Shown here in pieces: positions 1 to 64,000 of a DNA stretch of 64,000 bases. A program made the position numbers and the translations under genes. Below the pieces are notes generated by a model. It did not search any database, was not told the DNA's origin, and worked only from the letters and a program-made list of their open reading frames with translations. The DNA is taken from positions 2,964,001 to 3,028,000 of the forward strand of contig NZ_JAVDWM010000001.1 of assembly GCF_031457495.1 (NCBI RefSeq), written 5' to 3'. The stretch comes from Sphingopyxis sp. BE259. GTDB lineage: Bacteria; Pseudomonadota; Alphaproteobacteria; Sphingomonadales; Sphingomonadaceae. Positions within the stretch are counted from its first letter, which is position 1, and every line of letters starts with the position of its first letter.

Positions 1-47
1 GACTTCACTCGACACGAACGGATTTCATAAGTTCCGCTAGGCGCCTC

Positions 48-854
48 ATGATTGACCTCCCCCTCGTCACCATCCTGCTGCTCACCGGCTTCATCAACCT
101 GATCGGGGCGCTCGCTTATGCCGCACGGATCGCGGGGGTACGCACCCGGCGGATTGCGATGTCGTTCGCGCTGTTCAACATCCTCGTGCTGTTTTCGCGC
201 ACCTCGAACAGCTTCCTCGGCCCGTTCCTGGCCAAACGGATCGAGACGCGGCTGCATGACGGCAGCGGCGCGTCGCTGTTCATCGACATGCAGCTGGTGC
301 TGGCTGCGGCCAGCGTGGCGACCTTGCTCGGTATCCTGCTCGTGCCCACCGGGCAGCGGATGTTTGCCGCCGCGATCGGCTGGTATCAGACCAACCGATC
401 GACGACGAAGCTGGCCGTGAAGGCAATGAGCCCGAGCGGACTGCGCACACTGCGCCGCTCGCTCACGCTTCCCGGCCTCGCGCATCTCAAGAGCTGGAAG
501 ATGCCCAAGGGGATCAGCTGGGGCGTCCTGATCGCCAATTGCCTCGCGCAATCCTTGCTCGCCGTCGGCGTCGTCGCGTCGCTTTACGCCGGTTATCTCG
601 CGCCTGAGTTTCGCGTCACCGCGTCACAACTGTCGGCGCTGATCAACGGTTTTGCGACGATCCTGCTGTTTGCCTTCATCGACCCGCAATTGTCGGTGAT
701 GACCGACGATGCAGTCGAGGGCAAAGTCGAAGAGGCGGAGTTCCGCCGCGCGATCACGCTGATTTCGCTCAGCCGGCTGGCGGGCACAGTGCTGGCGCAG
801 GCCTTGCTGCTGCCCGCCGCAACGCTGATCGCGTGGGTCGCCGTCTATGTCTGA
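48..854 (+). CDS. amj: Lipid II flippase, Amj (DUF2837) family
   Basis: This 268-residue polytopic membrane protein matches the Amj family, which can replace MurJ in flipping the peptidoglycan precursor lipid II across the inner membrane. The first hydrophobic segment covers about residues 4-27. The stretch SRTSNSFLGPFLAKRIE at about residues 50-66 is the family-like motif after the second segment. Further hydrophobic segments lie near residues 82-100, 158-185, 195-215 and 245-265. The length is normal for the family. The stop overlaps the start of the DUF817 gene by 8 bases, so the two are probably cotranscribed. The family call comes from sequence resemblance; flippase activity is known for the family and not shown here. 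Confidence 0.8.
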   Translation: MIDLPLVTILLLTGFINLIGALAYAARIAGVRTRRIAMSFALFNILVLFSRTSNSFLGPFLAKRIETRLHDGSGASLFIDMQLVLAAASVATLLGILLVPTGQRMFAAAIGWYQTNRSTTKLAVKAMSPSGLRTLRRSLTLPGLAHLKSWKMPKGISWGVLIANCLAQSLLAVGVVASLYAGYLAPEFRVTASQLSALINGFATILLFAFIDPQLSVMTDDAVEGKVEEAEFRRAITLISLSRLAGTVLAQALLLPAATLIAWVAVYV

Positions 855-1704
855 TGCGCTGCGCGGTCAGTCGCGCTTTCATGCTGTGCGAATACGGCTG
901 GAAAAGATGGCGATCACCCCGGGGCCGCGCGGCTGGTTTCTCGAATTCCTTGTCTTCGGTTTCAAGCAGGGCTGGGCGTGCCTGTTCGGCGGGCTGATGC
1001 TCGCGCTGCTGCTCGGTACGCATCTGTTTTGGCCCGACGATGCGCCGCTGCACCGCTATGACGCGATCACCATCGGTGCGGTGCTGATCCAGCTCGGCAT
1101 GCTGGCGTTCCGGCTCGAAACGCCCAAGGAAGCGCTGGTCATCCTGATCTTTCATATCGTCGGCACGGTGATGGAATTGTTCAAAACCGCGGCGGGGTCG
1201 TGGCAATATCCCGAGGCGAGCCTGCTCCACATCGGCGCGGTGCCTTTGTTCTCGGGCTTCATGTACGCCGCTGTCGGCAGCTATATCGCGCGCGTCTGGC
1301 GCATCTTCGACTTTCGCTACACGGGTTATCCGCCCGCGTGGACCAGCTATGCGCTGGCCGCCGCAATCTACGTCAATTTCTTCGCGCATCACTGGCTGTA
1401 CGACATCCGCTGGTTCCTGTTCGCGGCGACCGCGCTGCTGTTCTGGCGCTGTCAGGTGTGGTTCCGCCCGCTCCACGTCCACCGCCGCATGCCGCTGCTG
1501 ATCGGCTGGGGACTGGTTGCGCTGTTCATCTGGTTCGCCGAGAATATCGGGACGTTTGCGCGGGCGTGGACCTATCCCAGCCAGGATGACGGTTGGCACA
1601 TGGTGGGGCTGGAAAAGCTGGGCAGCTGGTATCTGCTGATGATCATCTCGTTCGTGCTGGTGAGTCTGGTGCAGCGGCCGAGGGGACTGGACGACGCCGA
1701 CTGA
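847..1704 (+). CDS. DUF817 family integral membrane protein
   Basis: This 285-residue protein carries the DUF817 signature EFLVFGFKQGWACLFGG at about residues 34-50, and at least seven hydrophobic segments follow. Conserved-looking aromatic and charged residues sit in loops (FKTAAGSWQYPE near 115, and HHWLYDIRWFLF near 180). The biochemical function of DUF817 proteins is not established. The gene overlaps the upstream amj gene by 8 bases and is followed at once by a strong hairpin, so it is probably the last gene of a two-gene operon. The ATG at 847 is the earliest start; another lies at residue 21 (MAITPGPRG), directly before the conserved part, so the N-terminus is uncertain. Confidence 0.85.
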   Translation: MSDALRGQSRFHAVRIRLEKMAITPGPRGWFLEFLVFGFKQGWACLFGGLMLALLLGTHLFWPDDAPLHRYDAITIGAVLIQLGMLAFRLETPKEALVILIFHIVGTVMELFKTAAGSWQYPEASLLHIGAVPLFSGFMYAAVGSYIARVWRIFDFRYTGYPPAWTSYALAAAIYVNFFAHHWLYDIRWFLFAATALLFWRCQVWFRPLHVHRRMPLLIGWGLVALFIWFAENIGTFARAWTYPSQDDGWHMVGLEKLGSWYLLMIISFVLVSLVQRPRGLDDAD

Positions 1705-1705
1705 C

Positions 1706-1733
1706 CGTCGCCCCCGCAAAGGCGGGGGCGACG
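1706..1733. terminator. Perfect 12-bp hairpin between convergent genes
   Basis: The arms CGTCGCCCCCGC and GCGGGGGCGACG pair perfectly around the loop AAAG. The hairpin starts 2 bases after the DUF817 stop codon and ends 2 bases before the stop of the convergent M24 peptidase gene. There is no clear U-tract on either side. It may be a bidirectional terminator, or a member of a dispersed GC-rich palindrome family. Confidence 0.6.
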
Positions 1734-1735
1734 TT

Positions 1736-2989
1736 CTAACCGAACGGTTTGTCAATCGACGGCGGCGGTTCGCTGAACCATTTCGGCCCGCGGTCGGTCA
1801 TGTAGAAACAATCTTCGAGCCGGATCCCGAACTCACCCGGAATATAGATGCCGGGTTCGTTCGAGAAGCACATCCCGGGCGCCAGTTTTGTCGTTTCGCC
1901 GCGGACCAGATTGACCGGCTCATGCCCGTCGAGCCCGATGCCGTGGCCGGTGCGGTGCGAGGTGCCGGGGAGCTTATAGTCCGGTCCCCACCCGAGCCCC
2001 GCATAATAGGCGCGCACCGCGTCGTCGACCTGGCCCGCCGGCGTCCCGAGTTTCGCCGCGGCAAAGGCGACATCCTGTCCCTTGCGCATCTGATCCCACA
2101 CCTGCCGCTGCCGCGCGCTCGCTTTGCCGTAAACGAAGGTCCGCGAGATGTCGGATTGGTAGCCATGGACAGTCGCGCCGCAGTCCATCAGCACGACCTC
2201 GCCGTCCTTCACCGCCTGCGGCTTGCCGCTACCGTGCGGATAGGCGCTCGCCTCGCCGAGCAGGATCAGTTCGAACTCGCTGCGCCCGCCCAGCGCGGTG
2301 GTGGCGGCGGCCATGATCGCGCCGATCTGGTCGGGCGTCATCCCCGCCTCGATCCGCGGCGCGGTGTGGCGATAGGCGGCCAGCGTGATGTCGGACGCGA
2401 TCTGCATCAGGGCGATTTCGGGGGGCGATTTGTGCATCCGGCACCCGCGCACGACCGGGGCGCCGTTGACGACGGTCGCCTGCGGCATCGCTTTTTCCAG
2501 CCCGTCGACCGCGAAATAGCGCACCGTTTCCTCGACGCCGATCTTGCCTTTCGTCAGTCCGCGCTTGCCCAGCCATGCCGCGACCGCGGCGAGCGGATTG
2601 TCATCCTCGTTCCACGTCAGCACGTCGGCGGCAACGGCCAGGCTTTCGCGCACCGATGGTTCTTCGAAAAAGGGCGTGACGACCGCCAGCTCGCCCTCGC
2701 GCGTCAGCACCGCAGCGGTCAGCCGCTCGCTGCGCGACCAGCGCACGCCGGTGAAATAGATCAGGCTCGACCCCGGCTCGATCAGCAGCGCGTCCATGTC
2801 GTTCGCGCGCAGCAAATGGGTCGCCTTGGCAAGCCGCGCCACCCGCTCCGCCTTGCCGATCGGAACCGCCTTGGCCGCCAGATTAGGCAGGCTTGCGGTA
2901 TCGGCCGCCCATGCCGAGCGCGGCAGCGTTGCCGCCAGCCCGCCGAGCGCCGCGGTGCCGAGAAATTGCCGTCGCTGGATCAATGCCAC
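1736..2989 (-). CDS. Tat-exported M24 family Xaa-Pro peptidase
   Basis: This is a metallopeptidase of the aminopeptidase P/prolidase (pita-bread) family, predicted to cleave X-Pro bonds in the periplasm. From the GTG at 2989 the protein is 417 residues and begins with a twin-arginine signal peptide (QRRQFLG, a hydrophobic stretch, then SAWA before the cut). The C-terminal catalytic domain shows the metal ligands in order: LMDCGATVHGYQSDISRTF (two Asp), HRTGHGIG (His), SNEPGIY (Glu) and IRLEDCF (Glu). The GTG is preferred because GGGGAG lies just upstream and the signal peptide follows directly. A longer reading from 3046 would add residues read from the palindromic repeat (LRQAQHER) and is an artefact. 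Cytoplasmic M24 enzymes are commoner, so the Tat signal is noteworthy. Confidence 0.85.
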   Translation of the reverse strand: MALIQRRQFLGTAALGGLAATLPRSAWAADTASLPNLAAKAVPIGKAERVARLAKATHLLRANDMDALLIEPGSSLIYFTGVRWSRSERLTAAVLTREGELAVVTPFFEEPSVRESLAVAADVLTWNEDDNPLAAVAAWLGKRGLTKGKIGVEETVRYFAVDGLEKAMPQATVVNGAPVVRGCRMHKSPPEIALMQIASDITLAAYRHTAPRIEAGMTPDQIGAIMAAATTALGGRSEFELILLGEASAYPHGSGKPQAVKDGEVVLMDCGATVHGYQSDISRTFVYGKASARQRQVWDQMRKGQDVAFAAAKLGTPAGQVDDAVRAYYAGLGWGPDYKLPGTSHRTGHGIGLDGHEPVNLVRGETTKLAPGMCFSNEPGIYIPGEFGIRLEDCFYMTDRGPKWFSEPPPSIDKPFG

Positions 2990-3019
2990 TCTCCCCAAAT
3001 CCTTCGCCCAACCTCTAAT

Positions 3020-3106
3020 CCGTTCGTGCTGAGCTTGTCGAAGCACCGTTTTTCACTTCACCGTTGAAAGGAAAGGACGGTCCTTCGACAAGCTCAGGAC
3101 GAACGG
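3020..3106. repeat. Interspersed palindromic repeat, copy 1
   Basis: The left arm CCGTTCGTGCTGAGCTTGTC and the right arm GACAAGCTCAGGACGAACGG pair almost perfectly and enclose about 40 bases. Two further copies lie at 6592-6680 and 12853-12939. This copy sits between two co-directional minus-strand genes. It has no coding capacity, but it leaks into open reading frames as LRQAQHER or LSLSKH. Confidence 0.85.
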
Positions 3107-3122
3107 AGTTGTGGGGTGGTCG

Positions 3123-4331
3123 TCAATACATCAGCAAATCGGCAATCTCGTCCCGCCACGCCGCCTCGTCCGGCAAGGCCAGCGCGTCGAGGTCACCCGC
3201 CGCCGCCCCGGCATCGTCGACCCACAGCCGCAGGTCGGGACCGCCGTTGATCACGTCGATCGCGAGAACATCGTCGGTATATTCATATTTGAAATCTTTG
3301 CCGCGCCAGATCGGATAATCGGGGTAGAGCGAGCGGATCGCCTTGAACCCCAGCGCCTGCACGCGCCAAGGCTGGAACGCGGTATCGTCGTACCACGGCC
3401 CTTCGGCATGGATATGGACGCCGTTACATAGTTGCCCGACATGCTTGTGAAAGGTCGGCTGGAACCAGATGTCGCGCAGCTTGCATCCCGCCAGCCAGTG
3501 CGGCGCCACCCGGTGCATTTCGGCGATCACTGCCTTGGCGTCGATGTCGGGCGCGCCAAAAAGTTCGAGCGGGCGGGTCGTGCCGCGGCCTTCGCTCAGC
3601 GTCGCGCCCTCGACCATCACCGTCCCGGCATAGGCGCGTGCCATGTTGACGTTGGCGGCATTGGGGCTGGGGTTGATCCACACGCGACCCTCCGGCCAGC
3701 CATAGCCGGGGGCCGACGTGGGAGCCCACCCTTCCATTTCGATCACCCGATACTCGACGTCGAGACCGAAGTGGCGGATGAACCAATGCCCCATCTCGCC
3801 CATCGTGAGCCCGTGACGCATGACCATCGGCCCGGCGCCGACGAAACTCTCCCAGCCGGGGCGGAGCAAGGTGCCCTCGACCGGGCGCCCCGCCGGATTT
3901 GGACGATCGAGCACCCAAACCGCCTTGCCATGCTGCGCCGCAGCTTCGAGCATGTAGAGCAAGGTGGTGACATAGGTGTAGATGCGGCAGCCCAGATCTT
4001 GCAGGTCAATCAGGACGACGTCAAAGGTGTGCATCGACTGGCCGGTGGGACGGCGCACCTCGCCATAGAGGCTGAAGCACGGAACGCCGTGGACCGGGTC
4101 GGTGAAGTCGGGCGACTCCATCATGTTATCTTGCAGGTCGCCGCGCACCCCGTGCTGCGGCCCGAACACCGCGGTGACATTCACCCCCGCCGCGACGAGC
4201 GCGTCGAGGCTGTGGGTCATGTCGGCGGTGACCGATGCGGGATGCGCGAGCAGCGCGACGCGCTGCCCCTCTAGCGGCTTGCGCAGCGCGGGGTCGGCGA
4301 GCAGGCGATCGATACCATATGTCATCGTCAT
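3123..4331 (-). CDS. Exo-beta-N-acetylmuramidase NamZ-like (DUF1343) protein
   Basis: This 402-residue protein matches the NamZ/DUF1343 family; characterised members release terminal MurNAc from muropeptides. Family landmarks include RVALLAHPASVT near residue 25, GPQHGVRGD near 60, SLYGEVRRPT near 90, VLIDLQDLGCRIYTY near 110, and RPNPAGRPVEG near 148. I see no signal peptide, so a cytoplasmic recycling role is possible. The start chosen is the ATG at 4331, whose first bases overlap the stop of the upstream DOMON-like gene (ATGA), implying translational coupling. A second ATG follows two codons later. Activity on muropeptides is a family inference. Confidence 0.85.
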   Translation of the reverse strand: MTMTYGIDRLLADPALRKPLEGQRVALLAHPASVTADMTHSLDALVAAGVNVTAVFGPQHGVRGDLQDNMMESPDFTDPVHGVPCFSLYGEVRRPTGQSMHTFDVVLIDLQDLGCRIYTYVTTLLYMLEAAAQHGKAVWVLDRPNPAGRPVEGTLLRPGWESFVGAGPMVMRHGLTMGEMGHWFIRHFGLDVEYRVIEMEGWAPTSAPGYGWPEGRVWINPSPNAANVNMARAYAGTVMVEGATLSEGRGTTRPLELFGAPDIDAKAVIAEMHRVAPHWLAGCKLRDIWFQPTFHKHVGQLCNGVHIHAEGPWYDDTAFQPWRVQALGFKAIRSLYPDYPIWRGKDFKYEYTDDVLAIDVINGGPDLRLWVDDAGAAAGDLDALALPDEAAWRDEIADLLMY

Positions 4332-4885
4332 GCTGCGCCCGGTGCCGCAAGCGTCAGCGCAAAGCAATCGGGATGATGGAAATCGGGCTGGCCGGGCGGA
4401 TGCGTGAGCGCCCAATAGCTTTTGGTGCCGTCCAGCTCCTCGATGACCGCGGATAGCGCGAGCTTCGATCCGGCATCGGGGAAAATTCCCGGTTCAACGC
4501 GCAGCGCATATTGATCTTCGCCGCGCTCGGCCATCATCTCCCAAGGCGCCAGTTCATCGGGGCGCAGCAGCGAGCGATAATCGTCGAACTGATAACAGGC
4601 CCAGCGGCCATCGGGGGCATAGTTGAACTCGGTATAGTCGGGCTGCCCCTCCTCGGTCAGGAATGCCTCGAAACAGGTGCTCTGCCACAACCCGTCGGTC
4701 GCGCTGTCGGCGATGACAAGCTGACCGTCGCCTGGCGGCAAAACGATGTCGCCCACCGCTCCCTCGACAATATAGCGCAGTGCAAAGCCGTCATCGAACG
4801 ACAGCATCACCTCGACCGCAACCGACCGGACAGTTTTTGCCGGGGTGTTGGGGTGGCAGACCAGCGATTTGCGAATGCTATCCAA
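4328..4885 (-). CDS. DOMON-like domain protein
   Basis: This 185-residue protein has the character of a single DOMON-like beta-sandwich, rich in short strands and aromatic residues (for example LRYIVEG near 37, DGLWQSTCFEAFL near 64, YTEFNYAPDGRWACYQFDDYR near 82, split by loops, and SYWALTHPPGQPDFHHPDCF near 160). DOMON-related folds bind haem or sugars, but no haem ligand can be assigned here. No signal peptide is visible. The gene overlaps the NamZ-like gene by 4 bases, so the pair probably acts together on cell-wall sugars; that link is inference from the neighbourhood. Confidence 0.7.
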   Translation of the reverse strand: MDSIRKSLVCHPNTPAKTVRSVAVEVMLSFDDGFALRYIVEGAVGDIVLPPGDGQLVIADSATDGLWQSTCFEAFLTEEGQPDYTEFNYAPDGRWACYQFDDYRSLLRPDELAPWEMMAERGEDQYALRVEPGIFPDAGSKLALSAVIEELDGTKSYWALTHPPGQPDFHHPDCFALTLAAPGAA

Positions 4886-4931
4886 AACCCCAACCCCATG
4901 CTAAGCGCGCCCCGCTTGAAAAGAAGGCGCT

Positions 4932-6158
4932 ATGACGAACCACAAATCCGACCTGCTGCGCGTCCTCGACGAACGAGGCTATATCCACCAGATGACCGAC
5001 GCGGAAGGGCTCGATGCGCTGGCCGCCAAACAGGTCGTCCCCGGATATATCGGTTTCGACGCAACCGCGCCCAGCCTTCACGTCGGCAGCCTGGTCCAGA
5101 TCATGATGCTGCGCCGCCTGCAACAGACGGGGCACAAGCCGATCGTGCTGATGGGCGGCGGGACGACGCGGATCGGCGACCCCACCGGGCGCGACGAGAG
5201 CCGCAAGATGCTGTCGGATCAGACGATCGCCGACAATATCGCGTCGATCTTCAGTATTTTTCAGCAGTATCTGACCTTCGGCGACGGCCCGACTGATGCG
5301 GTGATGGTCAACAATCACGATTGGCTGGGGCAGCTTGGTTACATCGAGCTGCTGCAAGAAGTCGGCACCCATTTCACGATCAACCGGATGATGACGTTCG
5401 ATTCGGTGAAATTGCGGCTCGAACGCGAACAGCCGATGACCTTCCTCGAATTCAACTACATGATCCTGCAGGGCTATGATTTCCGCCATTTGTCGAAGGA
5501 CATGGGGGTGCGGCTCCAAATGGGCGGGTCGGACCAGTGGGGCAATATCGTCAACGGGATGGAGCTTGGCCGCCGGATGGACGGCGCCGACCTGTACGGC
5601 CTGACGACTCCCCTGCTGACCACCGCGGCGGGCGCCAAAATGGGCAAAACCGCCGCCGGAGCGGTGTGGCTTAATCCCGCCCAACTGTCCCATTTTGAAT
5701 ACTGGCAGTTCTGGCGCAATTGCGACGACCGCGACGTCGGCAAATTCCTGAAGCTGTTCACCGACCTGCCGCTGGACGAGATCGCACGGCTGGAAGCGCT
5801 GGGCGGCGCGGAGATCAACGAGGCCAAGAAGGTGCTGGCGAACGAGGCCACCGCGCTGTGCCGCGGCGATGGGGCGGCGCGCACGGCTTCGGACACCGCC
5901 GCGCAAACCTTTGAAAAGGGACAGATTGGCGGCGATCTGCCGCAGGCGGTTGCGCCCGCCGAGGGGATGAGCGTCGTCGATGCGCTGCGCGAACTGGGCT
6001 TCGCCGCGTCCAACAAGGAGGCGCGGCGCAAGCTCGACGAGGGCGCGGTGAAGGTCGACGGCGTCATCATTCGCGACCCGCATCACCTGATTGTGCCCGG
6101 CGCCGACCCCGTGCCGCTAAGCCTCGGAGCGAAAAAACATGGCCTTGTGACGCGCTAA
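4932..6158 (+). CDS. tyrS: Tyrosyl-tRNA synthetase
   Basis: This is a class I aminoacyl-tRNA synthetase that charges tRNA-Tyr in the cytoplasm. The 408-residue length is normal. The HIGH-type motif appears as HVGS at residues 50-53, the KMSKS-type loop as KMGKT from residue 236, and the tyrosine-binding segment as [25 protein letters not shown] near residues 180-205. The C-terminal S4 RNA-binding domain begins near residue 345 ([17 protein letters not shown]). The gene is divergent from the DOMON-like gene and stands alone. The only unusual point is Gly in place of the first Ser of KMSKS, which also occurs in other TyrS proteins. Confidence 0.97.
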
Positions 6159-6205
6159 GGCGCAGAAACGCATTTACCCAATCTTCAGCAATCGAGTGGA
6201 TCGTC

Positions 6206-6574
6206 ATGCCCAAACCACAAAGGTCCACAAAAATGCGCAAGATCGACACCAGCAAGGCCCATTATGTCGGGCTCGACCAGCGGATTGCTCCGCGTAGCGA
6301 CGTCTATGTCCGCCTGCCCTTCGTCATGCCCGACGGGCGGCAGGAAATGTGCACCTGCGTCAATATCAGTGCCGACGGCATGCTGATGCGTTTCGAGCGC
6401 GGGCTGGAGATTGGCGATCTGGTCGTGTTCCGCATGCCGATCATCGGCCGCACCGCCGCGAAGGTCGTGTGGTCGCTGGGCGGCAAGACCGGTGTCCAGT
6501 TCGACAAGTCGATCGCGGTCGAAGATTATCTGCCGATGATCCGCGCCATGGGCGCGCGAGCGGACATCAACTAA
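6206..6574 (+). CDS. PilZ domain protein
   Basis: This 122-residue, single-domain protein has the c-di-GMP-binding signature of PilZ: RIAPR (Arg26 and Arg30) followed by NISADG (residues 53-58), which fits RxxxR then [D/N]xSxxG. With nothing else attached, it is probably a small c-di-GMP receptor acting on an unknown partner. The start is uncertain: ATG 6206 has only a weak ribosome-binding site, and the ATG at codon 10 (6233) has AAAGG upstream. A c-di-GMP-related EAL protein is encoded about 6 kb downstream, but the two are not linked in an operon. Confidence 0.85.
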   Translation: MPKPQRSTKMRKIDTSKAHYVGLDQRIAPRSDVYVRLPFVMPDGRQEMCTCVNISADGMLMRFERGLEIGDLVVFRMPIIGRTAAKVVWSLGGKTGVQFDKSIAVEDYLPMIRAMGARADIN

Positions 6575-6591
6575 CCGCTAACCCCTAAACT

Positions 6592-6680
6592 CCGTTCGCC
6601 CTGAGCTTGTCGAAGGGCTGTTCTTTCTTTCGGCGTCGGAAGAAGGAAGAACGGTGCTTCGACAAGCTCAGCACAAACGG
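6592..6680. repeat. Interspersed palindromic repeat, copy 2
   Basis: The outer arms (CCGTTCGCCCTGAGCTTGTC and GACAAGCTCAGCACAAACGG) are the same as in copy 1 with a few changes. The interior adds a second palindrome (TTCTTTCTTTC facing GAAGGAAGAA). It lies between the convergent PilZ and recG genes and could act as a terminator. Confidence 0.85.
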
Positions 6681-6702
6681 AGATTGGTGGGGCGATCCGC
6701 GC

Positions 6703-8769
6703 TTAGCCACTCCTGAGCAGCGGCACCGCCGCGTCGCGTTCGAACAGATAGAGGCAGTGGCGCACTGCTTCGCCGCGCGCGCCGTCCATCCCGCCGTCGC
6801 GCTCGACGAACAGCTGCGCATCGTCGTGCGCCACGGGTAACAGGCGCACCAGCTGTTCGGGACTCGCCAGCCCGTAATCGGCATCCCCCGACTGCTTCAG
6901 ACCGAGCAGTTCGCCGCCGCCGCGCAGCTCCAGATCCTTCTCGGCAATCACGAAGCCATCGTTGGTCTCGCGCATCAAGGCCAGCCGCTCGCGAGCAGTT
7001 TCGGAGAGGTTTTGCGAACGCAGCAGCAGGCACACCGATTTGGCGGCGCCGCGCCCGACCCGCCCGCGCAGCTGGTGCAGCTGCGCCAGCCCGAAACGGT
7101 CGGCATGTTCGACGATCATCAGGCTGGCGGCGGGGACATCGACCCCGACCTCAATCACCGTCGTCGCCACCAGCACGCCGATTTGGCCTGCCTGAAACCG
7201 CGCCATGACGTCATCCTTGTCCGGCCCCTTCATCCGCCCATGGACCAGCCCGACGCGATCGGCGCCGAGCCGCTCGCGCAGCAGCGCGGCGCGGTCTTCG
7301 GCGGCGGCGAGCTCGCTCATCTCGCTTTCGGCCACCAGCGGGCAGACCCAATAGGCCTGCGCCCCGGTCGCCAGATGCCGCTCCAGCCCGCCGATCACCT
7401 CGTCGAGCCGGTCGACCGACACGACGCGGGTGTCCACCGGGGTGCGCCCCGGCGGCATTTCGTCGATCCGCGACACATCCATCTCGCCGTGATTGGCGAG
7501 TTGCAGCGTGCGCGGGATCGGAGTCGCGGTCATCACCAGCAAATGCGGCGGGCGCGCCGCTTTCTGGGTGAGCATCAGCCGCTGCGCGACGCCGAACCGG
7601 TGCTGTTCGTCGACCACCACCAGCGTCAGATCGCGATACGCCACCGCGTCCTGAAAAATCGCATGGGTGCCGACGAGGATGTCGATACTGCCGTCGGCCA
7701 GCCCCATCAGCGTCGATTCGCGCACCCGGCCCTTATCGCGCCCGGTCAGGATCGCGATGTTCACCGGCAAGCCTGCGAGCATCGCTTGCAGGGTCGCGAA
7801 ATGCTGGCGCGCCAAAATCTCGGTCGGCGCGAGCAGCGCCGCCTGCGTCCCCGCCTCGACCGCCGCCAGCATCGCGCGCAGCGCGACTAGCGTCTTGCCC
7901 GATCCGACGTCGCCTTGCAGCATCCGCAACATCGGCGTCTCGCGCCCCATGTCGGCGGCAATCTCGCGCCCCACCCGCTCCTGCGCGCCGGTCAGCCCGA
8001 AGGGTAGGCGCAGCGCGTCGATCAGTCGCCCGTCGCCGACCACCGGGCGTCCCTTGCGTTTGCGTAGCCCTTCGCGGATCAGCATTAGCGCGACCTGGCT
8101 GGCAAAAATCTCGTCATAGGCAAGCCGGTCGTGCGCCGCGGCGTCGTGCGGGCTGGCATGGGCGCGCGTCAACGCCTCGCGCCAGGCGGGCCAACTCCGT
8201 GTCGTCAACAGCGACCCGTCGATCCATTCGGCGAGTTCGGGCCGCCGTTCGAGAGCGATTTCGACCAGTTGCGACAGCCGCGCGTTGGTCAGGCCTTCAG
8301 TCAGCGGATAGACCGCCTCGCTCGTTGCAATCGCCTCGGCACTGTCGGGCTCGGCAACATGGTCGGGATGGACGATCTGGCGCATCTCGCCATAGGCATC
8401 GAGCCGTCCCGACACCTGTCGCGCCTCGCCCAGCGGAAACAGCTTTTTCGCGAGCCCCGCGGTGCGCCCGAAATAGACGAGCCGGACATGGTCGCCCGCA
8501 GTGTCGAACGCCTCGACCCCGAAAGGCGCGCGGGGGCTGCGACCTGAACGATACTCCTGTGCGGTCAGCGTCACGATGATCTGCTGTCCCACCTGCGCCT
8601 GATCGAGCCGGTCGATCGGATAGCGCTGCACCAGTCCGGTCGGCAGGTGAAACAGCACATCGACGACGCGCTCCAGCCCCAGCCGCGCCAGCGGCTTGGC
8701 CAGCTGCGGCCCGACACCTTTCAGGTCGGTGAGCGCGGCAAAGAGCGGATTGAGGATTTCGGGTCGCAT
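6703..8769 (-). CDS. recG: ATP-dependent DNA helicase RecG
   Basis: RecG remodels stalled replication forks and Holliday junctions. The 688-residue protein begins with the wedge domain (LKGVGPQLAKPLARLG near residue 18). It carries the superfamily 2 helicase motifs: Walker A GDVGSGKT (near residue 285), the DEQH box in VVVDEQHRFGV, TATPIPRT, and the C-terminal motifs GRMKGPDKD, VATTVIEVGVDVP and QLRGRVGRG. The ATG at 8769 was chosen because the domain starts directly after it; the 13 extra codons of the longer frame look non-coding. It is convergent with the PilZ gene and divergent from sdhE-mfd. Its ATPase core is related to that of Mfd, encoded next door. Confidence 0.96.
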   Translation of the reverse strand: MRPEILNPLFAALTDLKGVGPQLAKPLARLGLERVVDVLFHLPTGLVQRYPIDRLDQAQVGQQIIVTLTAQEYRSGRSPRAPFGVEAFDTAGDHVRLVYFGRTAGLAKKLFPLGEARQVSGRLDAYGEMRQIVHPDHVAEPDSAEAIATSEAVYPLTEGLTNARLSQLVEIALERRPELAEWIDGSLLTTRSWPAWREALTRAHASPHDAAAHDRLAYDEIFASQVALMLIREGLRKRKGRPVVGDGRLIDALRLPFGLTGAQERVGREIAADMGRETPMLRMLQGDVGSGKTLVALRAMLAAVEAGTQAALLAPTEILARQHFATLQAMLAGLPVNIAILTGRDKGRVRESTLMGLADGSIDILVGTHAIFQDAVAYRDLTLVVVDEQHRFGVAQRLMLTQKAARPPHLLVMTATPIPRTLQLANHGEMDVSRIDEMPPGRTPVDTRVVSVDRLDEVIGGLERHLATGAQAYWVCPLVAESEMSELAAAEDRAALLRERLGADRVGLVHGRMKGPDKDDVMARFQAGQIGVLVATTVIEVGVDVPAASLMIVEHADRFGLAQLHQLRGRVGRGAAKSVCLLLRSQNLSETARERLALMRETNDGFVIAEKDLELRGGGELLGLKQSGDADYGLASPEQLVRLLPVAHDDAQLFVERDGGMDGARGEAVRHCLYLFERDAAVPLLRSG

Positions 8770-8809
8770 AGCTAGGGCGGGTCTAACGCCGACCGCGCAA
8801 AGTTGCACC

Positions 8810-8988
8810 CCCTCTCCCCTTGCGGGAGAGGGCAGCGAGACTTACGAGCTTGCTCGTTAGTCGCAGCGGGTGAGGGGTTGCGCTTGCAAAGCAAGCGCGC
8901 GCTCGCCATGCGAGCGCTCACCCTCATCCAACTTCGCCTAGCCGCAAAGCGGCAAGGCTCCGTATCCTTCTCCCGTCAAGGGAGAAGG
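8810..8988. repeat. Cluster of short hairpins between recG and sdhE
   Basis: This intergenic stretch is a run of separate palindromes. The outermost are CCCTCTCCC/GGGAGAGGG (8810-8832) and CCTTCTCCC/GGGAGAAGG (8966-8988), each with 9-bp arms and a 5-base loop. Smaller ones lie between (CTTGCAAAGCAAG, GCTCGCCATGCGAGC, GCCGCAAAGCGGC). It looks like a composite repeat element filling the gap between divergent recG and sdhE. Any promoter for sdhE-mfd must lie within or beside it, but I cannot identify one. Confidence 0.65.
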
Positions 8989-9001
8989 GAAAGAGAAACA
9001 G

Positions 9002-9262
9002 ATGACCGACCGCCTCAAACGCCTGAAGTTCCGCGCCTGGCACCGCGGCACACGCGAGGCCGACTATATGATCGGCGGCTTTTTCGACCGCTATGCCGCG
9101 ACATGGAGCGAGGACGACATCGCCTGGTATGAAATCGTCGTCGAGGAAGACGACGTCGACATCATGGCGTGGGCGCTCGGCACCGGCCAGCCGCCCGCGC
9201 ATCTGAACCGCCCAGCGATGATCGCCGAAATGCGCCGGCTGGACTATATCCCGCTGCCATGA
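9002..9262 (+). CDS. sdhE: FAD assembly factor SdhE
   Basis: SdhE (YgfY/Sdh5 family) promotes covalent flavinylation of succinate dehydrogenase subunit SdhA. The 86-residue protein is typical in size and carries the conserved RGTRE motif at residues 15-19, followed by GGFFDRYA and an acidic stretch (EEDDVDIMAWALG near residues 47-59). The gene overlaps the start of mfd by 4 bases (ATGA). No succinate dehydrogenase genes are in the window. Confidence 0.93.
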   Translation: MTDRLKRLKFRAWHRGTREADYMIGGFFDRYAATWSEDDIAWYEIVVEEDDVDIMAWALGTGQPPAHLNRPAMIAEMRRLDYIPLP

Positions 9263-12200
9263 CGATGCCCGCCGCTGATATTTTCGCCGCCATCGCGTCG
9301 GCAACCGCGCCGCTGACGCTGGCGCGCGCCGCCGACGGCTTCCTGCCGCTGCTGCTCGCCGATCTGGCGCGCGCCAGCGACAAGCGGCTCGTTTATGTCG
9401 CCACCGACGATGCCGCGATGCAGGCGATTGCCGACGCCGCGCCCTTTTTTGCCCCCGACCTCATCGTCCACCGCTTCCCGGCGTGGGACTGCCTGCCCTA
9501 TGACCGCGCGGGGCCGTCGATGCGGGTCAGCGCCGATCGGCTGGCGACGCTTTCGGCGCTGCAACAGCCCGCGAAACGCGGCGAGCTGCTCCTGACCACC
9601 GTCGCCGCGATCACGCAGCGCACGCTCACCCCGTTCCGCATCCGCCAGCTCGCGACGACGCTCGCCGCCGGGCAGCGGATCGACCGAGACGCGCTCGCCG
9701 AACTGCTTGTCGCGAACGGCTTCAGCCGCGTCGACACCGTCGCCGATCAGGGCGAATTTGCAGTGCGCGGCGGCATCCTCGACCTGTTTCCGGCCGGGGA
9801 AGAAAACGGGCTGCGCGTCGACTTCTTTGGCGACGAAATCGAGAGCATCCGCCGCTTCGACCCCGCCGACCAGCGCAGCCTTGGTCCCGCCAAGGCGCTG
9901 CAACTGCTCCCGGCGAGCGAGACGCTACTCGACGAGGCGACGATCAAGCGCTTTCGTTCGGCCTATCGCGAGATGTTCGGCGCGCAGGCCACCGGCGACC
10001 CGCTGTATCAGGCGGTCAGCGAAGGACGGCGCCAGGCGGGCATGGACCATTGGCTGCCTTTGTTCGAAGAACGGCTGGCGACGCTGTTCGACCATATCGA
10101 CCCCGCCGCCCCGGTGCTGCGCGGCCACCGCAGCGAAGCCACCGCCGAGACGCGCTTCGCGGCAATCGCCGATTATCATGCGAACCGCGTCGCCGCCGAA
10201 AAGGAATCGACCGGCAGCTATCGCCCGCTCGCACCCGAGACGCTGTATCTGACAGAGACCGAGTGGGCGAGCGCAACGACAAGTCGCCCGATCCATATCA
10301 TCACCCCGTTCGACGTCGCGCCGTCGCCGACCGTCATCGATCTCGAAACCTTTGCTTCGCGCGATTTCACCCCCGAACGTGCTGCCGATCTCAACATTTA
10401 TGACAAGGTCGCCGATCATCTGAGCGACGAACGTCGCAAGGGACGGCGCACGATCATCGCCAGCTATTCGGTCGGCGCGCGCGATCGTCTGTCGGGGTTG
10501 CTGCGCGAGCATGGGGTGACGGGACTGGTACAGGCCGAGACCTGGCAGGAGGCATTGGGCGCTTCTTCTCCCCTCGCGCTTGCGGGAGGGGTCGGGGGTG
10601 GGCCGAATTCTGCACCGGCATCCGATGCCTCGCCCACCCCTAACCCCTCCCGCAAGCGCGAGGGGGACCAAGTCGCCCTTATCGTCCTCCCGCTCGACCA
10701 CGGTTTCGCCTCCGACGCGATCAGCCTGCTCACCGAACAGGACATCCTTGGCGAGCGGCTCGTCCGCCGCCAGAAGCGCCGCAAGAGCGCCGATGCCTTC
10801 CTGGCCGAACTCGCGACGCTCAGCGTCGGCGACATGGTCGTCCATCTCGACCACGGCATCGGGCGGTACGAGGGGCTGACCTCGATCCCGGTGGGCAACA
10901 GCCCGCACGACTGCGTCGCGCTCACTTACGCGGGCGGCGACAAACTGTACGTTCCGGTCGAAAATCTCGACGTGCTGTCGCGCTATGGCGGCGAGAGCGA
11001 CGGCGTTGCGCTCGATCGGCTCGGCGGCGAGGCGTGGCAGCGGCGCAAGGCGCGGATGAAGGAACGGATCCGCGAGATCGCGGGCGAACTGCTCGCGACC
11101 GCGGCGCAGCGCGCGCTGCGTTCGGGCGAATTGCTGGCGCAAGATGCCGCCTATCCCGCCTTTGCCGATCGCTTCCCCTATCAGGAAACCGACGATCAGG
11201 ACCGCGCAATCGGCGATGTGCTCGCCGACATGGCGTCGGGCAAACCGATGGACCGACTGGTGTGCGGCGACGTCGGGTTCGGCAAGACCGAGGTAGCGCT
11301 GCGCGCCGCGTTCGTCGCCGCGATGGCGGGGGTGCAGGTCGCACTTGTCTGTCCGACCACTTTGCTCGCGCGCCAGCATTTCACCAATTTTGTCGAGCGT
11401 TTCAAAGGCTTCCCGGTCAACATCGGCCGCCTGTCGCGGCTGGTCCCCGCGGGTGAAGCGCAAAAGACCCGCGACGGACTGGCCAGCGGTCAGATCGACA
11501 TCGTCGTCGGCACCCATGCGGTGATCGCCAAGGCGGTCGAATTCAAGAACCTCGGCCTCGTCATCGTCGACGAGGAACAGCGCTTCGGGGTCGTCCACAA
11601 GGAGCGGTTGAAGCAGCTCAAGGCCGACGTCCATGTGCTTACGCTGACCGCGACGCCGATCCCGCGCACGCTGCAAATGGCGATGTCGGGGCTGCGAGAG
11701 CTCAGCGTGATCCAGACGCCGCCGGTCGACCGCCTCGCGGTGCGCACCTATGTGGCGCCGTGGGATGCGGTTGTCCTGCGTGAAGCGTTGCTGCGCGAAC
11801 ATGACCGCGGCGGGCAGAGCTTTTTCGTCGTGCCGCGGATCAAGGATCTGCCCGACATCGAGGAATTTTTGCGCACCCGGGTGCCCGAAGTCAAATATGT
11901 CGTCGCGCACGGCCAGATGACCCCGACCGAAGTCGAGGACCGGATGAGCGCCTTTTACGATCGCAAATATGATGTGCTGCTGTCGACGACGATCGTCGAA
12001 TCGGGGCTGGATATTCCGAGCGCCAACACGTTGATCATCCACCGCGCCGACCGCTTCGGCCTTGCCCAGCTGTACCAGCTGCGCGGCCGCGTCGGGCGGG
12101 CGAAAACGCGCGCCTATGCCTATCTCACCACCCCCGAACATGGCGCGATCACCGACACCGCCGAAAAGCGGCTCAAGCTGCTCGGCGATCTCGACACGCT

Positions 12201-12837
12201 GGGCGCCGGGTTCCAGCTCGCCAGCCACGACCTCGACATTCGCGGCGCGGGCAACCTCGTCGGCGACGAGCAGTCGGGCCATATCCGCGAGGTCGGGTTC
12301 GAACTCTATCAGTCGATGCTGGAAGAGGCGATCCTGATGGCGAAGGCCGAAGGCGCGGGCAAATTGCCGCCGCGCGAAGCCCTGTCGCCGACGATCACCG
12401 TCGACGCGCCGATTTTGATCCCGGAGGACTATGTCCCCGACTTGCCGCTGCGCATGGCGCTCTATCGCCGCCTCAACGATGCCGGAGATCGCGCGGCGCT
12501 CGATGCCTTTGCCGCCGAGATGATCGACCGCTTCGGACCCTTGCCGCCCGAGACCGCGAACCTCGTCCAGCTGATGGAGATCAAGGCCAATGCCAAGCTG
12601 GCAGGCATCGCCAAGCTCGACGTCGGGACCAAGGGCGCGCTGGTCAGCTTCCACAGCGACCAGTTCGCTAACGTCCCCGGCCTGATCGCCTATGTCGAGC
12701 GGCTGAAAGGCCGCGCCCGCATCCGTCCCGACAACAAGCTGTCGGTCAGCGGCGACTGGGTGAGCACCGGCGCGCGGTTGAACGGCGCGCTGCAATTGTC
12801 GAAGGGGCTGGGAAAGCTGGCGCGGCAGGTGGGTTAA
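9259..12837 (+). CDS. mfd: Transcription-repair coupling factor Mfd
   Basis: Mfd releases RNA polymerase stalled at DNA lesions and recruits UvrA. From the ATG at 9259, which overlaps the sdhE stop, the protein has 1192 residues. The UvrB-like N-terminal module (for example GGILDLFPAG) comes first. The RNA-polymerase-interacting domain starts near LSVGDMVVHLDHGIGRYEG (about residues 523-541). The helicase core has Walker A GDVGFGKTE, the box VDEEQRFGV, TATPIPRT and QLRGRVGRAK, and the C-terminal TRCF domain follows. A palindromic repeat is inserted in frame at about residues 437-470, upstream of the interaction domain, adding a Gly/Pro/Ser-rich segment. The longer frame from 9169 overlaps sdhE and was rejected. 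Confidence 0.96.
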   Translation: MTMPAADIFAAIASATAPLTLARAADGFLPLLLADLARASDKRLVYVATDDAAMQAIADAAPFFAPDLIVHRFPAWDCLPYDRAGPSMRVSADRLATLSALQQPAKRGELLLTTVAAITQRTLTPFRIRQLATTLAAGQRIDRDALAELLVANGFSRVDTVADQGEFAVRGGILDLFPAGEENGLRVDFFGDEIESIRRFDPADQRSLGPAKALQLLPASETLLDEATIKRFRSAYREMFGAQATGDPLYQAVSEGRRQAGMDHWLPLFEERLATLFDHIDPAAPVLRGHRSEATAETRFAAIADYHANRVAAEKESTGSYRPLAPETLYLTETEWASATTSRPIHIITPFDVAPSPTVIDLETFASRDFTPERAADLNIYDKVADHLSDERRKGRRTIIASYSVGARDRLSGLLREHGVTGLVQAETWQEALGASSPLALAGGVGGGPNSAPASDASPTPNPSRKREGDQVALIVLPLDHGFASDAISLLTEQDILGERLVRRQKRRKSADAFLAELATLSVGDMVVHLDHGIGRYEGLTSIPVGNSPHDCVALTYAGGDKLYVPVENLDVLSRYGGESDGVALDRLGGEAWQRRKARMKERIREIAGELLATAAQRALRSGELLAQDAAYPAFADRFPYQETDDQDRAIGDVLADMASGKPMDRLVCGDVGFGKTEVALRAAFVAAMAGVQVALVCPTTLLARQHFTNFVERFKGFPVNIGRLSRLVPAGEAQKTRDGLASGQIDIVVGTHAVIAKAVEFKNLGLVIVDEEQRFGVVHKERLKQLKADVHVLTLTATPIPRTLQMAMSGLRELSVIQTPPVDRLAVRTYVAPWDAVVLREALLREHDRGGQSFFVVPRIKDLPDIEEFLRTRVPEVKYVVAHGQMTPTEVEDRMSAFYDRKYDVLLSTTIVESGLDIPSANTLIIHRADRFGLAQLYQLRGRVGRAKTRAYAYLTTPEHGAITDTAEKRLKLLGDLDTLGAGFQLASHDLDIRGAGNLVGDEQSGHIREVGFELYQSMLEEAILMAKAEGAGKLPPREALSPTITVDAPILIPEDYVPDLPLRMALYRRLNDAGDRAALDAFAAEMIDRFGPLPPETANLVQLMEIKANAKLAGIAKLDVGTKGALVSFHSDQFANVPGLIAYVERLKGRARIRPDNKLSVSGDWVSTGARLNGALQLSKGLGKLARQVG
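10569..10666. repeat. Palindromic element inserted in frame within mfd
   Basis: Left arm CTCGCGCTTGCGGGAGGGG (after TCC) and its inverse CCCCTCCCGCAAGCGCGAG (before GGGGA) belong to arms of about 35 bases that differ by one indel and two substitutions. They flank a short centre containing GAATTCTGC. The element keeps the mfd reading frame open and is translated as a low-complexity segment rich in Gly, Pro and Ser. The same type of arm (cgcttgcgggag) resembles intergenic repeats of this lineage. Confidence 0.85.
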
Positions 12838-12852
12838 AGCAGACAACTAAAC

Positions 12853-12939
12853 CCGTTCGCCCCGAGCTTGTCGAAGGGCTGCTCTTTCTTTGCAACGTCG
12901 AAAGGAAGAACGGTGCTTCGACAAGCTCAGCACAAACGG
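12853..12939. repeat. Interspersed palindromic repeat, copy 3
   Basis: The arms CCGTTCGCCCCGAGCTTGTC and GACAAGCTCAGCACAAACGG, and the inner CTCTTTCTTTGC/AAAGGAAGAA pairing, match copies 1 and 2. It lies between the convergent mfd and EAL genes, as copy 2 lies between convergent genes. Confidence 0.85.
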
Positions 12940-12946
12940 ATTTGGT

Positions 12947-14149
12947 TCAACCGACCTCCATCAACCCCAGCAACTGCTCCGCCGGCACCGGCCCCGACTT
13001 CAAAAACCCCTGCCACGTCGCGACCCCCAGTTCGGACAATCGCGCTAGCTGGCGTTCATTCTCGATGCCCTCGGCCACCACCAGCAGCCCCAGCGCGCGC
13101 GCCAGGTCGACGATCGCACGCACCACGATGCGGTCGCGGTCGCTGCCGTCGATGGTGCGGGTGAAACCGCTGTCGATCTTGAGATAATCGATCGGCAGCC
13201 GCGCCAGCAGCGACAGGCTGGAATAGCCGGTGCCGAAATCGTCGATCGCGATCGCGCAGCCGAGCGCGCGGATTTGCGCAAGCTGTTCGGCGGCGCTCGC
13301 CGGGTCGCTCAGCATCGCCTGTTCGGTGAGTTCCAGCGTCAGCCGGTCGGGATCGACCTTGGCCGCTTTCGCCATCGCGGCAAACCGGCCCGCAAATTCG
13401 GGATCGCCCAGGTCGGCCGCGGTGATGTTGAGCGACACGCGCAGTTTCGCCAGCGACCGCGGCCAGCTTGCCATTTCGGCAAGCGCGACGCGGTGGGCAT
13501 GTTCGGTCAGCTCGCATTCGAGCCGCGCGGCGCGCGCCGCGGTGACCAGCGGCCCGGCGCCGAGCAGGCCCAATTCGGGGTGCTGCCAGCGCAGCAACGC
13601 CTCGACCCCGATCATTTCGCCGGTGCCGACGTCATATTGCGGCTGGTAATGAATCACGACCTCGTTGCCCGACAAGGCGGCATGGACCATCACCCCGTCG
13701 CGCGCCGACGCGGGTCGGGCCAGTTGGTCACCCGCGTTGCGAAGCTGGGCGGCAACCGATTCGTCACGCGTAATCAGCGCCGCGGCAATGCGGATCGCCA
13801 GTCGGCCGTTGGGATCGCCGACAATCGGTTCGGCCAGCGCGACGTGCAGCGCGCGTTCCTGCGCCCGCAGCGCACCCAGCGACAGCGGCGTCGAGGGCAC
13901 GATCAGAAATCGCGGTCCGTCGAGCCGGTCGACGCACGATCCCTGGCCGAATTCGTCGCTGGCGAAATTTTCCAGCCGCCGCCCGATTTCGTCCAGCACG
14001 GCGTCGCCGGTTGCGGTGCCGGCGCTGTTGTTGATCCGCGCCATCTGGTCGACCTGGACCAGAATGACGCCGGCGTCGGCGTCGTGGCGCGCGTGCAAGC
14101 CTTCAAGTTTTCGGACGCAGGCGGAAAGAGATTCGGAAAGGCGATTCAT
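12947..14149 (-). CDS. EAL domain c-di-GMP phosphodiesterase with degenerate GGDEF domain
   Basis: The 400-residue protein has an N-terminal GGDEF-like domain (about residues 1-150) whose signature is replaced by LDGPRFLIV, so it is unlikely to make c-di-GMP. The C-terminal EAL domain (about residues 155-395) keeps the catalytic motifs: VEALLRW, LNITAADL, ELTEQAML, IDDFGTGYSS, DYLKID and VVAEGIEN. It therefore probably hydrolyses c-di-GMP. No transmembrane or sensor domain precedes the GGDEF part, so the enzyme should be cytoplasmic. The usual QGY/F end of the domain reads WQGFLKSGPV. It is divergent from moaA. Confidence 0.9.
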   Translation of the reverse strand: MNRLSESLSACVRKLEGLHARHDADAGVILVQVDQMARINNSAGTATGDAVLDEIGRRLENFASDEFGQGSCVDRLDGPRFLIVPSTPLSLGALRAQERALHVALAEPIVGDPNGRLAIRIAAALITRDESVAAQLRNAGDQLARPASARDGVMVHAALSGNEVVIHYQPQYDVGTGEMIGVEALLRWQHPELGLLGAGPLVTAARAARLECELTEHAHRVALAEMASWPRSLAKLRVSLNITAADLGDPEFAGRFAAMAKAAKVDPDRLTLELTEQAMLSDPASAAEQLAQIRALGCAIAIDDFGTGYSSLSLLARLPIDYLKIDSGFTRTIDGSDRDRIVVRAIVDLARALGLLVVAEGIENERQLARLSELGVATWQGFLKSGPVPAEQLLGLMEVG

Positions 14150-14208
14150 GGCGTCCCTCTAGCAGGCTTTGCTTGCCAAGTTCCTGCCTTTTGCATCACA
14201 AGGGACGC

Positions 14209-15225
14209 GTGGCTGCCACATTTTCCCAATCCGCCGCGCCCGCGGCACCACTGATCGACGGACATGGCCGCCGGATCAGTTACTTGCGCCTTTCGGTCAC
14301 CGACCGCTGCGATCTGCGCTGCCGCTATTGCATGGCCGAAGACATGATTTTTCTGCCCAAGTCGGCGGTGCTCAGCATCGAAGAGATGGGTGAGCTGGCC
14401 GAACGCTTCGTTGCGCGCGGCATCCGCCGCATCCGCCTGACCGGCGGCGAGCCGCTGGTGCGGCGCGGTATCGACACGCTGGCGATGCGGCTGGGGACGA
14501 TGATCGGCAACGGCCTCGAAGAGCTGACCCTGACCACCAACGCGATGCGGCTGGCCGAATATGCGCCGATACTGGCGGCGGCGGGCGTCCGGCGCATCAA
14601 CGTCAGCCTCGATACGCTCGATGCCGCGGCGTTTCGCCACATCACCCGCGTCGGCGATGTCGCGATCGCGCTCGGCGGGATCGCCGCCGCCCGCGCCGCC
14701 GGGCTGGCGGTGAAGATCAACATGGTCGCGCTCGCTGGGCTCAACGAAGACCAGTTGCTGCCGATGCTCGATTATTGCGCGGCGACCGGCTGCGACCTCA
14801 CCCTCATTGAAACCATGCCGCTAGGCGAGGTCGAGGCCGACCGGAGCGACCATTATATCCCGCTCCACCATTTCATCGCGCCGCTGCGCGAGACGCACGC
14901 GCTGTACCCCGTCGATAAACGCACCGGCGGCCCGGCGCGCTATTTCGCGGTCGAGGACAGCCCGGTCACACTGGGCCTGATCACCCCGCTGTCGGACAAT
15001 TTCTGCGCGACGTGCAATCGCATCCGGCTGACCGTCGAGGGCCGCGTCTATATGTGCCTTGGTCAGGACGATCACGTCGACCTGCGCGCGGCGCTGCGCG
15101 AAGCCGGCGATGTCGATGGGTTGATTGATCTGGCATTGGCTGGCAAACCCCGCGCGCATGACTTTCATATCGAACGAAAGTCCACACCGGCGGTCGCGCG
15201 TCATATGAGTGCAACGGGCGGCTGA
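14209..15225 (+). CDS. moaA: GTP 3',8-cyclase MoaA (molybdenum cofactor biosynthesis)
   Basis: MoaA is the radical SAM enzyme that starts molybdopterin synthesis from GTP. From the GTG start the radical SAM cluster is C34-xxx-C38-xx-C41 in TDRCDLRCRYC. The C-terminal second [4Fe-4S] cluster lies in NFCATCNRIRLTVEGRVYMC. The protein ends in the family-typical Gly-Gly (MSATGG). The GTG at 14209 is preceded by AAGGG; an in-frame TTG at 14173 is less likely. The molybdenum-dependent nitrate reductase encoded near 45 kb would need this cofactor, though the genes are far apart. Confidence 0.93.
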   Translation: MAATFSQSAAPAAPLIDGHGRRISYLRLSVTDRCDLRCRYCMAEDMIFLPKSAVLSIEEMGELAERFVARGIRRIRLTGGEPLVRRGIDTLAMRLGTMIGNGLEELTLTTNAMRLAEYAPILAAAGVRRINVSLDTLDAAAFRHITRVGDVAIALGGIAAARAAGLAVKINMVALAGLNEDQLLPMLDYCAATGCDLTLIETMPLGEVEADRSDHYIPLHHFIAPLRETHALYPVDKRTGGPARYFAVEDSPVTLGLITPLSDNFCATCNRIRLTVEGRVYMCLGQDDHVDLRAALREAGDVDGLIDLALAGKPRAHDFHIERKSTPAVARHMSATGG

Positions 15226-15249
15226 CACGCTGCCCTTTGAGGGGTTCTT

Positions 15250-16020
15250 ATGCATCGCAAAATCGCGCTGGTGGCGTCGAACGCGCCCGCCGCCATGGAG
15301 GCCGAGGCCGAACTGCGCCCGCTCTATGATTTCGTCGATCTGAACGAAGCCGATTTGCTGATCGCGCTCGGCGGCGACGGGTTTCTGCTGCACATGCTGC
15401 ACCAGTTGCTCGACCAGCGGCGCAGTATGCCGGTTTTCGGGATGAATCGCGGCACCATCGGCTTTCTGATGAACGAATTTCGCATCGAAGGGTTGATCGA
15501 TCGGCTCGCGGCGGCGCGGCCCTTTTTGATCCATCCTTTGAGCGGCGACATCACGACGATCAGCGGTGAGCGCCATATCCTGCCCGCGATCAACGAAATC
15601 TCGCTGCTCCGCGAGACACGCCAGGCGGCCAAGCTGGAAGTGATCATCAACGAAAAGACGATGCTGGAGGAACTCGCCTGCGACGGCGTGCTGGTGTCGA
15701 CCCCCGCCGGATCGACCGCCTATAACCTCAGCGCCAATGGCCCGATCCTGCCGCTCGAATCGGAAATGCTGGCGTTGACCCCGATCAGCCCGTTCCGCCC
15801 GCGGCGCTGGCGCGGCGCGCTGGTCCCCGAATCGACCAGCATCCGCTTCAACGTGCGCGAGGCCGCGAAGCGCCCGGTCAGCGCGGTCGCCGACCAGCGC
15901 GAAATCCGCGATGTAAAGACCGTGCTGGTCACCACCGACCGCAGCCGACCGCTGACTTTGCTGTTCGATCCCGACCAAGGGCTGGACGAACGCATCGCGA
16001 TGGAACAATTTATCGTCTGA
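15250..16020 (+). CDS. nadK: NAD kinase
   Basis: NAD kinase phosphorylates NAD to NADP in the cytoplasm. The 256-residue length fits the short bacterial form. The diagnostic GGDG motif is at residues 41-44 (LIALGGDGFLLHML), followed by GMNRGTIGFLMNEF and the second conserved region CDGVLVSTPAGSTAYNLSANGPI. A good ribosome-binding site (GAGGGG) lies 6 bases before the ATG. It stands 24 bases after moaA and may be cotranscribed with it. Confidence 0.95.
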   Translation: MHRKIALVASNAPAAMEAEAELRPLYDFVDLNEADLLIALGGDGFLLHMLHQLLDQRRSMPVFGMNRGTIGFLMNEFRIEGLIDRLAAARPFLIHPLSGDITTISGERHILPAINEISLLRETRQAAKLEVIINEKTMLEELACDGVLVSTPAGSTAYNLSANGPILPLESEMLALTPISPFRPRRWRGALVPESTSIRFNVREAAKRPVSAVADQREIRDVKTVLVTTDRSRPLTLLFDPDQGLDERIAMEQFIV

Positions 16021-16103
16021 CCAGACGAATTCGCGCCAAAATCCGCTTGATAAAGTTGGCGGCGCGCGGCAAAGGGGCCGCCTTGCCCGCGTCAGCGGGG
16101 TGT

Positions 16104-16178
16104 TCCTCGGTAGCTCAGCGGTAGAGCAATCGACTGTTAATCGATCGGTCGTAGGTTCGAATCCTACCCGGGGAGCCA
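16104..16178 (+). tRNA. tRNA-Asn (anticodon GTT)
   Basis: A complete cloverleaf can be drawn: acceptor TCCTCGG pairs with CCGGGGA, the anticodon stem is ATCGA/TCGAT around loop CTGTTAA, with GTT at 16136-16138, and the T-arm contains GTTCGAATC. The discriminator is G and the CCA end is encoded. The gene lies 83 bases after nadK on the same strand. Confidence 0.97.
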
Positions 16179-16329
16179 TTCTTTTCCACATATGCACGCG
16201 ATGCCACGGCGCGACTTTCGGCGGCATTTTTGGCGATCGCCGACAGCCCCGGCTGATCGGTTCGCGCCCATTGCGGCTGCCGACATCGGTTGCGCCGGCC
16301 GCGCCCGCTTTGCGGCCCGCTGACGCGGT

Positions 16330-17450
16330 TCAGGTCGGATCGAGAAAGCCGTTGAGCCCGTAACGCTGGTGCGGGCCGACGATATATTGTTCGAGCACGC
16401 CGACCCCACCTGGTCGCCGCAGGTTGCGCGAACGACTTGCTGGACGTGCATATATTGCGGCGCGTTGACGTCGATCTTGTTGATGTCCCAGCTTTCCAGC
16501 GTGTGGGCCTCCTCACACTTGTAAAAGCCATGCCCCCACTCGGGGTGGTTATATCCCGTTCCATACATGTGATAGCGCAGCAGGGGTTCGAGAACGAAGG
16601 TCTCCTTGCGGCCGTCCCTGTACACGGTGTCGATTTCGGCGCGGCTGATCAGGCGGCTGCCCCTGGCAAATTCCAGTCGGTGGTCGGCGCACAGCGCCGC
16701 CTCGACATCGCCCTCGTCGAGCACATCGAAATCGCTCTTGATCGGCCAGGTTCTGAAAACCTGCGCGAACTCCTTGCACCGCTTGCTGTCGACATATTCG
16801 TGCTGCCCCCAGTGGGTGCAGCGATCTTGCCAGTGGATCGGCGCCCACAGCCAGAAAAATTGTTCAGGAATGTCGCGCGAAATGCCTTTTTCGGTCTCGC
16901 CGGTCCAGCGCCAGCCCCAGCTGCGATCCTTGGTGCCGAACGTGGTTGCAGGGTTGATCTCCTGCCGCTTGCCATCGACTTCGATCCACCCTTCCCAGCG
17001 ACCGAACTGGCTGAAACGCTTCATCTGGGCAACGGTGCGGACGCCTTGTTTCATGTAGTCGGCGGGTTCCTCGTGCGCCACGGTGTTGGCGTGAAAGGTC
17101 AGGTCACAGGCAAAACCCGTGTTGTTCTTTTCCACCGTGACGCGCACGATCCGCATCGGCTCGACGATCTCGTGCCGCATGGGGCCGGCATACAGGTCGG
17201 TGCGGTCGCCGCGCAGGCGGCGCGAGGCGCGAAAGCTGTGCTGGGTGCCGTCCTTGCGGACGACCGATACCGCACCGTCCATCACCTCGCGGTTGGGATA
17301 GGCGGCAAAGGCGATGCCAATGTAGAATTCACCGTCGAAATCATAGCCGTTGTACCAATAGCGGGCGTACATGTTGCGCTCGCTCGACGCCATGTAGGAC
17401 AGGGGTTCCGCGGTCTGATGGACCGGATAATCATCGAACGGGATCAGCAT
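16330..17450 (-). pseudogene. CrtC/AttH-like (DUF7064-type) protein gene with a C-terminal frameshift
   Basis: The frame starting at ATG 17450 (preceded by GGAGA) encodes a protein of about 373 residues resembling the hydroxyneurosporene-synthase/AttH-like lipocalin-fold families (landmarks YWYNGYDFDGEFYIGIAF, FGRWEGWIEVDG, TKDRSWGWR). This family call is tentative and no reaction can be assigned. As written, the frame shifts at the run CCCC (16404-16407) and continues as low-complexity residues across the tRNA. Adding one base to that run restores an ending, VGVGVLEQYIVGPHQRYGLN then GFLDPT and a stop at 16330. So this is either a recent frameshift or a sequencing error. There is no signal peptide. 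Confidence 0.7.
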
Positions 17451-17592
17451 CTTCGTCTCCAGCAACAATGCAAGGCACGCGTCGGCACTGGGCGACCGTC
17501 CACCGCATGCCATGCTAACCGCTGAATGGCGGGGGCATAGTGACGGAAACCCGTAACGCTTGCCCCGGATTTGGCCCTATGCGCGCAACCAC

Positions 17593-18606
17593 TCAGCGCG
17601 CCGCCAGCTTGTCATAGACAAGACGGAATCCGACATTGCTGGCGCCAAGGCCGGGGTCGCGACCCTGACGCGAGGCGGGGCGGTAGCGCTGGCAATAATT
17701 GGGGGCGCATAAATAGCTGCCGCCCTTGACCGTTCGCGACGGCATGCCGGGGTTGAACGGGTCATAGGCGTTGTTCTGGTTCGGCCCCCTGGGGTTGTCC
17801 CGGTCGGCGGGATCGTGCCCCGGTCGAAAATAATCGGCGGTCACTTCCCACAAATTGCCGACCATGTCGTACAAACCGTTGGCGTTGGGCTGGTAACAGC
17901 CGACCGGCGACACGCCCTTGAACCCGTCGGTCCCGGCGTTGTAGTTCGGAAAGGCGCCTTGCCAGCTGTTCGCCTCGGCCGGCTGGACATTTTTCGACGG
18001 TTGCCCGGCGCTTGCGGCATATTCCCACTCGGCCTCGGTCGGCAGGCGCCCGCCGGCCCATGTGGCATAGGCGATCATATCGTCCCAGGCGAGGTGAACG
18101 ACCGGCTCGTTCGCGACCGGATCGGCGCCGGTCGGACCATAGGGTTTTCGCCAATTGGCGCCGGGGACATAGGTCCACCAATCCGAATAGTTGTTCGACG
18201 GAAAATCGGGCGGCGTGAATACCGCCGATCCCGGCTTCAGCATGTCCGGCGCGATCTGATCGACCGGCACCTGAAACTGTTTGGGGTCGACCGGCTTTTC
18301 AGCGACCGTGACATGGTTTGTCGCGTTCACAAATTTCGCGAACTGGCGGTTGGTCACCTCGTGCGGATCGATCCAAAAGCCCGCAACGGTGGTTTCGCGC
18401 ACCGGCCCCTCTTCGGCATAGACGTCGTCCTCGCCCATCTGGAACGTGCCACCGGTGAGTTTTATCGGCGCGTCGGCGATCGGGGGGCAAATCCGGGGCG
18501 ATGCCGCCGAGACCTGTTTGGCCGACGGCGCCGCGCCGTCACGGCAGGCGGCGATCGTGATCGCCACCGAGGCACTGGCGGTCAAAACCAAAAGCGCCCG
18601 CCGCAT
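17593..18606 (-). CDS. Formylglycine-generating-enzyme (FGE-sulfatase) family lipoprotein
   Basis: The 337-residue protein has a lipoprotein signal peptide (hydrophobic stretch, then TIAAC at the cleavage site), so it should be anchored in the periplasm. The mature part is an FGE-sulfatase domain: TGGTFQMGEDD, then DPHEVTNRQFAKFV, GGRLPTEAEWEYAA, NGLYDMVGNLWEVTAD and GGSYLCAPNYCQRYR. Cys300 and Cys305 match the two active-site cysteines of true sulfatase-activating FGE, which EgtB- or PvdO-like members lack. No sulfatase gene is in the window. The ATG at 18606 follows AGAGAGGG. The gene is divergent from the acyl-CoA dehydrogenase gene. Confidence 0.85.
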   Translation of the reverse strand: MRRALLVLTASASVAITIAACRDGAAPSAKQVSAASPRICPPIADAPIKLTGGTFQMGEDDVYAEEGPVRETTVAGFWIDPHEVTNRQFAKFVNATNHVTVAEKPVDPKQFQVPVDQIAPDMLKPGSAVFTPPDFPSNNYSDWWTYVPGANWRKPYGPTGADPVANEPVVHLAWDDMIAYATWAGGRLPTEAEWEYAASAGQPSKNVQPAEANSWQGAFPNYNAGTDGFKGVSPVGCYQPNANGLYDMVGNLWEVTADYFRPGHDPADRDNPRGPNQNNAYDPFNPGMPSRTVKGGSYLCAPNYCQRYRPASRQGRDPGLGASNVGFRLVYDKLAAR

Positions 18607-18819
18607 CACCCTCTCTCGCCGACCATTCGGCGTCCAACGCCGATGCGGCGCTCTGCACAAGATGATGGCGCTCTGGGCATACGGCCTCCCCAATTCCCTG
18701 GCGGTTCCATAACCCGATTGGGCGCCGCGATGGAAGATGTCCGGTGACGCCGATTCAGCTTGGCGTGCCGCGCTTTGCCGTCCTAAGGCTCGACGGACGA
18801 TCAGGGAGAGCAAGTGCCG

Positions 18820-19983
18820 ATGTCCGACGTCCAGCCGCAAAGCTATCCCGAGATCCGCGACGCGGTGCGCCGCCTGTGTGCGGGATTTCCGGGCGAATAT
18901 TGGCAGCGGCTCGACCGCGACCGCATCTATCCGACCGAATTTGTCCGCACCCTGACCGAAGCGGGGTTTCTGTCGGTGCTGATCCCCGAAGAGTTTGGCG
19001 GGTCGGGGCTGGGACTGGGCGCGGCAACCGCGGTGCTGGAGGAAATCCATCGTTCGGGCTGCAACGGCGGCGCCTGTCATGCCCAGATGTACACGATGGG
19101 GACACTGTTGAAACATGGGTCGTCGGCGCAGAAGGCGACGTATCTGCCCGCGATCGCTAGCGGTAACCTACGGTTGCAGGCGTTTGGGGTGACCGAACCC
19201 ACCGCAGGGACCGACACCACCCGCATCCGCACCTTCGCCAAACGGGTCGGCGACGATTATGTCGTCAACGGCCAGAAAATCTGGATCAGCCGTGCCGAAC
19301 ATTCGGACCTGATGATTCTGCTATGCCGCACCACGCCGCGCGAAGACTGCGCCAAAGCGTCCGACGGGATGAGCGTGCTGCTGGTCGACATGCGCGACGC
19401 GGTGGGCAACGGACTGACCGTCCGCCCCGTCCGCACCATGCTGAACCATGCGACGACCGAGCTGTTCTTCGACGACCTGAAAGTCCCCGCCGCCAATCTG
19501 ATCGGCGAGGAGGGCAAGGGCTTTCGCTATATCCTGTCGGGGATGAACGCCGAACGCATCCTGATCGCGTCGGAATGCATCGGCGACGGCCGCTTCTTCA
19601 TCGACCGGGCCACCGCCTATGCGAAGGAACGCGAAGTGTTCGGGCGGCCGATCGGCGAAAATCAGGGCGTCCAGTTTCCGATCGCGCGCGCCCATGTCCA
19701 GCTCGCCGCGGCCGCCGAGATGGTCGACAAGGCGGCGCGGCTGTTCGACGCCGGACAGGATGGCGGGACCGAGGCGAACATGGCCAAGATGCTGGCGTCC
19801 GAGGCCAGCTGGTATGCCGCCGATATGTGCGTGCAAACGCATGGCGGTTTTGGTTTTGCCGAGGAATATGACATCGAACGCAAGTTCCGCGAGACGCGGC
19901 TCTATCAGGTCGCGCCGATCAGCACCAATTTGATCCTGAGCCATGTCGCGACCCACGCGCTTGGCCTGCCCAAAAGTTTCTGA
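18820..19983 (+). CDS. Acyl-CoA dehydrogenase family protein
   Basis: This is a flavoprotein predicted to introduce an alpha-beta double bond into an acyl-CoA. The 387-residue length is standard. Family regions seen are LIPEEFGGSGLGLG, FGVTEPTAGTDTTRIRTFA (FAD/substrate loop), NGQKIWISRAEHSDL, GMNAERILIASECIGDG, and the C-terminal QTHGGFGFAEEYDIERKFRE. The ATG at 18820 is chosen, with GGGAG 11 bases upstream; a GTG two codons earlier (18814) is also possible. The MaoC-like gene follows after 7 bases, so the two probably catalyse consecutive dehydrogenation and hydration steps. The substrate is unknown. Confidence 0.9.
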   Translation: MSDVQPQSYPEIRDAVRRLCAGFPGEYWQRLDRDRIYPTEFVRTLTEAGFLSVLIPEEFGGSGLGLGAATAVLEEIHRSGCNGGACHAQMYTMGTLLKHGSSAQKATYLPAIASGNLRLQAFGVTEPTAGTDTTRIRTFAKRVGDDYVVNGQKIWISRAEHSDLMILLCRTTPREDCAKASDGMSVLLVDMRDAVGNGLTVRPVRTMLNHATTELFFDDLKVPAANLIGEEGKGFRYILSGMNAERILIASECIGDGRFFIDRATAYAKEREVFGRPIGENQGVQFPIARAHVQLAAAAEMVDKAARLFDAGQDGGTEANMAKMLASEASWYAADMCVQTHGGFGFAEEYDIERKFRETRLYQVAPISTNLILSHVATHALGLPKSF

Positions 19984-19990
19984 GGCCAGC

Positions 19991-20824
19991 ATGGAGGATT
20001 TTTCCGCCTGGATCGGTCGCAGCGAGACGCGCTACGACATAGCGACCGCAGCGCCGCAAGTCGGCCTCGCCGCGCTGCTCGACCATGACACAGCGCCGCC
20101 CGAGACCGTCCCGCCGCTCGGCCACTGGCTCTATTTCCTGCCGTGCGCGCGCCAATCAGCGATCGGCGACGACGGCCACCCGCGCCGCGACGATGACGGC
20201 TTGCTGCCCCCCGTTCCGCTTCCCCGGCGGATGTGGGCCGGCGGACGTGTCGAGTTCCTCGCCCCGATCGCGGTCGGCGCGGCGCTGACCCGCGTCACCA
20301 CGATCGCCGCGATCCGCGCCAAGTGCGGCGCCAGTGGCGACCTGCTGTTCGTGACCTTGCAGCACGACATTGCCGCCGATGGCACTCCGGCCATCCGCGA
20401 GGAACAGGATCTGGTGTATCGCGCGCCCGCGGCCGCACTCGCTCCAGCAGTTTCCCCCACACCAGTGGAGCCCGAACCCGCCGACGCGGTCCGCCGCGTG
20501 ACGTCCGATCCGGTGCTGCTGTTCCGCTATTCGGCGCTGACCTTCAACGCCCACCGCATCCATTACGACCGCGATTATGCCCGAAATGTCGAGGGCTATT
20601 CCGGGCTGGTCGTGCAGGGACCGCTGATCGCAACGCTGCTGATCGATCATGCGCGGCGCGAAATGCCCGGCCTGACGCCCGCGCGCTTCAGCTTTCGCGC
20701 CGAAGCCCCGTTGATCGATGGCGCACCCTTTGACCTTTGCTTGACCCGGCAGGGTGGCGGCGCCCGTTTATGGACGCGCGACGCCAGCGGACGACCGACG
20801 ATGCAGGCCGAGGTGGTGCCATAA
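19991..20824 (+). CDS. MaoC/HTD2-like acyl-CoA hydratase
   Basis: The 277-residue protein resembles the double hot-dog FAS1-like dehydratases (HTD2 and mesaconyl-C4-CoA hydratase group). The N-terminal half contains PLPRRMWAGGRVEFL. The C-terminal hot-dog holds the hydratase motif YSALTFNAHRIHYDRDY followed by EGYSGLVVQGPLIATLL. It probably hydrates the enoyl-CoA made by the acyl-CoA dehydrogenase encoded 7 bases upstream. The start at 19991 follows the dehydrogenase stop; the longer frame from 19943 overlaps that gene and is unlikely. Exact substrate unknown. Confidence 0.82.
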   Translation: MEDFSAWIGRSETRYDIATAAPQVGLAALLDHDTAPPETVPPLGHWLYFLPCARQSAIGDDGHPRRDDDGLLPPVPLPRRMWAGGRVEFLAPIAVGAALTRVTTIAAIRAKCGASGDLLFVTLQHDIAADGTPAIREEQDLVYRAPAAALAPAVSPTPVEPEPADAVRRVTSDPVLLFRYSALTFNAHRIHYDRDYARNVEGYSGLVVQGPLIATLLIDHARREMPGLTPARFSFRAEAPLIDGAPFDLCLTRQGGGARLWTRDASGRPTMQAEVVP

Positions 20825-21284
20825 ACAACCGAGAGAACAAGATGGTGCGCCACCCAGTCTGGAGCGAGCCCGTCTCCGCCTGAAATTCCCTGTTTTTAGG
20901 GAATTAACAGGGAAATCATCAATTTTCGGCACCCCTCTGCGCCACTTCTTCGCCCAGAAACCGACGCAAAACCGCGATATTCAGTTCGTCGGTGATGAAA
21001 ATTCCCTAAAAAATAACAGGGAATTCTTCTCGCGATAACAGGGAAGATAATTGCGGCGAACAGGGAACCCGCCGCGCAATAACAGAGAATGGCACTGTCA
21101 TATTAGGGATGGATTCTTCCGATGGTGACGGCGGTCGGCGCGGCGCGGCGCGGTAGCTCGTGAAGGCTCGCGGCAATATACTTTGACCGTCCTGCCCGGC
21201 GTCCGGCCTGACAACCACAAAATTGCGGTAGACCGTGCATTTCGAGCGATATTGTTCTGTTTAATGTCCTTTTAATGTTCTGCT
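20825..21284. other. 460-base AT-richer intergenic stretch
   Basis: No coding sequence is recognisable here. The first 270 bases hold the ACAGGGAA repeat cluster annotated separately. The rest, up to the DUF5681 gene, contains AT-rich stretches (TTTAATGTCC, TTTTAATGTT) that could hold a promoter. Composition differs visibly from the flanking genes, which suggests acquired DNA. Confidence 0.6.
20886..21089. repeat. Cluster of ACAGGGAA repeats
   Basis: Four exact copies of ACAGGGAA lie at 20907, 21016, 21038 and 21060, with a variant ACAGAGAA at 21082 and an inverted copy TTCCCTGT at 20886. Most are preceded by A/T-rich ATA or TTA. GGGAATT and ATTCCCT also recur, so parts can pair (ATTCCCTGTTTTTAGGGAAT). 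Function unknown; it may be a binding array or the end of a mobile element. Confidence 0.7.
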
Positions 21285-22145
21285 TTGTTCCCATGTTCGA
21301 TCTGGGCAAATCATCGGGACAGCGGCGAAGATCGGGACAGCAAGACCCTGTCCACTGCCCTTGTCCCTGCCACCGTGGGTTATTGCCAGCCACCGGTCGA
21401 ACACCGGTTTCAGAAGGGGCAGTCCGGTAATCCGAGAGGTCGACCGAAGAAGTCCCGCCAGTCCAAGCCTTCTTTCAATCCATCCCACCAGCCGACCGAT
21501 GGCCTTGTGCTGGAGGAGGCGTATCGGCTGGTATCCATCCGCGAGGGCGATCGGATGATCGAACTCCCGGCGATCCAGGCATCGACGCGCGCGCTGGCCA
21601 TATCGGCGATGAAAGGAAGTCGGCTCGCCCAGAAGCAGCTCGCCGACATGGTGCGCGCCATCGAAGCGAAGCGGCACGAAGGCCAGTTGCAGCTTCTCGA
21701 CACCATGATCGAGTACAAGAAGCGGTGGACCGCCGAGCTGAAACGCCGGCGGCAGTTCAACATCGACGAGCCGGATCCTGTACCCCATCCCGACCACGTC
21801 ATCCTCAACCTTCGCAAGGGTACGGTCGATATCGAAGGCCCTGCCGACGAGCAGGAGAAGGAGTTCTGGGATCACCGGTTCGCGCGCATGGACGACGCGC
21901 AGGAAAGCGTCACGTATTTTGCAGGCAAATATCGACGGTGCCGCGACGACCGTCTAAAGGCGCAATATCTGGAGGAGTGGCACTTCGAGCAGCGCATGTT
22001 CGATCTGCTCAACGACAGCTTGCCAGAACGCCACAAGCGCAGACTGACCGACCGCTCATACGCCGAAGGCGCATCGCGTCAGGGCAAGACGCTTGAGGAG
22101 TTCCGCAGGAACAAGGCCATGCACAAGGATTTTGTCGGCGATTGA
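21285..22145 (+). CDS. DUF5681 domain protein
   Basis: The N-terminal motif HRFQKGQSGNPRGRPKKSRQ matches the DUF5681 signature common on prophages and integrated elements. The rest of the protein is charged and helical, without catalytic motifs I recognise (for example AIQASTRALAISAMKGSRLA near 95 and KRWTAELKRRRQFNID near 150). The start is unclear: the longest frame uses TTG at 21285, and GTG at 21375 is alternative; neither has a good ribosome-binding site. Basic and small, it might bind DNA, but its role is unknown. The preceding repeat cluster and lack of partner genes suggest a remnant of acquired DNA. Confidence 0.7.
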   Translation: MFPCSIWANHRDSGEDRDSKTLSTALVPATVGYCQPPVEHRFQKGQSGNPRGRPKKSRQSKPSFNPSHQPTDGLVLEEAYRLVSIREGDRMIELPAIQASTRALAISAMKGSRLAQKQLADMVRAIEAKRHEGQLQLLDTMIEYKKRWTAELKRRRQFNIDEPDPVPHPDHVILNLRKGTVDIEGPADEQEKEFWDHRFARMDDAQESVTYFAGKYRRCRDDRLKAQYLEEWHFEQRMFDLLNDSLPERHKRRLTDRSYAEGASRQGKTLEEFRRNKAMHKDFVGD

Positions 22146-22340
22146 CGCATCGGCTACAGACGAAACGTGGTCTACGGCGGTTCGTGGCCGTTAGAAGACA
22201 GTCCGCTTTCGGGAACGTACCGCGCAAATGCCGTCGTTGTTATTGTGGCTCTCGAGATATTCCTTAAAGCAGGCTTCTGCGCAATTGTGGTCTGGAATTG
22301 TCTGTTCGAACAGTCGCGTCCGTATCGAACCCTCGAGGCG

Positions 22341-23501
22341 CTACTGCAGAACCCCTTTGTCGTGCAGCAACCGGATCTCATCGGCTGCCACGGCCCAGCT
22401 CATCAAACTCTCGGAAATATCGCACTTCGAGACCGCGGGGCTCGGTGTCCGGCTCGGTGACCGCGCGAACCGCGGAGCGGGCGCTGGTTGCAGTGACGGA
22501 CCAGAATGCGCATGAACGTGTCGCGCCAGATTTGCCGGATGGTCGGCGGCCTCATGAAAGGTGAGAACAGGGGAGACGCAGGCGTCCAGTTCATCGAAAA
22601 TTGCGCGCCACTCGCGCTGTGGTCGCGACCGGAATAACGGCTCGATCTGGGCTATGCGATCGGGCCAGACGGCAGGATTGAGATAGTCGTCAAAATGCTG
22701 CGGTTCGAGCCCAAGCCCCACCAAAAACGCATCATGGAATTCACGTTCGAGTGCGCCGACGGCCATGTGCCTTCCATCGGCGGTTGCATAGCAGCGGTAG
22801 AAATAGGCGCTGCCATCGAGCAGATTTTCGCAGCGACCCCGATTCCACAAGCCCATCTGCATCCAGCCCGCCATCTGGGTTAGCAAGACCGAAATGCCAT
22901 CGATCATCGCGACGTCAATAACCTGACCCTGTCCCGATCGCTGCCGTTCGAGCAGCGCGGCGAGCACGCCCATAGCAAGAAATGTCCCGCCGCCGCCAAA
23001 ATTGCCGACAAGATTGAGGGGCGGGGTTGGCGGCGTGTCGCTTGGCCCCATCGGAAACAGCGCACCAGTTAGCGCGAGATAATTGATGTCGTGTCCCGCG
23101 CGCGACGCCAACGGGCCGGTTTGTCCCCAGCCGCTCATGCGCGCGTAAATCAATCGCTGATTCGCTTCGCAGAGCGAATCTGGTCCCAGTCCGAGCCGCT
23201 CCATCACACCCGGTCGATAGCCTTCAATGACGACGTCGGCCCGCGTCGCCAAATCGCGGACCAGCGCTAATCCCGCAGGCGCCTTCAGATCGATCGCAAC
23301 CGAGGGGCGGTTGCGATAGAGAAAATCATACTGCGGATCGCCGCCCAACGGGCGCGCCGCACCGAACCGCTCGATCCGCAGGACGTCGGCGCCGAGGTCG
23401 GCGAGCAGCATCGCGCCGAACGGGGTTGGACCGAGCCCGGAAAATTCAAGAATGCGAATGTCTGCGATGGGCGGTTCCACGCCACTTTCCCGCTCGTTCA
23501 T
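22341..23501 (-). CDS. Alpha-methylacyl-CoA racemase homologue (CaiB/BaiF family)
   Basis: This 386-residue protein aligns closely, from memory, with mycobacterial alpha-methylacyl-CoA racemase (MCR) along its whole length: GLGPTPFGAMLLADLGADV, VIEGYRPGVMERLGLGP, ARMSGWGQTGP, GHDINYLALTGAL and GQVIDVAMIDG. Of the three MCR catalytic residues, the His (H137, in GHDINY) and the Glu (in VGALEREFH) are kept. The Asp is replaced by Asn167 in LNLVGNFGGG. Racemase activity is therefore uncertain. The ATG at 23501 has GGGAG 10 bases upstream; the longer TTG start is less likely. The gene is divergent from the dehydrogenase operon and shares its control region. Confidence 0.88.
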   Translation of the reverse strand: MNERESGVEPPIADIRILEFSGLGPTPFGAMLLADLGADVLRIERFGAARPLGGDPQYDFLYRNRPSVAIDLKAPAGLALVRDLATRADVVIEGYRPGVMERLGLGPDSLCEANQRLIYARMSGWGQTGPLASRAGHDINYLALTGALFPMGPSDTPPTPPLNLVGNFGGGGTFLAMGVLAALLERQRSGQGQVIDVAMIDGISVLLTQMAGWMQMGLWNRGRCENLLDGSAYFYRCYATADGRHMAVGALEREFHDAFLVGLGLEPQHFDDYLNPAVWPDRIAQIEPLFRSRPQREWRAIFDELDACVSPVLTFHEAADHPANLARHVHAHSGPSLQPAPAPRFARSPSRTPSPAVSKCDISESLMSWAVAADEIRLLHDKGVLQ

Positions 23502-23562
23502 ATTGACTTGGCTCCCGTCCACCAACTGCGAGCAGGTGGTATATTCCCATCAGTTGAAAAAT

Positions 23563-23576
23563 ATACTAGCCAGTAT
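23563..23576. promoter_or_regulatory. Candidate TetR operator, site 1
   Basis: The sequence ATACTAGCCAGTAT is an inverted repeat (ATACT/AGTAT). Its complement contains TACTGGCTAGTA, close to sites upstream of the TonB receptor gene (TACCGGTCAGTA) and the tetR gene (TACCTGCTAGTA). It lies between the divergent racemase and alcohol dehydrogenase genes and could control both. Confidence 0.6.
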
Positions 23577-23644
23577 CTGCTTGTCCTGTCACTATCTGAT
23601 TCACGAGTTCGGCACAGACTGGACGATCAGAGGAGAGTGAGACG

Positions 23645-24823
23645 ATGGCTGAGATCACCCAAAGCGAATTGCGCTTTACCCGCACCGAACGCGTGACAAT
23701 GGGCGTCCCGACCGCGGAGGCGATCGCTGACGAGGCAGGTCAAATGGGATGCAAAAAGGTGTTTCTGCTCGCTTCGTCGAGCCTGCGGGAAAATACCGAT
23801 GAAATCCAGAAGATCGAAGCGGGTCTAGGCGCCCGTCACGGCGGCACCCATAGCGGCATCGCGCCGCACGCGCCGCGCGCCGATGTGCTGAAAGCCGCCG
23901 ATGCCGCACGCGCCGTCGGTGCCGACCTGATTGTCTCCGTTGGCGGCGGTTCAGCGACCGACGCGGCCAAGATCGTCGCGCTGTTAATCAAACATGATGT
24001 ACGAAGCGTTGAGGGGTTCGAGCCCTTGCGGACTTATGTCACCGACGCGGGCGAAGTGATCAACCCGATCACCGTCGGCCCTGACATTCCTGTCATCTGC
24101 GTTCCGACTACGTTGTCGGGCGGAGAGTTCAACGCGCTGTCGGGCGCCACCGACGAGGTGACCCAGCACAAGCAGGGCTATGAGCACCGCAACATGGCGC
24201 CGGTCATGGTCGTGCTCGATCCATCGATCACGCGCCACACGCCCGAATGGCTCTGGCTCTCCACCGGCGTTCGTTCGGTTGATCATGCGGTCGAGACCTT
24301 GTCATCGTACAAGTCGAATGATTTCGCCGACGGACTGGCCGAAAGCGCACTGCGGTTGCTGGTCGAAGGCCTGCCGCGCGTCAAAGCCGATCCCGGCGAT
24401 CTCGAGGCGCGACTGAAATGCCAGATCGGTGCCTGGCAGTCGATGATCAGCATCATTGGCGGCGTGCCGATGGGGGCGAGTCACGCGATCGGCCACATCC
24501 TGGGCGGCACCTGCGACGTCCCGCATGGCTACACGTCGTGCGTCATGTCGCCATATGTGCTGGCGTGGAACGCCGAGCACGACGCCAGCCGCCAGGCGCG
24601 CACACTGGCCGTACTTGGTGGCGAGCACGCGAGCGCTTCGGTCGCACTCGACGCGTTTATCTCCGGGCTGGGCATGCCGCGCCGACTGAGCGACGTCGGC
24701 GTCGATGCATCGCGCTTTCAGCAGGTTGCCGAATACACGCTGCTCGACATCTGGGGCCGCACCAACCCCCGACCCGTTACCTCTGCCGCCGACATTCTCG
24801 AAATCCTGCGCCGAGCTGCCTGA
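23645..24823 (+). CDS. Iron-containing alcohol dehydrogenase
   Basis: This 392-residue NAD(P)- and metal-dependent dehydrogenase belongs to the Fe-ADH/maleylacetate-reductase superfamily. The nucleotide-binding motif VSVGGGSATDAAK lies near residues 98-110. Metal ligands are expected in RSVDHAVE (near residue 222) and in GASHAIGHILGG and CDVPHG (near 278-298). CVPTTLSGGEFN matches the conserved Thr-Thr region. The ATG follows AGAGGAGAGTGAG. It heads a four-gene plus-strand set with an acyl-CoA ligase, a flavin monooxygenase and an MDR reductase. It would oxidise an alcohol or reduce a carbonyl intermediate; the substrate is unknown. Confidence 0.9.
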   Translation: MAEITQSELRFTRTERVTMGVPTAEAIADEAGQMGCKKVFLLASSSLRENTDEIQKIEAGLGARHGGTHSGIAPHAPRADVLKAADAARAVGADLIVSVGGGSATDAAKIVALLIKHDVRSVEGFEPLRTYVTDAGEVINPITVGPDIPVICVPTTLSGGEFNALSGATDEVTQHKQGYEHRNMAPVMVVLDPSITRHTPEWLWLSTGVRSVDHAVETLSSYKSNDFADGLAESALRLLVEGLPRVKADPGDLEARLKCQIGAWQSMISIIGGVPMGASHAIGHILGGTCDVPHGYTSCVMSPYVLAWNAEHDASRQARTLAVLGGEHASASVALDAFISGLGMPRRLSDVGVDASRFQQVAEYTLLDIWGRTNPRPVTSAADILEILRRAA

Positions 24824-24870
24824 CGACACGATCGACCATGGCCATAGCGACCGCAGATAAAGGAACGACC

Positions 24871-26505
24871 ATGCCGAACGCCGCAAGATCGCGAGATTTT
24901 CAGGACCCGCGTATTCCCAACCGCGACGAATGCGTGCTGCGCTACCTGCTCGACCGCTGGGCAGTCGAGCGCCCGGACAAGGCGCATGTTGTATTTGCCG
25001 ACGGGTCGGAATGGAGCTTCGCGGACATCCACGCCCGCGTGCGCGAAAAAGCCGCCGGACTGCGCCAACTGGGCGTCCGGCAGGGTGAACATGTCGCGGT
25101 GTGGCTGCCCAATGGGCCTGACGCGCTGATCGCTTTTTATGCCATCAACTATCTCGGAGCCGTCTTTGTACCCTTCAACACGGCATACCGTGGTGGATTG
25201 CTCGAGCATGTGTTGGCGAACTCCTCCGCTCGGACCTTGCTCGTCCATCCCGACCTGATCCCGCGTCTTGGGGATGTCGATCTCGCCGGTCTTGAACTGT
25301 TGGTTGTCACGACCGCAAACGCGGTGGCGGAAACGCCGCTCGCGTCGGTGCGGTTCGATGACGTGATCGGCGATCCATCTGATGAATTGCCGCTGGAACG
25401 CCCGATCGAGCCTTGGGATATTCAGTCGATCATCTACACCTCGGGGACGACTGGCCCGTCGAAAGGCGTTCTGTCCTCCTATCTCCACATGTTCTCGAAC
25501 GCCGGGCCGGAAAGCTGGCCAATGGTCGGCGAGGACGACCGCTATATGTGCGTTGCGCCGATCTTTCATATCGGCGGCATGGGGCCACCCTTTGTCATGC
25601 TGGCACGCGGCGCTTCGGTCGCGATGATCGACAATTTTTCGACTGAGGAATTCTGGTTGATCGCCAAACGCACCGGCGCAACGGTCGTCTTTCTGCTGGG
25701 GGTCATGGCGACCTTCCTCCTCAAAGCGCCGCCGTCGCCGAAGGACCGCGATCACGGGGTACAAAAAGCATTCATGGTCCCGCTGACCGGCGATGCGCCC
25801 GCCCTTGCCGAACGCTTCGGCATCGACATCTACACGATCTTCAACATGACCGAAATTTCGTCGCCCGTCGTGTCGGAGGCCAACCCGGCCAAGATCGGCA
25901 CCTGCGGCCGCGTCAGGCCCGGCGTCGATGTCCGGCTGGTCGACAGCAATGATTGCGAAGTCGCGGTCGGCGAAATCGGCGAGATGCTGGTTCGCACCGA
26001 CCGGCCGTGGGCGATGAACAGCGGCTATAACGCCAATCCCGAAGCAACCGCAGCGGCGTGGCGCAACGGATGGTTCCATACCGGCGACGCCTTTCGCCGC
26101 GATGCCGACGGCTATTATTATTTCGTCGATCGGGTGAAGGATGCGATCCGCAGGCGGGGCGAGAATATCTCGTCGTTCGAAGTCGAAGCCGATGTCTGCC
26201 GCCATCCCGACGTGCGCGAAGCGGCCGCCATCGCGGTGCCGAGCGAATACTCGGAAGATGAGGTGATGGTGGTCGTCGCGCCGGTTCCGGGCCGGTCGAT
26301 CGACTGCCGCGCGCTGGCCGAATTCCTGATCGAAACCATGCCCTATTTCATGGTGCCACGTTATTTCCGGGTGTTGGACGAGCTCCCCAAGACGCCGTCG
26401 GCCAAGGTTTTGAAGACCGACCTGCGGCGCGAGGGCGTGACAGACGACACATGGGATCGCGAGGCCGCGGGCCTGCGGGTCCGCCGCGAATCTTTTGCTC
26501 CATGA
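24871..26505 (+). CDS. Acyl-CoA ligase (AMP-binding, CaiC-like)
   Basis: This 544-residue class I adenylate-forming enzyme should activate a carboxylic acid as an acyl-AMP and then an acyl-CoA. The P-loop-like motif YTSGTTGPSKGV is at about residues 190-201, the adenine-binding TEISSP near 330, the hinge region FHTGDAFRRDADGYYYFVDR near 405-424, and the catalytic Lys in TPSAKVLKTDLR near 514. The ATG at 24871 has AAGGA eight bases upstream, which decides it over ATG 24838. The gene lies 47 bases after the alcohol dehydrogenase gene. Together with the racemase homologue it indicates a CoA-thioester pathway. Confidence 0.92.
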   Translation: MPNAARSRDFQDPRIPNRDECVLRYLLDRWAVERPDKAHVVFADGSEWSFADIHARVREKAAGLRQLGVRQGEHVAVWLPNGPDALIAFYAINYLGAVFVPFNTAYRGGLLEHVLANSSARTLLVHPDLIPRLGDVDLAGLELLVVTTANAVAETPLASVRFDDVIGDPSDELPLERPIEPWDIQSIIYTSGTTGPSKGVLSSYLHMFSNAGPESWPMVGEDDRYMCVAPIFHIGGMGPPFVMLARGASVAMIDNFSTEEFWLIAKRTGATVVFLLGVMATFLLKAPPSPKDRDHGVQKAFMVPLTGDAPALAERFGIDIYTIFNMTEISSPVVSEANPAKIGTCGRVRPGVDVRLVDSNDCEVAVGEIGEMLVRTDRPWAMNSGYNANPEATAAAWRNGWFHTGDAFRRDADGYYYFVDRVKDAIRRRGENISSFEVEADVCRHPDVREAAAIAVPSEYSEDEVMVVVAPVPGRSIDCRALAEFLIETMPYFMVPRYFRVLDELPKTPSAKVLKTDLRREGVTDDTWDREAAGLRVRRESFAP

Positions 26506-26608
26506 TCCGAATGTTTAATGCGACAGGCTCGGGCCGCCAACGCCGCCATTCCGACGCTGAGATAACTTCGCTCTCCCTTTTCTTCGCTTGCGCCAGGATA
26601 TTTTTGAC

Positions 26609-28564
26609 ATGACCCACACGCTTGACCGGCCGATAGCTGCTGACCAGGTCGACTGGCAACTTCTGGCCTCGGGGATTGAGCAGGGAAATATCCCTGCCCT
26701 TCTGATGCTGCTTCACCAAATGACCGGCGAAGCAAAATGGATCAAGGAGCCCTTTCTGCCGAAACGGGCGCCGGGACTCGATGACAATGATAGCGGTCAG
26801 CTGCCCGAGGATATCCAGCGGACGATACGAGACCACGCGCGTCAGGCGATCGAAGACTGGTTGAACGGCAAGCCGCTTGCCCTGCCCCAGCCCGACAACG
26901 CCCATCTGGCCAGGATGCTGAGCGTCGCGATGACCGAGCATGTGCCCGAGGAATATGGCGATATTGTTGCTGCCGGCATGATGCCAGCGCCGCCCAAACG
27001 CGACATTCCTCCGCTGCTCAATACGAAATCGGCGATTGTCATAGGCGCCGGAATCTCGGGCATCTGCGCCGGGATCGAGCTTCAACGTCTGGGCATCGAC
27101 TATGTCATCTTCGAGAAGAACGAAGATTTCGGCGGCACCTGGTTCGAGAATCGCTATCCCGGATGCGGCGTCGATACCCCCTCGCTGACCTACACATTCT
27201 CGTGCCGCCCGAACGACTGGTCGAAATATTTCCCGCTACGCGACGAAATCGAAGATTATCTGCTCGATACGGCCCGTGAATATGGGCTCCCCGCCCGTGC
27301 CCAGTTCAATTCGAAAGTCGAATCGGCACGCTGGATCGACGACGCCGATCAATGGGAAGTCAAGGTATCGAAGCCCGACGGCTCGATCGCCACGCACCGC
27401 GCCGACTATCTTTTCAGCGCCGTCGGTATTCTGAACATCCCGCAATATCCTAAAATCGAAGGCCTTGATTCCTTTGCTGGCCACGTGATCCACACCAGTC
27501 GCTGGCCCAAGGATGCGGATCTGTTCGGCAAGCGCATCGCCGTGATCGGCAATGGAGCGTCGGGCATGCAGGTCGCCCCCGCGGTCGCCGACGAGGCCAG
27601 CGCGCTCACCCTGTTTGCACGGTCCAAACAATGGGCGGCGCCTTTCCCGCAATTCCGCAAGGACGTTCCCGATGGTGTGCGTTACCTGATGCGGGCCGTG
27701 CCGCTTTACCGGGCTTGGCTGGAACAGCGCCTGTCCTGGACCTTCAACGATCGCGTCCATGGCACCCTGCGCCGCGATCCCGACTGGCCGCATCCCGAGC
27801 GAGCGGTGAACGAGATCAACGACGGCCATCGCCGCCATTTTACCCGCTATGTTCACGAACAGCTGGCCGATCGCCCCGAACTGATCGACGACGTGCTGCC
27901 CGACTATCCGCCCTTCGCCAAAAGGATGCTGCTCGACAATGGCTGGTACCGGACGCTCCGCAAGCCGAACGTCCGGCTGATCTCAGAACATCTGGCGCGC
28001 GTCGACGGCAACCGGCTGATCTCGTCATCGGGGATCGAGGTCGAGGCCGATGTCATCATTCTTGCCACGGGATTCCAGACCACGCGGGTGCTGGGCTCTT
28101 ATGAGGTCGTTGGCCGCAACGGGCAGGTGCTGCGCGATCTGTGGGGCGAGGATGACGCCGCAGCCTATCTCGGCACCCTCGTCCCGGGCTTTCCGAATCT
28201 GTTCATCCTGCTCGGACCGAACGTCGGTTCTGGTCACGGCGGCAGCATGATCCGCAATATCGAAAATCAGATGCATTTTGCCGGCGAGGTCGTGCTGGCG
28301 AGCGCCGCCCGCGGCGCCGACACCGTCGAGGTGAAAGAGGACGTCTATCAGGATTATCGCCGCCAGATCGACGCCGCGCACGAGAAACTTGTGTGGACCC
28401 ACCCGGGCACCGAAAACTGGTACCGCAATGCGAAAGGCCGCGTGATAGCGATCACGCCATGGCGCAACGATGCCTTCTGGCGCATGACGCGTTCGCCGAA
28501 TGCTGACGATCTGGCGTTCGGCAAAACTGCCAGCGACCGCCAGCCGCTCGCCGAGGCCGGTTGA
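26609..28564 (+). CDS. Baeyer-Villiger-type flavin monooxygenase
   Basis: The 651-residue protein has two dinucleotide-binding motifs, GAGISG (residues 146-151, FAD) and GNGASG (near 315, NADPH). Between them, near residue 287, is FAGHVIHTSRWP, an exact match to the Baeyer-Villiger fingerprint FxGxxxHxxxWP. It therefore probably inserts oxygen next to a carbonyl, giving an ester or lactone. About 140 residues precede the FAD domain, an extension found only in some longer members of the class. The ATG at 26609 is preferred to the TTG at 26588. The gene lies 103 bases after the ligase gene. Confidence 0.9.
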   Translation: MTHTLDRPIAADQVDWQLLASGIEQGNIPALLMLLHQMTGEAKWIKEPFLPKRAPGLDDNDSGQLPEDIQRTIRDHARQAIEDWLNGKPLALPQPDNAHLARMLSVAMTEHVPEEYGDIVAAGMMPAPPKRDIPPLLNTKSAIVIGAGISGICAGIELQRLGIDYVIFEKNEDFGGTWFENRYPGCGVDTPSLTYTFSCRPNDWSKYFPLRDEIEDYLLDTAREYGLPARAQFNSKVESARWIDDADQWEVKVSKPDGSIATHRADYLFSAVGILNIPQYPKIEGLDSFAGHVIHTSRWPKDADLFGKRIAVIGNGASGMQVAPAVADEASALTLFARSKQWAAPFPQFRKDVPDGVRYLMRAVPLYRAWLEQRLSWTFNDRVHGTLRRDPDWPHPERAVNEINDGHRRHFTRYVHEQLADRPELIDDVLPDYPPFAKRMLLDNGWYRTLRKPNVRLISEHLARVDGNRLISSSGIEVEADVIILATGFQTTRVLGSYEVVGRNGQVLRDLWGEDDAAAYLGTLVPGFPNLFILLGPNVGSGHGGSMIRNIENQMHFAGEVVLASAARGADTVEVKEDVYQDYRRQIDAAHEKLVWTHPGTENWYRNAKGRVIAITPWRNDAFWRMTRSPNADDLAFGKTASDRQPLAEAG

Positions 28565-28584
28565 GCGGAAGCGGGTTGGATCAG

Positions 28585-29559
28585 ATGAAAGCCTTTCAGG
28601 GACATCGCCTGGGTGCGGTTGAGGACTTCGCGCTCGAAGAACGATCGCCAGGCGCACCGGGTGCGGGCGAAATCCTCCTGCGCGTCGAGGCGACATCATT
28701 GGGCTTTGTCGATGCGCTGGTGATGCGTGGTCTCTATCAGGCACAGCCGCCCCTTCCTTTCACGCCAGGCGGTGAAATCGTCGGTCGCATCGAATCGCTC
28801 GGCGCGGGCGTGACGGGTTTTGTGCCGGGCCAGCGCATCGCAAGCTGGCAATTCGGCGGCGGCCTCGCCGAGCAGGCGATCGTCCACGCGGCAAGCAGCG
28901 TCGCAGTTCCGGACGCCCTCGACGCGCCGACGGGTTCGGCAATGATCCTCGATTTTTTGACGGCGTACTATGGCCTCTTCGATCGTGGTCATTATCAAGC
29001 GAGCCAGTCACTGCTCGTCACCGGCGCCTCGGGCGGCGTCGGATCGGCGGCGGTGCAACTCGCGCATGCTTGCGGTGGCGTCGTCATTGGGCTCGCGTCG
29101 GGCGAGGCCAAGATGCACCACGTCGCGGCGCTCGGCGCGGACCTGGTGCTCGACTATCGCGACCCCGACTGGCGCAGGCAGCTGAAGGTCCGATACCCCG
29201 CGGGGGTCGATCGGGTCTTTGACCCGGTGGGCGGTCCGTTGTTCGAGGCCTGCTTCCGCTCGCTCGCTAAGCACGGCCGCCACCTAGTGGTAGGCTTTGC
29301 GTCGGGCGACGGCATTCCGCGGCTTCCTGCAAATCTCCCGCTGTTGAAGTCGGGCGAGCTCGCGGGGGTCGATGCCCGCTATCTTGGCGAAAGCGATCCC
29401 GCGCGGGTGCGGGCCATATTGGGAATCATCTTCCGCCTTGCCGAACGCGGCCGGATCCGATCGGTGGTCGATCAGATTTTCCCGCTCGCCGAAGCACCGG
29501 CGGCGTTCCGCGCGCTCGGCTCGGGCGCGCGCATCGGAAAGATTGTCGTCACGCCCTGA
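28585..29559 (+). CDS. NADPH:quinone oxidoreductase-like MDR protein
   Basis: This 324-residue medium-chain dehydrogenase/reductase lacks the zinc-binding residues of alcohol dehydrogenases and resembles the quinone oxidoreductase/enoyl reductase branch. The substrate domain has PLPFTPGGEIVGRIESLG, and the Rossmann domain has VTGASGGVGSAAVQLA near residue 145. The start at 28585 gives the canonical MKAFQ opening, 20 bases after the monooxygenase stop. It ends 4 bases from the convergent P450 gene, so no terminator separates them. Probable reduction of an enone or quinone-like intermediate is inference. Confidence 0.88.
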   Translation: MKAFQGHRLGAVEDFALEERSPGAPGAGEILLRVEATSLGFVDALVMRGLYQAQPPLPFTPGGEIVGRIESLGAGVTGFVPGQRIASWQFGGGLAEQAIVHAASSVAVPDALDAPTGSAMILDFLTAYYGLFDRGHYQASQSLLVTGASGGVGSAAVQLAHACGGVVIGLASGEAKMHHVAALGADLVLDYRDPDWRRQLKVRYPAGVDRVFDPVGGPLFEACFRSLAKHGRHLVVGFASGDGIPRLPANLPLLKSGELAGVDARYLGESDPARVRAILGIIFRLAERGRIRSVVDQIFPLAEAPAAFRALGSGARIGKIVVTP

Positions 29560-29563
29560 GGCG

Positions 29564-30796
29564 TCACCATCGGGCGGGAAGCGTGCTCATGCCGCGAAAC
29601 AAAAATCCGTCGCGCCAGGCCGGTGCATCGGTATCGACCGTCAGTCCCGGTAACCGCGTCGCCAGCTGCTGAAACGCGACCCGCCCTTCCAGCCGCGCCA
29701 GTTCGGCGCCGACGCAGAAATGGATACCGCCACCAAAGCTGAGATGTCGGGACGCATTGTCGCGCCCGATATCGAAGCCGTCGGGATTGTCGAACACGCG
29801 CGAATCCCGATTTCCGGCGCCGATCAGCGTCAGTATCTTTTGGCCCTTCGCGATGGCCTGTCCCCGAACCTGCGTCGCGCGCAGCGCGGTGCGATAGGTG
29901 GCGATAAGCGAGCTTTCGTAGCGCAGCACCTCATCGACCGTTCCGGCAGCATAAGCCGCCGGATCGCCGATCAGGCGTTGCCACTGATCGGGAAAGCGGC
30001 TGAAGCTGAGTAGGCCGTTGCCGATCATATGTGCGGTTGTCTCGAATCCGGCGCCGAACAATCCGATCGCGACGGTCACCAGCTCGTCGTGCGACAGCGC
30101 ATCCTCCGCCCCGCCCGCCTGGACGAGCGCGGTCGCGAGATCGTCTTGCGGCGCCGCCTTGCGCTCGTCGAACAGCGCCTCAAAGAAATTCTGCAACACC
30201 GCAATCTGCGTGTTCGCTGTTGTCAGCTCGGCATCGGTCAACGCACGCGCTTCGAAAACGATGAAACTTTGCGCAATGGCATCGATGACCGCCGGCAGCC
30301 GATCGTCGTCGGGATCGATCCCCAGCATATCGCACATCACGCGCACCGGCAGTTCATATGCAAACCGCGCAATCAGGTCGCCGTGCCCGTCGCCCGCAAA
30401 GCCGTCGATCAACCGGTCGGTGATCTCGCGAATTCGCGGCTCCATAGCGCGCACGCGCCGGGCGGTCAGCGCTCCGGTCACCAACCCGCGCACCCGCGTA
30501 TGGTGCGGCGGATCCTGCATCAGGAACACCTCGGACAACCACTTATAACCGCGCTGCCCCATCACGTCGAAATAAGGGCCGTAGAAAAGCCGGATGTTTT
30601 CGACGAAATCACCCTGACCGAAATCGTCGCGGTTCATCAGGACGGCGCGAACATCCTCATGGCGGCTCACCACCCAATAGCCCAGATCGGAGCGATGGAT
30701 CGGATCGTCCTCGCGCAATCGGGCAAACGCGATGTACGGATCGGCCTTCAGCAAAACGTCGTCGGGAGAAAAAGAAGGCACGCTGACATCGGTCAC
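29564..30796 (-). CDS. Cytochrome P450
   Basis: This is a soluble bacterial P450 of 410 residues. The haem-binding loop FGGGIHFCVGAELARLEG is near residues 350-367, with Cys about 357. The oxygen-binding I-helix motif is GAGFETTAH (near 240), and the ExxR motif is in VDEVLRYESS (near 285). It should hydroxylate or epoxidise an organic substrate, using redox partners not encoded here. The GTG start is preceded by AGGGAGA. It is the third gene of a minus-strand set behind the TonB receptor and the MBL hydrolase, with an 18-base gap. Confidence 0.95.
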   Translation of the reverse strand: MTDVSVPSFSPDDVLLKADPYIAFARLREDDPIHRSDLGYWVVSRHEDVRAVLMNRDDFGQGDFVENIRLFYGPYFDVMGQRGYKWLSEVFLMQDPPHHTRVRGLVTGALTARRVRAMEPRIREITDRLIDGFAGDGHGDLIARFAYELPVRVMCDMLGIDPDDDRLPAVIDAIAQSFIVFEARALTDAELTTANTQIAVLQNFFEALFDERKAAPQDDLATALVQAGGAEDALSHDELVTVAIGLFGAGFETTAHMIGNGLLSFSRFPDQWQRLIGDPAAYAAGTVDEVLRYESSLIATYRTALRATQVRGQAIAKGQKILTLIGAGNRDSRVFDNPDGFDIGRDNASRHLSFGGGIHFCVGAELARLEGRVAFQQLATRLPGLTVDTDAPAWRDGFLFRGMSTLPARW

Positions 30797-30814
30797 GGAT
30801 CGTCTCCCTGAAAA

Positions 30815-31702
30815 CTAGCGGTAGCGCGGCACGAATGTCCCGTCGTCACCGCGTTCGACAAACACCGAATGCGGGGCGCCGAAATGCGCCGGCACAATGC
30901 GCGCCCCCTTGGCGCTCGCGCGTTCGAGAATGCGACGCCTTGTGTCGGCGGCCACGGCACGATCTTCGCAATAGACGCTGTTCCAGTCGGGGCGGGTAAT
31001 CTGCATCGGGTGATGTAATATGTCGCCGGTAAACAGCGCTGTTTCGCCGTCGTTCTCGACCTCCAACACCATATGCCCCGGCGTGTGTCCTGGCGAGTTC
31101 CACGCGGTCATGCCCGGCGCGATCGTGGCGCCATCGTCGATCAGTTCGGCCAGCCCGGCGTCGATCACCGGCTGTACGCTATCCTCGAACACGTTTGCGT
31201 TCACCCCGGCACCGGCAAGGGTCGCGTAAAGCGTCTTGGCCGGGTTCCACGCCTCTTCGTCGGCCCGCGGAAAATAGTATCGCGCCTTGGGAAACGTCGG
31301 CTGCCAGCCCCCATCGCGCCATTCGGTGTTCCATCCCACATGATCAATGTGCAGATGGGTGCAAAACACCTTGTCGATATCGCCCGGCCCGAACCCCGCA
31401 GCCGCAAGACCGTCCAGAAACCGGGTCGTCAGTTGCCCGAAGATCGGGATGCCGGGGCGGTCCTTGTCATTGCCCGCCCCGGTATCGACGATGATTCGCT
31501 CGCTGCCGGTGTCAATCAGCCAGCTTTGCAGATAGCCGTAGATCAGCCCGTCGCGAAAGAAGGCGGGCTCGAAATCGCCCGCCTGCTGGTCGAACGCAGC
31601 TTCCTCATACTCCGCGAAGAGTGCTTCGGGCGGGCTGAAGCCGCCTTGCCACTCTTCCAGGCGATAGACCCGGTGGCGACCGATAGTGAAGGCTGCGTCC
31701 AT
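30815..31702 (-). CDS. MBL-fold metallo-hydrolase (lactonase-like)
   Basis: This 295-residue metallo-beta-lactamase-fold hydrolase has the metal-binding motif THLHIDHVG (HxHxDH, near residues 113-118), a third His in NSPGHTPGHM, the bridging Asp in LFTGDILHH, and a C-terminal His in PAHFGAPH. This arrangement fits lactonases and related ester hydrolases. No signal peptide is present. Because a Baeyer-Villiger enzyme is encoded in the same island, hydrolysis of its ester or lactone product is a reasonable inference. The gene lies 15 bases after the TonB receptor gene in a probable operon. Confidence 0.88.
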   Translation of the reverse strand: MDAAFTIGRHRVYRLEEWQGGFSPPEALFAEYEEAAFDQQAGDFEPAFFRDGLIYGYLQSWLIDTGSERIIVDTGAGNDKDRPGIPIFGQLTTRFLDGLAAAGFGPGDIDKVFCTHLHIDHVGWNTEWRDGGWQPTFPKARYYFPRADEEAWNPAKTLYATLAGAGVNANVFEDSVQPVIDAGLAELIDDGATIAPGMTAWNSPGHTPGHMVLEVENDGETALFTGDILHHPMQITRPDWNSVYCEDRAVAADTRRRILERASAKGARIVPAHFGAPHSVFVERGDDGTFVPRYR

Positions 31703-31717
31703 GATGCGATCCTCCGA

Positions 31718-34000
31718 TCAGAAATCGACCCCAAGCGTGACGCCATAGGTCCGCGGCGGCCGCAACGATCCAACCGACACGAAGCTGTAAAGCGGCGCAG
31801 CAATGATCGTGTTCGCCAGCGCATATTTATCGGTCAGATTCTTGCCCCATAGCGCCAACGACCAGCGCTCGTCGGGCGAACGATAGGTGATGCTCGCATT
31901 GACCAGCGCAAAGGCCTCCTGCCGGGCGTCATTATTGTTGAACTCGGTAAAGAATACCTCGTCCTGCAGGTTGATATCGGCCGACACGTCGAGGAAGCCG
32001 GAATTGCCGAGATTGAAACGCTGATCGACAAACGCTGCAACCGTATATTTGGGCGCGTTCGACAACCGGTTGCCCGAAAGATCGACCAGCCCCGGGTCAG
32101 TCGCACACGTTGGATATTGCGGCCGACTGGCATTGCCCGCGGCATAATAACCGTTGCAGAAATCCTTGTATTTGGCGTTGAGATAGGTGCCATAGACGCG
32201 GATCGTCGTGTTGTCTGCGGGGCGGAAGGTTGCCTCGAGCTCGACGCCATAGTTACGCGCCGACGCCGCGTTGATCGTCTCGACGATGCTGTTGGCATTG
32301 ACGAAACCGACCTGCAGATTTGTATAGTCGTAATAGAAGACCGCACCCGACAAACCAAATTTTCGGTCGGCGGTTTCCCCGCGGAAACCGGCTTCATAGC
32401 TCCACACATATTCGGGATCGATGACCGAATTGATGCTGCCGATATTCACGACGCCCGATTTGAAACCGCGCGTCACCTTGCCATAGAATAAGGTACCGCC
32501 AGGGGTGCGATATTCGATCGCGAACTTGGGCGTGATCGCATTCCAGCTGCCGGTCTTGTCGGTCGGAATATCGAGTCCCTGCGCCTCGAAGGTGAAACGC
32601 CCTACGCCGCTGCGCTTTTCCCAGTTGTAACGCGCGCCGGCGGTGATCGTGAGGTCGGGCAGGATTTCTAAAGCCGCCTCGAGATAGGCGCCGGCGGCTT
32701 TGGTCTTCACGGTGCCGCGCTGGAGATAATTGCCATTGTCGAACAGATTGGCGGGCAGATTGGTGCCGAGCACGATGTTGAAATAGGATGCCAGATTGAC
32801 CGTGGGAACACGCACTTCGCCGAACAGCTTTTCCTCGAAATAGGTCGCGCCGCCGAGCAGCGACAGGCTGCCGACATTATAGTTGAAATTTACTTCTTGG
32901 CTGAACGACTCGCTGTTTTCGGTGTAATCGTTCCGGCCAAAGGCATTGAAATCGCTGACGTCGAGGTCGTCGCGGTTGAAGCGTTTGAACTTGCGATAGG
33001 CGGTGGTCGAGATCAGCGAGAAGTCGCCTGAATCCCACGTCAATATGCCCTGGATGCTCGACCCGTTGCGCTTGTTGATCGCGTCTTCATCCGAATAGAT
33101 GTTTCGCAGATCGGGCTTCTCGCCGCGCGCCGCATAATAATCGAAAATCGTGTCGCCGCCGAGCAGCGAGGATGCGAGTCCTGCTTCGGGCACCACGGTC
33201 GGGCCGAAATAGTGGAACGCGTAATTGTTATCATCTTCCTTGAAGTGATCGGCGACGATCAGCAGTTCTAGGTCGGGTGACAGGTTGGCGAGCAGCGAGC
33301 CGCGGATGGCATAGGCGTCGCGATCGTCGATCGGATTGCCGGTGAACAAATTGGCGCCATAGCCGTCACGCTTTTCATATTTTCCCGCAATGCGGAACAT
33401 CAGATTTTCGCCAGCGATCGGCCCGCCGAGCGCCGCTTCAAGCGTGCGCGCGTCATAATTGCCATAAGTTGCGCGGGCGAAGCCTTCGAATTCGGGGGTC
33501 GGCCGCGCGGTCACGATATTGATCACGCCGCCGGTCGCACCGCGGCCATAGGTCGTCCCCTGCGGCCCGCGCAGAACTTCAATTTGCTGGATGTCATAAA
33601 ATCCGCTGAGTTGCGCGGCGGGGCGGCTGATGATCGCGCCATTCTGAAGAAAGGCGACGGCGCCGTCGGCTCCCAGATCGATGCTGGTGAGGCCGATGCC
33701 GCGGATGAAGGTGCGGTTGACGCCGAACTGGTCACCGACGGAGACGTTGGGCACCGCGGCGGCGAGATCGCCGGCGTCCTCGATGCCGCCGGCCCCCACA
33801 TCGTCTGCACCCAGAACCGAAATCGACGCTCCGGTGTCTTCCAGCGACTTGCCCGATTTGGTCGCGGTCACGATGATCGTGCCGTCATCATTGCCGTCGG
33901 CGACAGCATCCGGGCTGGCGTCTTGCGCCAATGCAGGAGACGCGACAGCGAACGAGCCCATGGCCGTGGCCAAAAGCAAATGCTTGATCTTCGAATTCAT
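31718..34000 (-). CDS. TonB-dependent outer-membrane receptor (catabolic island)
   Basis: The 760-residue protein has a signal peptide ending in SPALA, the TonB-box-like stretch DGTIIVTATKSGKSLEDTG, and a plug domain (FIRGIGLTSIDLGADGAVAF, then QQIEVLRGPQGTTYGRGATG). A long beta-barrel follows and ends in GVTLGVDF with the terminal Phe typical of outer-membrane proteins. It should import the substrate of the island across the outer membrane. A candidate TetR operator lies 37 bases upstream of the start. It leads an apparent operon with the MBL hydrolase and the P450. Confidence 0.95.
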   Translation of the reverse strand: MNSKIKHLLLATAMGSFAVASPALAQDASPDAVADGNDDGTIIVTATKSGKSLEDTGASISVLGADDVGAGGIEDAGDLAAAVPNVSVGDQFGVNRTFIRGIGLTSIDLGADGAVAFLQNGAIISRPAAQLSGFYDIQQIEVLRGPQGTTYGRGATGGVINIVTARPTPEFEGFARATYGNYDARTLEAALGGPIAGENLMFRIAGKYEKRDGYGANLFTGNPIDDRDAYAIRGSLLANLSPDLELLIVADHFKEDDNNYAFHYFGPTVVPEAGLASSLLGGDTIFDYYAARGEKPDLRNIYSDEDAINKRNGSSIQGILTWDSGDFSLISTTAYRKFKRFNRDDLDVSDFNAFGRNDYTENSESFSQEVNFNYNVGSLSLLGGATYFEEKLFGEVRVPTVNLASYFNIVLGTNLPANLFDNGNYLQRGTVKTKAAGAYLEAALEILPDLTITAGARYNWEKRSGVGRFTFEAQGLDIPTDKTGSWNAITPKFAIEYRTPGGTLFYGKVTRGFKSGVVNIGSINSVIDPEYVWSYEAGFRGETADRKFGLSGAVFYYDYTNLQVGFVNANSIVETINAASARNYGVELEATFRPADNTTIRVYGTYLNAKYKDFCNGYYAAGNASRPQYPTCATDPGLVDLSGNRLSNAPKYTVAAFVDQRFNLGNSGFLDVSADINLQDEVFFTEFNNNDARQEAFALVNASITYRSPDERWSLALWGKNLTDKYALANTIIAAPLYSFVSVGSLRPPRTYGVTLGVDF

Positions 34001-34036
34001 AATCTCTCTCCCTGATATACCGGGTGTATAATTTTC

Positions 34037-34048
34037 TACCGGTCAGTA
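34037..34048. promoter_or_regulatory. Candidate TetR operator, site 2
   Basis: TACCGGTCAGTA matches the motif of sites 1 and 3 at most positions and is centred 42 bases upstream of the TonB receptor ATG, where a repressor would block transcription. The core ACCGGT is itself palindromic. Confidence 0.5.
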
Positions 34049-34120
34049 ATCTAATGTCTGGTCAAGCTAGTCGGGCGATCCTGCCCGTTCATCATTTGCC
34101 TTCACTCATACCTTTTGAAG

Positions 34121-34765
34121 CTATTCCGCGCCCGCCAGCCGCAGCGCGGCCTGGACAAGATATTCGATCACTTCTTCAGCAGTTCGCTGGCCGCTGGATG
34201 AATACCAGGTCGGAATCCAGCTGATCAGCCCGCCGATCCACACCGCGATGAACGGGTCGATGTCTTCGCGAAATTCGCCGCTGGCGACACCTTCGCGGAT
34301 CATTTCGCCGATCTGATGGTCGAAACTGTGCCGCAGGCGCAAAATGCGCGTATAATCGTCGGCGCTAAGATGCTTCATTTCGCGCTGATAAACGACGACA
34401 TATTCCTGCCGATCGATCACGATCTGTCCGACCTTGCGTACCACTTCGGCGAGCCGCGCCCGGTGGCTGTCATGCTCATGCGCCAGGACATCTTCCAGCA
34501 CCGCCAGCGCCTCGCTGATCCCGACCTCGCAGATCGCAGAGAGGATCGCCTCCTTGTTCTTGAAATAGGAGTAGAGGAAGGGCTTGGTGACGCTGAGCTC
34601 GCTAGCGACATTGTCGAGCGTGCAGCTGCTGTAGCCGCGCTCGTAAAAAAGATGGCTCGCTGCCTCGACGATACGGTTGACCTTGAAGGCAACGAACTCG
34701 GACTTGAGGGAAGCGCCGGAGACGCGCGGGCGGATCAGGGAATCACTGGACACGGCGACGGTCAT
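34121..34765 (-). CDS. TetR/AcrR family transcriptional regulator
   Basis: The 214-residue protein has an N-terminal TetR helix-turn-helix domain at about residues 30-75 (IVEAASHLFYERGYSSCTLD, then VTKPFLYSYFKNKEAIL). A ligand-binding alpha-helical domain follows with an acidic, aromatic end (IWIPTWYSSSG-like region near 185). It lies between the island operons, divergent from the FMN oxidase gene. Matching operator-like sequences upstream of its own gene and of two operons make it the likely repressor of the island, relieved by a pathway intermediate. That role is inference. Confidence 0.9.
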   Translation of the reverse strand: MTVAVSSDSLIRPRVSGASLKSEFVAFKVNRIVEAASHLFYERGYSSCTLDNVASELSVTKPFLYSYFKNKEAILSAICEVGISEALAVLEDVLAHEHDSHRARLAEVVRKVGQIVIDRQEYVVVYQREMKHLSADDYTRILRLRHSFDHQIGEMIREGVASGEFREDIDPFIAVWIGGLISWIPTWYSSSGQRTAEEVIEYLVQAALRLAGAE

Positions 34766-34866
34766 AGCATCGACCCAAGGCAGCCGGATAGTGACACCAA
34801 AACCTCCCTCCGCGGCGCCATTCTATCGATGGCGGCCCGCTGGAAGGGTATGCCGCAAAAGATATA

Positions 34867-34878
34867 TACCTGCTAGTA
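34867..34878. promoter_or_regulatory. Candidate TetR operator, site 3
   Basis: TACCTGCTAGTA lies in the 285-base region between divergent tetR and the FMN-dependent oxidase gene, about 100 bases from the tetR start. It differs from the complement of site 1 (TACTGGCTAGTA) at two positions. It may serve for autoregulation and control of the oxidase. Confidence 0.55.
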
Positions 34879-35050
34879 GTTTTTACATGAGGCTGGTAAC
34901 TTTAGCGTTGCTGCCACAAGGATGTCGAGAAACGCGGCCTGTTTTGCGCTTTTGAACCGGTCAAAAAGCGATAAGGTACCGACTGGCAGAAGTGGACGAA
35001 AGACCGGCACACGCAAATATGCGTCGGCGATTGAGCGGAGAGACGGGACA

Positions 35051-36211
35051 ATGGGACATTATGGTGATCTGCAGACGCAGATCTATCAGGACGGCCTGCG
35101 CGGGGTACTTCCCGATTATCCTGTCGATTTTGCAACGCTGGAAAAGCGCGCTGAAAATGCGCTTTCGCCCTCACTGCTGAATTATGTGCAGGGCGGCTGC
35201 GGCGACGAACATACCCAGCGCTCGAATGCGAGCGCCTTTCACCATTGGGGCATGGTCCCCCGCATGCTGGTCGATTGCACGTCGCGCGACCTGTCGGTCG
35301 ACCTTTTGGGAATGACCCTGCCCTCTCCGATCTTTATGGCGCCCATCGGCGTCAATGGGGAGATCACCCAGGACCAGCGCGGCGACATTGCTGCGGCGGA
35401 GGCGTCCGCAATGACCGGCGTCCCCTTTTGCGCTTCGACATTGTCGAACAGTCCGCTGGAAGAGGTGGCGAATGCGACGGGATCCGTCCCGGCGTTTTTC
35501 CAGCTCTACACTCCCAAGAATCCGGACTTGGCCGAGAGCCTGATCCGCCGTGCCGAGGCGGCCGACTACAAGGCGCTGGTCATCACGCTCGACACATGGG
35601 TCACGGGATGGCGCCCCCGCGATCTCAATGCGTCGAATTTTCCCCAGCTACGCGGCAAGGTGCTTGAGAATTATTTTTCAGATCCGGTCTTCCGGGCAAT
35701 GCTGGCGCGTCCGCCGGAAGAGGATATCGCCGCCGCCGTTCAAGCCTGGGCGACGACATTCGGCAAGGTACTGACCTGGAGCGACATCGAATGGTTCAGA
35801 TCAATCACCCGATTGCCCATCATTTTAAAGGGCATTTGCCACCCCGACGACGCTCTCCGAGCAGCTGACCATGGGGTTGACGCAATATATTGCTCGAACC
35901 ACGGCGGGCGCCAGGCAAATGGCGGGATTGCTGCGATAGATATGCTCTCGGACGTCGTGAAGGCTGCCGGCGAAATGCCAACCTTGTTCGACAGCGGCGT
36001 CCGTTCGGGCAGCGACGTGATCAAGGCGCTAGCACTGGGGGCCAAGGCGGTCGGCATCGGGCGTCCTTACGCCTACGGCCTCGCAATCGGCGGGGCAAAG
36101 GGTGCGGCGCACGTGCTCCGGTCAATCCTCGCTGAAGCGGACTTGCTGATGGCTGTAAATGGCTATCCGACAGTTGAAGCATTGGTCGAGGAGGGCGCAT
36201 CCCGAATCTAG
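35051..36211 (+). CDS. FMN-dependent alpha-hydroxy-acid oxidase (lactate 2-monooxygenase-like)
   Basis: This 386-residue protein is an FMN enzyme of the lactate monooxygenase/glycolate oxidase superfamily. Landmarks are PIFMAPIGVNGE (FMN site), FFQLYTPKNPDLAESL, LVITLDTWVTGWRPRDLN, ILKGICHPDDALRAADHG with the FMN-contacting Lys, and CSNHGGRQANGG with the catalytic His-Gly-Gly-Arg. DSGVRSGSDVIKALALGA near the end binds the FMN phosphate. The ATG at 35051 has GGAGAGAC upstream; the longer frame is not conserved-looking. It shares a divergent control region with tetR, so it is probably part of the island and oxidises a 2-hydroxy acid intermediate. Confidence 0.9.
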   Translation: MGHYGDLQTQIYQDGLRGVLPDYPVDFATLEKRAENALSPSLLNYVQGGCGDEHTQRSNASAFHHWGMVPRMLVDCTSRDLSVDLLGMTLPSPIFMAPIGVNGEITQDQRGDIAAAEASAMTGVPFCASTLSNSPLEEVANATGSVPAFFQLYTPKNPDLAESLIRRAEAADYKALVITLDTWVTGWRPRDLNASNFPQLRGKVLENYFSDPVFRAMLARPPEEDIAAAVQAWATTFGKVLTWSDIEWFRSITRLPIILKGICHPDDALRAADHGVDAIYCSNHGGRQANGGIAAIDMLSDVVKAAGEMPTLFDSGVRSGSDVIKALALGAKAVGIGRPYAYGLAIGGAKGAAHVLRSILAEADLLMAVNGYPTVEALVEEGASRI

Positions 36212-36348
36212 CCCTCATCGGGAATTGGCCGATTGCAGTCCGTCCGCATTCGGTTTAAAATTTCGCAAAGCGGCCATTAAATGGCCGATACGGTCGTCAG
36301 AAAGAAACAAGCTAGTAGATTTGTGCGCTGCAGCGTAAAGACGCGACA

Positions 36349-36930
36349 ATGAGGATCGCGATTATCGATACGAGCACGACGCGCGCTGCCATCATTTCGG
36401 ATGGTCTACGCGAGGCTGGTCTCGACGATCTGGTGCTTATCGATCCAGCGGGCGCGGTCGTGGCGCAAATCGAGGTTGCGAAGCCCGAAGTTATATTGGT
36501 CAATCTCGAAAACCCGAGCCGCGATCTGCTTGAGGATTTCTTCGCCATGTCGCGGGCGCTCTCCCGACCGATCGCGATGTTCGTCGACCAGAGTGATGCC
36601 GAAGCGACCGGTGCCGCCATCGATGCAGGCGTGTCGGCCTATGTCGTAGATGGGCTGTCGAAACAACGGATCAAGCCTGTCATCGACCTCGCGATCCGGC
36701 GATTTCAGGCCTTTTCGCGGCTGCAACGCGAGCTCGACGAGGCCAAAAATGCGCTGGTCGAACGCGCGACGATCGATCGTGCCAAGACGATATTGATGAG
36801 ACGACGAGCGATCGATGAACCCGCCGCCTATGCGCTGCTGCGAAAACAGTCGATGAGCACCAACCGCCGTATATCCGAGATTGCCGAGGCGATCGTCACG
36901 AGCGACGCGCTCTTGGGAGGCATGGAATGA
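36349..36930 (+). CDS. nasT: NasT-type ANTAR antitermination regulator
   Basis: The 193-residue protein has an N-terminal receiver-like domain (MRIAIIDTSTTRAAIISDG; the usual acidic pocket is partly changed). The C-terminal ANTAR RNA-binding domain covers about residues 125-187 (LQRELDEAKNALVERATIDR, AKTILM, then RISEIAEAIV). NasT binds paired hexaloop hairpins in mRNA leaders and prevents termination when released by NasS. Such hairpins are present at 38209-38262. The gene overlaps nasS by 4 bases. Identification as NasT rather than AmiR rests on nasS and the nitrate genes next to it. Confidence 0.92.
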   Translation: MRIAIIDTSTTRAAIISDGLREAGLDDLVLIDPAGAVVAQIEVAKPEVILVNLENPSRDLLEDFFAMSRALSRPIAMFVDQSDAEATGAAIDAGVSAYVVDGLSKQRIKPVIDLAIRRFQAFSRLQRELDEAKNALVERATIDRAKTILMRRRAIDEPAAYALLRKQSMSTNRRISEIAEAIVTSDALLGGME

Positions 36931-38138
36931 GCGCCGAGACCTTCCGTATCGGCTTCCTGCCGCTCGTCGACGCAGCACTGCCGATCCTCGCGCACGAGCT
37001 GGGCTTTGCCGCACGCGAAGGCATCAGTATCGAGCTGGTGCGCGACATGACCTGGGCAACGGTGCGCGACCGCCTGCTCTATGGTCACACCGACGCCGCG
37101 CATATGATAGCACCGCTGGCGATCGCGACTGCGCTTGGCCGTGATCGTCCGGCGGTACCGATGGCGGTGCCGTTCGTGCTCGGCCTCAACGGCAACGCCG
37201 TGACCTTTTCCACCCAGCTTGCACAGGATGTCGGGCTGGGCGAGACGCTGGGCGATCCCGCCATCATTGGAGCGGCGCTGCTGCGCGTCGCCACGGCGCG
37301 TAAAATTGCAGGGAAGCCGCTGCGCTTCGGCGTCGTCCATCGCTATTCGAGCCATAATTATATGTTGCGATACTGGCTCGCGGGGGTGGGCATCCGCCCC
37401 GATACCCATGTCGAGATCGTAGTTACGAGCCCGCCATTTGCCGCCGATGCGCTGGCGGCGGGCGAGATCGACGGCATCTGCGTTGGTGAGCCGTGGAACT
37501 CGATCGCGGTGGAGCGGGGCGTCGGCCAAATCGCACTCGCGACCGCGCAAATCTGGCGGCGCGGCGTCGAAAAGGTGCTCGCGGTGCGGGAAGCCGTTGC
37601 CGAGGACCGGCGCGATGCGGTCGAAGCACTGCTGCGCGCACTCCACGCCGCCGCCGCCCATTTCGTCGAACCCGTCACGGCGGAGGAAAGCGCACAGATT
37701 CTTGCGCGGCCCGAATATCTGGGTGCTCCGCACGATGCGGTGTTGCGCGCCATCACCGATCGCATCCGCCTCGTCCCCGGCGGCGAACCGATCCACTATC
37801 CCGACTTTATGTTCCAGCATCGCGAAGCAGCGAACTTCCCGTGGCGCAGCCAGGCCGCGTGGCTCTATTCGCAGATGCTCCGCTGGGACCGGGTCGCCTA
37901 TTCGGCCGCCGATGCCGCAACCGCCGCAGCGGTGTTCCGCCCCGACATTTATCGTGCCGCGCTGGCGGGGTCGGGTGCGCCGCTGCCGGGGGCAAGCTCT
38001 AAGCTCGAAGGCGGCATCGGCATGCCCATGGGCGCGGGCTCGGTCCAGGGCCGACTTGTCCTCGGCAGCGACCGCTTTTTCGATGGCCGCGCGTTCGATC
38101 CCGACGATATTCAGGGCTATCTTTCGGATCTTCCTTAG
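36927..38138 (+). CDS. nasS: Nitrate sensor NasS (NrtA/CmpA-like)
   Basis: The 403-residue protein resembles nitrate/bicarbonate-binding ABC proteins (FRIGFLPLVDAALPILAHEL, then GHTDAAHMIAPLAIATALG, VGEPWNSIAVERGVGQIALA). It has no signal peptide, so it should be cytoplasmic, as NasS is. NasS binds NasT in the absence of nitrate or nitrite and frees it when they are present. The ATGA overlap with nasT ensures coupled synthesis. The nitrate leader and structural genes follow directly. Confidence 0.92.
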   Translation: MSAETFRIGFLPLVDAALPILAHELGFAAREGISIELVRDMTWATVRDRLLYGHTDAAHMIAPLAIATALGRDRPAVPMAVPFVLGLNGNAVTFSTQLAQDVGLGETLGDPAIIGAALLRVATARKIAGKPLRFGVVHRYSSHNYMLRYWLAGVGIRPDTHVEIVVTSPPFAADALAAGEIDGICVGEPWNSIAVERGVGQIALATAQIWRRGVEKVLAVREAVAEDRRDAVEALLRALHAAAAHFVEPVTAEESAQILARPEYLGAPHDAVLRAITDRIRLVPGGEPIHYPDFMFQHREAANFPWRSQAAWLYSQMLRWDRVAYSAADAATAAAVFRPDIYRAALAGSGAPLPGASSKLEGGIGMPMGAGSVQGRLVLGSDRFFDGRAFDPDDIQGYLSDLP

Positions 38139-38208
38139 TTTTTGCTTTTTGCTGCACCTGCGAAATAACCGCTTGCGGTCACGCCGCGAATCAGGCAGCT
38201 TAAGTGCA

Positions 38209-38262
38209 CTCGGCAAGGCTGCCGGGGCAGGATAAAGCGGCTACGGCTCCAATGACGGGGCC
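38209..38262 (+). ncRNA. ANTAR (NasT) target: two hexaloop hairpins in the nitrate leader
   Basis: Hairpin 1 (38209-38226) has stem CTCGGC/GCCGGG and loop AAGGCT. Hairpin 2 (38244-38263) has stem CGGCTCC/GGGGCCG and loop AATGAC. Both loops are six bases with A at position 1 and G at position 4, the known ANTAR recognition pattern, and they are 17 bases apart. A terminator lies about 70 bases downstream, before the transporter gene. NasT binding should prevent its formation. Confidence 0.85.
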
Positions 38263-38335
38263 GGTCCGCGCGGCAGGCGGGAAGCCTTTTCCCGTAATCC
38301 AACAGGCAATGAAGCCGTCAGGATGCGCCCGCGTG

Positions 38336-38358
38336 GCCGCCGTCCTGGCGGCTTTTTT
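38336..38358 (+). terminator. Intrinsic terminator in the nitrate leader (attenuator)
   Basis: Stem GCCGCC/GGCGGC around GTCCT is followed by TTTTTT, 27 bases before the transporter ATG. AAGCCGTCAGGA upstream can pair with TCCTGGCGGCTT and so extends or competes with the stem. It fits the NasT antitermination scheme. Confidence 0.85.
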
Positions 38359-38385
38359 ATTGCCCGTCACAAAAGGGGACGGACG

Positions 38386-39618
38386 ATGACGACTGCAACC
38401 TCCGGTGCTTTGGCACCCAAATCGAGTTTCTGGTCCAGCGGGCACTGGCCGACGCTGGTCGCCGCCTTTCTCTATTTTGACCTCGCCTTCATGGTGTGGG
38501 TCGTCCTGGGGCCGCTGGCGCCCGCGATCTCGGCCGATCTTGGCCTCAGCCCGGCGCAAAAGGGGTTGATGGTCGCGGTGCCGACGCTGACCGGGGCGCT
38601 GCTGCGCGTGGTCAACGGCCTGCTCGTCGACCGGATCGGACCGAAGCGTGCCGGTGCGATCAGCCAGGTGATCGTCATCGCCGGGCTGTTCATCGCGTGG
38701 TTGATGGGAGTCACCAGCTTCACCGGTACCCTCGCGCTCGGCGTCGTGCTTGGTTTCGCAGGGGCCAGCTTTGCGATCGCCCTCCCCCTCGCCAGCCGCT
38801 GGTATCCGCCCGAGCATCAGGGCAAGGCGATGGGGCTCGCCGGCATGGGCAATTCGGGCACCGTGCTCGCTGCACTGTTTGCTCCGGGACTCGCGGTCAT
38901 GTTCGGCTGGAACGCAGTGCTCGGTCTCGCCTGCATCCCGCTCACCATCGTCTTCTTCCTCTATCTGTTCATGGCGAAGGACGCGCCGAACGCGCCTGCG
39001 CCCAAAAAGCTCGCGCATTATTTCGAGCCGCTGAAGACCGCGGATGCATGGTGGCTGATGGCCTTTTATTCGGTGACCTTCGGCGGTTTCGTCGGGCTGG
39101 CCGCATCGCTGCCGATCTATTTCACCGACCAGTTCCACCTGACCCCGGTAATGGCGGGCTATTGCACGGCGGCGTGCGTCTTTGCAGGGTCGCTGGTGCG
39201 CCCGATGGGCGGCGCACTCGCCGACCGGATCGGCGGGGTGAAGGCGCTGATGATGGTGTTCGTCGTCGCCGCGCTGGCGCTCGCCGGGGTGCCGCAGGCG
39301 GGTAGCCTGCCCGCCGCGCTCGGCCTGTTCGTGATCGCGATGCTCGCGCTCGGCACCGGCAACGGGTCGGTGTTCCAGCTTGTACCGCAGCGTTTTTCGG
39401 CCGAGATCGGCGTGATGACCGGGCTGGTCGGCATGGCGGGCGGGGTCGGCGGTTTCTACCTCGCCTCCTCGCTCGGCTTCGCCAAGCAGTGGAGCGGCAG
39501 CTTCGCCCCCGGCTTCTATATCTTCGCGGGGCTCGCGGTTGCGGCGCTGATCGCGCTGATGTTCGTGAAGGGCCAATGGCGCGCAACTTGGGGTGCGGCC
39601 GAAGGTGTGCGGATCTAG
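38386..39618 (+). CDS. NarK/NasA-type MFS nitrate transporter
   Basis: This 410-residue, 12-segment major facilitator transporter should import nitrate (or exchange nitrate and nitrite). Family features are FWSSGHWPTLVAAFLYFD at the N-terminus, LLVDRIGPKRAG (MFS loop 2-3), and GFAGASFAIALPLASRWYPP, matching the nitrate signature region with Gly-rich helix 5. GTGNGSVFQLVPQRF in the second half matches the paired signature. The start at 38386 follows the leader terminator with GGGGAC upstream. It is the first structural gene of the nitrate operon and ends 2 bases before the next gene. Confidence 0.92.
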   Translation: MTTATSGALAPKSSFWSSGHWPTLVAAFLYFDLAFMVWVVLGPLAPAISADLGLSPAQKGLMVAVPTLTGALLRVVNGLLVDRIGPKRAGAISQVIVIAGLFIAWLMGVTSFTGTLALGVVLGFAGASFAIALPLASRWYPPEHQGKAMGLAGMGNSGTVLAALFAPGLAVMFGWNAVLGLACIPLTIVFFLYLFMAKDAPNAPAPKKLAHYFEPLKTADAWWLMAFYSVTFGGFVGLAASLPIYFTDQFHLTPVMAGYCTAACVFAGSLVRPMGGALADRIGGVKALMMVFVVAALALAGVPQAGSLPAALGLFVIAMLALGTGNGSVFQLVPQRFSAEIGVMTGLVGMAGGVGGFYLASSLGFAKQWSGSFAPGFYIFAGLAVAALIALMFVKGQWRATWGAAEGVRI

Positions 39619-39620
39619 CC

Positions 39621-40823
39621 ATGACCCGCACCTTCATTCTCTTGCTGGCGCTCGCGCCGGCCGGGGTCGCGCACGCCGAGGAGGTTGCGCTGGCGCCACT
39701 CGGCGAAGCCCGCCTCCGCCATGAAACAGTCGATCAGGACGGCCTACCCGAAGACGCCTCCGCCCTCACGCTGCGCGTCCGCGCCGGGGTCGAGGCGAAG
39801 GCGGGGCGCTGGTCGGCGCTGGTCGAGGGTCAGGGCAATCTCGGGGTCGTCGACGATTATTTCGACGGATTGCAGGGCGTGGCGACGCGGCCACTGATCG
39901 CCGATCCCGAGAACATCGCCCTCGCCCGCGCGCAGGTCCGTTATGCGTCGCCCGCTTTTGCCGTGACCGCCGGGCGCCAGCGGCTCGGTTTCGACGACGA
40001 GCGTTTCGTCGGCTCGGTCGGCTTTCGCCAGAACGGCCAGAGCTTCGACGCCGTGCGCGCCGAAATCACCCCGGCCAAGGGGGTAAAGGCCGAGGTCGCC
40101 TATGCGTGGAGCGTTCGCACCATCTGGGGCATCGACGGTGCGGGGGCGCGGCAGCGGGCGGTTTCGGGGGACAATCTCTTCGCCAACCTCAGCGCCCGAA
40201 CCCCCGCCGGCAAGGTGGCAGTCTTTGCCTATATGGTCGATCAGGACGAAGCGGCGATGCAGGCGTTCCGGCTGTCGAGCCAGAGCTATGGCGTGCGGCT
40301 CGATGGCAGTCAGCCGCTCGGCAAGGCGAAGGTCGCCTGGCAGCTCTCATATGCACGCCAATCCGACTGGCACCGCAACCCCAATGACTATGCCGCCGAT
40401 TATTGGCTCGCCGACGTGGCGGTCGATTTCGGCGGCCCCCGGGTCGGCGTCGGGTATGAAATACTCGGCGCCGACGACGGAGCGGCGCTCACCAGCTTCC
40501 AGACCCCGCTCGCGACCGGGTTCAAGTTCCAGGGCTGGGCCGACAAATTCCTGATCACCCCGCCCGACGGCGTGCGCGACCTTTATGCGAGCGCAGGCTG
40601 GGGTTGGAAGACGGCGGGGCTGCTCAAAGGCGTGACATTGCAGGCCGTCTATCACGACTATCGCAGCGACCGCACCAGCCGCTCCTATGGCGACGAGATC
40701 GACCTGCTGGCGAGCGCCAAGCTCGGCAAGGTCACCGCCTCGGCGCGCTACGCCCATTACGAAGCCGACGGCTTCGCCACCGACACCGACAAATTTTGGC
40801 TCCAACTGGACTGGACGCTCTGA
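39621..40823 (+). CDS. Outer-membrane beta-barrel channel (alginate-export-like)
   Basis: The 400-residue protein has a signal peptide (hydrophobic stretch, then GVAHA before the cut) and alternating beta strands throughout, ending in FWLQLDWTL. It resembles the alginate-export/porin family; GRQRLGFDDERFVGSVGFRQ near residue 115 is typical. Sitting between the nitrate transporter and nirB, with its stop overlapping the nirB start (TGATG), it probably forms an outer-membrane channel for nitrate or nitrite. Substrate inference rests on the operon only. Confidence 0.82.
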   Translation: MTRTFILLLALAPAGVAHAEEVALAPLGEARLRHETVDQDGLPEDASALTLRVRAGVEAKAGRWSALVEGQGNLGVVDDYFDGLQGVATRPLIADPENIALARAQVRYASPAFAVTAGRQRLGFDDERFVGSVGFRQNGQSFDAVRAEITPAKGVKAEVAYAWSVRTIWGIDGAGARQRAVSGDNLFANLSARTPAGKVAVFAYMVDQDEAAMQAFRLSSQSYGVRLDGSQPLGKAKVAWQLSYARQSDWHRNPNDYAADYWLADVAVDFGGPRVGVGYEILGADDGAALTSFQTPLATGFKFQGWADKFLITPPDGVRDLYASAGWGWKTAGLLKGVTLQAVYHDYRSDRTSRSYGDEIDLLASAKLGKVTASARYAHYEADGFATDTDKFWLQLDWTL

Positions 40824-43300
40824 TGGAACATCGCCCCCTCAAACCCGATGCCGACACGCGCCAGCATCTCGTCGTGATCGGCAACGGTATGGCCGGATGC
40901 CGCGCCGTCGAGGAATTGCTTGCGCGCGATCCGAACCGTTACCGCGTGACGATTTTTGGCGCCGAACCGCGGGTCAATTACAACCGCATCATGCTCTCCC
41001 CCGTGCTCGCGGGAGAAAAGAGCTTCGACGACATCGTGATCAACGATGCCGGCTGGTATGCGGACAATGGCATTGCGCTCGTCGCGGGCGACCCTGTCGC
41101 GCGGATCGACCGCGCGGCCAAGACCGTGACGACGCGCGGCGGCGTCACCGAAAGCTATGACCGGCTGTTGATCGCGACCGGGTCCGACCCGTTCATCATT
41201 CCGGTGCCCGGCAAGGATCTGCCCGGCGTGATTGCTTTTCGCGATATGGACGATGTCGATACCATGCTCGCTGCCGCCGACGCTGGCGGCGATGCGGTGG
41301 TGATCGGCGGCGGCCTGCTGGGGCTGGAGGCCGCGCATGGCCTGTCGCTGCGCGGGATGAAAGTCACGGTGCTGCACCTGATGCCGACGCTGATGGAGCG
41401 GCAGCTCGACGAAGCGGCGGGCTGGCTGCTCAAGCAGGCCTTGGAAGCCCGCGGTCAGACGATCCTGACCGGCGCCGACACCGCCGAGATCGTCGGCGAC
41501 GGCAAGGTTGAGGGGGTGAAGCTGAAGGATGGGACACTGATCCCCGCCAGCCTTGTCGTCATGGCGGTCGGCATCCGCCCGTCGGTCGCCCTCGCCCGCG
41601 ACGCGGGCCTCGCGGTCGGGCGCGGCATCCAGGTCGACGACCATATGGTCACCAGCGATCCCGCCGTGCTCGCGGTCGGCGAATGCGTCGAGCATGACGG
41701 GCAGGTTTACGGCCTCGTCGCGCCGCTGTGGGACATGTGCCGCAGCCTCGCCGACGGGCTGGTCGAAAAACCGACAGGCTATCGCGGCTCGGTGACCTCG
41801 ACCAAGCTCAAGGTGTCGGGAATCGATGTGTTTTCGGCGGGCGATTTTTCGGGCGGCGACGGGTGCGAGGACATCGTCCTGCGCGACGCCAGCCGCGGCG
41901 TGTACAAGCGCGTGATCGTCAAGGACGACCGCATCGTCGGTGCGGTGCTTTATGGCGATACCGCCGACGGCAGCTGGTATTTCGATCTTCTCAAGAAGCA
42001 GGAAGACGTCTCCGACCTTCGCGACCTGTTGATCTTCGGCCAGGCCTTCGCCTCGGGAGGGGGCGCGGCGGACCCTAAGGCGGCCGTTGCAGCGCTCTCG
42101 GACGATGCCGAGATTTGCGGCTGCAACGGCGTTACCAAGGGTCAGGTCATATCGTGCATCGCGAAAGGCGCGCATAGCCTCGACGCGGTGCGAGGCACCT
42201 GCAAGGCGTCGGCGAGTTGCGGATCATGCACGGGCCTCGTAGAAAATCTGCTCGCGCTGACGCTTGGCGACGATGTGCAGAGCGGGCCGAGAACAATGTG
42301 CAAATGCACGAGCTTTGGTCACGACGATGTTCGCCGTGAGATTGTCGCGCAGGCGATGCGCTCGATCCCCGAAGTCATGCACAAGCTGCACTGGACCACG
42401 CCCGACGGCTGTTCCTCTTGCCGCCCCGCGCTAAACTATTATCTGCTTTGCGCGCTCCCCGGTGAGTACGTTGACGACCAACAGAGCCGCTTCGTCAACG
42501 AGCGCATGCACGCCAACATCCAGAAGGACGGCACTTACTCCGTCGTCCCGCGCATGTGGGGCGGGCTCACCAACCCGACCGAGCTGCGCGCGATCGCCGA
42601 CGTCGTCGAGAAATATAACGCCCCAATGGTCAAGGTGACCGGGGGCCAGCGGCTCGACATCTTCGGGATCAAGAAAGAGGATTTGCCGGCGGTCTGGGCC
42701 GATCTCAATGCCGCCGGGATGGTCTCGGGCCACGCCTATGGCAAGGCGCTGCGCACCGTGAAGACCTGCGTCGGGTCCGAATGGTGCCGCTTCGGCACGC
42801 AAGATTCGACCGGGCTCGGCGTCAAGGTCGAACGGATGAGCTGGGGCAGCTGGATGCCGCACAAGTTCAAGATCGCCGTGTCGGGTTGCCCGCGCAACTG
42901 CGCCGAGGCGACGATCAAGGATTTCGGAATCGTGTGCGTCGATAGCGGATATGAGCTGCACGTCGGCGGCAATGGCGGCATCCATGTGCGCGCCACCGAC
43001 CTGCTCTGCAAGGTCGCGACCGAGCATGAGGCGATGGACCATTGTGCCGCCTTCATCCAGCTCTACCGCGAAGAAGCCCACTATCTGGAACGCACCGCGC
43101 CTTGGATCGAGCGCGTCGGGGTCGATTATGTGAAGGCGCGCATTGTCGATGACGAGGTCGGCCGCGAGGCGCTGCGCGCCCGCTTCCTCTATTCGCAAAG
43201 CTTCAGTCAGGACGATCCCTGGGCACAGCGCGCCGAGGGCGCCGAAGCCGAACATCATGCGCCGCTGGCGCGCTTTACCCCGCAGAAAGAACCGGCATGA
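40823..43300 (+). CDS. nirB: NAD(P)H-dependent nitrite reductase, large subunit NirB
   Basis: NirB reduces nitrite to ammonium in the cytoplasm. The 825-residue protein has, in order: an FAD/NAD(P)H-binding reductase domain (VVIGNGMAGCRAVEEL, VVIGGGLLGLEAAHGL), a BFD-like [2Fe-2S] domain (ICGCNG near residue 432, CKASASCGSC near 466), a second Cys-rich BFD-like segment (CSSC), and the sirohaem/[4Fe-4S] domain with CVGSEWCRFG near 650 and SGCPRNCAEA near 688. The ATG at 40823 overlaps the porin stop; the longer frame runs through that gene. It overlaps nirD by 4 bases. Confidence 0.96.
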   Translation: MEHRPLKPDADTRQHLVVIGNGMAGCRAVEELLARDPNRYRVTIFGAEPRVNYNRIMLSPVLAGEKSFDDIVINDAGWYADNGIALVAGDPVARIDRAAKTVTTRGGVTESYDRLLIATGSDPFIIPVPGKDLPGVIAFRDMDDVDTMLAAADAGGDAVVIGGGLLGLEAAHGLSLRGMKVTVLHLMPTLMERQLDEAAGWLLKQALEARGQTILTGADTAEIVGDGKVEGVKLKDGTLIPASLVVMAVGIRPSVALARDAGLAVGRGIQVDDHMVTSDPAVLAVGECVEHDGQVYGLVAPLWDMCRSLADGLVEKPTGYRGSVTSTKLKVSGIDVFSAGDFSGGDGCEDIVLRDASRGVYKRVIVKDDRIVGAVLYGDTADGSWYFDLLKKQEDVSDLRDLLIFGQAFASGGGAADPKAAVAALSDDAEICGCNGVTKGQVISCIAKGAHSLDAVRGTCKASASCGSCTGLVENLLALTLGDDVQSGPRTMCKCTSFGHDDVRREIVAQAMRSIPEVMHKLHWTTPDGCSSCRPALNYYLLCALPGEYVDDQQSRFVNERMHANIQKDGTYSVVPRMWGGLTNPTELRAIADVVEKYNAPMVKVTGGQRLDIFGIKKEDLPAVWADLNAAGMVSGHAYGKALRTVKTCVGSEWCRFGTQDSTGLGVKVERMSWGSWMPHKFKIAVSGCPRNCAEATIKDFGIVCVDSGYELHVGGNGGIHVRATDLLCKVATEHEAMDHCAAFIQLYREEAHYLERTAPWIERVGVDYVKARIVDDEVGREALRARFLYSQSFSQDDPWAQRAEGAEAEHHAPLARFTPQKEPA

Positions 43301-43638
43301 ACGCTCCCGAATGGCTCGATATCGGCTGGGTCGATCAAATCCCAGTGCGCGGCAGCCGCACGGTGCAGGTCGAGGGCGGCGACGACATTGCGGTGTTCCG
43401 CACCGCCGAGGGCAAGGTGTTCGCGCTGCGCGACCGCTGCCCGCACAAACATGGGCGCCTGAGCCAGGGTATCGTCCACGGCGGCGCGGTCGCCTGCCCC
43501 TTGCACAATTGGCGGATCAGCCTGTCCACGGGCGAGGCGCTGGGCGATGACAAGGGCTGCACCCCGACGGTGCCGGTGAAGATCGACGGCGGGCGGGTGC
43601 TGATCTGCCGTGCAAGCACGTTGAAGGCGGCGGCGTGA
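43297..43638 (+). CDS. nirD: Nitrite reductase small subunit NirD (Rieske-type)
   Basis: This 113-residue Rieske-fold protein has the two cluster motifs CPHKHG (Cys48, His50) and CPLHNW (Cys67, His70), so unlike some NirD proteins it should carry a [2Fe-2S] cluster. It is the partner of NirB, with which it overlaps by 4 bases, and its stop overlaps the GTG start of the nitrate reductase gene. Confidence 0.95.
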   Translation: MNAPEWLDIGWVDQIPVRGSRTVQVEGGDDIAVFRTAEGKVFALRDRCPHKHGRLSQGIVHGGAVACPLHNWRISLSTGEALGDDKGCTPTVPVKIDGGRVLICRASTLKAAA

Positions 43639-46235
43639 CGGCAGCGGCAGTCCGCACCACCTGCGCCTATTGCGGTGTCGGCTGCGGCATTCGCGCCACG
43701 GTGACGGGCGAGCGGACGGTCGAGATCGCGGGCGACCCCGATCATCCGGCGAACCGCGGGCGCCTCTGCTCGAAAGGCACGCACCTTGGCGAAACGGTCG
43801 GGCTCGAAGGACGCCTGCTCGCGCCCATGATCGGCAACAAGTGCGCGACCTGGGACAAGGCGCTCGACCTAGTCGCCAAGCGGTTCAAGGAGACGATCGC
43901 GCGCCATGGCCCCGGAAGCGTCGCCTTCTACGTCTCGGGCCAGCTGCTCACCGAAGATTATTATGTCGCGAACAAGCTGATGAAGGGGTTCATCGGCACC
44001 GCGAACGTCGACACCAATTCGCGCCTCTGCATGTCGAGCGCGGTCGCGGGGCATATGCGTGCCTTCGGCGAGGATGTCGTGCCCGCGACCTATGACGACC
44101 TCGACGCCGCCGACCTCTTCGTCCTCGTCGGGTCGAACACCGCCTGGTGCCACCCGATCGTCTATCAGCGCATACGAGCGCGCTGCGAGGCGGGCGCGAA
44201 GCTGGTCGTCATCGACCCGCGCCGCACCGAAACCGCCGAGGAAGCCGACCTGCACCTCGCGATCCGGCCCGGCAGCGACGTCGCGCTGATGAACGGGCTG
44301 CTCCGGCATTGCCGCGAGGCGGGGATCGTCGACGAGGCGTATCTGGCCGCGCATGTCGCGGTTCCGCACGAATTCTGGGACCAGCTTGGAGAGGGGAGCG
44401 ATCTGTGGTCGGTGGCAAAGACGTGCGACGTCGATGCCGCCGACCTCAGGCGCTTCCATGAACTGTTCGCCGCCCATCCGCGCACCGTCACCCTGTTCAG
44501 CCAGGGGATCAACCAGTCGACGTCGGGGACCGACCAGGTCAACGCAATCCTGAACATCCACCTCGCGACGGGACGCATAGGCAAGCCCGGTGCCGCCCCC
44601 TTTTCGATCACCGGCCAGCCCAATGCGATGGGCGGGCGCGAGGTCGGCGGGCTCGCTTCGACGCTCGCCGCGCATATGGACTTCGGACAAGAAAACCGCG
44701 ATCGCGTCCAGCGCTTCTGGGCCGCGCCAACGATGGCCGAAAAGCCGGGACTGAAGGCCGTCGATATGTTCCGCGCCATCGGCGAAGGCCGGATCAAGGC
44801 GCTGTGGGTGATGGCGACCAACCCCGCGGTGTCGATGCCCGACGCAAACCGTGTGCGCGAGGCGCTGGGCGCCTGCCCCTTCGTCGTGGTCAGCGACGTC
44901 ATGGAAAAGACCGATACCGGCGCCTTCGCGCACGTCCGCCTGCCCGCCGCCGCCTGGGGCGAAAAGGACGGCACCGTGACGAACAGCGACCGAACGATCA
45001 GCCGCCAGCGCGCGCTGTTTTCGCTGCCCGGCGCAGCCATGCCCGACTGGTGGATCGTCAAGGAGGTCGCGCGGCGCATGGGCTGGAAAAACGCCTTCGC
45101 CTATGACCGCCCCGCCGACATCTGGCGCGAGCATTGCCACCTGTCGAATTACGACAATGACGGCGCGCGCCTCTTCGCCCTGCCCGGCGCGGCGCAGGGC
45201 GGCAACGCCGCCTATGACGCGATGGAGCCCTTTCGCTGGGGCGGCGATCGTCCGTTCGCCGATGGGCGTTTTTCGACCGGCGACCGCCGCGCGCGGCTGG
45301 TCACCGTCGTGCAGAAGGCGCTGCCCGAACCGCTCGCCAAATGGCCGCTCACGCTCAACACCGGGCGCTACCGCGATCAGTGGCATAGCATGACGCGCAC
45401 CGGCCTCGCCCCCAAGCTCGCGCGCCACCGCGAGGAACCGCTGGTCGAGGTCCACCCCGCCGACGGCGCGCGGCTCGGCCTGACCGACGGCGGCCTCGCG
45501 CGCGTCGAAACGCCGCAGGGCGACAGCCTCTATCGCGTCGCCTTTCATCCCGGTCAGCGCATCGGCGAATTGTTCGTGCCGATCCACTGGACCGACCGGA
45601 CGTCGAGCGGGGGGCGCACCGGCCTGTTGTCGCGTCCGCTTGTCGATCCCGTGTCGGGCCAGCCCGGTTTCAAGCGGACCCCCGCCGCTATTGCGCCGGT
45701 CGCGCCGCACTGGCGCGGCTTTCTGCTGCTGGCCCGCCAACTTTCGCAAACCCCGCGATGCCTGTGGGCGACGCGTGTCGCCGTGCCATCGGGCGTGATG
45801 TGGGAGCTGGCGGGCAATAACGATCTCAAGGCGATCGAGGCGCTGTTGCCGAAAGGCGAGCGCATCGAGGCGCAGGATACCGCGCGTGGGACGCGCCGCA
45901 TTGCCGTCGTCGCGAACGGACACCTGGCTGGCGCGCTCTTCGTCACGGCCAGCGGCGAACTGCCGCCGCGCGACTGGCTGATCGCGCAGCTGAGCGCCCC
46001 CAAGGTTGCGCCCACCTTGCTCGCCGGACGCGCGCCGGGCGTGCAAGCCGATCGCGGTCCGATCATTTGTGCCTGCTTCGATGTCGGCCTGAAAACGATC
46101 GCTGCCGCAATCCGCGATCAGAGCCTGGCCGACGTCGCGGCGATTGGCGCCGCGCTGGGCGCCGGCACCAACTGCGGATCGTGCCGCCCAGCCCTTGCAC
46201 GCATCCTGACCGACGAGAAAAGCGATGCAGCCTGA
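43635..46235 (+). CDS. nasC: Assimilatory nitrate reductase catalytic subunit
   Basis: This molybdopterin oxidoreductase reduces nitrate to nitrite in the cytoplasm. The 866-residue protein has the N-terminal [4Fe-4S] motif Cys10, Cys13, Cys17 and Cys45. Molybdopterin domains follow (for example SNTAWCHPIVYQRI, ITGQPNAMGGREVGG and WVMATNPAVSMPD). A dinucleotide-binding domain comes next (LTLNTGRYRDQWHSMTRTG). The C-terminal BFD-like [2Fe-2S] domain has Cys812, Cys814, Cys847 and Cys850. There is no Tat signal, as expected for the assimilatory type. The start is GTG, overlapping nirD. The symbol follows alphaproteobacterial usage; nasA and narB are names used elsewhere. It overlaps cobA by 11 bases. 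Confidence 0.95.
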   Translation: MTAAAVRTTCAYCGVGCGIRATVTGERTVEIAGDPDHPANRGRLCSKGTHLGETVGLEGRLLAPMIGNKCATWDKALDLVAKRFKETIARHGPGSVAFYVSGQLLTEDYYVANKLMKGFIGTANVDTNSRLCMSSAVAGHMRAFGEDVVPATYDDLDAADLFVLVGSNTAWCHPIVYQRIRARCEAGAKLVVIDPRRTETAEEADLHLAIRPGSDVALMNGLLRHCREAGIVDEAYLAAHVAVPHEFWDQLGEGSDLWSVAKTCDVDAADLRRFHELFAAHPRTVTLFSQGINQSTSGTDQVNAILNIHLATGRIGKPGAAPFSITGQPNAMGGREVGGLASTLAAHMDFGQENRDRVQRFWAAPTMAEKPGLKAVDMFRAIGEGRIKALWVMATNPAVSMPDANRVREALGACPFVVVSDVMEKTDTGAFAHVRLPAAAWGEKDGTVTNSDRTISRQRALFSLPGAAMPDWWIVKEVARRMGWKNAFAYDRPADIWREHCHLSNYDNDGARLFALPGAAQGGNAAYDAMEPFRWGGDRPFADGRFSTGDRRARLVTVVQKALPEPLAKWPLTLNTGRYRDQWHSMTRTGLAPKLARHREEPLVEVHPADGARLGLTDGGLARVETPQGDSLYRVAFHPGQRIGELFVPIHWTDRTSSGGRTGLLSRPLVDPVSGQPGFKRTPAAIAPVAPHWRGFLLLARQLSQTPRCLWATRVAVPSGVMWELAGNNDLKAIEALLPKGERIEAQDTARGTRRIAVVANGHLAGALFVTASGELPPRDWLIAQLSAPKVAPTLLAGRAPGVQADRGPIICACFDVGLKTIAAAIRDQSLADVAAIGAALGAGTNCGSCRPALARILTDEKSDAA

Positions 46236-47025
46236 CGATTTTGCGCCCGGCACCGTCTGGCTGGTCGGCGCCGGACCGGGCGATCCCGAACTGCTCACGA
46301 TGAAGGCGGTGCGCCTGATCGAATGTGCCGACATCGTGCTCTACGATGCCCTCGTCGGCGACGGTGTGCTCGCGCTGATCCCCGCCACGACCGAGGCGGT
46401 CAGCGTCGGGAAGCGGTCTGGACGCCACTCGAAAGATCAACGCACGATCGACGCAATGCTGATCGATGCAGCGGCGGCAGGCAAGCGCGTCGTGCGCCTG
46501 AAGGGCGGAGATCCCTCGATCTTTGGCCGATCGACCGAGGAGCTGACCGCGCTGCGCGACGCCGGATTCGCCGTCCGCATCTGCCCCGGCGTGACGACGG
46601 CCTGCGCCGCTGCGGCGTCCGCCGGCATCTCGCTCACCCTGCGGGGCGTGGCCCGCGATGTCCGCTTCGTCACCGCGCACAGCAAGCGCGGCGCGGCGCT
46701 CGACATCGACTGGAACTCGCTCGCGCATGGCGGATCGACCCTTGCCTTCTACATGGGGCGCGAAGCCGCGGGAGAGATCATGCGGGGCTTGATGCGGGCG
46801 GGTATGCCGGCCGATATGCCTGTGATGATCGCGTGCAACGTCAGCGAGCCCGGCGAACATAGGCTGGCGACGCGCCTGAACCTGGTCGAACTCGCGACAA
46901 AATCATTCGCTGCCGACGCGCCGACATTGATTCTGATCGGTGCCGCAGTGATGCCGGCCGAAGTCGTACCCGCCATATTGGAGAATCGCGAACGGTCACC
47001 TGGATGGCCAAGCATTCCCAAATGA
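46225..47025 (+). CDS. cobA: Uroporphyrinogen-III C-methyltransferase
   Basis: This 266-residue SAM-dependent methyltransferase makes precorrin-2, the precursor of sirohaem needed by NirB. It carries the SUMT signatures VGAGPGDPELLTMKAVRLI (residues 14-32), RLKGGDPSIFGR, and PGVTTACAAAASAGISLT. Only the methyltransferase part is present; the dehydrogenase/ferrochelatase functions found in CysG are absent and must be elsewhere. It overlaps the nitrate reductase gene by 11 bases and is the last clear gene of the nitrate operon. Confidence 0.93.
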   Translation: MQPDDFAPGTVWLVGAGPGDPELLTMKAVRLIECADIVLYDALVGDGVLALIPATTEAVSVGKRSGRHSKDQRTIDAMLIDAAAAGKRVVRLKGGDPSIFGRSTEELTALRDAGFAVRICPGVTTACAAAASAGISLTLRGVARDVRFVTAHSKRGAALDIDWNSLAHGGSTLAFYMGREAAGEIMRGLMRAGMPADMPVMIACNVSEPGEHRLATRLNLVELATKSFAADAPTLILIGAAVMPAEVVPAILENRERSPGWPSIPK

Positions 47026-47159
47026 TCGGCGCGACACCTTGCGCCGCTTCGGTTAGCTTCGAAGGCGCGCAGCCGACCATCACCGCCCATGCCAAACCGC
47101 TCGGCCGCGAGACGGCGCGCTCGACGCCAGCGACCGGCTTTGCCGATATAGAGCTCTGA
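47022..47159 (+). CDS. Possible 45-residue open frame after cobA
   Basis: A short frame starts with ATG overlapping the cobA stop (ATGA), the same coupling seen elsewhere in this operon, and runs 45 codons to a TGA. The product is soluble and Thr/Ala-rich, with no motif I recognise. It may be the remnant of a longer gene or chance. The following 106 bases, up to the recombinase stop, hold nothing I can assign. Confidence 0.3.
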   Translation: MIGATPCAASVSFEGAQPTITAHAKPLGRETARSTPATGFADIEL

Positions 47160-47265
47160 TTTCTTGGCCGCTAGCTGACTGACAGCTTTTGGCGGTCAAA
47201 TAAAGAGAGCGGACGTTCCGCAGCAATCCGGAGCGCTCGCTCTCTAGCATGTCGAGCATTGATCG

Positions 47266-47895
47266 TTAGACTTCGATCCCTTCCGCCAACGTCAGGGCAT
47301 CTTCCACATCAACGCCGAGGTATCGCACCGTGTTTTCGATTTTGGTGTGGCCCAGAAGAATTTGTACGGCGCGCAAATTCCCAGTCGCCTTGTAGATAAT
47401 CGACGCCTTCGTTCTCCGGAGCGAATGTGTTCCATAGTCCTCGCTTCGTAGGCCGACCGCGGTAACCCAATCATCAACAAGCCGCGCATATTGCCGCGTG
47501 CTCATATGGGCAGAGTGGTCGATACGGCTGAGGAACGCATAGTCCTCGATCGCTCCGCCACGCCGCTCGAGCCATGCCAAGAGGCTTCCGCGCGCGTCCG
47601 ACATTATTTCGAATTGAACTGGTCGGCCCGTCTTCTGCTGAACTACGATTGCCCGCGTTCGCAACTCTCCACCTGTCACCAGATCGCCGATCTTGATCTT
47701 CACCAGATCACAGCCCCGCAGTTTGCTGTCGATCGCAAGATCGAACAGCGCCCGGTCTCGAAGTCGGTGCTCGCGATCAAGATGAAAGCGAGTGGCCCAA
47801 ATCTGACGTGGTTTCAGTGGGCGCTTTGTTCCAACCTTCCTGCCGGCATTCCACGCCGGACGTGGTATCGAATAGTCAAATTCAGACCTTCCCAT
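47266..47895 (-). CDS. Small tyrosine recombinase/integrase
   Basis: The 209-residue protein is little more than a catalytic tyrosine recombinase domain. Visible catalytic elements are Arg in IDSKLRGCDL, Lys in QQKTGRPV, HxxR in THSLRRTK, His in LLGHTKIENT and the nucleophile Tyr in TVRYLGVD. The usual N-terminal core-binding domain is missing or very short. The ATG at 47895 has AGGAGA upstream. No integrase-linked genes accompany it, so it may be a stand-alone integrase or the last trace of an element inserted at the end of the nitrate operon. Confidence 0.88.
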   Translation of the reverse strand: MGRSEFDYSIPRPAWNAGRKVGTKRPLKPRQIWATRFHLDREHRLRDRALFDLAIDSKLRGCDLVKIKIGDLVTGGELRTRAIVVQQKTGRPVQFEIMSDARGSLLAWLERRGGAIEDYAFLSRIDHSAHMSTRQYARLVDDWVTAVGLRSEDYGTHSLRRTKASIIYKATGNLRAVQILLGHTKIENTVRYLGVDVEDALTLAEGIEV

Positions 47896-47913
47896 GATCG
47901 TTCTCCTGTGGCC

Positions 47914-47981
47914 ATGATGGCCTTCCAAGGAACGCTCGAGTGCGCGGGTGGGCGGTCGTCGCCGGACCGAATGGCCATCAT
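47914..47981. repeat. 9-bp inverted repeat upstream of the recombinase gene
   Basis: ATGATGGCC (47914-47922) and GGCCATCAT (47973-47981) are perfect inverted copies, 50 bases apart, directly upstream of the recombinase gene. They could be arm-type recombinase sites or a regulatory site; there is no further support. Confidence 0.35.
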
Positions 47982-48034
47982 CGGCTAAATAAAAAGGTCC
48001 TGTAAGGGCGATCTGCTTAGGTCAGATCTTGCCG

Positions 48035-49237
48035 TCAATGATTCGAACTGAGGTCGGCGAAAATGCGCGCTGACGGCTTGATCCGCCGCTTCTTTCCCAA
48101 ACCCTCGACGGCGACCAGACCGAAGCGCTGACCGTAGCCGAGCATCCATTCGAAATTGTCGAGCAGCGACCAGTAGAAATAGCCGCGCACGTCAGCGCCG
48201 ACGTCGATGGCTCGGCGGACGCCGGCAAGCGCGCTCGCAATGAAAGCCGCGCGGCGCTCGTCATCTTCGCCGACATAGCCATTTTCCGTGACGACCATCG
48301 GCACCGCCCAACGGCTCGCCACCCATTCGCACACCGCTCCGATCGCCTCGGGCCGGTCCTCCCAGCCCATGGTGGTGGCGATCCCGCCCTGGGCCACCCC
48401 CACACTGCCATCGGCGCGGCTGGTCACGCGCGAATAGGTCTGGACGCCAACGAAATCATCTTCCTCGGCAGCGTCGAGAAACGGCGCATAATAGGTTTCG
48501 CGCCGCGCATCGCGATAGGCTTCGCCGCCGGGCTCGGCATCTTCTTCGGATAAGGCCAGCGTCATCCCAACCGCGAGGCCGGAACGTTCGGCACGGATCG
48601 CCGCCCGCGCGGCGCGATGCGCGGCCAGACCGTTGCCGAAGATCGCGTCTTCGGGACTGTGCAGGAAGAAGGCGTCGAGAGGTGCGCCGAGCGCGCGTTC
48701 GGCGGCGGCGCGTTGCTCCGCGCTGGCGCGGGCGCGGAAATAGGGTGCGGCGATCGCAGGCAGATTGAGTTCGTTGATCGTGCAGACGAGCGCGAGGCCG
48801 TCGAGCGCTCGGACCGTTCGCGCCGCCTGTTCGGCAAAGCGCTCGGGAAATTCGCTCGATGTCAGTCCGCCGCGCGCCGCCATCCAGCGCGGCTGGGTGA
48901 AATGATGCAGCGTTACCGCCGGCGCGATCCCGCGTGCTAGGCAGCTATCCGCGACCCGCCGGTAATGATCGAGCGCGGCCTGCGACACGAACCCCGGTTC
49001 GGGCTCGACCCGTGCCCACTCGACCGAAAAGCGATACGCGTTGAAGCCAAGGTCGGCGGCAATGCCGATATCCTCGGCGTAGCGGTGATAATGGTCGGCG
49101 GCGTCGCCAGAGGGTTCGAGAAACAGCGATGGCTTGGCATGTTCGAGCGCCCAGCAATCCGAATGGACGTTGCTGCCCTCGACTTGGTGCGCCGCGGTCG
49201 CGGCGCCCCACAGAAATTGCGACGGGAGGCGGCTCAT
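48035..49237 (-). CDS. GH1 family beta-glucosidase
   Basis: This 400-residue retaining glycosidase of family GH1 shows LWGAATAAHQVEG at the N-terminus, LHHFTQPRWMAARGG (residues 110-124), the acid/base Glu156 in TINELN, the nucleophile Glu318 in VVTENGY, and the substrate-binding YWSLLDNFEWMLGYGQRFG near the end. Leu replaces the usual Pro after the acid/base Glu. No signal peptide is visible, so it should hydrolyse imported beta-glycosides in the cytoplasm. It is the second gene of a minus-strand pair, overlapping the dioxygenase gene by 4 bases. Confidence 0.93.
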   Translation of the reverse strand: MSRLPSQFLWGAATAAHQVEGSNVHSDCWALEHAKPSLFLEPSGDAADHYHRYAEDIGIAADLGFNAYRFSVEWARVEPEPGFVSQAALDHYRRVADSCLARGIAPAVTLHHFTQPRWMAARGGLTSSEFPERFAEQAARTVRALDGLALVCTINELNLPAIAAPYFRARASAEQRAAAERALGAPLDAFFLHSPEDAIFGNGLAAHRAARAAIRAERSGLAVGMTLALSEEDAEPGGEAYRDARRETYYAPFLDAAEEDDFVGVQTYSRVTSRADGSVGVAQGGIATTMGWEDRPEAIGAVCEWVASRWAVPMVVTENGYVGEDDERRAAFIASALAGVRRAIDVGADVRGYFYWSLLDNFEWMLGYGQRFGLVAVEGLGKKRRIKPSARIFADLSSNH

Positions 49238-49944
49238 GCGCCGACGTCGCGGCTGGAGAAATTAAAGATATAGGCGCGGCGCGGCCGATCCGTCGTCCGG
49301 TTGCCCGAGGTGAAATGCGGCGTGCCATAATTATGGACTGTCGCTCCGCCCGCCTTGAGCGGGCATGCGACAATCTTATCAAAATCCAGCCGTGTTTCGG
49401 GATCGCGGATCGCAAGCAGCCGCTGGCTGTAATCGGCGTCGCCACCCGCGATATAATGATCGAGCAGCGGCGCGTTATGGACACCGGGGATGAAATGCAT
49501 GCAGCCATTCTCTTCGTCGACATCGTCGAGCGCGACCCAGAATTGCACATATTCGTCCGACGGAACGGGCGTTCCCGCGGGGGTTAACGGCATCTGTGCA
49601 TAGCTGTAATCCTGGTGCCAGGGCGTCGTCGCGAGCTGGCCGGGCTCCTTGTAGATCAACATGTCGAACACCGGCTTGGGATCGGTGACGCCAAGAAGTT
49701 CGCGCGCCATGTCGCGCGCCGCGTCGAGCGCCGGATTGGCGCGAAAGATGGGATGATAGGCCGAGGGAATCATGATCTGCCGTGTCGTCATGCCCAGCGG
49801 ATTGTCGGTCGCGCTACAGTCGATCTCGCCGCGCAGCATCGCATCATAGACGCCCGCCAACGCCGCGACCGTTTCAGCGCCGACAAGCTGCGGAATGACC
49901 AGAAACCCATCGCGCCGGAAGCGCTCGACGTCGATCCGCTGCAT
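49234..49944 (-). CDS. PhyH family Fe(II)/2-oxoglutarate dioxygenase 1
   Basis: The 236-residue protein belongs to the phytanoyl-CoA dioxygenase (PhyH) family of non-haem iron oxygenases. The iron-binding facial triad is His110-x-Asp112 (PWHQD) and His210 (TPHFTSGN). The 2-oxoglutarate-binding Arg is probably in RPRRAYIF. ENGCMHFIPGVHN is a family-typical turn. The ATG at 49944 is preceded by GAGGAAA. It is transcribed with the GH1 gene and divergently from the TonB receptor gene. Substrate unknown; see the three homologues downstream. Confidence 0.9.
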   Translation of the reverse strand: MQRIDVERFRRDGFLVIPQLVGAETVAALAGVYDAMLRGEIDCSATDNPLGMTTRQIMIPSAYHPIFRANPALDAARDMARELLGVTDPKPVFDMLIYKEPGQLATTPWHQDYSYAQMPLTPAGTPVPSDEYVQFWVALDDVDEENGCMHFIPGVHNAPLLDHYIAGGDADYSQRLLAIRDPETRLDFDKIVACPLKAGGATVHNYGTPHFTSGNRTTDRPRRAYIFNFSSRDVGA

Positions 49945-50025
49945 CTTTTTCCTCGATCCCGATGCCGCGGCGCAATGCCAAGGCTCGCGAGTCAGAATAA
50001 ATTGAACCATTGACAAAATGCAAGA

Positions 50026-50038
50026 TTAGATCGAATTT
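50026..50038. promoter_or_regulatory. Candidate operator in the divergent dioxygenase/TonB-receptor control region
   Basis: TTAGATCGAATTT lies in an AT-rich stretch 44 bases before the TonB receptor start. It matches the complement of the left arm of the inverted repeat at 56377 (TTAGATCTATTTT) at 11 of 13 positions. A shared regulator of both sugar-island promoters is possible. Confidence 0.4.
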
Positions 50039-50081
50039 GAACTCAATTAAAAAATATCGATAAATTGGTGGGAGAGCGATT

Positions 50082-52550
50082 ATGCGGAAGGTGCGGAGAA
50101 ATCTCGCGTGTACGGTGGCGATGCCGTTCGGGCTGCTCGCGCTGGCGCCGGTTTCCGTCGCAGCGCGGGGCCCAGCCGAAGTCAGCGAGAACGACAACGA
50201 CAGGGCGGTCATCATCGTGACCGCGCAAAGGCGCGCCGAGGACGTGCAGGATGTGCCGATCACCGTGTCGGTGGCCACGCAAGACCAGCTGGACATCCAG
50301 AATATCACCACCACCACCGATCTTGTCCGCGCGGTACCGGCGCTGACCGCGACCGATCAGGGGGTTTTCCAGGTACGCGGGATCGGAACGCGCGGTTTCG
50401 GACGGTCCGCCGAGCAATCGGTCTCGGTGGTGATGGATGGTGTTGTCCTTGGCCGCGGGCTGACCAACGCGCTGTACGATGTCGAAACCGTCGAAGTCCT
50501 GTCGGGACCGCAGGGCACGCTGTTCGGCAAGAACTCCAACGCGGGGCTTATCAACGTCACGACCAAGGCGCCTAAGCTGGGCCAAACCGAGTTCATTGGC
50601 CACCTTAATATCGGCAATCGCGATTACATCCACGGCTATGCAATCGCGAACCTGCCGCTTGGCGACACGGCGGCGCTGCGCATCAGCTATCGGCACACCC
50701 GCACCGGGAAGGTCGTTTACAACGAGTTTTACGACGAATGGGACCGCAACACCGACGACGGCGTGCGCGCCCGGTTCCGGTGGCAACCGAGCGACCGGCT
50801 CACCATCGACCTATCCGCCGATTATCAGCGTCTGGCGAGCAACGGCGTCAACGGATCGGCCGATTTCGCTGGCGTCGGTGTTCAGGTCGAAGCGCCACGC
50901 GGATCTGCGCTCGAAGCCACGCTGGCCGCGTGCGGCATCGTCGCCAGCCCGAAAAACAACAAGACGTGTGGCGACAGCCTGCGCGTCGCAGGCATCGACG
51001 AGGGTGACACCTATGGCCGCGAAAATTATGGCGGATCGCTCGCGATCGACTGGGAGCTCGCCGAGGGGCTGACACTCACCTCGATCACCGCCCTGCGCAA
51101 GACTCGCAAGGGCGAATTTGGTATCGATGCCGACCTTGCGGGCGATTTCGCCGATACCGTTCCCGCGAACCTGCTCGACCGCAACCTCATCCCCTACACC
51201 TCCAAAACCTGGAGCCAGGAGCTCCGCATTGCCTCATCGACGGACAATCCGGTGAGCTTCGTTGCGGGGGTCTATTATGCGAGAACTGACACGCTGGACG
51301 TGATCGATCAAAGCGGTACGCTCGGTTTCAATCTTGGCGGACTGGAGTTCCGCCGCAATCCCACCTTCATCATCGACCAGCGCGATTATGCCGCTTTTGG
51401 ACAGGTGGATTGGCGCATCACGCCCGCACTCAAACTCTTCATCGGCGGGCGGGTGACGCATAACGACCTGGAAGACTTCAGCTTCAACTCGTTCGATCGT
51501 TCGGTCACCGCCGGCGGTCCCTATATCTACACCGGCGACACCGGGTTCTTCTCGGTGCTTCCGGTCAATAGCTGCACGCTTGCCGGCGGCCTTCCATTCG
51601 CCGAGCTCCCTGCGGCTCAGCAGATTCCGTGTCCGGCTGGCACCAGCCTTACAGAGCCAGCCCGGGTCAAGAAAACCGGCTTTAGCGGAACGGCCGGGGT
51701 CACGTATGAGCTGAGCCCAGATACCATGCTCTTCGCGCGCTACGCCCGCGGCTACAAAGGGCCGTTCCTCAATGAATCGGTAACCTACACACCCACCCTC
51801 GCGCGTCAGCCGCTGAAGGTGAATCCGGAATATGTCGACTCCGTCGACGTCGGCATCAAGACGCGGCTGTTCAATCGCTTCGCTTTCAACCTCAGCGCCT
51901 TTTATAGCAAGTTCGACGGGTATCAGACGACGATCTTTGTGCCGCCGGTGCCGCCGCAGGTGGTCATCAACTTCATTCAGGGCAACGCCGACGGCACCAC
52001 CACCAAGGGGGTCGAGGCTTCGTTCTATGGCGATCTGACGTCGAACCTGACGCTGTCGGGAGGTATCATCTACAATGAAGCAAGCTACGGCAAAGACTTC
52101 CGGGTGCCTTGCACGACCGATCCGAGCGGCGTTTGCGCGCCGCTGAAGCAGCTGCCCTTTGCGCCGCGATGGAAGGCGACATTCGCCGGCGAGTATAAGC
52201 GCGAGATTGCCAGGAACATCGAAGGCTTTGCCCAATTCGACCTCGATTTTTCGGACAAGTATAGTTACGGATCGAGCCCCGGCAACCCGACGTCGCCGTC
52301 GCGATTTCTGATGGGATTGCGCGGCGGATTGCGCTTCAGCGAAGGCCGCTTTGGCCTCGCCGCCTTTTGCCGCAACTGCCTCGACAAACGCTATCCGATC
52401 ACCACGACATTCGACGGGTTCGCGGGCTTCAACGGCGCGTTCACTCCGGCCGTTCCCGGTGGCCCTGCCCCCACCGGCGGCGCGTTCGTCCAGTTCCTCA
52501 CGGCGGATTCGTATCGCGTGTGGGGCGTGACCCTTGATGCCAGTTTTTGA
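50082..52550 (+). CDS. TonB-dependent outer-membrane receptor (glycoside island)
   Basis: The 822-residue protein has a signal peptide (cut near VSVAA), a TonB-box-like stretch VIIVTAQRRAEDVQDVPITV, and a plug domain with FQVRGIGTRGFG and EVLSGPQGTLFGKNSNAG. The barrel ends in GVTLDASF with terminal Phe. It should bring a bulky glycoside across the outer membrane. GGGAGAG precedes the ATG by 7 bases. It leads the operon of the isomerase, esterase and symporter genes, with a 6-base gap to the next gene. Confidence 0.95.
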   Translation: MRKVRRNLACTVAMPFGLLALAPVSVAARGPAEVSENDNDRAVIIVTAQRRAEDVQDVPITVSVATQDQLDIQNITTTTDLVRAVPALTATDQGVFQVRGIGTRGFGRSAEQSVSVVMDGVVLGRGLTNALYDVETVEVLSGPQGTLFGKNSNAGLINVTTKAPKLGQTEFIGHLNIGNRDYIHGYAIANLPLGDTAALRISYRHTRTGKVVYNEFYDEWDRNTDDGVRARFRWQPSDRLTIDLSADYQRLASNGVNGSADFAGVGVQVEAPRGSALEATLAACGIVASPKNNKTCGDSLRVAGIDEGDTYGRENYGGSLAIDWELAEGLTLTSITALRKTRKGEFGIDADLAGDFADTVPANLLDRNLIPYTSKTWSQELRIASSTDNPVSFVAGVYYARTDTLDVIDQSGTLGFNLGGLEFRRNPTFIIDQRDYAAFGQVDWRITPALKLFIGGRVTHNDLEDFSFNSFDRSVTAGGPYIYTGDTGFFSVLPVNSCTLAGGLPFAELPAAQQIPCPAGTSLTEPARVKKTGFSGTAGVTYELSPDTMLFARYARGYKGPFLNESVTYTPTLARQPLKVNPEYVDSVDVGIKTRLFNRFAFNLSAFYSKFDGYQTTIFVPPVPPQVVINFIQGNADGTTTKGVEASFYGDLTSNLTLSGGIIYNEASYGKDFRVPCTTDPSGVCAPLKQLPFAPRWKATFAGEYKREIARNIEGFAQFDLDFSDKYSYGSSPGNPTSPSRFLMGLRGGLRFSEGRFGLAAFCRNCLDKRYPITTTFDGFAGFNGAFTPAVPGGPAPTGGAFVQFLTADSYRVWGVTLDASF

Positions 52551-52556
52551 CCCTCG

Positions 52557-53450
52557 ATGACGTTTTTCAGCCCCGCCAACACCCACGACGGCAGCACGGC
52601 GCCGCCGCGGCTGCTGGCCGGCATCAGTTTCCTGACGCCGGCCGAATTGCCCGACTGGTCCGCAGGTCCGCGGGGTGATCGCGCCGCCATCTATGCGGCG
52701 GTCAAGGCGGCGGGTTATGAGGCGATCCAGACGCTCGAACCGCAAGCCGCGATCGACGCGGGGCTGATTCCGACCGGGCTGATGCGCATCTTCGACGATG
52801 TCGAGCAGATGGCCGAGGCGGCAATGAAATGGTCCGACGCCGGCTGCGACTGCTCGACGGTTCAACTCGGCACGGGGCTGGAGAGCGATGCCGAGATGCG
52901 GCGCCTTACCGAGGCGATGCTCAATATTTCATCGCAGCTGGCTCACCCTATTTATCTTGAAACCCACCGCGCCACGATGACGCAGGATATCCGCCGCACG
53001 CTCGACCTGATCGACGACTTCCCCGAATTGCGCTTCAACGGCGATTTCGGCCATTGGTATATTGGCCACGAGCTGACCTATGGCGATATGGATATGAAGT
53101 TCGAGGCGATGCGCCCGGTGTTCGAACGCACGCGCTTTATGCACCTTCGCTTGTCGTCAAACGCCTTTGGCCAGCTCACCGCGAGCGACCCGGCCGAGGT
53201 GCGGCACCTCGATTATTACCGCCGCATTTGGACCGCGAGTTTCGAGGGCTTCCTGCGCGACGCGAAGCCCGGCGACTATTTCGCAGTGCATCCCGAACTG
53301 TTGCCCGCGCGCGCCTTCTATCCGAAGATGGTGCGGGGACCCGATGGCGAATGGCGCGAGGAGAGCGACCGCTGGACCGAATCCGCCTTTCTGATCGACG
53401 TCGCGCGGCAATGTTTCGCCGAGGCCGACGCTGCACTTTGCGCCGCATGA
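52557..53450 (+). CDS. Sugar phosphate isomerase/epimerase-like TIM-barrel protein
   Basis: The 297-residue protein resembles the xylose-isomerase-like TIM-barrel (AP endonuclease 2) family, in which metal-bound members isomerise or epimerise sugars. Possible metal ligands are Glu in YLETHRATMTQD, Asp in FNGDFGHWYIG, and His residues in FMHLRLSSN and VHPELLPA. The reaction cannot be assigned. The gene follows the TonB receptor gene by 6 bases and overlaps the esterase gene by 4, so it belongs to the glycoside operon and could process the released sugar. Confidence 0.8.
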   Translation: MTFFSPANTHDGSTAPPRLLAGISFLTPAELPDWSAGPRGDRAAIYAAVKAAGYEAIQTLEPQAAIDAGLIPTGLMRIFDDVEQMAEAAMKWSDAGCDCSTVQLGTGLESDAEMRRLTEAMLNISSQLAHPIYLETHRATMTQDIRRTLDLIDDFPELRFNGDFGHWYIGHELTYGDMDMKFEAMRPVFERTRFMHLRLSSNAFGQLTASDPAEVRHLDYYRRIWTASFEGFLRDAKPGDYFAVHPELLPARAFYPKMVRGPDGEWREESDRWTESAFLIDVARQCFAEADAALCAA

Positions 53451-54994
53451 TGCGGGCGGCATTGGCGCTGATGTTGACCGCTCTCACAACGCAGCCTCTG
53501 CTCGCACGATCGCTCGCCGGCGAGCCTGTAGTCGTCGAAGCGCCCGCCGGGACGCTGGAAGGCCGCGCGAAGGACGGTGTCGAAGGCTTTGCAGGCATAC
53601 CCTATGTCGCCCCGCCGGTCGGCGAACAGCGCTGGCGCCCGCCCGCCCCCGCGCCCGTCTGGTCCGGCGTCCGGCCCGCCGCCGCCTTCGGCGCCGACTG
53701 CCCGCAGGTCCGATTCGACGGCGATGCCACCCCGTCGAACCAGCCGACGAGTGAGGATTGCCTGTTCCTCAACATCTGGCGCCCGGCAAAGGCGCGTAAG
53801 CTGCCGGTGATGGTCTATATCCATGGCGGCGCCTTTGTTGCCGGATCGGCGGCATCGCCGACGGTCGACGGCGCGAACCTCGCGCGCCGCGGCGTGGTGG
53901 TCGTCAATTTCAACTATCGGCTGGGACGGTTCGGATTTTTCGCGCATCCCGCGCTGACCGTCGAAGCGCGCGGAAATCCCGACGCCAATTTCGCCTTCCT
54001 CGACATGATCGCCGCACTCCAATGGGTACAAACCAATGCCGAGGCTTTCGGCGGCGATCCCGGCAATGTCACCATCTTCGGCGAATCCGCGGGCGGCGCG
54101 GCGGTCGATTTCCTGATGTCGTCGCCGCTGGCGCAGGGTCTGTTCCGCAAGGCGATCGTGATGTCGGGCGCCAATCGCGAGCCTTATGCGCGGCGGGCGA
54201 GCGACCGCCCCGCGCGCATATCGGCCGAGAAAGCCGGCCTCGCCTTCGCCGTCAAGGCAGGGCTCGCCGATCCCGATGCGGCGGCGCTGCGCGCTCTGTC
54301 CGCCGACGCGGTGCAGGGCCAGCTTGCCTTCTGGGATCTGCAAGCCGACCGCTTCACCGGCCCGGTGATCGACGGCAAGAGCGTGCTCGCCGACCCGGTC
54401 GAGCGTTTCGCAGCGGGTACGGTGCCGAAAATCCCCTTCCTGATCGGGTCGACGGGTGCCGAACTCAGCGAAGAACCGTTCGCGCCTGTGATGATCGACT
54501 ATCTCAAAAGCCAGAATGATGCCGCGGCCCTCGCCGAACTGACGAAAGCCTATGGCGATCCGCTACCCGCCAAACTGGTCGACCATTATTACTTCACCGA
54601 GGCCGCGCGCGGCTTTGCCAGGATGATGCAGGCGCGGGGCGCCCCTGCCTGGCTCTATGTCTTCGACCATGTCGCCGAATCCGACCACGGCAAGCGCAAG
54701 GGCGCCGCCCACGCCTCCGAACTTGCCTATCTGTTCGGCAATCTGTCCGCGACCGCTGGCGCATCGGACCGCGCGGCATCGAAGTTGATGGGCGATTACT
54801 GGACCAATTTCGCAAAGCACGGCCATCCGAACGGTCGCGACTTGCCCGACTGGCCGCAGCTCGGCCGCTTCGACAATCTGCTGCTGATCCGGGACGGATC
54901 GGCGACGGTCGCGCAGCAACGCGACGCCGACGGCCTTGATGCAATCGAACGCGCCGCGACCATCCGCCGCGCCAGGGAGAAAAGCGCCCCATGA
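53447..54994 (+). CDS. Exported carboxylesterase (type B)
   Basis: This is a 515-residue alpha/beta-hydrolase of the carboxylesterase B family. A signal peptide is present (MMRAALALMLTALTTQPLLA), so it should act in the periplasm. The oxyanion loop is YIHGGAFVAG, the nucleophile is Ser214 in FGESAGGAA, an acidic residue follows in STGAELSEEP, and the catalytic His is in KGAAHASELAYLFG. It probably removes an acyl or other ester group from the imported glycoside. The start at 53447 overlaps the isomerase gene stop (ATGATG), and the stop overlaps the symporter start. Confidence 0.92.
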   Translation: MMRAALALMLTALTTQPLLARSLAGEPVVVEAPAGTLEGRAKDGVEGFAGIPYVAPPVGEQRWRPPAPAPVWSGVRPAAAFGADCPQVRFDGDATPSNQPTSEDCLFLNIWRPAKARKLPVMVYIHGGAFVAGSAASPTVDGANLARRGVVVVNFNYRLGRFGFFAHPALTVEARGNPDANFAFLDMIAALQWVQTNAEAFGGDPGNVTIFGESAGGAAVDFLMSSPLAQGLFRKAIVMSGANREPYARRASDRPARISAEKAGLAFAVKAGLADPDAAALRALSADAVQGQLAFWDLQADRFTGPVIDGKSVLADPVERFAAGTVPKIPFLIGSTGAELSEEPFAPVMIDYLKSQNDAAALAELTKAYGDPLPAKLVDHYYFTEAARGFARMMQARGAPAWLYVFDHVAESDHGKRKGAAHASELAYLFGNLSATAGASDRAASKLMGDYWTNFAKHGHPNGRDLPDWPQLGRFDNLLLIRDGSATVAQQRDADGLDAIERAATIRRAREKSAP

Positions 54995-56367
54995 CCCAGC
55001 ACCGGCTGAGCACCGCCAAGAAGATCGGCTTCACGCTCGGCGACTATGCCAGCAACATCTATTGGCAGAGCGTCTCGATCTTCCTGCTCTTCTTCTACAC
55101 CGACGCGGTCGGCATCCCCGCTGGAACCGCGGGCCTCATCTATATGGTCGCCTCGATCATCGACGCGCTGCAGGATCCGTTCATGGGGTCGATCGCCGAT
55201 CGCACGCGCAGCCGGTGGGGGCGCTATCGGCCTTATATTCTCTTCGGGTGCGTGCCGCTCGGCCTGTCCTTCGTGTTACTCTATTGGCGCCCGCCCTTTT
55301 TCGAGGGGACGGCGCTGGTGCTGTGGATGCTGTTCACCCATGTTGTCTTCCGAACCGCCTATACCGTCGTCACCATCCCCTACACCTCGCTCAACGCGCG
55401 GCTGACCGACAATAGCGACGAACGGTCGACAATCGCCGGCTGGCGGATGATCTTCGGTGTGCTGGCGGCGCTCACCATCATCTATTTCACCTTCCCGCTG
55501 GTCACGCGCTTCGGCGGCAGCAGCGCGACGACCGGCTTTACCTGGGCGGCGGCGGCCTTTGCTGTGATCGCGACGGCGATCTATCCGATCGTCTTTTGCA
55601 TCACCAAGGAACCGCCCGAGACCGACGCGAACGAAACGAAGCTCGACATCCGCGGATACTGGCGCGCGCTCGCGCCCAACACCGCCTTCTGGGCGCTGAT
55701 CGCCGCGACCGTTGCCGCCTTCGTCTGCTCGGTCGCGCTCGGCAAATCGGTGCTCTATTATTTCAAATATGTGCTGGAAGACGAACCCGCGTCGCGTACC
55801 GCGCTGATCGGTATGTCGGCGGCAGGACTGGTGGCAATTCCGATGTGGGTGTGGATCACCAAATATATCGGCAAACGCAACGCCTGGTTCACGGGGACCG
55901 CGATCGGCATGGTGCTGCTGACGATCTTCGCAGTCTTCGATTTCAACACGCCGCTGATGATGACGATCTGGCTGCTCGTCTGGAGCCTCGGCACGCTTGG
56001 CCTTGCGCTCACCTTCTGGTCGATGCTGCCCGACACCGTCGAATATGGCGAATGGAAGACCGGACAGCGCACCGAGAGCTTCATCTTCGGCCTGTTCCAG
56101 TTCTTCCTGAAGGTCGCTCTGGGGGTTGGCGCGGGGGTGTTCGGCTGGCTGCTCGAACGCGCCGGCTATGTTGCCAATGCGCAGCAGACGCCCGAAACAA
56201 TCGCCGGGATCAAGGACATCATGATCTGGCTGCCCGGCCTCGGCTTCGTCCTCGGCGGGATCGCGATGCTCTTCTATCCGATCCGCAAGGGCACCCACGA
56301 AGCGATCGTGGAGGAATTGGCGCACAAACGCGGCGCGGGAAACACCGCGCCCACCGCAGCAGAATGA
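54991..56367 (+). CDS. GPH-family glycoside:cation symporter
   Basis: This 458-residue, 12-segment transporter belongs to the glycoside-pentoside-hexuronide symporter family. Landmarks are KIGFTLGDYASNIYWQ at the start, DALQDPFMGSIADRTRSRWGRYRP (signature loop 2-3), IPYTSLNARLTDNSDERSTI, and WSMLPDTVEYGEWKTGQRTE in the second half. It probably imports the de-esterified glycoside from the periplasm into the cytoplasm. It overlaps the esterase gene by 4 bases and ends the first transcript block; a 79-base AT-rich gap follows. Confidence 0.93.
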   Translation: MTQHRLSTAKKIGFTLGDYASNIYWQSVSIFLLFFYTDAVGIPAGTAGLIYMVASIIDALQDPFMGSIADRTRSRWGRYRPYILFGCVPLGLSFVLLYWRPPFFEGTALVLWMLFTHVVFRTAYTVVTIPYTSLNARLTDNSDERSTIAGWRMIFGVLAALTIIYFTFPLVTRFGGSSATTGFTWAAAAFAVIATAIYPIVFCITKEPPETDANETKLDIRGYWRALAPNTAFWALIAATVAAFVCSVALGKSVLYYFKYVLEDEPASRTALIGMSAAGLVAIPMWVWITKYIGKRNAWFTGTAIGMVLLTIFAVFDFNTPLMMTIWLLVWSLGTLGLALTFWSMLPDTVEYGEWKTGQRTESFIFGLFQFFLKVALGVGAGVFGWLLERAGYVANAQQTPETIAGIKDIMIWLPGLGFVLGGIAMLFYPIRKGTHEAIVEELAHKRGAGNTAPTAAE

Positions 56368-56376
56368 GATCGTCCC

Positions 56377-56422
56377 TAAAATAGATCTAAAAATGACTTT
56401 ATTGGCATAATTAGATATTTTA
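56377..56422. promoter_or_regulatory. Inverted repeat and promoter region before the dioxygenase operon
   Basis: TAAAATAGATCTAA (56377-56390) and TTAGATATTTTA (56411-56422) are imperfect inverted copies 20 bases apart, in the 79-base gap between the symporter and dioxygenase genes. The region is strongly AT-rich against its GC-rich surroundings. A similar motif lies at 50026. It is a candidate operator, possibly for the GntR/FCD protein encoded at 60887. Confidence 0.45.
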
Positions 56423-56446
56423 TAGCGACTCCCAGAGGAGAGCGTC

Positions 56447-57250
56447 ATGGATGCCGAAACGCGGCTGAAAGCCTGGAACGAGCAGGGATTTTTCGTGATG
56501 CGCGGTCTCATCGACCCGGCGCAGGCGAAGGCGGTCGAGGACGAGGTCATCGCTCGCATCCGCGCCTATCCACCCGAGCAACATCCGGGCGAGGCGATCT
56601 ATCAGGCGGGTCCCGACTATGCGATTTTTCCCGAGAAGGAGCCGAGCCCCACTGCGGCGAACCCCGAGGACCGCATCGCCAAGGTCTTCAACTGCCACAC
56701 CGAGGGCATGACGCGACATATCGCCGAGAGCGATGCGGTGGCCAACATCGTCGAAGGCCTTCTCGGACCCGATATCGACTGTTTCCAAAGCCAGTTCATC
56801 TTCAAGAACCCTGGCGTCATCGGCCAGCCTTGGCATCAGGACAGCTATTATTTCCGCTTCGACCGCCAACCGCAGGTCGGCGTGTGGCTCGCGCTCAGCC
56901 GCGCGACACGCGAAAACGGCTGCCTGTGGGTGCTGCCGGGATCGCACAGGGGGCCGATCCACGACCATGTTCCCGACCGCCGCCCCGCCGCGAACCGCGC
57001 CTATACCGAGATCGTCAGCGAAGACGACAGCGCGCGCGAGCCTGCACTGATGGAACCCGGTGACATGCTCTTCTTCCACAGCTTTTTGATGCACATGTCG
57101 ACCGACAATGTCGCCAACGAGCGCCGCGCCGCGATGGTTTATCATTATGGCCGCACCGGCACTCTGCCGATCAACGACGAGGCCGCCGCCTCGCTCGCTC
57201 CCGTCAACCGCTGGATCCCGATCCGCCGCAAGAAGGTCGAGGCTGCATGA
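56447..57250 (+). CDS. PhyH family Fe(II)/2-oxoglutarate dioxygenase 2
   Basis: This 267-residue PhyH-family protein has the complete iron triad: His130-x-Asp132 (PWHQD) and His216 (FLMHMSTDN). The probable 2-oxoglutarate Arg is in ERRAAMVYHY. ENGCLWVLPGSHRGPIHDH is the typical turn of the family. A strong ribosome-binding site (GAGGAG) precedes it. It starts the block of three dioxygenases and a GH5 enzyme, each overlapping the next by 4 bases. The three sequences are clearly different from each other and are not recent duplicates. Confidence 0.92.
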   Translation: MDAETRLKAWNEQGFFVMRGLIDPAQAKAVEDEVIARIRAYPPEQHPGEAIYQAGPDYAIFPEKEPSPTAANPEDRIAKVFNCHTEGMTRHIAESDAVANIVEGLLGPDIDCFQSQFIFKNPGVIGQPWHQDSYYFRFDRQPQVGVWLALSRATRENGCLWVLPGSHRGPIHDHVPDRRPAANRAYTEIVSEDDSAREPALMEPGDMLFFHSFLMHMSTDNVANERRAAMVYHYGRTGTLPINDEAAASLAPVNRWIPIRRKKVEAA

Positions 57251-58065
57251 ACGCCCCCTATCGCATCCATCCGCAGAACAAGGATTTCACCTGGACCGAC
57301 GCACCCGACACGGGGCTGCGTCGCGTGACTCCAGAGCAGAAGAAGCAGTTCGACGAGCAAGGCTATTTCATCCTGCGCGGCGCCTTCACCGATGCCGAGC
57401 TCGATACCGTCGAGGCCGCGATCGATCCGCTCGAGCACCAGCATGAGCTTGCGATCCGCGCCAAGGAGGAAGGGCGCGAGGGTATATCGTCGGCCGATGC
57501 GATCACCTTCACCGGCCATATCGTCAAGAAATCGCCGATCCTGAAATCATTCGCCGCACATGAGGTGATTGCCGAGGTGTGCCACGACCTGATCGGCCCC
57601 GACGTGCGGCTCTATTGGGACCAGTCGGTGTACAAGAAATCGGGAAAGCCGCAGGAATTTCCCTGGCACCAAGACAATGGCTACACCTTCATCGAGCCGC
57701 AGCAATATCTCACCTTCTGGATTCCGCTCGTCGACGTCGATGTCGAGAATGGCTGCCCGTGGATCGCGCCAGGGCTGCACAAGCTCGGCACGCTCGATCA
57801 TTGGGTGACCCCGATCGGCCTCAAATGCCTCAATGAAGCCGAGAATGCGGTGCCCGCACCCGCCAGCCGCGGCGATATCATCATCTTCTCCTCGCTCGCC
57901 CCGCACCGCACCGGCCCCAACCTGAAAGAAGGGACGGTGCGCAAGGCCTATATCCTGCAATATGCCCCCGATGGCGCCGAAGCGTGGACGAAGGAGGGCG
58001 AGCGCGTGCCGCAGACCGACCCCGATCGCCAGTTCCCGATCCTGACCAACGGAAAGCGGCCATGA
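57247..58065 (+). CDS. PhyH family Fe(II)/2-oxoglutarate dioxygenase 3
   Basis: This 272-residue PhyH-family protein has the iron triad His141-x-Asp143 (PWHQDN) and His220 (LAPHRTGPN). ENGCPWIAPGLHKLG is the family turn, and VRKAYILQY holds the probable 2-oxoglutarate Arg. An N-terminal extension of about 25 residues precedes the fold. It overlaps dioxygenase 2 upstream and dioxygenase 4 downstream by 4 bases each, so the enzymes should be made in fixed proportion. Confidence 0.92.
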   Translation: MNAPYRIHPQNKDFTWTDAPDTGLRRVTPEQKKQFDEQGYFILRGAFTDAELDTVEAAIDPLEHQHELAIRAKEEGREGISSADAITFTGHIVKKSPILKSFAAHEVIAEVCHDLIGPDVRLYWDQSVYKKSGKPQEFPWHQDNGYTFIEPQQYLTFWIPLVDVDVENGCPWIAPGLHKLGTLDHWVTPIGLKCLNEAENAVPAPASRGDIIIFSSLAPHRTGPNLKEGTVRKAYILQYAPDGAEAWTKEGERVPQTDPDRQFPILTNGKRP

Positions 58066-58934
58066 CCCCCGATCAGCTCGCGGCCTATGCCGACGCATTT
58101 CGGCGGGATGGCTTCGTCCATGTCCCCGGCGTGATTCCGGCAGACGATCTCGCCGTCTATGCCGCCGCGGTCGACGATGCGGTTGCGACGCGCAAGGCGG
58201 GCGACACGCGGACCTTGGACGAGAAATCGCCCTATGAACAAAGCTTCCTCCAGTGCCAATATATCTGGGAGGATTTTCCGGGCGTCCGCCCCCTCACCTT
58301 CCACCCAGCGGTCGGCGAAGTCACCGCGGCGCTGCTCGGCGCGAAGCGCGTGCGGCTGTGGCACGATCAGGCGCTCTACAAGGAAGCCGGCGGGCGCGAG
58401 ACCGAGGCGCATCAGGACCAGCCCTATTGGCCGATCGTCGAGCGCGATACCGCCACCGCGTGGATCCCGCTGATGAAGGTCGACGCCGCCATGGGCTGCA
58501 TGGGCTATGTCCCCGGCTCGCACCGCGGCGACGCCGAATATGTCGACATCTTCGGGACGCCGGGCGATGGCAAACGGCTGGTCGACAAATATGCGGACAC
58601 GCCGCCGGTATTCGTCGAATGCGAACCCGGCGACGTGATCTTTCACAATGGCTATACGACCCATATGGCGAAGGCGAACCGATCCGATCAGACGCGGCGC
58701 GTCTATACCGCGATCTATTTCGCCGACGGGTCGCATCGCGGTGGGCCGCGTCCCCACCCGTCGGTCGACCGTGATGCGATTGCCGATGGCGCCGTGATCG
58801 ACGGCCGCGCGACACCAATCACCTGGCCGCTGGAGGGGGGCCGTATTCCCGAACCCGAACCGTGGCCCGAAGCGACCGGTCTCGAGTGGCGCGAGCGCGC
58901 CGAGCGGCTCGGCATCATCCCGAAGCGCGCGTGA
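58062..58934 (+). CDS. PhyH family Fe(II)/2-oxoglutarate dioxygenase 4
   Basis: This 290-residue PhyH-family protein has the iron triad His117-x-Asp119 (EAHQDQ) and His201 (YTTHMAKAN). MGYVPGSHRGDAEYVD is the family turn, and TRRVYTAIYF holds the probable 2-oxoglutarate Arg. The longer frame from 57984 overlaps dioxygenase 3 and was rejected; the ATG at 58062 forms an ATGA overlap with its stop. The stop overlaps the GTG start of the GH5 gene. Confidence 0.92.
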   Translation: MTPDQLAAYADAFRRDGFVHVPGVIPADDLAVYAAAVDDAVATRKAGDTRTLDEKSPYEQSFLQCQYIWEDFPGVRPLTFHPAVGEVTAALLGAKRVRLWHDQALYKEAGGRETEAHQDQPYWPIVERDTATAWIPLMKVDAAMGCMGYVPGSHRGDAEYVDIFGTPGDGKRLVDKYADTPPVFVECEPGDVIFHNGYTTHMAKANRSDQTRRVYTAIYFADGSHRGGPRPHPSVDRDAIADGAVIDGRATPITWPLEGGRIPEPEPWPEATGLEWRERAERLGIIPKRA

Positions 58935-60886
58935 CGAAGCTGCCGATCCGCCAGCAAGGCGCGCATTTCGTCGACGCGCATGGCGGGCAGGTGATGCTCC
59001 GCGGGGTCAATCTGGGCGGCGACTGCAAGGTGCCGCCGGGGCAAGGCACCGACGTCTACAGCGACTTCGCCGATCATCGCACGGTCTCCTTCGTCGGCCG
59101 CCCCTTCCCGCTCGCCGAGGCCGACGCTCACCTGGGCCGCATCGCGCATTGGGGTTTCAATACGCTGCGGCTGCTAACGACGTGGGAGGCGGTCGAGCAC
59201 GCCGGACCGGGCCTCTACGACGAGGCTTATCTCGACTATTTCGCCGAAGTCGCGCGCAAGGCGGGCGAGCATGGTCTCAGCCTCTTCGTCGATTTCCACC
59301 AAGACGTGTGGAGCCGCATGTCGGGCGGCGATGGCGCGCCGGGATGGACGTTCGAGGCGGTAGGGCTCGACTTCACCAAATTCAATGCCGCCGGCGCCGC
59401 GCATGTCATGCAGGCGCGCTACGATTATGCCTCGCCCGAAAAGCTGCAGGCCGCCTATCCGCAGATGAGCTGGGGATCGAACTATCGACTGCCGGCGAAC
59501 GGCATCATGTGGACGCTATTTTGGGCCGGTCGGACGGTCACGCCCGACTTCCTGATCGACGGCATCAACGTGCAGGATTATCTGCAGGATCATTATCTGG
59601 GTGCGATGAGCCAGGTCGCACGACGGCTCGCTAACATGCCGCATGTCATCGGCTTCGACACATTGAATGAACCGAGCCTCGGCTGGGTCGGTCAGCCGAT
59701 CGCCTATCGCCATCTCGCGCCGTCGGACGCCAACCCCGAACGGCCGCGCATCGGACCCGCACTCGCGCCGCTCGATGCCATTGCAATGGCGCGCGGATTG
59801 CCTGTCGAGGTCCCTGTTCTAACGCGCGACGTGGCGGGTGCGGCGGTGCCGACGACGACTAAGGTCTTCAACCCAAATGGCGTGTCGATCTGGCGGGAGG
59901 GCGTTCCCTGCCCCTTTGAAACCGCAGGCCGCTACCGAATTGAGGACGGCGTCGCGGTTGCAACAGGGGACGACATCCTCGCCGCGATCGATCCCACCGA
60001 CGACGTCTATCGCCCCTTCTTTCACCAGGTAGCGGAAACCATCCGCGCGCATCAGCCCGGCTGGTCGATCTTTGCCGAAATGGATGTCTTTGCGCATCTG
60101 GCGGGCCGCCGTTTCCCCACCGACCTACCCCACCGCACCGTCAATGCGAGCCATTGGTACGATATGGGAATGCTCTACCTCAAACGCTTCGATCCCACGA
60201 ACCACCGCGACGCGGCGACCGGCCGCGCCGAAACCTCGCTCGACGCCATCAGCGCGCGCTACCAGCGACAACTTGGCGGTTTCGCCTTGGAAAGCACAGC
60301 CTTTCCGGGCGGGGGAGCGCCGACGCTGATCGGCGAATTCGGAATTCCCTATGACCTCGACGATGGCGATGCCTATGACCGCTGGGCCGCGGGCGAACGC
60401 GATGTCTGGGAGCAACATGAGGCCGCTCTAACCTCGATGTACGACGCAATGGACGCGCTCGGCCTCCATTCGACCCAGTGGAATTATACCGCGTCGAACC
60501 GCAACGATCTGCGCATCGGTGACGGCTGGAACCAGGAGGACCTGTCGATCTGGTCCACCGATCAGCGCCTCGGCACCGGCGAGCCCGGCGACGGTGGCCG
60601 CGCCGTTGCGGGCTTCAGCCGCCCCTATGTCCGGCGCGCGCAGGGACGCATCTGCAACGTCGGCTTCAACCGCGTCACACGCCGCTTCGCAGCGGAAATC
60701 GATGTCGACGGCAGCATCGGCGGCGCGACCGAAATCTATGTGCCGCTAGTCCATTATCCGGACGGCTTCGTTCTGCGCTGCGAGGGAATACCGGCCGACA
60801 TCGATCTCGACCAAGCCGGTCAGCGCGCGCGCATCCGCGCGACAGTCGGCGGAGCCATGTCAGTAGAGATTCTTCCCGCGGTGTGA
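58931..60886 (+). CDS. GH5 family glycosidase, endoglycoceramidase-like
   Basis: The 651-residue protein resembles GH5 enzymes of the endoglycosylceramidase/steryl-glucosidase type. It starts with VMLRGVNLGGDCK. The conserved Arg/Asn region is HWGFNTLRLLTTWEAVEHAG. The acid/base Glu247 is in FDTLNEPS and the nucleophile Glu469 in LIGEFGIPYD. From about residue 555 it has the C-terminal beta-sandwich found in that subgroup (FSRPYVRRAQGRI, then ATEIYVPLVHYP). There is no signal peptide, so hydrolysis should be cytoplasmic. The GTG start overlaps the dioxygenase 4 stop. A lipid-like or terpenoid aglycone is inferred from the subgroup only. Confidence 0.88.
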   Translation: MTKLPIRQQGAHFVDAHGGQVMLRGVNLGGDCKVPPGQGTDVYSDFADHRTVSFVGRPFPLAEADAHLGRIAHWGFNTLRLLTTWEAVEHAGPGLYDEAYLDYFAEVARKAGEHGLSLFVDFHQDVWSRMSGGDGAPGWTFEAVGLDFTKFNAAGAAHVMQARYDYASPEKLQAAYPQMSWGSNYRLPANGIMWTLFWAGRTVTPDFLIDGINVQDYLQDHYLGAMSQVARRLANMPHVIGFDTLNEPSLGWVGQPIAYRHLAPSDANPERPRIGPALAPLDAIAMARGLPVEVPVLTRDVAGAAVPTTTKVFNPNGVSIWREGVPCPFETAGRYRIEDGVAVATGDDILAAIDPTDDVYRPFFHQVAETIRAHQPGWSIFAEMDVFAHLAGRRFPTDLPHRTVNASHWYDMGMLYLKRFDPTNHRDAATGRAETSLDAISARYQRQLGGFALESTAFPGGGAPTLIGEFGIPYDLDDGDAYDRWAAGERDVWEQHEAALTSMYDAMDALGLHSTQWNYTASNRNDLRIGDGWNQEDLSIWSTDQRLGTGEPGDGGRAVAGFSRPYVRRAQGRICNVGFNRVTRRFAAEIDVDGSIGGATEIYVPLVHYPDGFVLRCEGIPADIDLDQAGQRARIRATVGGAMSVEILPAV

Positions 60887-61714
60887 TCAATCGGCGTGCT
60901 TGCGCCCGCGCTTCGCGGTCAAACTGCTACGCAGCCGCTCCTTGATGGCATTACGCACCGGCTGACTGGCCGCGAAATAATCGTCGATCACCGCAACCGC
61001 CCTGCCCTTGTCACGCGCAACCAGCGCGTCGACGATCGCGCGATGCATGCCAAGCACCTCGCCGTCGGCGCTACGACGCCCCTCGCTCGGCTCGGCGAAC
61101 AGGTTGACATATCGCTCCAGCCGGAAACCGATGTCGCCGAGAAGCTGCATGAGCAGCGGCGAGCGGCAGCCCGACACGAGCGCGCCGTGAAACTCCCAAT
61201 AAGCTCGCTGCCACTGCTCGCGCGCTTCGGGTTCGCCATCAGGCTCGACGACCTTTGCCTTAGACGCGCGGTGGAGCTGGACGACGACGCGCTCTTCCCA
61301 TTCATCGTCGGCAAGGTCGATCGCCATCTCGATCGCCAGCTTATAGAGTCGCTGATAGACCGCCAGCACATCGTCATAGTCGGCGAGCGAGACCGGTGCG
61401 ACGCGATAGCCCTTCTGATGCTCGTGAACGACGAGGCCGCTTTCGGACATCAGCAGAATAGCTTCGCGGATCGGGCTGTGCCCGACGCCATAGAATTGGA
61501 CGAGATGCTCGACCTTCAACCGTTCATGCGGTTCAAAAACACCGCGCACGATATCACGCCGCAACCAGAATGCCGCTGCCTTCGAAGGATTCTGCACCGG
61601 ATCAAATGGACCCGATACATCTTTATCCGAAAAGGTAGAAATCGATGGAATATTGGTCGTCACGACAACATTCCATAAGCGCAATCCAATCGATGTCCAG
61701 CGCCGCAAGGCCAT
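60887..61714 (-). CDS. GntR family (FCD) transcriptional regulator
   Basis: The protein has a winged helix-turn-helix domain (FEPHERLKVEHLVQFYG, then GHSPIREAILLMSESGLV near residues 60-95). A C-terminal FCD effector domain follows (LAVYQRLYKLAIEMAI, then EFHGALVSGCRSPLL and LGMHRAIVDALVARD with metal-binding His residues). It is convergent with the GH5 gene and probably controls the glycoside island in response to a sugar acid or pathway product; that is inference. The longest frame starts at ATG 61714 without a clear ribosome-binding site; GTG 61663 is an alternative. A perfect palindrome at 61735 lies just upstream. Confidence 0.9.
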   Translation of the reverse strand: MALRRWTSIGLRLWNVVVTTNIPSISTFSDKDVSGPFDPVQNPSKAAAFWLRRDIVRGVFEPHERLKVEHLVQFYGVGHSPIREAILLMSESGLVVHEHQKGYRVAPVSLADYDDVLAVYQRLYKLAIEMAIDLADDEWEERVVVQLHRASKAKVVEPDGEPEAREQWQRAYWEFHGALVSGCRSPLLMQLLGDIGFRLERYVNLFAEPSEGRRSADGEVLGMHRAIVDALVARDKGRAVAVIDDYFAASQPVRNAIKERLRSSLTAKRGRKHAD

Positions 61715-62050
61715 TCAAGATGGGGTTCTGGCCGATTGCGGACATTCCGCAATTGGGTGCTATTTGGGTAATAGCTGCCGCCTTTTTTGGGCTTCCAGCG
61801 CGACAAATTGCGACGCGCCCATGTTAAAGCAAAACACACGATTGTCGTAACCTTGGAGTATGATTTAGCGAACGCGACAACAGGCAGTGCCGGTTCGCTC
61901 CGGCGAATATAACTCACTCAATAGAATCTAAGGACATCGAGGTCGTTGCAGACCAACGGGGAATCGCATCGCCGATGGCCGTGGCGCGGATAATCTCAAG
62001 CGGGTCGCTGCTAACGGCGATCGCGATAAAGAACCGACAGCAAATTTGCT
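61715..62050. other. 336-base intergenic stretch between the regulator and SMR genes
   Basis: No gene is recognisable on either strand. The part nearest the GntR gene holds a perfect palindrome (annotated separately) and AT-rich TATTTGGGTAAT, consistent with its promoter. The remainder shows no repeat, hairpin or motif I can assign. Confidence 0.5.
61735..61753. promoter_or_regulatory. Palindrome upstream of the GntR/FCD gene
   Basis: ATTGCGGA and TCCGCAAT are perfect 8-base inverted copies around CAT, 21 bases upstream of the regulator start. This is where an autoregulatory operator would be expected. It does not resemble the AT-rich motif at 50026 and 56377. Confidence 0.45.
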
Positions 62051-62389
62051 CTAGCTTCCGACGGGCGTGCGCATGTTGAGCATCAATGTACCGACCAGGA
62101 TCAGGCCAATCGCGGAAAGCGCCCACGCGTCGAGCTTTTGACCATAGACGACCCAAGCGATCGCCGTGACGAGTACAATCCCAATCCCGCACCAGATCGC
62201 ATAAGCGACGCCGACTGGTATGGTGCGGAGCGCCATGGACAGGCAATAGAAGGCGAGGCCGTATCCGACGATGACGACCACCGAAGGAAGGGGGCGCGTG
62301 AAGCCGTCCGCCATTTTGAGGAAAGAGGTCGCCAGGACTTCGCAGATTATCGCGAGCGCCAACCAGCCGGGGCCGCCGAGCGATATCAA
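62051..62389 (-). CDS. Small multidrug resistance (SMR/EmrE-like) efflux protein
   Basis: This 112-residue protein has four hydrophobic segments and the SMR hallmarks: the essential Glu in the first helix ([20 protein letters not shown]), then [20 protein letters not shown] and [15 protein letters not shown]. Such proteins form dimers in the inner membrane and export cationic compounds in exchange for protons. It is 46 bases downstream of the MFS gene on the same strand and may be cotranscribed. Whether it is an EmrE-type exporter or a guanidinium exporter (Gdx) cannot be decided from these motifs. Confidence 0.9.
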
Positions 62390-62435
62390 AGCGCCGACTT
62401 TCGCAAGAAATATGCCCGATGTCCGATATTGAGCC

Positions 62436-63677
62436 TCATTCAGCGTCTGATGACATGGGCAACGCCGCGGTACAATCGCTTGCAGGTCGAGCCGCTTCGC
62501 GGAGGCCCAGCATCAACAGTGCAGCGCCGCCCACCAGCGCAGCGCTGACCGTCAGCGCGAGATCATAATCGCCATTGGCGTCACGCATCAGCCCCAGTGC
62601 AAAGGGACTCAGACCATAGCCAAGCGCGAAGACGCTATATTGCCACCCATAGATTGCGCCATATTGCCGCTGCCCGAAGTGGAGCGCGGTCAGATAGGCG
62701 AGCAAGTCGATTTCGGCGCCCGCCGCCATCCCAAGCAATATGGCCGCGACGGCGCCCATCGCGAGCCCATCGAGGAGCAGAAGGCCGATCCCCAGTGCGG
62801 CAAGCGCGAGCACGGCGAGCGAGACGAGTGCAGCCGGATAGCGGTCGAGGAGCAGGCCAATGCCGAGCCTGCCTACGACGCTCGACAGTCCGACGAGGGA
62901 GGCCGTGCCGGCCGCCGCCAAGGGGCCGGCGCCGAGATCGCGGAAGAGCGGCACAAGATGAACAACGACCCCGCCCAGTCCGGCGGCCATCGCAAAGGAG
63001 ATGACGGTGAGCAGCCAGAACCGCCCGGTCTTTCGCGCCGCGGCGGCGGTCATGCCGGCCATGGGCGCGGCGGTCGCTGGCGCCTTTCGCCCTTGCGGCA
63101 CGCTTCGGAAGCCGAACCAGACGATCGGCGCGGTGGCGATCGCTATTCCGGCAAGCGCCAGATAGGCCGCGCGCCAACCGGCCGTTTCGGTCACCATTGT
63201 CACCAGCTGCGGAACCCAGAAGCCCGCCAGCCCCGCGCCCGTGAGCGCAATCCCGAGTGCCAGTCCGCGCTGTCGTTCGAATGCCGCAGCAATGGGCCGG
63301 ATGAGAACGATCGGCGTGGACCCTACCCCGAGCAATGCAATCACGGCGTAAAGCGCCCAGAACAGTTCGATGCTGCCGGCTGTCGCGACAAGCAGGATCA
63401 CGCCCAACGCATAAGCGACCAGACTGGTCGCACCGACATTCGCTGCGCCGTAGCGGTCGCATAGCCGACCTGCGGTGGCGCCCGAGACGAAGACCGCAAG
63501 CGTCATCAGCGTCACCGCGAGCGATATGTCGCCGCGGCTCCAGCCGAACTCGGCCTGCAACGACGGAATGAAACTGCCGAGGCTGTAGAAGAGCGTCGCG
63601 GTCATTCCGGCCGACAGTCCGATTGCGGCGCTGGCAAGCAGGAAGGATTTGCCGCCGAACTCGCCCGGCAGGCTCAT
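62436..63677 (-). CDS. MFS transporter
   Basis: This 413-residue, 12-segment major facilitator protein shows the loop 2-3 motif [13 protein letters not shown] and the opening [31 protein letters not shown], which resembles oxalate/formate- or monocarboxylate-type transporters of the family. The substrate is unknown. Its start overlaps the stop of the upstream gene (ATGA), so the truncated gene at the window edge and this transporter form an operon. Confidence 0.88.
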
Positions 63678-64000
63678 GGGACAGCCGAAAACCCGTAAAC
63701 CGCCTGGACCACCGCGTCGCTCAGCTGATTGTCGGCCCCCGCCTCCTCGATCGTCCGCACCGCATCGAGCCCGCGCAGCCCGACCGGCGTGGGCTTGCCA
63801 TTCGCGACCATCACATGGCGTTCGTCGAGCAGATAAGCAGCGGCGGGCAGCGTTTCCGCGATGGCGACCGCACTTGCGCGATCGGGCCAGATGCCGTGGA
63901 CCAGCGATCCGAAAACCCGGCCGCCGGTGTCGGTCTGGTTCCAGCCCGACGGATCGCCGCCCGTCAAATCATAGGCGGCCAGGTAGAGCGGCGCATCGCC
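63674..64000 (-). CDS. Partial unknown protein, C-terminal 108 residues
   Basis: The frame is open to the edge of the window (first codons read GDAPLYLAAYDLTGGDPSGW), so only the C-terminus is seen. The visible part contains QTDTGGRVFGSLVHGIWPDR and SAVAIAETLPAAAYLLDERH, but I do not recognise the family. It overlaps the MFS gene by 4 bases, which implies coupled translation. A substrate-processing role next to a transporter is possible but unsupported. Confidence 0.65.
   Translation of the reverse strand, partial: GDAPLYLAAYDLTGGDPSGWNQTDTGGRVFGSLVHGIWPDRASAVAIAETLPAAAYLLDERHVMVANGKPTPVGLRGLDAVRTIEEAGADNQLSDAVVQAVYGFSAVP

Follow-up and report, generated by a model that had tools for sequence, protein, structure and literature searches.

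The window analyzed here, a stretch of 64 kb, contains an island of 11 genes at positions 48035-61714, with the gene content and coordinates that a first-pass annotation had given for a glycoside island. At one end, two reverse-strand genes encode a GH1 β-glucosidase (48035-49237; PF00232, E = 1e-59) and, overlapping it by 4 bases, a dioxygenase of the PhyH family (PhyH4, 49234-49944; PF05721). Divergently from these, the forward strand encodes a TonB-dependent receptor (50082-52550; PF00593 and PF07715), a TIM-barrel protein (52557-53450), a type-B carboxylesterase (53447-54994; PF00135, E = 2e-107, GESAGG at residue 212), and a GPH-family cation symporter (54991-56367), which scored 358.1 bits against TIGR00792 at a cutoff of 231.35. 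They are followed on the same strand by three further dioxygenases, PhyH1 (56447-57250; PF05721, E = 3e-33), PhyH2 (57247-58065; PF05721), and PhyH3 (58062-58934; PF05721), and by a GH5 enzyme with a GTG start (58931-60886). A GntR/FCD regulator is encoded on the reverse strand (60887-61714), and a GTG at 61669 may be its real start. Six pairs of neighbors overlap by 4 bases (GH1/PhyH4, TIM barrel/esterase, esterase/GPH, PhyH1/PhyH2, PhyH2/PhyH3, and PhyH3/GH5), the last three of which join three dioxygenases and GH5, as annotated.

Judged by eye from the N-termini, the receptor and the esterase are of the exported type, and GH1, GH5, the TIM-barrel protein, and the PhyH proteins have no evident signal peptide, in agreement with the earlier annotation. 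The receptor scored 42.5 bits against the SusC/RagA model TIGR04056 (cutoff 368.25), so that the island does not qualify as a SusC-type polysaccharide utilization locus. In the regulator, the GntR (PF00392, 50.3 bits) and FCD (PF07729, 51.5 bits) domains were both above cutoff, and the CsiR equivalog NF008576 gave 114.2 bits against a cutoff of 218. The TIM-barrel protein has no match in Pfam; a confident structure model indicates a xylose-isomerase-like barrel, and residues E135, D163, H196, and E247 were invariant in 36 rows.

An ORF of the phage integrase family lies at 47266-47928, just outside the island. None of the 10 genomes of the same genus that were searched contained GH5, PhyH2, PhyH3, or GntR. 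Together, these observations make horizontal acquisition of the island possible, yet the base composition carries no transfer signal (63.3% GC in the island and 63.7% in the remainder of the window), and no tRNA genes were found in positions 30000-64000 of the window.

All four dioxygenases matched PF05721 with E-values of 3e-28 to 3e-33 (100-116.5 bits, cutoff 22), and four of the five PhyH matches of the genome fall within 9.7 kb, more than by chance. The complete HxD...H triads noted previously were intact in each of them: all 42 aligned PhyH rows, the fifth PhyH of the genome among them, contain the iron triad and a downstream 2-oxoglutarate-binding arginine. The ligands are H130, D132, H216, and R227 in PhyH1; H141, D143, H220, and R232 in PhyH2; H117, D119, H201, and R212 in PhyH3; and H110, D112, H210, and R222 in PhyH4. 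Judged by these residues and the Pfam scores, the four proteins belong to the Fe(II)/2-oxoglutarate dioxygenases of the PhyH family, and four such enzymes in a gene set for sugar use are an unusual mix. A recent tandem duplication was rejected as their origin, as branches with lengths of 2.5-3.8 changes per column lead to the PhyH1, PhyH3, and PhyH4 groups, in a tree whose order of deep branches is unsafe. The PhyH2-like genes of L029, L102, and L103 were left out of this tree because our home-made gene caller had missed them, while tblastn shows them.

The GH5 enzyme had been described as endoglycoceramidase-like, a reading that we rejected on scores. Fungal sterylglucosidases in the PDB matched with E-values of 7e-80 (7lpo) and 8e-71 (8exd), against 5e-11 at best for endoglycoceramidases, and the NCBIfam model EndGlycCerase (NF051847) gave 71.9 bits, far under its cutoff of 700. 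The protein is therefore sterylglucosidase-like, and the same comparison disfavors ceramide, one of the aglycones that had been envisaged. The ten active-site residues described for Sgl1 are all kept (K33, H123, D125, N246, E247, Y410, E469, W517, W533, and E536), with E247 and E469 aligning with Glu270 and Glu520 of Sgl1, and W533 with Trp584 of its cap. Over 70 GH5 rows, from which five short GH5-like ORFs were omitted by length (L084, L085, L087, and two of L107), eight of the ten were identical in every row. For the cap Trp the count was 69, with a gap in the remaining row, and for the Lys it was 66, with gaps in the remaining four. By its catalytic Glu pair, sugar-site residues, and cap Trp, the island GH5 is predicted to be of the sterylglucosidase type. 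Genes of this type occur in many Alphaproteobacteria (most of 69 loci).

The synteny of dioxygenases and hydrolase, proposed as a check on the annotation, was upheld among 69 genome loci. With a proximity limit of 10 kb, PhyH2, the dioxygenase commonest beside GH5, was found near it in 11 of the 69 loci, and in G400 and G281 besides; PhyH1 and PhyH3 accompanied it in 8. The 11 PhyH-linked rows of the GH5 tree, window included, group together (SH-aLRT 98 by a quick method), and pairs of GH5 and PhyH2 occur in two further lineages of the tree, in which L029 carries the label "none" since its PhyH2 was missed by the gene caller and is shown by tblastn. G372 and G075 gave weak GH5 matches (E = 2e-7 and 6e-4), which may be other GH5s. 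The tie is not strict, as genes resembling PhyH1 and PhyH2 are also found where GH5 is absent; for PhyH2-like genes (43%-54% identity) this is the case in five genomes of the class. Among the 11 PhyH2-bearing sister loci, the esterase was present in 4, GH1 in 2, and a ligase directly after GH5 in 2, counts by which these three steps are not core. GH1 occurs in only L019 and L020 of the 69 loci, truncated there by the locus end, and the ligase, an AMP-binding protein, follows GH5 with a 4-base overlap in L026 and a 3-base gap in L028. Neighboring genes without a Pfam run were named by eye or by similarity.

Two operators are predicted in the island, one in the divergent PhyH4/receptor promoter (50023-50064; core at 50027 and weaker core at 50053, spacing 26) and a pair upstream of PhyH1 (56378-56423; cores at 56382 and 56412, spacing 30). 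The motif was read by eye from the promoters and tested afterwards, with a matrix of 12 sites from 8 of 11 islands, from which the sites of a locus were withheld while that locus was scored. Predicted pairs 29-30 bp apart were found in all 11 islands (the window, L019-L026, L028, and L074, with the window, L019, and L020 closely related to one another), and none of 14 control loci had a site; eight of these controls are shared with the 59 background loci. This conserved pairing is a new observation beyond the first-pass annotation. In the promoters of L026, L028, and L074 the strict octamer is absent and only matrix sites occur. Outside the controls, a single unpaired site (15.2 bits) occurs in L127, and L126 has none of at least 15 bits. 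Five genomes contained 11 strict copies, of which 8 lie in promoters of islands and the remaining 3 within genes, and the pattern read backwards gave one match each in two of the five. With two copies in the window, the octamer does not exceed its background rate of 0.041 per kb, so that its place counts and not its number. Exact gapped palindromes were also considered as operators and rejected, none being widely common to the promoters.

A GntR gene or homologue accompanies 10 of the 11 operator-pair islands; the exception, L074, has none in its 19 kb, but its species carries one at L028. The GntR/FCD protein probably reads the operator, which from its two positions would serve both arms of the island as one regulon. 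That a sugar locus merely lies next to unrelated dioxygenases is a reading to which the large size of the PhyH family and the variable neighbors of many loci lend some weight, but conserved synteny in three GH5 lineages and the single operator over both arms make it highly improbable.

We interpret the island, with about an even chance of being correct, as one GntR/FCD-controlled regulon for the uptake and catabolism of a hydrophobic β-glucoside, probably an acylated plant (or fungal) glucoside of the terpenoid or steroid type. From its family, the TonB receptor would bring the glycoside into the periplasm, where the exported carboxylesterase would strip acyl groups, and the GPH symporter would carry the de-acylated glycoside into the cytosol. 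There, GH1 would trim an outer glucose where present, and GH5, with its sterylglucosidase active-site residues, would cleave the last single glucose. PhyH2 first, and then PhyH1, PhyH3, and PhyH4, may hydroxylate the freed hydrophobic aglycone at different positions, after which it could enter CoA-dependent degradation, as suggested by the AMP-binding ligase directly after GH5 in two sister islands. To judge by its fold, the TIM-barrel protein probably isomerizes or epimerizes a sugar product.

A hydrophobic, possibly terpenoid or steroid aglycone is suggested by the sterylglucosidase-type GH5 and by GH1, which carries the motifs INELN (starting at residue 154) and TENGY (starting at residue 317) and whose best PDB relative is 4r27 (E = 2e-104), which we take to be the enzyme of Microbacterium sp. 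Gsoil 167. Ginsenoside docking for that enzyme is described in a review (PMC9858181). Oxidation of the aglycone is suggested by G447, in which a distance of 1.6 kb separates the PhyH1-like from the PhyH2-like gene, beside a P450, a flavin monooxygenase, and a GPH-like gene. Counting against this model, islands that are alike in other respects do not share a conserved receptor (91% identity in L020 only, and 28%-30% in seven other sister loci), and the window island has no α-L-rhamnosidase. Of the earlier interpretation, the syntenic island, GH5 and GH1 without evident signal peptide, the integral dioxygenases, and a possible lipid- or terpenoid-like aglycone, the last through the type of GH5, are supported, and ceramide is disfavored.

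The closest relatives of PhyH3 and PhyH4 also count against the aglycone as target, being nearer to sugar-modifying enzymes than to aglycone hydroxylases. The C5'' and C4'' carbons on which SnoK and SnoN act are sugar carbons, and the substrate of EvdO2 is an oligosaccharide. PhyH3 is nearest to SnoK (E = 1e-26) and SnoN (E = 1.5e-17), which perform carbocyclization and epimerization at C5''/C4'' in nogalamycin biosynthesis according to PMC5321127, and PhyH4 is nearest to EvdO2 (E = 4e-28). The dioxygenases might act on the sugar part, where they would hydroxylate, epimerize, or O-demethylate a modified glucose or open the glycosidic bond oxidatively, enabling cleavage by GH5 and GH1 and use of the product by the TIM isomerase. 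The overlap of PhyH4 with GH1 and a PhyH3-like gene (39%) at a locus with an α-amylase-family protein in G297 agree with this, but the best PDB match of PhyH1 is human phytanoyl-CoA hydroxylase (PHYH, E = 1e-18), the PhyH1- and PhyH2-like genes of G447 adjoin oxygenases, and the structural relatives of PhyH2 (model pLDDT 89; proline hydroxylase, PHYH, MysH, and SnoK/SnoN) are 12%-23% identical and all tied; we regard it as rather unlikely. Choosing a substrate for PhyH2 or the TIM-barrel protein by PDB fold comparison was rejected, since it gave ties only. The latter is a candidate member of the ketose 3-epimerase/3-keto-glycoside lyase branch of xylose-isomerase-like barrels. A broader proposal, that four distinct 2-oxoglutarate dioxygenases dismantle the glycoside oxidatively, on the sugar or the intact glycoside, with an oxygenase step beyond hydrolysis making the glucoside usable and GH5 with PhyH2 as minimal unit, seems to us doubtful.

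Sister loci bear on the substrate of the proposed regulon as well. GH78 or GH106 rhamnosidases with tannase or feruloyl esterase are usual for plant phenolics, and also for saponins. Such genes occur at GH5-GPH loci without PhyH (by Pfam, GH78 and tannase in L043, and GH106 in L105 and L106) and in G155, where the neighbors of a regulator homologue (51%) include a GH78 rhamnosidase, a carboxylesterase, and a tannase. Together, these loci point to plant glycosides that bear acyl groups. An acylated phenolic or flavonoid glycoside (a rutinoside or acyl-glucoside), its aglycone O-demethylated or hydroxylated by the dioxygenases, could account for them and for a Rieske-type ring-hydroxylating subunit that L021 encodes 7.6 kb beyond GH5. 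Steryl glucosidases, though, are the closest GH5s of known structure, and no aromatic pathway gene that goes with the islands was recognized by eye among the clusters common to at least 4 of 69 loci (up to 60 clusters); we consider this substrate distinctly unlikely.

A published locus of this kind, with known function, was not found in the open-license PMC literature among the matches listed. "Phytanoyl-CoA dioxygenase" appeared in no paper among the matches listed from two of these searches, and the one paper listed on bacterial GH5 sterylglucosidases was that on Sgl1. One of the matches listed (PMC9203511) contains "2-oxoglutarate-dependent dioxygenase" once. With GH5 and PhyH joined in a conserved unit and placed under a single, highly specific operator, the two can be examined jointly: expression is predicted to be inducible from the operator, the glucoside class is predicted from GH5, and the minimal pair with GH5 singles out PhyH2 among the four dioxygenases. 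Such a unit would also bring dioxygenases into the repertoire of glycoside-utilization loci.

Six GH5-GPH loci without PhyH (L043, L057, L060, L066, L105, and L106) share the GH5 homologue and the symporter with the island, and four of them have receptor and esterase matches; they differ in their regulators (by eye) and lack the operator site. Rhodococcus EGCase II and EGC I are likewise GH5 enzymes with a C-terminal β domain, of weak similarity; the island GH5 has the cap Trp, whereas the active site of EGCase II is open, according to an excerpt of PMC8497620. With fungal Sgl1 (Cryptococcus) and SglA (8exd), the island enzyme shares the GH5 family, and its Glu pair, sugar-site residues, and cap Trp are as in Sgl1, but it is bacterial and encoded in an operon with dioxygenases. 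The saponin loci of Sphingobium RC1 resemble the island, as interpreted here, in that a sphingomonad catabolizes a glycoside and then breaks down the aglycone. According to PMC10653915, whose main text mentions neither GH5 nor dioxygenase, TonB, or PhyH, the RC1 loci use GH3, 39, 78, and 106, whereas the island has GH5 and GH1 together with PhyH dioxygenases.

The island lies in a 3.67-Mb genome held on a single contig, and its eleven genes between 48035 and 61714 are set out in arms. PhyH4 and GH1 make up the leftward arm. The rightward arm contains the receptor, the TIM-barrel protein, the esterase and the GPH symporter, followed after a gap of 79 bases by PhyH1, PhyH2, PhyH3 and GH5; the gene for the GntR/FCD regulator faces the genes of this arm. 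Six junctions are 4-base overlaps, and the gene content described in the first-pass annotation (four PhyH dioxygenases with hydrolases, joined by overlaps) was right. Directly to the left lies a 220-aa ORF of the phage integrase family (tyrosine recombinase; 47266–47928, minus strand; Pfam E 1.5e-19). No tRNA was found in positions 30000–64000.

Shared synteny, for which that annotation proposed a search, was confirmed: scanning the genome_contigs collection for GH5 by a pattern-based method yielded 69 loci. PhyH2 was located within 10 kb of GH5 in 11 of these (L019–L026, L028, L029, and L074), and PhyH1, PhyH2, and PhyH3 were all present in 8 of the 69 (L019–L022, L024–L026, and L074). PhyH4 was found in 4 (L019, L020, L021, and L026). 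Among the 11 PhyH2 loci, matches were found to TIM (9), GntR (9), GPH (8), the receptor (8), the esterase (4), and GH1 (2), with gene order and strand varying between the loci of Phenylobacterium (L022), Caulobacter (L024), Sphingomonas mali (L025), Hephaestia (L026), and S. colocasiae (L028). The minimal unit consisted of GH5 facing a single PhyH2 (L029, L098). In a quick GH5 tree, 11 PhyH-linked rows, including that of the window, formed one group (SH-aLRT 98), and GH5-PhyH2 pairs also occurred in two further lineages. The receptor was 91% identical in L020 only; receptors have been exchanged, because those of L019 and L021 are only 29–30% identical while their other matched genes are 66–90% identical.

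Across the family, PhyH2 (E ≤ 1e-40) was detected in 3 of 397 genomes, all of which contained GH5, which itself matched in 9 of 397. Of 394 family genomes, 3 had a PhyH3 match (one of 38% identity only) and 3 had a GntR match. A class-wide scan detected PhyH2 in 7 of 385 genomes. Two of these, G400 and that of the window, also contained GH5; the five remaining matches, in genomes without GH5, were 43–54% identical. The tie between PhyH and GH5 is not strict, since one genome without GH5 (G447) carries PhyH2-like (49%) and PhyH1-like (51%) genes 1.6 kb apart. The same locus (L102, contig C36, 3051–12783) also encodes a P450 and a flavin monooxygenase along with a GPH-like transporter, perhaps another aglycone pathway. 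This arrangement suggests that the two PhyH-like enzymes act on an aglycone and not on a sugar.

Reading the promoters revealed a repeated element, with the core TAGATCKA or its complement, present in 2 copies in the 64-kb window, one per regulated island promoter. With a pair defined as one site of at least 15 bits and a partner of at least 9 bits, and with the tested locus left out of the weight matrix, at least one pair spaced 29–30 bp was found in all 11 islands (the window, L019–L026, L028, and L074). None of 14 control loci contained a site of at least 15 bits, including the PhyH2-only loci L029, L098, and L104, which lack the regulator; 59 background loci (1.04 Mb) contained 22 such sites and two pairs, spaced 28 and 36 bp. 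Across five whole genomes, 11 copies of the strict form, WWWTMGATCKAWWW, were counted: 8 in island promoters and 3 unpaired in coding regions (2 in the window's own genome, 1 in Caulobacter), compared with 2 occurrences of a reversed control pattern. Because regulator and sites co-occur, GntR is the natural, putative reader of this operator; the exception is L074, whose 19 kb contain no GntR, although its species carries one elsewhere (L028). The site at 61642, where the GntR coding sequence starts, probably reflects coding similarity. In L074 (Sphingomonas colocasiae), an operator-like site at 2169 lies upstream of a 682-aa ORF (3–2048, minus strand) without a Pfam match, a possible further regulon member.

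Four of the five PhyH matches in the whole genome fall in the island. As previously claimed, all four enzymes carry complete HxD...H triads, which, with a downstream arginine, were present in 42 of 42 aligned PhyH rows. PhyH1, PhyH3, and PhyH4 form separate supported groups across genera on long branches (2.5–3.8 changes per column), so the four are different enzymes brought together, not recent duplicates. A PhyH3-like dioxygenase (39%) was also observed in L127 (G297, contig C3, 9745–10557) with an alpha-amylase-family protein (Pfam) and, by eye, more amylase-like genes and transporter, LacI-like, and receptor genes, which makes it another type of sugar locus that includes a PhyH dioxygenase.

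Substrate hints came from sister loci. Pfam identified a tannase and a GH78 alpha-L-rhamnosidase in a Caulobacter GH5-GPH locus without PhyH (L043); proteins similar to the rhamnosidase clustered with it from L049, L065, L066, and L072, and proteins similar to the tannase from the last three. GH106 rhamnosidases were found in L105 and L106, likewise GH5-GPH loci without PhyH. In G155, which had no GH5, PhyH2, or PhyH3 match in the family scans, a GntR homolog (51%) is accompanied by genes for a GH78 rhamnosidase, a tannase, and a carboxylesterase (45%), and by one that looks receptor-like by eye (L126, contig C7, 9606–19998; neither GH5 nor PhyH is matched there), with weak operator-like sites at 10607 and 10667, 60 bp apart. 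Because rhamnosidases and tannases accompany both GH5 and GntR homologs, regulator and GH5 each appear linked to acylated, rhamnose-bearing plant glycosides. Other neighbors are common genes and prove little: an AMP-binding ligase directly after GH5 (L026, L028) or GntR (L019), an acyl-CoA dehydrogenase, SMP-30 lactonase, and flavin monooxygenase nearby in L022, a flavin monooxygenase in L098, and a ring-hydroxylating Rieske subunit 7.6 kb past GH5 in L021.

The GH1 protein is a short beta-glucosidase with 4r27 as its top PDB match, which we take to be the Microbacterium Gsoil 167 enzyme. Ginsenoside docking in that enzyme is described in a review (PMC9858181). Named organisms nearest by GH5 were Sphingopyxis. 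A GH5 homolog in pieces (L107; G052, contig C2, 269829–271729) suggests loss of the gene, and a recurring neighborhood that has a GH5 of the same type but no PhyH or GPH match occurs in loci of the Parvibaculum kind (e.g., L027, L033, L034, L052, and L053).

No published locus of this kind appeared among the papers listed by searches of the open-licence literature, and the island is a new variant of glycoside-utilization locus, to which we add a conserved operator and a corrected GH5 class. The GH5, first called endoglycoceramidase-like, is instead sterylglucosidase-like: its closest solved structures are fungal sterylglucosidases (7lpo, E 7e-80; 8exd, E 8e-71), and endoglycoceramidases rank next (5e-11 to 7e-9). 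In 70 aligned GH5 rows, eight of ten active-site residues were conserved throughout, and gaps account for the only exceptions at W533 (69 rows conserved) and K33 (66 rows). All ten, as given for the Cryptococcus sterylglucosidase Sgl1 in its paper (PMC8497620; chain numbering is the paper's plus 1) and matched by eye from the alignment, are identical in the window GH5: K33, H123, D125, N246, E247, Y410, E469, W517, W533, and E536.
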